20,849 nt of DNA from Gemmatimonadota bacterium (GTDB lineage Bacteria; Latescibacterota; UBA2968; UBA8231): the NCBI GenBank assembly GCA_002712305.1, contig PATE01000034.1:1-20849 (forward strand), written 5' to 3'. The translations under genes and the position numbers were made by a program. Positions 1 to 20,849 of the stretch are shown here, piece after piece. Within the stretch, counting starts at the first letter, position 1; every line of letters begins with the position of its first letter. Below the pieces are notes generated by a model that did no database searches, was not told where the DNA came from, and saw only the letters and a program-made list of their open reading frames with translations.

Positions 1-163
1 CGAGCGACCCATCAAGCAGAAACCTGTGGACGATGTGCACTCGGTCTGGGTCGATCCGACCTTGTTCTGCGAAGTGCGATATGCGTCCTACACGAACAAT
101 GGCACGCTGCGTGAGCCGGTGTTTTTGCGCATGCGTCCTGATCTCTCCCCTGAGAATGTTTGA
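1..163 (+). CDS. ATP-dependent DNA ligase, C-terminal end (partial)
   Basis: Frame 2 is open from the left edge to a TGA at 161-163 and gives 53 residues. It contains VWVDPTLFCEVRYASYT followed by LREPVFLRMRPDLSPENV. This matches the last part of the OB-fold domain of bacterial ATP-dependent DNA ligases (LigD/LigC type), where a W-V-x-P-x-L-x-x-E-V-x-[FY] strand and an L-R-x-P-x-F-x-x-x-R-x-D motif near the C terminus are typical. The catalytic lysine domain lies outside the window, so I cannot tell a stand-alone ligase from a multidomain LigD. Ku starts 19 bases after its stop on the same strand, the usual arrangement of a bacterial non-homologous end-joining operon, where the ligase seals ends held by Ku. 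The identification rests on a short stretch plus context. Confidence 0.8.
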   Translation, partial: ERPIKQKPVDDVHSVWVDPTLFCEVRYASYTNNGTLREPVFLRMRPDLSPENV

Positions 164-182
164 GCGAGGTAGACGACCATAC

Positions 183-1121
183 ATGCGATCGCTGTGGAAG
201 GGCCACATTCGGTTTTCGATGGTGACGATCCCAGTGCGGCTCTATAATGCCGTCGACTCGGGATCGAGTATCCGCTTCAATCAACTGCACAAAGAAGACC
301 ACGGCCGCATCAAGTACGACAAGGTGTGCCGCAGTTGTTCCGAGACGCTGTCCGGCGACGATATCATCAAGGGGTACGAATACGCGCCCGATGAATACGT
401 CGTGGTGAATGACGAAGATTTCGAGAAGGTGAAGCTGAAGAGCACGAAGATCATCGAGATCGAGGGCTTCGTGGATGTGGACGATGTGGATGTGAGCATG
501 TACGACACGCCGTACTACGCCGGTCCGGATGGTGATGTGGCGGTGAAGGTCTTTGCCCTGCTGTCGCAGTCGCTGATCCAGAGTGGAAAACTGGGTGTGG
601 GCAAGGTCGTGCTGCGTGACCGCGAGGATATGGTCCTGATCGGTGCACAGGGCAACGGCATCGTGATCTACAAGGTTCGATATCCGCAATTCTTGCGGAA
701 GATGGACGACGTGCCGGGCCTGGCCGATACCGATGTCAGTGAAGACGAGTTGAAGCTTGCCCAGTCGCTGATCGACTCCATGTTGAAGGATCTGGGTGAC
801 ATCGAGATCAAGGACACGTACCACGAGGCCGTGCAGGAGATGATCCAGGCCAAGGTGGATGGCAAGGAAGTGGTCATGGCTGCCGAGGACGAGGTGAAGC
901 CCGTTGTCGATATCATGACCGCCTTGAAAGAGAGCATCGCAGCTGCCTCGGGTGAGGCGAAGCCGATGGAGCGTGCTACGGGCGAGAGTGCCGAGGATGC
1001 GGATGTAGAGGAGGGGGCTGAAGAAGAAGCGCCCAAGGCGAAGAAGAAGGCGGCGAAGAAGAAACCCGCCGCGAAGAAAAAGGCCAAAGCCAAAGCGAAG
1101 GCGAAGTCGAAAGCGGCCTAG
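183..1121 (+). CDS. ku: Non-homologous end-joining protein Ku
   Basis: A 312-residue protein. Bacterial Ku is a homodimeric ring that binds double-strand break ends and recruits the ligase. The start RSLWKGHIRFSMVTIPV is the family hallmark (xSxWKGxIxFGLVxIPV). Further matches are LYNAV, F-x-x-L-H, the C-R-x-C pair in KVCRSCSETL and the GYEYAPDEYVVV segment. The ATG at 183 is chosen because the family signature begins there; upstream in-frame codons overlap the ligase gene and have no counterpart in Ku. A GAGG-like ribosome site lies about a dozen bases upstream. The core covers roughly residues 1-255. An acidic stretch (EDADVEEGAEEE) follows, then a tail of about 30 residues made almost only of K, A and P, comparable with the lysine-rich DNA-binding tails of mycobacterial and other bacterial Ku proteins. 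It is adjacent to the ligase end upstream and probably co-transcribed with the TPR gene. Confidence 0.96.
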   Translation: MRSLWKGHIRFSMVTIPVRLYNAVDSGSSIRFNQLHKEDHGRIKYDKVCRSCSETLSGDDIIKGYEYAPDEYVVVNDEDFEKVKLKSTKIIEIEGFVDVDDVDVSMYDTPYYAGPDGDVAVKVFALLSQSLIQSGKLGVGKVVLRDREDMVLIGAQGNGIVIYKVRYPQFLRKMDDVPGLADTDVSEDELKLAQSLIDSMLKDLGDIEIKDTYHEAVQEMIQAKVDGKEVVMAAEDEVKPVVDIMTALKESIAAASGEAKPMERATGESAEDADVEEGAEEEAPKAKKKAAKKKPAAKKKAKAKAKAKSKAA

Positions 1122-1192
1122 AAACGACACAAACAGCAGTGGCGACACGAGTAGCGTTACCGGGCTTGGCGGCTCACTGAACTGGGAGAAGT

Positions 1193-2035
1193 ATGGCGAA
1201 GATTCTGAGATTTCCGACAGGGGAACCCAATGCTGGCGAGGAGGCCTCCACTGCGGAGGCGACCTCTGCTGCGGAAGGGGCTCCTCACGCAGAGGAGGGT
1301 TCATCCACCGATGAACTCCGGTCGGAAGATCTGGCTGGCGTTGGCAGTCTCGACGATGTGGTAACGATCGAACCGGATGTCTTGGAGGATCACCCGATCG
1401 ACACCGACACGACGGCCGCGTCCGGCGAACCGGTGATGAAACCGCCGAAGTTTGGGTTCACCCGTGTCCGGCGCAGTCGCAAGAAGGCGAAACCCGAACA
1501 TCAACTGGATCTGTTTCCCGAAGGCAAGGTGCTGGCTTTTCCGGCGCCGGCGCTGGAACCCTTCGAGCAGGCGCTGCTGCGCGATGAAGATGGACAGGTC
1601 GACGGCGCACGAGATCTCTACGAAGCGGCCATCGCTGCGGGCGATCGCGTCGCCGATTCGTGCTGCAATCTCGGCATCATCGATTATCACAGTGGCAATG
1701 TGGAGGCGGCCTTCGACTGTTTCCGCACGGCCCTAAAACATGATCAGCGCCACTGGGAATCACACTACAATCTGGCCAATCTCTACTTCGACACGGGCCA
1801 ATACGACCCTGCCCGGGTCCACTACGAGCTGGCCTCCGAGATCGCGCCGGAATTCCGCAACATCTTCTTCAATCTCGGCCTGGCGCTGGCCCTGCAGGGC
1901 GACTACGGCGCTGCCATCGAGGCACTATCGAGTTATCGTCATCTGGCGCCGGGTGAAGAGGGTGAAGCAGCAGAGGATCTGCTGGCGGTGTTGCGCAAGA
2001 CACGACAGGCAGCCGGCCCCCCCGACAGCGAGTAG
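1193..2035 (+). CDS. TPR-repeat protein with acidic disordered N terminus
   Basis: A 280-residue protein with no signal peptide or membrane segment. Residues 1-75 are acidic and Ala/Glu/Ser-rich, probably disordered. Residues 85-105 are basic (RVRRSRKKAK). About four tetratricopeptide repeats follow over residues 122-255, with typical spacing (CCNLGIIDYHSGNVEAAFDC, HYNLANLYFDTGQYDPARVH, FFNLGLALALQGDYGAAIEA). TPRs mediate protein-protein contacts. The repeat block resembles the C-terminal half of MerR-TPR fusion regulators as I know them, but no MerR DNA-binding domain is present; that comparison is inference. A short motif occurs twice, ILRFPTG at the N terminus and VLAFPAP before the repeats. 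The start is supported by GGGAGAAG just upstream. It lies 71 bases after Ku on the same strand with no terminator visible between them, so it may belong to the NHEJ transcript. Specific function unknown. Confidence 0.85.
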   Translation: MAKILRFPTGEPNAGEEASTAEATSAAEGAPHAEEGSSTDELRSEDLAGVGSLDDVVTIEPDVLEDHPIDTDTTAASGEPVMKPPKFGFTRVRRSRKKAKPEHQLDLFPEGKVLAFPAPALEPFEQALLRDEDGQVDGARDLYEAAIAAGDRVADSCCNLGIIDYHSGNVEAAFDCFRTALKHDQRHWESHYNLANLYFDTGQYDPARVHYELASEIAPEFRNIFFNLGLALALQGDYGAAIEALSSYRHLAPGEEGEAAEDLLAVLRKTRQAAGPPDSE

Positions 2036-2038
2036 GCA

Positions 2039-2062
2039 GGCGTCAGGATTGCGATTGACGCC
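2039..2062. terminator. Inverted repeat at convergent junction, possible weak terminator
   Basis: GGCGTCA at 2039-2045 and TGACGCC at 2056-2062 are perfectly complementary (7 bp, 10-base loop). The repeat starts three bases after the TPR stop codon and includes the stop codon of the opposing small ORF. Neither strand has a T-run after it, so rho-independent termination is not assured. Confidence 0.35.
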
Positions 2063-2252
2063 GCAGCTCCAACTCGTATTCACCTAAGATGTTGTTGAAG
2101 ATCTCCTCGCTCATGAAACCGGTCACGCGCAGGGCCAGGTGTTCACGGTGGCGACCAGCGGCGATGTATCCCCGCTGATTGGCATCGGAGGAAGGGCGCC
2201 AGAACTTGTCGTCGTGGGGAGACGTTTTGTCCGCTATTTGGCTTTCTTCCAA
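2043..2252 (-). CDS. Small hypothetical protein overlapping the propeller gene
   Basis: A 69-residue ORF that would start at a TTG inside the last codons of the upstream gene (19-base overlap, different frame) and end at 2043. The C-terminal half (GRHREHLALRVTGF, then EEIFNNILGEYELELRR) has a natural-looking composition and would form an amphipathic helix. No Shine-Dalgarno sequence is visible at a useful distance from the TTG; translation would rely on coupling to the upstream stop. I recognise no family, signal peptide or membrane segment. It fills an otherwise empty stretch between two convergent genes, which gives it slightly more credit than a random ORF. It could equally be chance. Confidence 0.35.
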   Translation of the reverse strand: MEESQIADKTSPHDDKFWRPSSDANQRGYIAAGRHREHLALRVTGFMSEEIFNNILGEYELELRRQSQS

Positions 2253-4234
2253 CCTGGGACTGAAATATCGAGATCTCTCTGGGGTGCGAAGATCTGCTCA
2301 CCACCGGAATACGGCGTGGCCTGTGTGACGATGTAGAGGGCCCCGTCGACGACATAGCTGATCTCATCTCGTGCGTCGCCACAGACGTCTTCTACGATTC
2401 CGTGGCCCCACTCCAGCGGGACCCCTTCTGCGAGGGGAGTGACGACCTTCCGGCAGGACGCGTCCCAGAAACCAAACGCACCTGGACTCGTCTGCAGGAA
2501 CATCAATTCTTCGCCGTCCCCGGCCCAGTTCACAGCGGGACCACCCTGACTGACGTTGTCGGGTTCCATCCGATTCAACGGATCACCCTGTGCATTGACC
2601 AGATTCAACAATCCGTACGTGCCCCAACGATCTCCCATCCACATTTCCAGCCCGGGTAGATCGGGGCGGAAGTTCGCAGCGTAGATGCCCTGTACGTGTC
2701 CGTAGCGGTGCTGACGCAGAACGGCGCCGTCTCGGGCGTCGATGAGGAAGAATCCCGGATCTGAACCGGCGACACCTACGAGGACTTCGCCCTCAGTGCC
2801 GATGGGTCCGAAGGCGGCATGGTCGATGTGTCCGGCGCCACCGGAGTCTTCGATGTATTCGGCCCCCTCCATCGTCCAAACCCGCTTCCCATCCCCATTC
2901 CACATCTCGTATCCAGGGAGGATCTCGTCGCGCCCGTCGCCGTCCACGTCGTAGAACCACATGTACATCCCGTGCCAGGCTCCATCGGCGTCGGCCCGCC
3001 ACTGTAGTTGCAGTTTGTCGTCGAAGACCCAGAAGGAATAGCCCGTTCCCGCACCATCTCCATCGCGCAAGATCAGATCCTGTTTTCCGGGCGTGTCGGC
3101 GCGCAATTTGCACGGCCACAGCACCTTCAGCGAATGCAGCCAGCCGCTCACCAACTGCTGACGCCAGCCGCGGTAGGGGCCGGTGCGTGGGAGCTCCACA
3201 TCGGCGGTGATCTCGCCACTGAGACCGCTCACCAGCCGAAGGCGATCGGCTTCGATGTCGAGGCCGATCAGATCTTCGGTGCCGCAGCCATCCAGGTCGT
3301 GGATCTCGAGTCGCTGAAGGCCGCGGGCGGCGTGATAGGTGCGGTCAGAGACCACGTCGCCGGCGAAATCGAGCACGATGATGCGCGGGCCGTCTCCCGT
3401 ATCCTTCCGCAGGATGATCTCTTTGTGACCGACACCACGATGGTCGCCGTAGCGCACCTGACATGGCCACCAGGGGGACAGGTCGATCTTCTTCCACAAT
3501 ACGGGGACTGGATACTTCACAGCTGCACTCGCTACGTCACGTTCTTGAGCACTGAGGCGCTGGGCGAAGGTGGCCTGCTCTTCGGCGAGGCTTCGAACCT
3601 CTACATCGCGGATGCGGCAACGCGTATTCGACCGCAGTCCGGCCTTCCCCGCGGGGAGGCGGTCATCGTAGGCGACGAAGATCTGCTCGTCATCGACGAA
3701 GCAGGTGATCCGCTCGCCCTCGCACTCGGCGCGCAGGCGGTAGTAGCGACTGCGGTCGATGCCCTGTGGCAGGTCGGCCAGCTGGGTCCACGCTTCGTCG
3801 CGGCGATGATAGAGGATAAAGCGGTCGAAGCCCTCTATGCCGAAGAAGTAGTACTGGCGAAGGTCCTGGTAGCGGAGCATCAGTCCTGTCAGGGCGCGAT
3901 GCGCGTGAGGATCATCGCTGTTGGGCTGGGAGAAGGCGTTCAGCTGACGTACCGTCATTGCGACGGACAGATCTCCCCAAAGGTCGTGGCCCGTCACCAG
4001 TGTCCGGTCGGACTTGTTGATGTGTTCCAGGACCCGGTGCCCCTCGTCGTCGATCACTCGCAGACACGACGGCATGCGCCAATTCGGCGGTGCCGTCAGG
4101 CCGTTGACCCAACCTTCGAAGAAGGAGGTCTCGATGGACTGGTCGGGCTCGTTCGGGTCGAGGACATTGCCCACGGGGCAGTCCGCCAGGTCGATGTGCG
4201 CCAGCAGCGGTCCAGATGTGTTGATATGTGGCAT
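2234..4234 (-). CDS. Two-domain protein: concanavalin-like domain plus rhamnogalacturonan-lyase-like beta-propeller
   Basis: A 666-residue protein starting at ATG. Residues about 30-215 look like a concanavalin-like jelly roll of the kind seen in 3-keto-glucoside-hydrolase-like (DUF1080) proteins: LMLRYQDLRQYYFFGIEG, then YYRLRAECEGERITCFVDDE and GLRSNTRCRIRDVEV. A short helical linker follows (about 215-238). Residues 245-666 form a repeat domain with calcium-loop-like motifs: DLDGCGTEDL (313-322), DVDGDGRDEI (429-438) and DVCGDARDEI near the C terminus. The segment GHVQGIYAANFRPDLPGLEMW resembles family 11 polysaccharide lyase (rhamnogalacturonan lyase) propellers. No signal peptide is visible, so secretion is unclear and polysaccharide binding or cleavage is inference. 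It has its own promoter region, shared with a divergent gene. A lyase of unknown specificity, a carbohydrate-binding scaffold or a non-catalytic FG-GAP-like propeller all remain possible. Confidence 0.72.
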   Translation of the reverse strand: MPHINTSGPLLAHIDLADCPVGNVLDPNEPDQSIETSFFEGWVNGLTAPPNWRMPSCLRVIDDEGHRVLEHINKSDRTLVTGHDLWGDLSVAMTVRQLNAFSQPNSDDPHAHRALTGLMLRYQDLRQYYFFGIEGFDRFILYHRRDEAWTQLADLPQGIDRSRYYRLRAECEGERITCFVDDEQIFVAYDDRLPAGKAGLRSNTRCRIRDVEVRSLAEEQATFAQRLSAQERDVASAAVKYPVPVLWKKIDLSPWWPCQVRYGDHRGVGHKEIILRKDTGDGPRIIVLDFAGDVVSDRTYHAARGLQRLEIHDLDGCGTEDLIGLDIEADRLRLVSGLSGEITADVELPRTGPYRGWRQQLVSGWLHSLKVLWPCKLRADTPGKQDLILRDGDGAGTGYSFWVFDDKLQLQWRADADGAWHGMYMWFYDVDGDGRDEILPGYEMWNGDGKRVWTMEGAEYIEDSGGAGHIDHAAFGPIGTEGEVLVGVAGSDPGFFLIDARDGAVLRQHRYGHVQGIYAANFRPDLPGLEMWMGDRWGTYGLLNLVNAQGDPLNRMEPDNVSQGGPAVNWAGDGEELMFLQTSPGAFGFWDASCRKVVTPLAEGVPLEWGHGIVEDVCGDARDEISYVVDGALYIVTQATPYSGGEQIFAPQRDLDISVPGWKKAK

Positions 4235-4249
4235 CTATTGTCCGTCAAT

Positions 4250-4273
4250 GGGTCGGTTTTAGGGTCGGTTTTA
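4250..4273. repeat. Perfect tandem repeat, 2 x 12 bp
   Basis: GGGTCGGTTTTA occurs twice head-to-tail at 4250-4261 and 4262-4273, between the ATG of the propeller gene and the shared -10 region. On the minus strand it lies in the predicted 5' leader of the propeller mRNA (TAAAACCGACCC twice). Tandem sites one helical turn apart could be an operator, or this may be a recent small duplication. Confidence 0.75.
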
Positions 4274-4293
4274 GCCGGGTGAGAGAATGGGGC

Positions 4294-4300
4294 TATTATA
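4294..4300. promoter_or_regulatory. Symmetric -10 element, likely bidirectional promoter
   Basis: TATTATA on the plus strand reads TATAATA on the minus strand, so the minus strand has a perfect TATAAT at 4300-4295 and the plus strand a good TATTAT at 4294-4299. It is an AT-rich island in a GC-rich divergent intergenic region and faces the propeller gene (minus) and the YbjN/cytochrome pair (plus). No strong -35 is visible for either direction at 16-18 bases. The minus-strand TATAAT is the better candidate. Confidence 0.5.
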
Positions 4301-4381
4301 CCTGCAACTTTTGCCCCGATCCATTCGATGCCTCAAAACGGTGGCGTCGGATCACCTCACACTCCTGCCCGGGGGAATTCC

Positions 4382-4816
4382 ATGTTCCGTTCCGCCTTGG
4401 CATTGATCCTGATGGCTGCCACAGTGGCCTCCGCTGAAGTGCCAGATGACTGGAAGAAGATCAGCGGTCTTCTGAAGGACTTCGACTACGAGGTCGAAAA
4501 GAAGGATGACTGGGTTCAGGCGACGCACGATGAATACCCGAACATGTTTATCAAGGGATACAAGAAGGGCGTCTTGCTACAGGCCTACTTTGAGACGAGC
4601 GATATGGATGTCAGCGAGCAAACGATTCGCAAGCTGAACAACAAGCTGAGTCTCAACGCCACAGTGGCCCGCTTCTACATCGACAGTGATGGCGATTTGA
4701 TGTGTGAAACATGGTACCCCGGTAAGTGGGACGAAGATCGTTTCGAGATCTTCCTCGAAGCCTGGCACGATGATACGAAGGGGCAATACTCGATGATCTC
4801 CGTCCTTACCGACTAA
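4382..4816 (+). CDS. YbjN-like exported protein
   Basis: A 144-residue protein. The ATG at 4382 is chosen because it opens a clean signal peptide (MFRSALALILMAATVASA, cleavage expected after VASA) and has GGGGGAA about five bases upstream; an earlier in-frame ATG would bury the signal. The mature part fits the YbjN fold seen in proteins labelled putative sensory transduction regulators: LLKDFDYEVEKKDD, a short core, QTIRKLNNKLSLNATVARFYIDSDGDLMCE split over two strands, and a closing RFEIFLEAWHDD helix. The family resembles type III secretion chaperones in fold and its biochemical role is not settled. Here the protein is exported, unlike E. coli YbjN. The diheme cytochrome gene follows 12 bases later, so the two are likely co-transcribed. 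Confidence 0.75.
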   Translation: MFRSALALILMAATVASAEVPDDWKKISGLLKDFDYEVEKKDDWVQATHDEYPNMFIKGYKKGVLLQAYFETSDMDVSEQTIRKLNNKLSLNATVARFYIDSDGDLMCETWYPGKWDEDRFEIFLEAWHDDTKGQYSMISVLTD

Positions 4817-4828
4817 GCCAGCACCCGC

Positions 4829-5791
4829 ATGCGCATCGCAAAGATTCTCGGACTACTCGTTGCCCTTGTCGGCCTTCTGGCCGTCGGGGGTTTCGTGTTT
4901 ATCCTGACGAGCTTCCCAGATGTCGCCCCCGCGCCGGACCTTGCCGTGGCGGGGACACCCGAACAGATCGAACGGGGTCGCTACCTGGCAGAGAATGTCA
5001 CCGTCTGTCAGGCATGTCACACGCCGAGGGACTATACCCTCTTTGCAGGACCGATACGGCGCGATCTGCTCGGTGCCGGCGGCGAGCGGTGGGATCAGAC
5101 GATGGGACTGCCCGGCGTGCTTTATGCAGACAACATCACACCGGCGGCGCTCTCCGAGTGGACGGACGGCGAGATCCTGCGGGCTTTCACCAGCGGGGTT
5201 TCTCGCGATGGAACGGCGATCTTTCCCCTCATGCCGTATCACGCCTACGGACGCATGAGCCAGGAGGATGCCGAAGCGATCGTTGCCTATCTCCGACAGA
5301 TCGCACCGATCGATCACGAGGTCCCCGAGCGGTCAATGGATCCGCCCCTGAACATCGTCGTACGGCTCATGCCGCAGCAGGCCGAGCCACAGGCCATCCC
5401 TTCCACGTCGGATGAACTGGCGTACGGCGAGTATATGACGACGATCGCTGCCTGTTCGGCTTGTCACGCCCCACTGGCCGACGGGCAACCCATTCTCGAC
5501 ATGGCCTACGCCGGCGGGCATGGGTATCCACTGCCCGGTGGCGGGGAAGTCCGGGCCGCCAACATCACGCCCCACGAAGGGACGGGCATCGGCTCGTGGA
5601 CTCGAGACCAGTTCATCGCCCGCTTCAAGGTGATGGTCGGTGCTCGTGATCAGGTACCACCGGGAGCCTACAACACGGTGATGCCCTGGGCCTCGTATGG
5701 CGAGATGACGGAGCAGGATCTGGGCGCGATCTTCACCTATCTGCAGTCGCTGCCCGCGATCGAGAACAAGGTCATTCGTTTCACACCGTAG
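4829..5791 (+). CDS. Membrane-anchored diheme cytochrome c
   Basis: A 320-residue protein. Residues 5-27 form a hydrophobic uncleaved anchor or signal segment, leaving the rest in the periplasm. Two cytochrome c domains follow, with heme-binding motifs CQACH (60-64) and CSACH (209-213). Each is followed by a Met-containing loop that can supply the axial ligand (FPLMPYHAYGRM around 135; VMPWASYGEM in the second domain). The layout matches the diheme cytochrome c subunits that carry electrons from periplasmic alcohol, aldehyde or sugar dehydrogenases to the respiratory chain; those usually have three hemes when part of PQQ-alcohol dehydrogenase, so this is a shorter relative. No dehydrogenase subunit is adjacent, so its donor is unknown. 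It is co-directional with the YbjN-like gene and ends before an intrinsic terminator. Confidence 0.93.
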   Translation: MRIAKILGLLVALVGLLAVGGFVFILTSFPDVAPAPDLAVAGTPEQIERGRYLAENVTVCQACHTPRDYTLFAGPIRRDLLGAGGERWDQTMGLPGVLYADNITPAALSEWTDGEILRAFTSGVSRDGTAIFPLMPYHAYGRMSQEDAEAIVAYLRQIAPIDHEVPERSMDPPLNIVVRLMPQQAEPQAIPSTSDELAYGEYMTTIAACSACHAPLADGQPILDMAYAGGHGYPLPGGGEVRAANITPHEGTGIGSWTRDQFIARFKVMVGARDQVPPGAYNTVMPWASYGEMTEQDLGAIFTYLQSLPAIENKVIRFTP

Positions 5792-5823
5792 GGGCTATCG
5801 ACACGACACGTGAACTTGGAGTC

Positions 5824-5856
5824 AGGCCGGTACGCTCGATGGGCGACCGGCCTTTT
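5824..5856 (+). terminator. Rho-independent terminator of the cytochrome gene
   Basis: AGGCCGGT at 5824-5831 pairs perfectly with ACCGGCCT at 5846-5853. The inner CGC/GCG at 5833-5835 and 5843-5845 can extend the stem past a bulge, and the stem is followed by TTTT (5853-5856). It lies 33 bases after the cytochrome stop. The minus strand has no T-run after the stem, so it should act mainly on the plus transcript. Confidence 0.85.
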
Positions 5857-5865
5857 CCGTTCTGG

Positions 5866-7329
5866 TCACGAATCGTTGGCTCGACGCCAGATGGCGCCCA
5901 CCGCGTCGAGTTTGGCATCGCTGAGATATCCGTAGCGGTTGATCCACACGCCGTCGGCCTCACTGTCAGCGACCAGTTCGAAGCGGCTTGCCACATCATC
6001 TGGAGGACCGTAGCCGTGGACGAGGGGGGTCACGGAAGGTCCTTCGGACCTTTTGGACATTCCTGCCGAATGCCTATCCCCTCCCGTGGTCGCTGATCTG
6101 GCTAGCTGTCTGGCCTGGCGGATTCGTCGTTTCTGTGCTGATGCACTGACGGGGTGGGGTTCGTGGGGTTCGGGGTAGCGGTAGTCGTCGAGCTTCGATC
6201 CCTGGGGTTCGTCGGCCAGATCGAAGAGATTGGACAGGGCGTGGACGAGCAGGGCCTCGTCGAGATCAGGGTTGTGTTCCAGCAGTCGTCGTCCCCAGAA
6301 CTCGACCATCACCGTCCAATGCATCGTGTACAGCTTCGGAGACACGGCGTCACAGATGCGGGCGGCACGACCGAGATCGAATCCGGTGAACATCGTCAGC
6401 GGCGGCATGAAGGCATTGGCGGAGAGTTTCTTCGGCGTGCCCGAGGTGGTGGCGTCGTCGATGATCTGACGCCAGTGCTGGAGCATGTCGACGGACAGAT
6501 CCGACTTGAGGCGAAGCCATTCGAAGACGGCCGGATACTGTCTCAGCAATGCCAGCTGGGTCATGCGCCCCCGGTCGGCATCGGCAAAGTCAGCCAGGTC
6601 GTCGTTGGTGAGTGAGCCGTGCAGGTAGTGGTAGAAGGCACTCACCTCGGCGTCGATTTCGTCGAAGGCATATCCACGGGTCCTGGCCCAATCGCTCACC
6701 TGAGGGCTGAAATCCTGAAAGGCCTCGTCGAGTTTGTAACAGGGATACTCCGGCCAATCCGGGCGGAACCCCGTCACGTGCGGATACTCGCGCAACAGAT
6801 TCGTCACCTGACCTCGCAGATAGTTGCGGATCGGCTCACTCGCCAGGCAGCCCGTGTCCGCCATGCGCTCCGGCATACCGCCACCGGGCAGGCGCGGGCG
6901 GTCTTCGTCGGTCATTCCCTGCGCCGACTGACCACTCACCTGGAAATAGACCTCCAGGCCTCTATCCAGGGCCGCGTCGATGAAGTCGCCGACGATGTGG
7001 CCGTGTTTCTCTGTCAGGTCATTGGCCTGTCGCGGTTGGTAGGGTGTGTCGGTGAACAGACTCGTGTCTGGGTGGTAGCTGGGGCCCGATCGCACCCAGA
7101 GAGACGTCTTCCCCCATAAAGGACGATCGAAGATGCGTGGGCTCGCCCCCGCATCGGAGGGTGGCTGGAAGCTGCCGCTGCCGGTTTCGGTTTCTGCGGT
7201 CACCGTCGGGTTCAGTGCTACGGCGGTGACACCGGCGCGTTGGGTCAGTGTGTCGAGGACCCCGTCGACTCCCTCATTGAGGATGAAATCAGCCAGGACG
7301 GTGATGCCGAAGGTGCGGGAAGTTGCCAT
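5866..7329 (-). CDS. Conserved hypothetical protein, TIM-barrel glycosidase-like
   Basis: A 487-residue protein; I take the ATG at 7329 (MATSRTFGITVLADFI), because the upstream in-frame extension would run through the neighbouring FKBP gene's start. No signal peptide. Its pattern of beta strands with conserved acidic and aromatic residues suggests a (beta/alpha)8 barrel: a strand GVTAVALNPTV near 33-43, GHIVGDFIDAALDRGLEVYFQVSG (barrel helix plus strand, about 110-133), VTGFRPDWPEYPCYKL with a strand-end Asp (about 185-200), and AVSPKLYTMHWTVM later. Glycoside-hydrolase-like proteins of uncultured phyla often look like this, but I cannot assign a family or substrate. It sits alone, divergent from the FKBP gene and convergent with the cytochrome gene. 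Protein-coding status is firm; function is open. Confidence 0.8.
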   Translation of the reverse strand: MATSRTFGITVLADFILNEGVDGVLDTLTQRAGVTAVALNPTVTAETETGSGSFQPPSDAGASPRIFDRPLWGKTSLWVRSGPSYHPDTSLFTDTPYQPRQANDLTEKHGHIVGDFIDAALDRGLEVYFQVSGQSAQGMTDEDRPRLPGGGMPERMADTGCLASEPIRNYLRGQVTNLLREYPHVTGFRPDWPEYPCYKLDEAFQDFSPQVSDWARTRGYAFDEIDAEVSAFYHYLHGSLTNDDLADFADADRGRMTQLALLRQYPAVFEWLRLKSDLSVDMLQHWRQIIDDATTSGTPKKLSANAFMPPLTMFTGFDLGRAARICDAVSPKLYTMHWTVMVEFWGRRLLEHNPDLDEALLVHALSNLFDLADEPQGSKLDDYRYPEPHEPHPVSASAQKRRIRQARQLARSATTGGDRHSAGMSKRSEGPSVTPLVHGYGPPDDVASRFELVADSEADGVWINRYGYLSDAKLDAVGAIWRRANDS

Positions 7330-7402
7330 AGGAAGTTGCGATCGCATCGGGGGATTCGGAGTATTTGCGTCAGTTCTCTCCCAACAACGAAAGGTTCTTC
7401 CC

Positions 7403-7861
7403 ATGCCTGGCGCCAAGCCTGGTGATACGGTCAAGGTTCACTACACGGGGCGCTTCGAAGATGGCTCGGTGTTTGATACATCCCAAGGCAAGGATCCCCT
7501 CGAATTCACCATGGGGCAGAGGCAGGTGATTCGCGGGTTCGAGGAAACCGTGGCAGAACTTGGCCCGGGGGAGTCGACATCGACGACGATCGAGGCGCCC
7601 GAGGCCTACGGTGAACGGATGGAAGAGCTGCTGTTTGAGGTGGACAAAGCTCGTTTTCCAGAGGAGATCGAGCCGGCCGTGGGTGATCAGTTAGAACTGA
7701 ATCAGCCTGAGGGCGGAACGGTGGAGGTCGTGGTCAGCCAGATTGAGGGAGATACGGTGACCCTCGATGCGAATCATCCTCTCGCCGGTCGGCGACTGAC
7801 CTTCGACATCCACCTCGTCGACATTTCTGCGGACGACTCCGACGGCGAGGCCACGCCGTAA
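7403..7861 (+). CDS. SlyD-type FKBP peptidyl-prolyl cis-trans isomerase
   Basis: A 152-residue protein. The ATG at 7403 starts directly before the family core, with AAGG eight bases upstream; the longer in-frame ORF has no FKBP sequence in its first 90 codons. Motifs: VKVHYTGRFEDGSVFDTS (11-27), PLEFTMGQRQVIRGFEETV (32-50) and a return strand RLTFDIHLVDI (131-141). Between them lies an insert (about 65-125, EAYGERMEELLFEVDKARFP) that corresponds to the IF chaperone domain of SlyD. SlyD-like proteins isomerise prolyl bonds and assist folding in the cytoplasm. The His/Cys-rich nickel-binding tail of E. coli SlyD is absent; the chain ends ISADDSDGEATP. The gene is monocistronic, divergent from the TIM-barrel gene (73-base gap) and convergent with the EamA transporter. 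Confidence 0.93.
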   Translation: MPGAKPGDTVKVHYTGRFEDGSVFDTSQGKDPLEFTMGQRQVIRGFEETVAELGPGESTSTTIEAPEAYGERMEELLFEVDKARFPEEIEPAVGDQLELNQPEGGTVEVVVSQIEGDTVTLDANHPLAGRRLTFDIHLVDISADDSDGEATP

Positions 7862-7862
7862 G

Positions 7863-7881
7863 GATGGGAGGCTCACCCATC
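7863..7881. terminator. Inverted repeat at the FKBP / EamA junction
   Basis: GATGGG (7863-7868) and CCCATC (7876-7881) form a perfect 6-bp stem with a 7-base loop. It spans the 11-base gap between convergent stop codons and enters the transporter's last codons. There is no T-run on either side, so termination is only a possibility. Confidence 0.3.
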
Positions 7882-8787
7882 AAGCTCTGCTGATCTTGCG
7901 CCCCATCGCTGCACACCCAGGCCACCGATGATCAGCACCAGGCCCAGCCAGGTAGAGGCCAACACCTGTTCACCCACGAGGCGACCGATGAGCAGCAGGG
8001 AGACGAAGGGGGACAGGAAGATGAGATTGCTCACCCGTGAGGCATTGCTGGCCAGGCGCAGCGCCGAGAGCCACAGGACGAAGGTGATTCCCATTTCGAA
8101 CATGCCCACATAGGCGCCGCCTGCCCAGCCCTGCCAGGTGGTTGGCCAGGGCGAATTCTCAACAACGACGAGGGTGATGATCCACGGCAGGCTGCACAGG
8201 AAATTCAAGAACAACCTCAACACGGGATTCACCTCGTCGCGAGTGTTGTAGATCCAGTACAGTGCCCAGACAATGGTGCTGCCGAGCGCCAGGGCCGTTC
8301 CTACTGGATCAGCGAACTCCATGGACCATGGACGACCCTTTGTGGCCACCACCAGGACACCCCCGTAACAGATGCCGCCGGCGACGATGTCGGTCCAGCG
8401 CAGCCGCTGACCCAGCAGGGGTACGGCCAGATAGGTCAACACGAGGGCCCACGTGTAGTTGAGCGCCTGTGCCTCCTGGGCAGGGAGCCGATCGTAGGCC
8501 TGAAGAAGGATCCAGTAGTAGAGGGCGGGATTGAGCAGCCCCAGCCACACCGAACGCCATCTCTGGCCTCGAGAAAGGTGCCTCACTTCGCCCAGCTGGC
8601 CTCGAAGGAGCAACAGGGTACCCAGGGTGAGACAGGATACGACACTGGCCACCATCAACAGCTGGGCTGGGGTCAGGTATTGGAGGGTGAGTTTGAAGGC
8701 CGAGGCCACCGTCGACCAGAGAGCGACCGCCCCCAGAGCGAGCACGTAGGGTCGCCGAGAGGACGTGAAAGAGGATTCCGGAGTCAT
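7873..8787 (-). CDS. EamA / DMT-superfamily transporter
   Basis: A 304-residue integral membrane protein with about ten hydrophobic segments arranged as two five-helix EamA repeats, the size and form usual for drug/metabolite transporter superfamily permeases. The first repeat starts YVLALGAVALWSTVASAFKL, a typical EamA opening with the conserved W-[GS] turn. The second repeat includes GTALALGSTIVWALYWIYN, and the chain ends GLVLIIGGLGVQRWG. Family members export or import amino acids, nucleosides, sugars or other small metabolites; the substrate cannot be read from sequence. The gene starts at an ATG with no strong ribosome site, is divergent from rpmG (113-base gap) and convergent with the FKBP gene. 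Confidence 0.9.
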   Translation of the reverse strand: MTPESSFTSSRRPYVLALGAVALWSTVASAFKLTLQYLTPAQLLMVASVVSCLTLGTLLLLRGQLGEVRHLSRGQRWRSVWLGLLNPALYYWILLQAYDRLPAQEAQALNYTWALVLTYLAVPLLGQRLRWTDIVAGGICYGGVLVVATKGRPWSMEFADPVGTALALGSTIVWALYWIYNTRDEVNPVLRLFLNFLCSLPWIITLVVVENSPWPTTWQGWAGGAYVGMFEMGITFVLWLSALRLASNASRVSNLIFLSPFVSLLLIGRLVGEQVLASTWLGLVLIIGGLGVQRWGARSAELDG

Positions 8788-8844
8788 CGAAGGATCGTCG
8801 TCAGGTGTGGCCGAGTGGGCATTGACGCCTTATCTTTTGCATTC

Positions 8845-8865
8845 TTCGGTCACAGTGAGACCGAA
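8845..8865. repeat. Inverted repeat in the rpmG leader
   Basis: TTCGGTC (8845-8851) and GACCGAA (8859-8865) are perfect complements around a 7-base spacer, 35 bases before the rpmG ATG. It could be a leader hairpin or a dyad operator. A TTGACG at 8822-8827 resembles a -35 box, but I find no convincing -10 at the right spacing. Confidence 0.45.
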
Positions 8866-8900
8866 CCCAAGATCGACCGTAAACAACTGGAGATGTTGTC

Positions 8901-9062
8901 ATGGCCAAGACCGGCCCCCGTAACCAGATCACGCTCAAGAGCACCGAGAGCAACCACTGCTACTATTCGAGCAAGAATCGCCGAAATCAGCAGGGACGTC
9001 TCGAGGTAAAAAAATACGACCCGACTTTGCGCAAACACGTGATGTATCGGGAAGAGCGTTAG
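8901..9062 (+). CDS. rpmG: 50S ribosomal protein L33
   Basis: A 53-residue protein beginning MAKTGPRNQITLKSTES and containing CYYSSKNRRNQQGRLEVKKYDP and a YREER end split over the last codons. This is the bacterial L33 pattern (I-x-L-x-S-T-x-[ST], Y-x-[ST]-x-K-N-[RK]-R-N, L-x-[LV]-x-K-Y-[DC]-P-x-x-[RK]-K-H). L33 binds near the E site of the large subunit. Only one cysteine is present and both CxxC pairs are missing, so this is the zinc-independent form. GGAG lies eight bases before the ATG. It stands alone: no rpmB, tRNA-Trp, secE or nusG neighbour is visible, unlike common L33 contexts. Confidence 0.95.
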   Translation: MAKTGPRNQITLKSTESNHCYYSSKNRRNQQGRLEVKKYDPTLRKHVMYREER

Positions 9063-9103
9063 GCGCGGTCAGTCAACAACGACACCATCATCTATGAGAG
9101 CCT

Positions 9104-9120
9104 CGTCGGCGATGCCGGCG
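9104..9120 (+). terminator. Hairpin after rpmG, possible terminator
   Basis: CGTCGGC (9104-9110) pairs with GCCGGCG (9114-9120) with one G-U wobble and a 3-base loop. It is followed by GGGCCTTTCTCGTTC, which is T-enriched but not a clean U-tract. It is the only stem-loop I find in the 113 bases between rpmG and the convergent SGNH gene; nothing else is evident in that gap. Confidence 0.35.
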
Positions 9121-9175
9121 GGGCCTTTCTCGTTCTACAGCGCCAGCGGGGCAGATCACATCGCCGTGAGGAAGA

Positions 9176-10375
9176 TCAACTGTCGAGTATCTGACGCAGA
9201 ACCGGTTCCAGGCCATCTGCCATCCGCAGAAATCCCAGGTCGGTCGGATGTGAACCGTCGACGGTACACTCGTAGTGATCTGCACCCATGAGCAAGCTGC
9301 CGTCGAGGAACTGGATCGCCGGATCTCCTGCGGTCTGGATGGCCTCAACGGCCTCACGTTGCGCCTGCATCCGTTCAAGCCGTGTCGCGTCGCCGTCTGG
9401 GCGGTCGAACTCCAGCGCTGAGGGGACACGAGATACGACCAGAATCGGCGTGGTGGCGTGACGCTCGCGAAGGATCTCGACAAAAACCGGGATCGTCTGC
9501 TGCAGGTGTTCGGCGCTGGGGCAGTTGGCATCGTAGTCGAGGACGAAAAGCCGGCAAGCGTCGATCGTCGACAGCGCTCGGGCGACCTCAGGCTCACCCC
9601 TGCCGCTGCCCGAGAATCCGAGATTCAGACAGACACGCTGCAGTCGACGCGCAAGGATCGCGGGATAGGCCATGCCCGGACGGGTCGCGCATCCTCCCTG
9701 CGTGATGGACGTGCCGTAGAACAGCAGTGGCGGTTCGTCGATCTGAGGCGTTGGTGGTTCGACGCTCGCATCACCGGCGATACCCACCTCGACACGATTG
9801 ACCCCCTGGTAGAGTGGGAAATGGAGGGTCAGATCACGCCAGCGTCGCTCGACGTTTAACAGGGTGACTTCGTAGTCGGCTTGAGCGCTGTCGAATTTCG
9901 TGACGCTGGCAAAACGCTCCGCGCCCGGTTCGCCGATGTAGACGTCGAATCCCGCTTCGCCTGTGGGGGCCATGTGCACCATCCGGGCAGGCCCACGCAG
10001 TTCGACCCGCAACATCAAACGTGGACTGTCGGTTCGCAGGCGAATCGTGCCCCCCGCTGTGCAGTTGGCCAGCGAGTCGACCGACTGCGGCAACACTTCG
10101 AGAGGTGTGGCCGGCATACGGCGATAGATGCGATCCTGATCGAACCAGGCGAATCCCGACATCTGTGCCGGTCCTTCGCTCGGATCGAGCCACCGTGTGT
10201 CAGCCTCGGCCTTGCCGGCGGTGGCCATGGCGGGATCGAAACGTGTGGCGTCGACAGCTTTGCTCTCTGTTGCCTTCGTCTGCGGGGTCACGAACTCAAT
10301 CCTGGTCGGTGTTGGTGTTTGGGCGCTCCGTGAAGGCTGCTTCCCCGCCGGGGGCAATGGTGCAGGCTCCACCAC
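9176..10375 (-). CDS. SGNH/GDSL hydrolase with N-terminal GxDLY domain
   Basis: 399 residues from a GTG at 10375; an ATG at 10228 (residue 50) is the more likely biological start, because the first 50 residues are proline/threonine-rich, match no domain and lack a signal peptide or good ribosome site. The N-terminal beta domain carries GFDVYIG (142-148), the GxDLY signature. The C-terminal domain is of the Lipase_GDSL_3 type: YGTSITQGG holds the nucleophile Ser (about 223), NLGFSGSG the oxyanion block, DYDANC an Asn (about 284), and DGSHPTD the Asp/His pair (about 373/376), so all four SGNH blocks are present. Relatives are esterases or acetylesterases acting on acylated carbohydrates; the substrate here is unknown. 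The reading frame stays open upstream to 10510, into the remnant described next. Confidence 0.85.
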   Translation of the reverse strand: MVEPAPLPPAGKQPSRSAQTPTPTRIEFVTPQTKATESKAVDATRFDPAMATAGKAEADTRWLDPSEGPAQMSGFAWFDQDRIYRRMPATPLEVLPQSVDSLANCTAGGTIRLRTDSPRLMLRVELRGPARMVHMAPTGEAGFDVYIGEPGAERFASVTKFDSAQADYEVTLLNVERRWRDLTLHFPLYQGVNRVEVGIAGDASVEPPTPQIDEPPLLFYGTSITQGGCATRPGMAYPAILARRLQRVCLNLGFSGSGRGEPEVARALSTIDACRLFVLDYDANCPSAEHLQQTIPVFVEILRERHATTPILVVSRVPSALEFDRPDGDATRLERMQAQREAVEAIQTAGDPAIQFLDGSLLMGADHYECTVDGSHPTDLGFLRMADGLEPVLRQILDS

Positions 10376-10491
10376 CTTCGCAGCCGCCTCGAGTACGGCG
10401 TCGACGTCAGGATAGGCATAGATCGTCGGCGCCGCATCGGCAGGGAGCCCCCCTGTGTCTGCCGTGGGTCCGTACGTGCTGTGAAGAGTTG

Positions 10492-10593
10492 ACGTACGCG
10501 TAGATCGGCGTCAGTGAATTGGGCCCAGACACTGAGCGTCTTCAGTCGCTCCGTGTCGAAGGTGTCGATGAGAAAGTCGTACGGGGTGGTCAT
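10492..10593 (-). pseudogene. Truncated 5' remnant resembling a DinB-family protein
   Basis: An ATG at 10593 opens MTTPYDFLIDTF then DTERLKTLSVWAQFTDADL, which from memory resembles the first helix of DinB-family four-helix-bundle proteins. The same frame then turns into Arg/Ser-rich sequence of shadow type and ends at 10288 without the helices and metal-binding histidines the family needs. From about 10490 to 10376 the better-looking frame is that of the downstream SGNH gene (PTIYAYPDVDAVLEAAAKV), but it has no start codon of its own. This suggests a deletion that joined the start of one gene to the middle or upstream region of another. The identification is tentative, as it rests on about 34 residues. 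The ATG lies 35 bases after the redoxin stop, so the two may once have been an operon. Confidence 0.4.
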
Positions 10594-10628
10594 CCTATGT
10601 GGCGTCGTCCGTCTGCGTTTTCCGACGT

Positions 10629-11234
10629 TCAATCCGCGTATTTCACAGAGCAGCCGTAGGGAGCCGAAGAGCTCTGAACAACCGGCTCCCCCGCGAAGAG
10701 GGCGTCGAGAGCGGCGGCGACATAGTTGGTCGCTTTCGGCACGTCGGCCACATTGGCGGAGCGGATGTCATCGATGCCACCGGCATACACAAGCTGTCCT
10801 TCGGGATTGATGACGTACATGTGAGGTGTCGTACGCGCACCATAGGCTCGGCCGACGGAACCATCTTCGTCGATGAGATAGGCCGTGGGTACGGCACCTT
10901 CCTTCTTCAACTGGGCGCCGAGGGCGTCGCCGGAATAGTGTCCCTGCTTGCCGAGCGCCGACGAGCAGATGGACAACCACACGACACCGCTGTCGGTGTA
11001 GGTCTGCTGCAGGGTCTGCATGTTCTTGCTGTCGTAGTGCTTGCGGACAAAGGGGCAGCCGAAGTTGACCCACTCGAGGACGACGGTCTTACCGGCGTAG
11101 TCTGCCAACTTGTAGGTCTTGCCGTCTGCACCGGTCAAGGTGAACTGTGGTGCCTTCTCTTCGGTGGCGATGGCGGCGTAGGCCGCGGCGGCGACCAGCA
11201 GGACTCCGGCGGCCAATGGAAGCACGCGACGCAT
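10629..11234 (-). CDS. Exported thioredoxin-fold redoxin (AhpC/TSA-like)
   Basis: A 201-residue protein. The ATG at 11234 is preferred because AGGAG lies seven bases upstream and the signal peptide (MRRVLPLAAGVLLVAAAAYA) starts there. The mature domain opens KAPQFTLTGADGKTYKLADY, typical of redoxins. The active-site strand reads VVLEWVNFGCPFVRKHY with a single Cys60 (C-P-F-V) instead of CxxC. TTPHMYVINPEGQLVYAG supplies the cis-proline and last core strands. The end APYGCSVKY contains Cys195, a conserved closing motif of this EWVNxxCPFVxKHY subgroup as I know it. Likely an exported thiol peroxidase or thiol oxidoreductase; the exact reaction is not established. It is divergent from the sigma factor gene. 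Confidence 0.88.
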   Translation of the reverse strand: MRRVLPLAAGVLLVAAAAYAAIATEEKAPQFTLTGADGKTYKLADYAGKTVVLEWVNFGCPFVRKHYDSKNMQTLQQTYTDSGVVWLSICSSALGKQGHYSGDALGAQLKKEGAVPTAYLIDEDGSVGRAYGARTTPHMYVINPEGQLVYAGGIDDIRSANVADVPKATNYVAAALDALFAGEPVVQSSSAPYGCSVKYAD

Positions 11235-11440
11235 AGGTAAACTCCTGAGATTCAAGGGGTTGGGGTGGTTTCTCTGGGCGTGTCATAGTATATCGTCGAA
11301 CGTTTCGGCCACAAGGGATCGGTGGGTTCGCCCCGGGGGCTTCCTTTTTCACTTTTTTCATGTTGCCACTAAACCCGATCGTCGCGGCCGGTATCTCATT
11401 CCCGACACAGTTGATGGCGGCCCTTTCGCAACCTCGCCCC

Positions 11441-11452
11441 AGGACACATGTG
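11441..11452 (+). promoter_or_regulatory. Ribosome binding site deciding a GTG start for the sigma gene
   Basis: AGGA at 11441-11444 is followed five bases later by GTG at 11450. The two in-frame upstream ATGs (11360 and 11414) lack a comparable site, and the sequence from the GTG (DELIQKARQGDDDAF) is where ECF sigma homology begins. Confidence 0.5.
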
Positions 11453-11961
11453 GACGAACTGATCCAGAAGGCCCGCCAGGGAGACGACGACGCCTTTCGA
11501 TCTGTCTACGAACAGACATCGGCCCGCGTCTATGCGCTCTGTTTGCGCATGATGAAAGACGAGACACGAGCTCGAGACATGACACAGGACACCTACGTGC
11601 GAGCCTGGCAGCATCTGGAGACATATCGCGGCGAGAGCGCTTTTACCACCTGGTTGCATACCATCGCGACCAATGCATGCCTGGTGGCTCTGCGAAGTCG
11701 CCGTCGTCGCCGAGAAGGCGACACGGAGATCGAAGAGCTGGAAGCGATGCCTGGCTCGAATCCAGGAGATCCGGTGGACAGGATTGCTCTTGAAAGGGCC
11801 ATCGCCGATCTGCCCGATGGGGCACGAACGGTGCTGCTGCTGCACGACATCACGGTTACCGACACGACGAGATTGCTCAGATGACGTCTACGCGGCCTGG
11901 CACAAGCAAGGCCCACCTGCACCGAGCGAGAAAACTTCTTCGAGAGGCACTGAGTAGATGA
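11450..11961 (+). CDS. ECF (RpoE-type) RNA polymerase sigma factor, frameshifted in region 4
   Basis: Sigma region 2 is intact: AFRSVYEQTSARVYALCLRM, DMTQDTYVRAWQHL and ESAFTTWLHTIATNACL. The linker and start of region 4 follow (ALERAIADLPDGARTVLLLHDI). After HDI (codon 11849-11851) the frame runs into TVTDTTRLLR and stops at 11884. Reading C11851 twice, equivalent to restoring one lost base, gives HGYRHDEIAQMTSTRPGTS and then KAHLHRARKLLREAL, the expected sigma-4 helix-turn-helix, ending at TGA 11959-11961. That stop overlaps the anti-sigma ATG as ATGA. The region is therefore an ECF sigma gene with a one-base deletion or a sequence error; as written the product lacks its -35-binding helix. 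The start could also be ATG 11360 (30 residues longer). Its probable role is to direct transcription of its own operon under control of the downstream anti-sigma factor. Confidence 0.85.
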
Positions 11962-12596
11962 ATTGCGACGCTGTACGCCATTGGTTGGGATCGGCCGAAG
12001 CGGATGATGACGACGCGGTGCTGGTCTGCGAGCATCTGGAGACCTGCACCGAGTGCCGTGCTTTTGCTGAGGCCGATGCGTCTAGGCCTTCGCCGGTGAA
12101 TCCTGCCTCTTTGGCCGATGAGATCCAACCCCCGCCCGATCTGTGGGCGCAGATCGAGGAGAAGATTCAGGCAGAGCGCGTGGTGAGTGCTCCCTTTGCC
12201 CCGTCGCAGGGTAGCGGTCGAAACTGGACACAGGTGGTCGGTCTCATCACGACGGTGGCGGCAGTCGTTTTTCTCGCCATCGTCATTCAACCGGCAAACA
12301 CACCGACGGCGTCGACGATGGCCTATGCAGTTGTCCGTGGAAATGATCTGGTGGCGACTGAGCTGACGTGCCGGGGGGCACTGCAGGAAATCACGGGGAA
12401 TCAAACCTCTCTCCAGGAAGACCCGCGCACCCTGGCCCTGGCAGCCGAGACTCGCCAGGTGGAAATGGCCATCGCCGATATGCGCGAGGCCATCGAACGC
12501 GATGGAGAACAGTCGCGCATGCTCACGACGCTGGCTCGACTGTGTCGTGTGCGGCTTCGACTGACTGAGCAGGCACAGGAACTGACCCGCAGCTGA
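11958..12596 (+). CDS. Membrane-anchored zinc-type anti-sigma factor
   Basis: A 212-residue protein. The N-terminal domain begins MNCDAVRHWLG and holds CEHLETCTECRAF, giving the H26-x3-C30-x2-C33 motif of zinc-binding anti-sigma (ZAS) domains that bind ECF sigma factors in the cytoplasm. A proline-rich linker leads to one membrane helix (about 92-110, VVGLITTVAAVVFLAIVI). The periplasmic part has a helical, possibly coiled-coil tail (about 140-210). ATG 11958 overlaps the restored sigma stop (ATGA), which is typical translational coupling of a sigma/anti-sigma pair and supports both the start and the frameshift reading. The periplasmic domain probably senses the envelope signal; it matches no family I recognise. 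Confidence 0.88.
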   Translation: MNCDAVRHWLGSAEADDDDAVLVCEHLETCTECRAFAEADASRPSPVNPASLADEIQPPPDLWAQIEEKIQAERVVSAPFAPSQGSGRNWTQVVGLITTVAAVVFLAIVIQPANTPTASTMAYAVVRGNDLVATELTCRGALQEITGNQTSLQEDPRTLALAAETRQVEMAIADMREAIERDGEQSRMLTTLARLCRVRLRLTEQAQELTRS

Positions 12597-12639
12597 GCCG
12601 GCATCTGCCGACAGACATGCGAATCAACGGAGAGCAAAG

Positions 12640-13509
12640 ATGAAACTGATCAGATTGTTGGGACTCTGTCTCGTCCTCGGTGTCAGCGGGGCGCAGGCGA
12701 AAAAGGAAGTGCACGAGCGTGTGAAGGCCCCGAGCGATGGCGAGGTGGAGATCGAGAACATCGCCGGGTCGATTCAGGTCGAGGGATGGTCACAGAAGGC
12801 TGTGGAAGTGACCGGATCCATCGGAGACGACCTGGAGCTGATCGTCGAGAACAAGGGAGATCGAACGGTGGTGCTGGTGAAGTATCTGGAACGTCGAGAT
12901 ACCCGGCACCAGCACGCCGAGATTTCCGTACGCGTACCGGTGGCCAGCGAAGTGTACATCGAAGCGGTGAGTGCAGACGTAGAAGGCCACTCTCTGAGCG
13001 GCCCGGTCAGCGTGGAGACGGTCAGTGGTAGCGTCGAGATGGACATCCAGTCGAAGGACGCTGACATCGAGAGCGTCAGCGGCGACATCGAACTGCGCGC
13101 TACGAAGGCGGAGATCCAGGTCGAAGCGGTGACCGGGGATGTGGAGATTCACCTCCAGGAAGGGAATGTCGACGCGGAAACAGTGAGTGGGGATGTCCAG
13201 GTCATCGCGGGCAAACTGCAAGGCGGTGACGTGCAGTCCGTGAGTGGGGACATCGCCTTCAATGTCTCCCTGGCCGGCGGGTGTAGACTGGATATCGAAT
13301 CGCACAGTGGCGACATTGATCTCGCCCTGCCCAGCGACAGCAGTGTCGAGATCGACCTCGAAGCCTATTCGGGTGACTTGCACAACCGGCTGGGTGCCGA
13401 CCAGGTAGGCGGCGACGGGCGGCGGGAACTCGACTTGCGAATGGGGTCGGGTGACGGCCGTGTCGAGATCACGACGTTCAGTGGCGATATCGAACTGCGC
13501 GCCAAGTAG
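12640..13509 (+). CDS. Exported DUF4097-type beta-repeat protein
   Basis: A 289-residue protein with a signal peptide (MKLIRLLGLCLVLGVSGAQA, cleavage before KK) and GGAG in the leader about eight bases from the ATG. The mature chain is a ladder of short beta-strand repeats with an S-G-D turn: SGS 129, SGD 147, TGD 165, SGD 183, SGD 202, SGD 223, SGD 244, SGD 270 and SGD 281. The period is 18 residues at first and 19-21 later, which suggests a right-handed beta-solenoid. This matches the DUF4097 (putative adhesin) family, often encoded next to ECF sigma/anti-sigma pairs. Its biochemical role is not established; an envelope-stress or surface structural role is inferred. It follows the anti-sigma gene by 43 bases and is probably in the same transcript. 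Confidence 0.88.
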   Translation: MKLIRLLGLCLVLGVSGAQAKKEVHERVKAPSDGEVEIENIAGSIQVEGWSQKAVEVTGSIGDDLELIVENKGDRTVVLVKYLERRDTRHQHAEISVRVPVASEVYIEAVSADVEGHSLSGPVSVETVSGSVEMDIQSKDADIESVSGDIELRATKAEIQVEAVTGDVEIHLQEGNVDAETVSGDVQVIAGKLQGGDVQSVSGDIAFNVSLAGGCRLDIESHSGDIDLALPSDSSVEIDLEAYSGDLHNRLGADQVGGDGRRELDLRMGSGDGRVEITTFSGDIELRAK

Positions 13510-13542
13510 GACAGCTGAAGGTCGGTGGAGGGCTGCTGACAG

Positions 13543-14709
13543 ATGAAACGACGAGAATTCCTGCGTGCCCTGAGCGCCGGATTGGCGGCGGCCCCCGTGG
13601 CGGCCGTGATGCACCCACCCGTACATGAAGGGTGGGGGCCGGCAGATGTGGGCATGGGAGGAGAGGGAGAGAAACGGGTGACGAAGAATTGGATCTGGCT
13701 GGGTCCCGACCCAGATGTTTCGGATGACGAATATAGTCGCCGTTTCGAACGGTTGAAGCGGGCGGGGATCGATGCGATCCTTCCCGAGATCTTCAACAAT
13801 CGGCAGGCCTTCTGGGGCAGTGAGCATCTGCCCGTGGTGGCTCCAGTGCTGGAGCGCCTGATTCCTCTTGCCCACGCAACGGACATTGAGGTGCACGCTT
13901 GGAGTCACATCATGACGTGCAATGTGCCCGACGTCATGGAGACACACCCGGAGTGGTATGATGTGAATCGGAAAGGGGAGTCGGCACGCGACAAACCGGC
14001 CTACGTCGACTACTACCGATTCATGTGTCCTTCACGACCCGGCGTACAGCAGTTCCTTCAGCAGCGCATGCGTGAACTGGCCGCCATCGATGGGCTCGAC
14101 GGCATCCATCTCGACTACATCCGCTTTCCCGATGTGATTCTCGCCGAGGCGCTGCAGCCCAAGTACGACCTGGTGCAGGACAGTGAGTTTCCCGAATACG
14201 ACTACTGCTATTGTGACGTCTGCCGAGCCGGCTTCAAGGCTGCCCATGGTCTCGATCCGCTCGTCGATCTGAAAGATCCGCCTGCCAACGAAGCGTGGTT
14301 CCAGTATCGGTGCGATCTGATCAGCCGACTCGTCAACGAAGATCTGATTCCGATCGGCCGCGCTGCAGGCAAGCAGATGACGGCTGCAGTCTTCCCGAAC
14401 TGGCGTCACGTTCGGCAAGAGTGGCACAAGTGGGAACTCGACGCTGTGCTGCCCATGCTCTACAACGGCTTCTACAACGAAGAGCTCGCCTGGGTCGGTG
14501 AGCAGTGCTCCCAGGGTATCGCCCGAATGAAAGACGTGGGGGTGAGCAAGGATCTCTACAGTGGTCTGTTTCTAGGGGACGTGCCTGCGCAGAAACTCAA
14601 CGAGGCGATCGACACATCGCTGAAAGGCGGCGCCCGAGGCGTCAGTCTCTTCGCCTTTGGTGGCCTGACCGACGGCCACGTTGAGGTCATGCAGCAACGA
14701 TTCGGCTAA
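13543..14709 (+). CDS. Tat-exported GHL10-type glycoside hydrolase-like protein
   Basis: A 388-residue protein. The N terminus MKRREFLRALSAGLAAAPVA is a Tat signal (RR then hydrophobic stretch). The rest is a TIM barrel of the glycosyl-hydrolase-like 10 (GHL10/DUF187) type: WIWLGPDP, YSRRFERLKRAGIDAILPEI, EVHAWSHIM (118-124), HPEWYDVNRKGES, YRFMCPSRPGVQQFLQQRM, and GIHLDYIRFPD (187-197) with the conserved barrel Asp191. A C-D-V-C pair (YCDVCRAGF) could bind metal. The E. coli homologue YngK and relatives bind or act on cell-wall or capsular sugars, but activity is poorly defined. It starts 33 bases after the DUF4097 gene on the same strand, so it is probably the last gene of the sigma operon, ending before a hairpin. 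Confidence 0.88.
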   Translation: MKRREFLRALSAGLAAAPVAAVMHPPVHEGWGPADVGMGGEGEKRVTKNWIWLGPDPDVSDDEYSRRFERLKRAGIDAILPEIFNNRQAFWGSEHLPVVAPVLERLIPLAHATDIEVHAWSHIMTCNVPDVMETHPEWYDVNRKGESARDKPAYVDYYRFMCPSRPGVQQFLQQRMRELAAIDGLDGIHLDYIRFPDVILAEALQPKYDLVQDSEFPEYDYCYCDVCRAGFKAAHGLDPLVDLKDPPANEAWFQYRCDLISRLVNEDLIPIGRAAGKQMTAAVFPNWRHVRQEWHKWELDAVLPMLYNGFYNEELAWVGEQCSQGIARMKDVGVSKDLYSGLFLGDVPAQKLNEAIDTSLKGGARGVSLFAFGGLTDGHVEVMQQRFG

Positions 14710-14716
14710 CCACGCG

Positions 14717-14734
14717 CCGACAGCCCCGTCGGCA
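14717..14734. terminator. Inverted repeat at convergent junction
   Basis: GCCGAC (14717-14722) and GTCGGC (14729-14734) form a perfect 6-bp stem with the loop AGCCCC, inside the 34-base gap between the GHL10 gene and the convergent amidohydrolase gene. There is no T-run on either strand. Confidence 0.4.
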
Positions 14735-14743
14735 GATCGTCCT

Positions 14744-16369
14744 CTAGTCCCAGGGACGAACGAAACATCCGGGGGTGGCACCCGTGTGGGTGCCCTCATC
14801 AACCACGGCCGTCCCGTTGACCCACACGCGTTCGATCCCAACCGACAGTTGGTGTGGGTCCTGGAAGGTCGCTCGATCTGAGACCGTGTCGGCGTCGAAC
14901 TGCACGATGTCGGCGAACATCCCTTCCCGCAGCAGCCCGCGTCGACGCAGTCCCAATCGGTCAGCGACGGCACTGGTCATCTTGCGAACGGCGTCTTCGA
15001 GTCCGATGACGCCCTGCTCTCGCACGAAGCGACCGAGCACCCGAGGATAGGTCCCGTAGCCCCGTGGGTGCACAGGGCCGAAGGGCTTCCCCCAGGCCGG
15101 ATCGTATCCCCCCGCATCGGTCGAGATCTTGATCCAGGACTGCTGCAGTTGCAGGCGCAGGTTGTCCTCCGTCATCGAGAAGTAGATCGTCGAGATCGAC
15201 TGGCGTTCCGACAGGATCAGATCACAGACCGTGTCGAACCAATGTTGACCGCGTTCAGCGGCGATCTCCGACAGCCGGCGCCCCACATACTTCTGATTCT
15301 CTTCCTTGCGGAAACCGATGGGCATCACCGCATTCTCGCCGTGTTGGGAGACCATCGCTTCCCAACGGCCATCGGGGTCGGTCACGGCAGCACGGATCTT
15401 CTCGCGCATATCCGGGTCGACGAGATTGTCATAGAGCTTGCCACCGGCTGCAGCCCACGGTGGCAACACAGAGGTGAGACCCGTGCCCGATGCCGCATAG
15501 GGGTACATGTCGGCCGTCACATCCAGCCCGTCGGCACGGGCTGTGTCGATTCGCTCGATCACACCGGGCATCTTGTCCCAGTTGTCCCGGCCCGCCGCCT
15601 TGAGGTGGTAGATCTCGACGGGTACGTCGGCGCGTAAGCCGATCTCAAAGGCCTCGTCGAGGGCATCGAAGATCTCTCCCGCTTCCGAGCGGAGATGGGT
15701 GATGTACGTGCCATCGTATTGTCCCACCACTTCGCACACGTCGACGATCTCATCCACATCGGCGTAGCAGTCCGGTGGATAGATCAGGGCGTAGGACACG
15801 CCGAAGGCACCATCCTCCATGGCCTCGGCCATGACTCTTCTCATGACCGTGCGCTCTGACGCGGTGGCGCCTCGCATGTCCATGTCCAGCCCGCAGCGGC
15901 GCAGTGTGCCACCCCCCAGATAGGAGCCCACATTCGGCGACACCCCGTGCACTTCGAAGGCCTCGAGCCAGTGAGCGAAGCGGGTCCACCGACGGGCTCT
16001 CTCCTCCCAGGCAGCGATAGGCGCGCCATACACCGACGTGCGCAAACCACCCGCATTGCGACCGACGACGGGTGCTGGCGTGAAGGCTTCGCCCATGATT
16101 TCCGTCGTGATCCCCTGGGTGATCTTGGAGACACAGCGGCCATCGATCATCAGCGGGTAGATGGAGTGGCTCTGGATATCGATGAACCCCGGACACAGGA
16201 CGGCACCGCCTGCATCCACCACCTGGATCGCCGCAGTGTGGGGAATCTTCCCTGGTGGTGTGATCGCCGCGATCGAGTCACCGGCGATGGCCACCTCGCC
16301 CGCAAACCAGGGGTTTCCACTGCCATCGATGACACGAGCGTTGTGGATGAGCGTGTCGAAGCGCGCCAT
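14744..16369 (-). CDS. D-aminoacylase-like amidohydrolase
   Basis: A 541-residue protein of the N-acyl-D-amino-acid deacylase group (amidohydrolase superfamily). It opens FDTLIHNARVIDGSGNPWF and has CPGFIDIQSHS (59-69), THLRSE (His225), EIYHLKAAG (His255), STDAG (Asp418) and VHPRGYGTYPRVLG (His434), closing with GMFADIVQFD and a VWVNGTAVVD strand typical of this group. Classical D-aminoacylase has H-x-H after PGFID and a Cys metal ligand; here the first His is Gln66 and the Cys block (NCG) reads MGEAFTPAP with Glu94. These changes are shared, as I recall, by a wide group of relatives in uncultured bacteria, so the true substrate may not be a D-amino acid. Cytoplasmic. It begins six bases after the cupin gene stop and is the last gene of the operon. 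Confidence 0.9.
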   Translation of the reverse strand: MARFDTLIHNARVIDGSGNPWFAGEVAIAGDSIAAITPPGKIPHTAAIQVVDAGGAVLCPGFIDIQSHSIYPLMIDGRCVSKITQGITTEIMGEAFTPAPVVGRNAGGLRTSVYGAPIAAWEERARRWTRFAHWLEAFEVHGVSPNVGSYLGGGTLRRCGLDMDMRGATASERTVMRRVMAEAMEDGAFGVSYALIYPPDCYADVDEIVDVCEVVGQYDGTYITHLRSEAGEIFDALDEAFEIGLRADVPVEIYHLKAAGRDNWDKMPGVIERIDTARADGLDVTADMYPYAASGTGLTSVLPPWAAAGGKLYDNLVDPDMREKIRAAVTDPDGRWEAMVSQHGENAVMPIGFRKEENQKYVGRRLSEIAAERGQHWFDTVCDLILSERQSISTIYFSMTEDNLRLQLQQSWIKISTDAGGYDPAWGKPFGPVHPRGYGTYPRVLGRFVREQGVIGLEDAVRKMTSAVADRLGLRRRGLLREGMFADIVQFDADTVSDRATFQDPHQLSVGIERVWVNGTAVVDEGTHTGATPGCFVRPWD

Positions 16370-16375
16370 GGTGCT

Positions 16376-17122
16376 TTAGCTCACGACGAGGTAGGAGAGC
16401 CAGTCATCACCACGATCGTTGAGGATCATGTGGGGTACACCCTGCGGCAGATAGACCGTGTCTCCCTCGCGCAGTGGGTGCGCATCGAATCCGGTGACCA
16501 CCGAGCCTTCTCCTTCCAACACATAGTAGATCTGTTCCTTGTCGTCGTGCTGGTGCATGTCCGACGCGCGACCCCGGGACACGGCCTGACGAGCCAGATA
16601 GTAGAACGACAGCAGGCAGGGTTGAGGGGTCACGGGCTCCTCTTCGTTGAAGCGTTCGAGGATCTGCCAGGTCGCAGCATAACCATGGGCACCGATCCCC
16701 GGTGTGGACTGCCGCCAGTTGGTCACATAGGGCTTCGACCCGCTGCCCTCGGTGCCACAGGTGATGATCAGATACTCCACCCATTCGGTGCGGTCAGCAG
16801 CGCGAAGCTGATGCTCGACCTCTGGCGGGAAGTAACAGACGGATCCCTCTCGCACCGGGTAGGTGTCGTCGCCGATGTCGACATCGGCCTCGCCGGAGAG
16901 TATGTAGTAGTACTGTTCGGCGTTGGTGTGCGCATGGCGGTCGCCGTCCTTGCCGCCCTGCAGGTCGTGACGGGCAAAGCCGCTCATGTGCTGCAAGCAC
17001 TGGTGCGGGGCTGTTTCACCGTCTTTGGGTGGCGAGAAGATGGCCCGTACGACGGCGTTGTCGTGGCCGATGTAGGGATCTGCGTCGCGCCAGTTTCGTA
17101 CAATCGCTCTCGATGTCGTCAC
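16376..17122 (-). CDS. Bicupin protein
   Basis: A 248-residue protein from a GTG, with AAAGGA eight bases upstream. Two cupin barrels are present. The first has HAHTNAEQYYYILSGEADV with metal-ligand-like H63, H65, E69 and a second-motif His104 (FPPEVEH). The second has MHQHDDKEQIYYVLEGEG with H190, H192, E196 and His231 (LPQGVPH). All ligands of a mononuclear metal site are retained in both halves. Bicupins include dioxygenases, isomerases and decarboxylases, but single-domain-like relatives near sugar operons are often isomerases or simple binding proteins, so no reaction is claimed. It is transcribed between the PhyH oxygenase gene (41-base gap) and the amidohydrolase gene. Confidence 0.88.
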   Translation of the reverse strand: MTTSRAIVRNWRDADPYIGHDNAVVRAIFSPPKDGETAPHQCLQHMSGFARHDLQGGKDGDRHAHTNAEQYYYILSGEADVDIGDDTYPVREGSVCYFPPEVEHQLRAADRTEWVEYLIITCGTEGSGSKPYVTNWRQSTPGIGAHGYAATWQILERFNEEEPVTPQPCLLSFYYLARQAVSRGRASDMHQHDDKEQIYYVLEGEGSVVTGFDAHPLREGDTVYLPQGVPHMILNDRGDDWLSYLVVS

Positions 17123-17163
17123 GGTTTTTCCTTTCGAGGGGACGTGCTGATCATGATTGATTG

Positions 17164-18117
17164 TTAGGTGTCGGTGCCAGCGTCGCTCGGTCCGTAGAGT
17201 AGCTCACGCTGTTGTCGGGCCCACCCAGCGAGTGGGATCTCATCATCCGTGGGGCGCCAGTAGAGGGAAACTGGGTGCACGGCGGGGTCATCTCCCGAGT
17301 AGTTGTCGAGCCCCGTGCCCAGTTCGCCGAGCAACTGCCGCTGAATGGGTGAACATCCTTCGAGGGTCTGTGCCGTCTGCCGGTCATAGTCGGACGGTCG
17401 GATCCACCGGGGGTGATACCCGTAGTAGAGGCACCGGCGTGGCTCTGACGACAGATTGGGTCGCAATGCGTGTAACAATGCCGTGCGCCAGATCAGTGCA
17501 GCGCCTGGCTTCACCCTGACGGGCACAATGTCGTCGGCATCGATGAGATGGCGGCCGTCCGTATCGCGTGGCTGCGCACGTCGGTGACTGCCTCGCACGA
17601 CACAGATTTCACCCTGATCGCCCTTCGACAGATCCGTCAGATACAGACCGACCTTCATCTCCATGAAAGGCACGACGCCATCTACGAGGGGCCACCCATA
17701 GTTGGGGCCATCGGAATGCCAGGGAAAGAAAGAGTCGGGCGACCCTAGCTCGTGTTCAGCGGCGCTGGTCGGTTGCGGCGGTCGCACGTCTGCATGGGAC
17801 GTGCGCAGCTGGATGTTGCTTCCCATGACGTCGACGACGTAGGGGAGGATTCGCGGATGGTCGATCAGATCTCGGAACCGTCGGTCCAGAGACACGACAT
17901 TGCGCATCTGAAAGGCCTCATCCGCAGCCAGATCGCGATCGCGTACAAACCCTCGATACCGTTCATCCACCAGGTCGAGGAGGGTCGAGACCTCCTCGGA
18001 GGTTAGCAGATCCTCGACGATGAAGAAGCCCTCTTCATCGAACTGTCGTCGCTGTTCGGCGGTCAGGGCCAGGGGCCGCTCGACATCGACGTCGCTGGGT
18101 GGAGAGGGCGTGGTCAC
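17164..18117 (-). CDS. Phytanoyl-CoA dioxygenase (PhyH) family protein
   Basis: A 317-residue protein from GTG. It starts with the usual helix ALTAEQRRQFDEEGFFIVEDLL. The iron-binding facial triad is visible as His134-x-Asp136 in FFPWHSDGPNYG and His216 in TALLHALRPN, followed by Arg227 (SEPRRCLYYGY), the likely 2-oxoglutarate anchor. GDQGEICVVRGSH is the conserved strand before the distal His. PhyH proteins are Fe(II)/2-oxoglutarate oxygenases that hydroxylate or otherwise oxidise small molecules; the substrate is unknown. The start codon overlaps the upstream oxidoreductase stop as GTGA (18114-18117), so translation is coupled. This fits a step on the same substrate as the neighbouring enzymes. 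Confidence 0.93.
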   Translation of the reverse strand: MTTPSPPSDVDVERPLALTAEQRRQFDEEGFFIVEDLLTSEEVSTLLDLVDERYRGFVRDRDLAADEAFQMRNVVSLDRRFRDLIDHPRILPYVVDVMGSNIQLRTSHADVRPPQPTSAAEHELGSPDSFFPWHSDGPNYGWPLVDGVVPFMEMKVGLYLTDLSKGDQGEICVVRGSHRRAQPRDTDGRHLIDADDIVPVRVKPGAALIWRTALLHALRPNLSSEPRRCLYYGYHPRWIRPSDYDRQTAQTLEGCSPIQRQLLGELGTGLDNYSGDDPAVHPVSLYWRPTDDEIPLAGWARQQRELLYGPSDAGTDT

Positions 18118-19145
18118 GACGCGCTGGGGCCGATCGAACCGTCAGCGAGCATCGCCAACAGCGCCGAATCATCGGTTTCGAGGGGCAGTTGGATTCGGCA
18201 GCGACGACGGGATGATTCGTAGGTGGCGAAGATCAATTCCGTCGCCGCCAGGGCCTTGCGACTACTCAATTCCGGTTCGGTTCCACTATCGAGGCACGCA
18301 AGCAGATCACTGCAACTGGCAATCGTATGCTCTGCATCGGGCACGCCCTGTGTAAAGGCAGGCGACTCCCAACCTGAGCCGCGCCACAGTCGCAACGGAC
18401 TCTCAGGGTCTCGCAAGTGCAGTTCGACGATTCCTTCACTGCCGATCAGTCGAATATGCAGCCCGTCGTCTGATGCATCCCCGGTCGTGACAAGACCTTC
18501 GACGCCATTGGTGAACCGAAACCAGCTCAGCCCGCTGGTCTCCAACGGCACATCAAAGACCTTCCGGTCCTCGGCGACCTCGATCTGTCCCATGACCCAC
18601 TCGACGGAGGACTCTTCGTTGTAGAAGAAGCAGATGTCGAACCAGTGGGTTCCCCAGTCGAAGAGATTGGGACAGGTCGCTTCGATTCGACGCAAGTCGC
18701 CAATCGCTCCGTCACGAAGCAGATCCCGGGCCGTCAAGAATGTGTGGCCGAAGCGGCGCTGATGGCATAACGTGAGCACCACGCCGGCCTGCTGGCAGGC
18801 ATCGTGGATCGCACGGGCATCGCCCCATGTGGGGGCCATCGGCTTCTCCGAGTGAATCGCCTGAACACCCGACGGCGCCGCAGCCTCGATCATCTCACGA
18901 TGCATGCCCGTCCACGTACACACGCTGACGATATCCAGCGACTCCGCCTTCAACATCTCTCCGTAGTCGGTATAACGACGCAGGTCGCCGAAACGTTCGC
19001 AGAATTCATCCCTCGACGCCTCGACGGGATCTGCACAGGCCACCAGTTGGCTGCGTTCGTCGTGCTGCCAACCTTCGGCGTGAGCTCGCCCGCGACCTCC
19101 ACAGCCGATGACGGCCACATTGCGCGCTGTCGTGCTGCTATTCAT
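18114..19145 (-). CDS. Gfo/Idh/MocA-family oxidoreductase
   Basis: A 343-residue protein; the ATG at 19145 is chosen because GAGG lies seven bases upstream and the Rossmann fold follows at once, while the longer in-frame ORF adds 56 Arg-rich residues of no domain. The NAD(P)-binding site is NVAVIGCGGRGRAHAEGW (G14-x-G16-x2-G19). The conserved EKPMA (100-104) holds Lys101. WGTHWFDICFF (164-174) has His167 and Asp170, the usual active-site helix residues. Family members oxidise or reduce a sugar, inositol or related hydroxyl; the exact substrate cannot be read from sequence. The gene follows the sulfatase by 28 bases and overlaps the PhyH gene. Confidence 0.93.
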   Translation of the reverse strand: MNSSTTARNVAVIGCGGRGRAHAEGWQHDERSQLVACADPVEASRDEFCERFGDLRRYTDYGEMLKAESLDIVSVCTWTGMHREMIEAAAPSGVQAIHSEKPMAPTWGDARAIHDACQQAGVVLTLCHQRRFGHTFLTARDLLRDGAIGDLRRIEATCPNLFDWGTHWFDICFFYNEESSVEWVMGQIEVAEDRKVFDVPLETSGLSWFRFTNGVEGLVTTGDASDDGLHIRLIGSEGIVELHLRDPESPLRLWRGSGWESPAFTQGVPDAEHTIASCSDLLACLDSGTEPELSSRKALAATELIFATYESSRRRCRIQLPLETDDSALLAMLADGSIGPSAS

Positions 19146-19173
19146 CCATCTTCCTCTGATTCGCCAGCGCCGA

Positions 19174-20601
19174 CTACGCGACAACTGGTGGTGGTTCCCA
19201 CGTGGGATTCGGTGCGGGAATCTTCGCGGCGACGGATTCACGCCAGGCCGCCAACTGGTTGTGCAAGTCAGCCGCGATGGCGGGTTCGGCGTCGAGTCGA
19301 TCGTCGTCCTCACCGATGTCGAGTCGCAGGTTGTACAGTTCGCGTCGGCCGTCGTCGAAAAACTCGATCAACTTCCAGTCGCCGCTGCGGATCGACGAAC
19401 CCGGCGTGCCGCCCTGATTCCCGTAGTGGGGATAGTGCCAGAAGATCGAAGCGCGTTCCAACTCTCCTCGTCTGTGAAGCAGGGGACCGAGGCTCTCGCC
19501 ATCCACATGCTGGTCGGGCAGGGCAGGCAGTCCGGCCACCTCCAGCAACGTGGGGTAGATGTCGGGGCTCGTGATCGGCGTGTCACAGACGCTACCCGCC
19601 TCGATCCTGCCCGGCCAGCTGACGAACAACGGTTCACGAGTACCACCTTCGTACATCCAGCCTTTGCCTTCTGCCAGAGGCGCATTGCACGTGGGCGACC
19701 CCTCCGATGTGGCCAGACCGCCATTGTCCGAGGTGAACAGGATCATCGTGTCGTCAGCGTGGCCCGTGGCGTCGAGGGTGTCGAGGACGCGGCCGATGTT
19801 CTCGTCGAGACTGTCGATCATCGCCGCATACACCGGGTCAGACTGAAGCAGTCGTCGGCGCACATGCTGGTCCTTCTTGTGCTCGCAGGGGTGGAATTCA
19901 TCCTCTGAGAACGTCTCGAGCTGGTCGAGGCCGAGATCGCGTACCTTCTGTTCGTAGCGTGCGATCCGGTCGGCCTTGGCCTGAATCGGCGTATGCACAC
20001 TGTAATACCACAGGTTCAGGAAGAAGGGCTGCTCGTCGCCGGCGCCCGTGATCAGCTCGACCACGTGATCGGTGAGATAGTCGGTGAGATAGGTCCCGTC
20101 GGGCACGTCGGCATCCACGAGAGGATCGATCGACCAGGGACTGAAATACCCACCCCTTCCGGGAGATCCCATGTGGTAGCCGCCAATATTGACGTCAAAC
20201 CCGTGATCCTGCGGCAGATGGCCTTCGCCACCCAGGTGCCATTTGCCCACGTGCCAGGTCTGATATCCTCCCTCGCGCATCGCCGAGGCCAGCGAATGCT
20301 CCGATGACGGGAGCTCCTTCAGATACGGCACATCGATGACGGCGCCCCGAGCTGGGTGGACATGTCCGTTCCAATCGATCCAGTCCGTGATCCCCACCGT
20401 GGCCGGATACTTGCCGGTGAGCAGGCTCGCTCTGGTGGGCGAACAGACGGGACACGCAGCATAGGCGTCGGTGAAGCGCATCCCAGAGCGACACAACCGA
20501 TCGATGTTCGGCGTTTCGTAGAAGCTGCTTCCGTAGCAGCCGAGATCCTTCCATCCCATGTCGTCGATGAGGATGAGGATGATATTTGGGCGTTTGGCCA
20601 C
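19174..20601 (-). CDS. Sulfatase, formylglycine-type, without signal peptide
   Basis: A 475-residue protein from GTG with AGGAG seven bases upstream. NIILILIDDMGW holds the metal-binding Asp13/Asp14. The signature VCSPTRASLLTG carries Cys53, the residue converted to formylglycine, and Arg57. HVGKWHLGG supplies Lys120 and His122, HTP His203, and FTSDNGG Asp292/Asn293, so the type I sulfatase active site is complete. The chain is shorter than many sulfatases and has no signal peptide or membrane segment, which places it in the cytoplasm unless a longer start exists. It hydrolyses a sulfate ester of a carbohydrate or other alcohol. It is the first gene of the five-gene minus operon; the maturation enzyme is not in the window. 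Confidence 0.95.
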   Translation of the reverse strand: MAKRPNIILILIDDMGWKDLGCYGSSFYETPNIDRLCRSGMRFTDAYAACPVCSPTRASLLTGKYPATVGITDWIDWNGHVHPARGAVIDVPYLKELPSSEHSLASAMREGGYQTWHVGKWHLGGEGHLPQDHGFDVNIGGYHMGSPGRGGYFSPWSIDPLVDADVPDGTYLTDYLTDHVVELITGAGDEQPFFLNLWYYSVHTPIQAKADRIARYEQKVRDLGLDQLETFSEDEFHPCEHKKDQHVRRRLLQSDPVYAAMIDSLDENIGRVLDTLDATGHADDTMILFTSDNGGLATSEGSPTCNAPLAEGKGWMYEGGTREPLFVSWPGRIEAGSVCDTPITSPDIYPTLLEVAGLPALPDQHVDGESLGPLLHRRGELERASIFWHYPHYGNQGGTPGSSIRSGDWKLIEFFDDGRRELYNLRLDIGEDDDRLDAEPAIAADLHNQLAAWRESVAAKIPAPNPTWEPPPVVA

Positions 20602-20753
20602 GTCGTGCTCCTGGTGGATGAGACGTCCAAGCGTCGTTCACCAGACCTCGGCTGGCAAGAGGGTGCACGATGTCCTGCTGTCGGCGGTCCCGTCCACTTC
20701 GTACCATCCTTGCTGATCTGGATCAACCGATACCACGACAGACCGAGACAACG

Positions 20754-20849
20754 ATGGAACTGACCGACGATCAACGCGAAGCCGTCCGACAGGTATTGCG
20801 CGGCACCACGACTCAGCAGCAGGCCTGTCAGGCGCGAGGCGTTTCTGAT
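20754..20849 (+). CDS. Helix-turn-helix protein, N-terminal fragment (partial at window edge)
   Basis: An ATG at 20754 opens MELTDDQREAVRQVLRG followed by TTTQQQACQARGVSD, and the frame runs off the right edge after 32 codons. The x-T-Q-x-x-A-C-x-x-x-G-V-S pattern is that of a helix-turn-helix, as in transposase or resolvase N termini and in small regulators. It is divergent from the sulfatase operon, with 152 bases between the starts. I see no clear promoter in that gap. It could be a regulator of the operon or the start of a mobile element; the visible part cannot decide. Confidence 0.5.
   Translation, partial: MELTDDQREAVRQVLRGTTTQQQACQARGVSD

Follow-up and report, generated by a model that had tools for sequence, protein, structure and literature searches.

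The window (the whole 20,849-nucleotide stretch of DNA analysed here) carries five minus-strand genes that form a tightly packed operon, together with neighbouring genes of note (Table 1). An earlier sequence-only reading had described the five genes as separated by gaps of 28, −4, 41 and 6 bases, and the open reading frame coordinates bear this out, with the PhyH gene overlapping the preceding Gfo/Idh gene by 4 bases. A longer Gfo/Idh frame starting from GTG at 19313 was rejected, as it overlaps the sulfatase and has no match in relatives. The same gene order recurs in six genomes, indicating that the arrangement is not a chance reading of open frames. The proteins were also said to lack signal peptides, and the operon a transporter. 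Both points hold: by inspection, the proteins start near their catalytic domains without a hydrophobic leader, and none of the five genes encodes a transporter. A scan for promoters and terminators returned nothing above chance.

Table 1. Genes of the operon and of its surroundings, with positions in the window.
Feature	Position	Strand	Length and start	Pfam match	Remark
Formylglycine-type S1 sulfatase, S1_16-like	19174..20601	-	475 aa; GTG	PF00884, E=2e-55	operon gene 1
Gfo/Idh/MocA NAD(P)-dependent dehydrogenase	18114..19145	-	343 aa; ATG at 19145	PF01408, E=7e-22; PF22725	
PhyH-family Fe(II)/2-oxoglutarate oxygenase	17164..18117	-	317 aa; GTG	PF05721, E=7e-16	facultative member
Bicupin	16376..17122	-	248 aa; GTG	Cupin_2 PF07883, two stretches, E=2e-27	
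D-aminoacylase-like amidohydrolase, QxH / GEA branch	14744..16369	-	541 aa; ATG	Amidohydro_3 PF07969, E=4e-15	last gene
GHL10-like glycosyl-hydrolase-type protein, twin-arginine-like N-terminus	13543..14709	+		PF02638, E=5e-12	convergent neighbour outside operon
EamA-family transporter	7873..8787	-		PF00892, E=7e-31	outside operon, about 6 kb away

The operon is conserved beyond close strains, the check that had been proposed for it. Gene order and tight spacing are kept in all six genomes examined, which span two genera and show protein identities of 60–89%. The sulfatase, Gfo/Idh and amidohydrolase genes are present in every one of the six and constitute the core; PhyH (missing in G001 and G015) and the bicupin (deleted in G009) are dispensable. 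In other genera of the class, orthologs of the operon genes are scattered and occur independently of one another, the Gfo/Idh ortholog being found in 39 of 47 class genomes. For example, in G024, a sister-genus genome assembled as one contig, the Gfo/Idh, sulfatase and PhyH orthologs lie at 0.25, 1.74 and 4.57 Mb, respectively. Their gathering into an operon from such distant positions suggests selection. In another family, an S1_16 sulfatase ortholog comes immediately after a Gfo/Idh gene other than the ortholog and is followed by genes of ThuA and PhyH type; the Gfo/Idh ortholog itself has a sulfatase, a gluconolactonase (SGL) and a Zn dehydrogenase as neighbours there.

The sulfatase matches the H. 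hathewayi 6S-GalNAc sulfatase HhSulf (6UST) at 602 bits and the kappa-carrageenan S1_16 sulfatase 9FO1 at 453 bits, and the nearest sulfatases by match act on 6S-GalNAc or 4S-Gal (PMC11760155). Its formylglycine site C53SPTR57 (C-x-P-x-R) and Ca ligands D13/D14 are present, as are FGE-family genes, and the DN of SDNGG and the sulfate-site Lys and His are also kept (14 orthologs aligned). Among the S1_16 hallmarks (AMOR numbering), Trp79 (W74) and His125 (H122) are retained in the window sulfatase, the Trp79 position being Phe in orthologs of family f3. The hallmark His149 is replaced by S146, a Ser in all class orthologs aligned; we consequently call the enzyme S1_16-like, a placement by homology and motifs rather than proven membership. 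The dehydrogenase scores above the PF01408 cut-off and has the EKP Lys and the DxxxH motif of Gfo/Idh/MocA proteins. Its EKPMA and FDWGTHWFD motifs are invariant in ten class orthologs, and it reached no cut-off among the NCBIfam equivalogs. In PhyH, the PWHxD motif, the distal His and the 2-oxoglutarate Arg are invariant or nearly so across eight orthologs, and the HxD...H triad is in place.

Both cupins of the bicupin carry HxH...E...H metal motifs, with H63, H65, E69 and H104 invariant in 11 relatives. Its AlphaFold2 model (pLDDT 92) lies nearest to the folds of DUF861 bicupins and (S)-ureidoglycine aminohydrolase (Z about 25, 24.8 to 4E2Q; rmsd about 2 Å). The oxalate decarboxylase fold is close behind at Z about 23, and this and others fall within 2–3 Z units of 4E2Q. 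Identity as (S)-ureidoglycine aminohydrolase was rejected at 39.4 bits against the 200-bit cut-off of TIGR03214. A search of genome contigs with the bicupin returned one locus, in the 'Gemmatimonadetes bacterium' MAG SI074_bin69, and no relatives were found on plasmids.

The amidohydrolase resembles D-aminoacylases (best structure 1M7J, E=1e-71) and PpOngB (E=5e-65), yet its clade within the class has an altered metal site: Q66-x-H68 stands for HxH, and G93-E94-A95 for Gly-Asn-Cys-Gly. Against OngB, the beta-metal ligands His222 (H225) and His252 (H255) are kept, as is His70 (H68) of the HxH motif, whereas His68 is Q66 across the clade and Met in Deinococcus relatives, and Cys97 is A95, adjoining the conserved E94. 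OngB is crippled by mutating either Cys97 or His68, and the metal-site residues led us to reject assignment of the operon enzyme to D-aminoacylase or OngB. OngB binds its carboxylate through Lys254/Tyr285/Arg379 and uses Asp368 in catalysis (PMC12017989); the first three correspond to K257, Y289 and R436, invariant in 12 sequences, and Asp368 to D418, likewise kept. In the AlphaFold2 model, the active-site segment 71–118 is mostly below pLDDT 50. The sequence-only reading had assigned each protein the chemistry of its family. Intact catalytic motifs support this for the sulfatase, Gfo/Idh, PhyH and cupin, but amide hydrolysis is uncertain, since two D-aminoacylase metal-site residues are replaced.

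Much marine carbon resides in sulfated glycans and amino sugars, which uncultured bacteria rich in sulfatases, like these, are thought to degrade. To our knowledge, the intracellular steps that follow import of such compounds are mostly unknown. The operon provides a small and testable gene set, and reveals a branch of amidohydrolases whose metal site is altered. Our best model, held tentatively, is that a sulfated sugar or sugar acid bearing an N-acyl group is imported and then desulfated, oxidised and de-N-acylated in the cytosol by the operon's enzymes. The substrates of the closest sulfatases, the OngB carboxylate-binding residues of the hydrolase and a sugar-acid-dehydratase-like enolase-superfamily gene upstream of the operon in genus g1 count in its favour. 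If all the enzymes share one route, the substrate must be both sulfate-esterified and N-acylated. The FGE-activated sulfatase, placed by family and motifs, would first remove the sulfate ester. The Gfo/Idh enzyme may then oxidise the desulfated sugar, giving a keto group or a lactone, a step suggested in part by the gluconolactonase and dehydrogenase genes that adjoin its orthologs in another family. Next, the amidohydrolase, with its carboxylate-binding and catalytic residues in place and a single metal predicted at the beta site, could de-N-acylate the resulting carboxylate, in the way that OngB acts on N-acetylglucosaminate. The bicupin would isomerise, open or deaminate the product. PhyH, absent from some genomes, would provide an optional hydroxylation, perhaps for a variant substrate in some species. 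The combination had not been recognised as a described pathway, and our literature searches found no published description of it. The fuller proposition, that this uncultured class harbours an undescribed route for a sulfated N-acylated sugar acid with a new mononuclear amidohydrolase type (candidate Glu for Cys in the metal site, Gln for the first His), seems to us unlikely.

Such a route has to be weighed against the sheer abundance of these families. The genome has about 150 PhyH, 107 Gfo/Idh and 45 sulfatase genes, so numerous that co-occurrence alone means little. Within 2.5 kb, six sulfatases have a Gfo/Idh neighbour (4.7 expected) and seven a PhyH neighbour (6.3 expected); genome-wide adjacency of the three families is no more than chance. 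A recurrent class-wide sulfatase–Gfo/Idh–PhyH theme was consequently dropped as statistical support, and its neighbour examples are anecdotes. Further, synteny extends about 12 kb beyond the operon. The GHL10-like neighbour is syntenic in five of the six genomes (tblastn matches in G001, G005, G009 and G012), and the EamA transporter is kept in genera g1, g2 and g5 (57–77% identity in L035, L039, L098 and L105). There may thus be no dedicated pathway, only a sulfur-scavenging sulfatase and broad-specificity oxidoreductases on one transcript, held together by the general synteny of two sister genera, as the mutual independence of orthologs across the class would also allow. Order and spacing kept in six genomes rule out chance co-occurrence of families alone and, with the dispersal of orthologs in sister genera and the occurrence elsewhere of the sulfatase ortholog beside a different Gfo/Idh gene, make this reading somewhat unlikely. 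A shared route for a sulfated, probably N-acylated compound, as the sequence-only reading had it, is plausible in general form, given a tight conserved operon, intact motifs and cytosolic proteins, but not all five genes need be present. To claim a fixed five-step pathway goes too far, because the family genes are abundant with chance adjacency and synteny runs past the operon.

Relatives of the amidohydrolase offer a different substrate. Its nearest outside relatives, on four Deinococcus plasmids (46–47% identity), share an IMGE-xWTPAP motif, and three of the four loci are operons with menC/N-acylamino-acid-racemase-like, GNAT acyltransferase, ABC transporter, serine hydrolase and MurR/RpiR regulator genes, one adding a membrane dipeptidase. 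Relatives in Croceicoccus and Natrinema adjoin DUF1611 and dipeptide epimerase genes, and upstream of the operon in genus g1 lie a penicillin-acylase-family gene and the enolase-superfamily gene. These contexts are consistent with a true N-acyl-amino acid deacylase acting on an N-acyl-D-amino acid or D-peptide-type compound, such as a sulfated glyco-amino acid or acylated amino acid; the other enzymes would then trim an attached group. The Deinococcus contexts make this a serious rival to the sugar model, though we judge it unlikely: the Deinococcus deserti relative lacks that operon context, racemase, peptidase and peptide transporter are all absent from our operon, and the sulfatase and Gfo/Idh point to sugars. 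In addition, two relatives from haloarchaea have heparinase II/III genes as neighbours, and one of these also adjoins Gfo/Idh, with a family 20 glycosidase nearby. A biosynthetic cluster that tailors a small natural-product scaffold by means of PhyH, Gfo/Idh and cupin is very improbable: PhyH enzymes are common tailoring oxygenases and the bicupin fold resembles AerE (aeruginosin) and BacB (bacilysin; Z about 21–23), but synthetase, ligase and glycosyltransferase families went unmatched in the operon and flanking genes scanned, and sulfatases and deacylases serve degradation.

Among known systems, the sulfatase is likened to S1_16 enzymes (HhSulf 6UST, AMOR_S1_16A, BT3796/BT3057; PMC11760155) by full-length homology, CxPxR and the Ca ligands, and keeps the equivalents of Trp79, His125, His201, Lys287 and Glu270/Asn369/Gln370. 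It differs in having Ser at His149 and in lacking the leader peptide of AMOR_S1_16A. In the latter, the sugar site reportedly cannot accommodate an N-acetyl group beside its Glu, Asn and Gln residues (PMC11760155). This exclusion, the Ser at His149, the Deinococcus contexts of the hydrolase, the loss of OngB's Cys97 and His68 and the dispensability of PhyH and the bicupin speak against the proposed sugar route. The modelled fold of the bicupin resembles those of DUF861 bicupins and (S)-ureidoglycine aminohydrolase, but the protein differs in its 12–18% identity, far under the family cut-off, and in having metal motifs in both cupins.

The amidohydrolase links the operon to two further systems. 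It shares its IMGE-xWTPAP motif with the Deinococcus plasmid D-amino-acid/peptide operons, whose other members (racemase-like, GNAT, ABC transporter, serine hydrolase, regulator) differ, and in which Met rather than Gln occupies the His68 position. OngB, of oxidative chitin (GlcNAc1A) catabolism in Pseudoalteromonas prydzensis (PMC9537276, PMC12017989), retains the Cys97 and His68 that are replaced here. The OngB route as described lacks a sulfatase, Gfo/Idh, PhyH and cupin, and Pfam detected no deaminase or sugar-acid kinase family, the Ong-type partners, in the operon or flanking genes scanned. Yet the two hydrolases have in common the D-aminoacylase fold, the catalytic Asp, two metal His and the Lys/Tyr/Arg site, and, as in the OngB route, the operon hydrolase would deacetylate an oxidised amino sugar.

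The five minus-strand genes lie exactly where the sequence-only reading had placed them, with gaps of 28, -4, 41 and 6 bases, and Pfam supports the five family assignments listed below. The window falls within contig C55 (25,028 bases) of an assembly totalling 4.77 Mb. A penicillin-acylase-family gene, divergent from the sulfatase, lies just beyond the window, with an enolase-superfamily gene farther out; this upstream pair (locus L036, 8670-12390), the latter gene sugar-acid-dehydratase-like, is found only in genus g1.

Operon genes and other features of the window
Feature	Position	Strand	Assignment and remarks
Sulfatase	20601-19174	-	Pfam
Gfo/Idh	19145-18114	-	Pfam
PhyH	18117-17164	-	Pfam
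Bicupin (two-domain cupin)	17122-16376	-	Pfam
Amidohydrolase (Amidohydro_3)	16369-14744	-	Pfam
SGNH/GDSL esterase	9176-10375	-	GxDLY N-terminal domain; retained in g1, g2, g5
666-aa protein	2234-4234	-	Weak similarity to rhamnogalacturonan lyase family 11 C-terminal domain; syntenic in g5
Ku-family DNA end-joining protein	33-1121	+	PF02735, E=4e-42; overlapped by a 430-aa antisense ORF without family match

All six genomes examined from two genera, g1 (the source genome G000, and G001) and g5 (G005, G009, G012 and G015), carry the cluster, with proteins 60-89% identical. Sulfatase, Gfo/Idh and amidohydrolase occur in 6/6, counting as present a G009 sulfatase truncated by the contig end and a G012 amidohydrolase split in two pieces. 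The gene order recurs across these genera, with two of the five families not always retained. PhyH is missing from the operon in G001 and G015, the latter carrying a DUF4097-like gene between Gfo and cupin, and the G009 cupin is reduced to codons 1-25 fused in frame to 241-248, between the PhyH and hydrolase genes (locus L098, 10015-10210), possibly a true deletion or an assembly artefact of draft MAGs. Synteny between g1 and g5 extends past the operon to the GDSL, EamA, 522-aa and 666-aa genes (window 2234-10375), and a convergent GHL10-like gene is retained in five of the six.

Beyond these genera, the orthologs are dispersed, not clustered. Among 47 class genomes, source included, 39 carry the Gfo ortholog (E<=1e-60) and 29 the sulfatase (E<=1e-120); the hydrolase branch occurs in 20 of 64 phylum genomes (E<=1e-140), and PhyH orthologs about 60% identical occur in genera g4 and g7. 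Gfo, sulfatase and PhyH lie megabases apart in the one-contig genome G024. In G002, the EamA and GDSL genes known from the window adjoin the hydrolase there too, and the sulfatase ortholog is on a different contig. We infer that the cluster assembled around the hydrolase in the g1/g5 ancestor, though not with certainty, because the G002 contig stops within the hydrolase.

The source genome holds 107 Gfo/Idh and 47 sulfatase matches (about 45 sulfatase genes once split matches are joined). Computed from the listed match positions, sulfatases with a Gfo neighbour number 6 within 2.5 kb (4.7 expected) and 8 within 4 kb (7.3 expected); for PhyH the counts are 7 (6.3) and 13 (9.7). Observed and expected values are similar, and family adjacency by itself is therefore weightless. 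The evidence left for clustering is the retained spacing and order, together with the contrast with dispersed orthologs. The view that the genes serve no dedicated pathway is somewhat less probable than the reading preferred below. The PhyH expansion, at 152 matches, is more striking than the operon; any PhyH match was found in only one of 14 control genomes. Sulfatase richness is similar in PAUC34f/Latescibacteria-type MAGs (PMC5596340, PMC7081726).

We tentatively prefer a cytosolic route that would desulfate, oxidise and de-N-acylate a sulfated N-acylated sugar or sugar acid. Among solved proteins, the sulfatase scores best against the H. hathewayi 6S-GalNAc sulfatase 6UST (602 bits), followed by 9FO1, a sulfatase of kappa-carrageenan (453 bits); both are assigned to S1_16, whose recorded activities are on 6S-GalNAc, 4S-Gal/GalNAc and kappa-carrageenan G4S (PMC11760155). 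It retains the formylglycine site, Ca ligands, Trp74, His122 and E/N/Q sugar-site residues, and FGE-family genes were found in the genome; at the position of the S1_16 hallmark His149, this protein (Ser146) and each of the 13 class orthologs aligned have Ser instead. In family f3, the sulfatase ortholog has a different Gfo/Idh gene directly ahead of it, with ThuA-like, fatty-acid-hydroxylase-like and PhyH-domain genes after it (L154 7924-10364, also L157 and L161).

The Gfo/Idh motifs EKPMA and FDWGTHWFD are unvarying across ten orthologs. Its ortholog is grouped with a sulfatase, an SGL gluconolactonase-like gene and a Zn dehydrogenase in G045 (f3), and with a three-subunit molybdenum-hydroxylase-like enzyme in family f4, neighbours that suggest, without proving, sugar or aldehyde oxidation. 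PhyH retains its Fe/2OG residues. The confident bicupin model (pLDDT 92) has DUF861 bicupins as fold matches at Z of about 25, (S)-ureidoglycine aminohydrolase among them, with oxalate decarboxylase slightly lower; matches of this kind do not reveal its function. No published account of the five-gene combination was found in the literature searched, weak evidence of novelty because coverage was partial.

The amidohydrolase aligns across both halves to the D-aminoacylase 1M7J and to PpOngB, a specific N-acetylglucosaminate deacetylase (PMC12017989). Its nearest relatives found outside the class, on Deinococcus plasmids (46-47% identity), have IMGE-xWTPAP in common with it where aligned, and Met in place of its Gln; three of the four have racemase-like, GNAT, ABC transporter, serine hydrolase and MurR/RpiR genes as operon partners, and that of D. 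deserti lacks this context. Haloarchaeal relatives (37-40%), with canonical HxH in those aligned, have heparinase II/III genes nearby in two cases and, in one, DUF1611 and dipeptide epimerase genes. A role centred on N-acyl-D-amino acids is a serious rival, somewhat less probable than the preferred route. Relative to OngB, Cys97 is replaced by A95, adjoining a clade-conserved Glu94, His68 by Q66, and Ser291 and Ser292 by Gly and Thr. Because OngB loses almost all of its activity when either Cys97 or His68 is mutated (PMC12017989), this QxH/GEA branch would have either a different metal site or an altered function, alternatives that the structure model is too uncertain at the equivalent metal-site region to tell apart. 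Shared with OngB are the catalytic Asp368 (D418 here), the metal ligands His222 and His252, Glu226, and the substrate-carboxylate binders Lys254, Tyr285 and Arg379.
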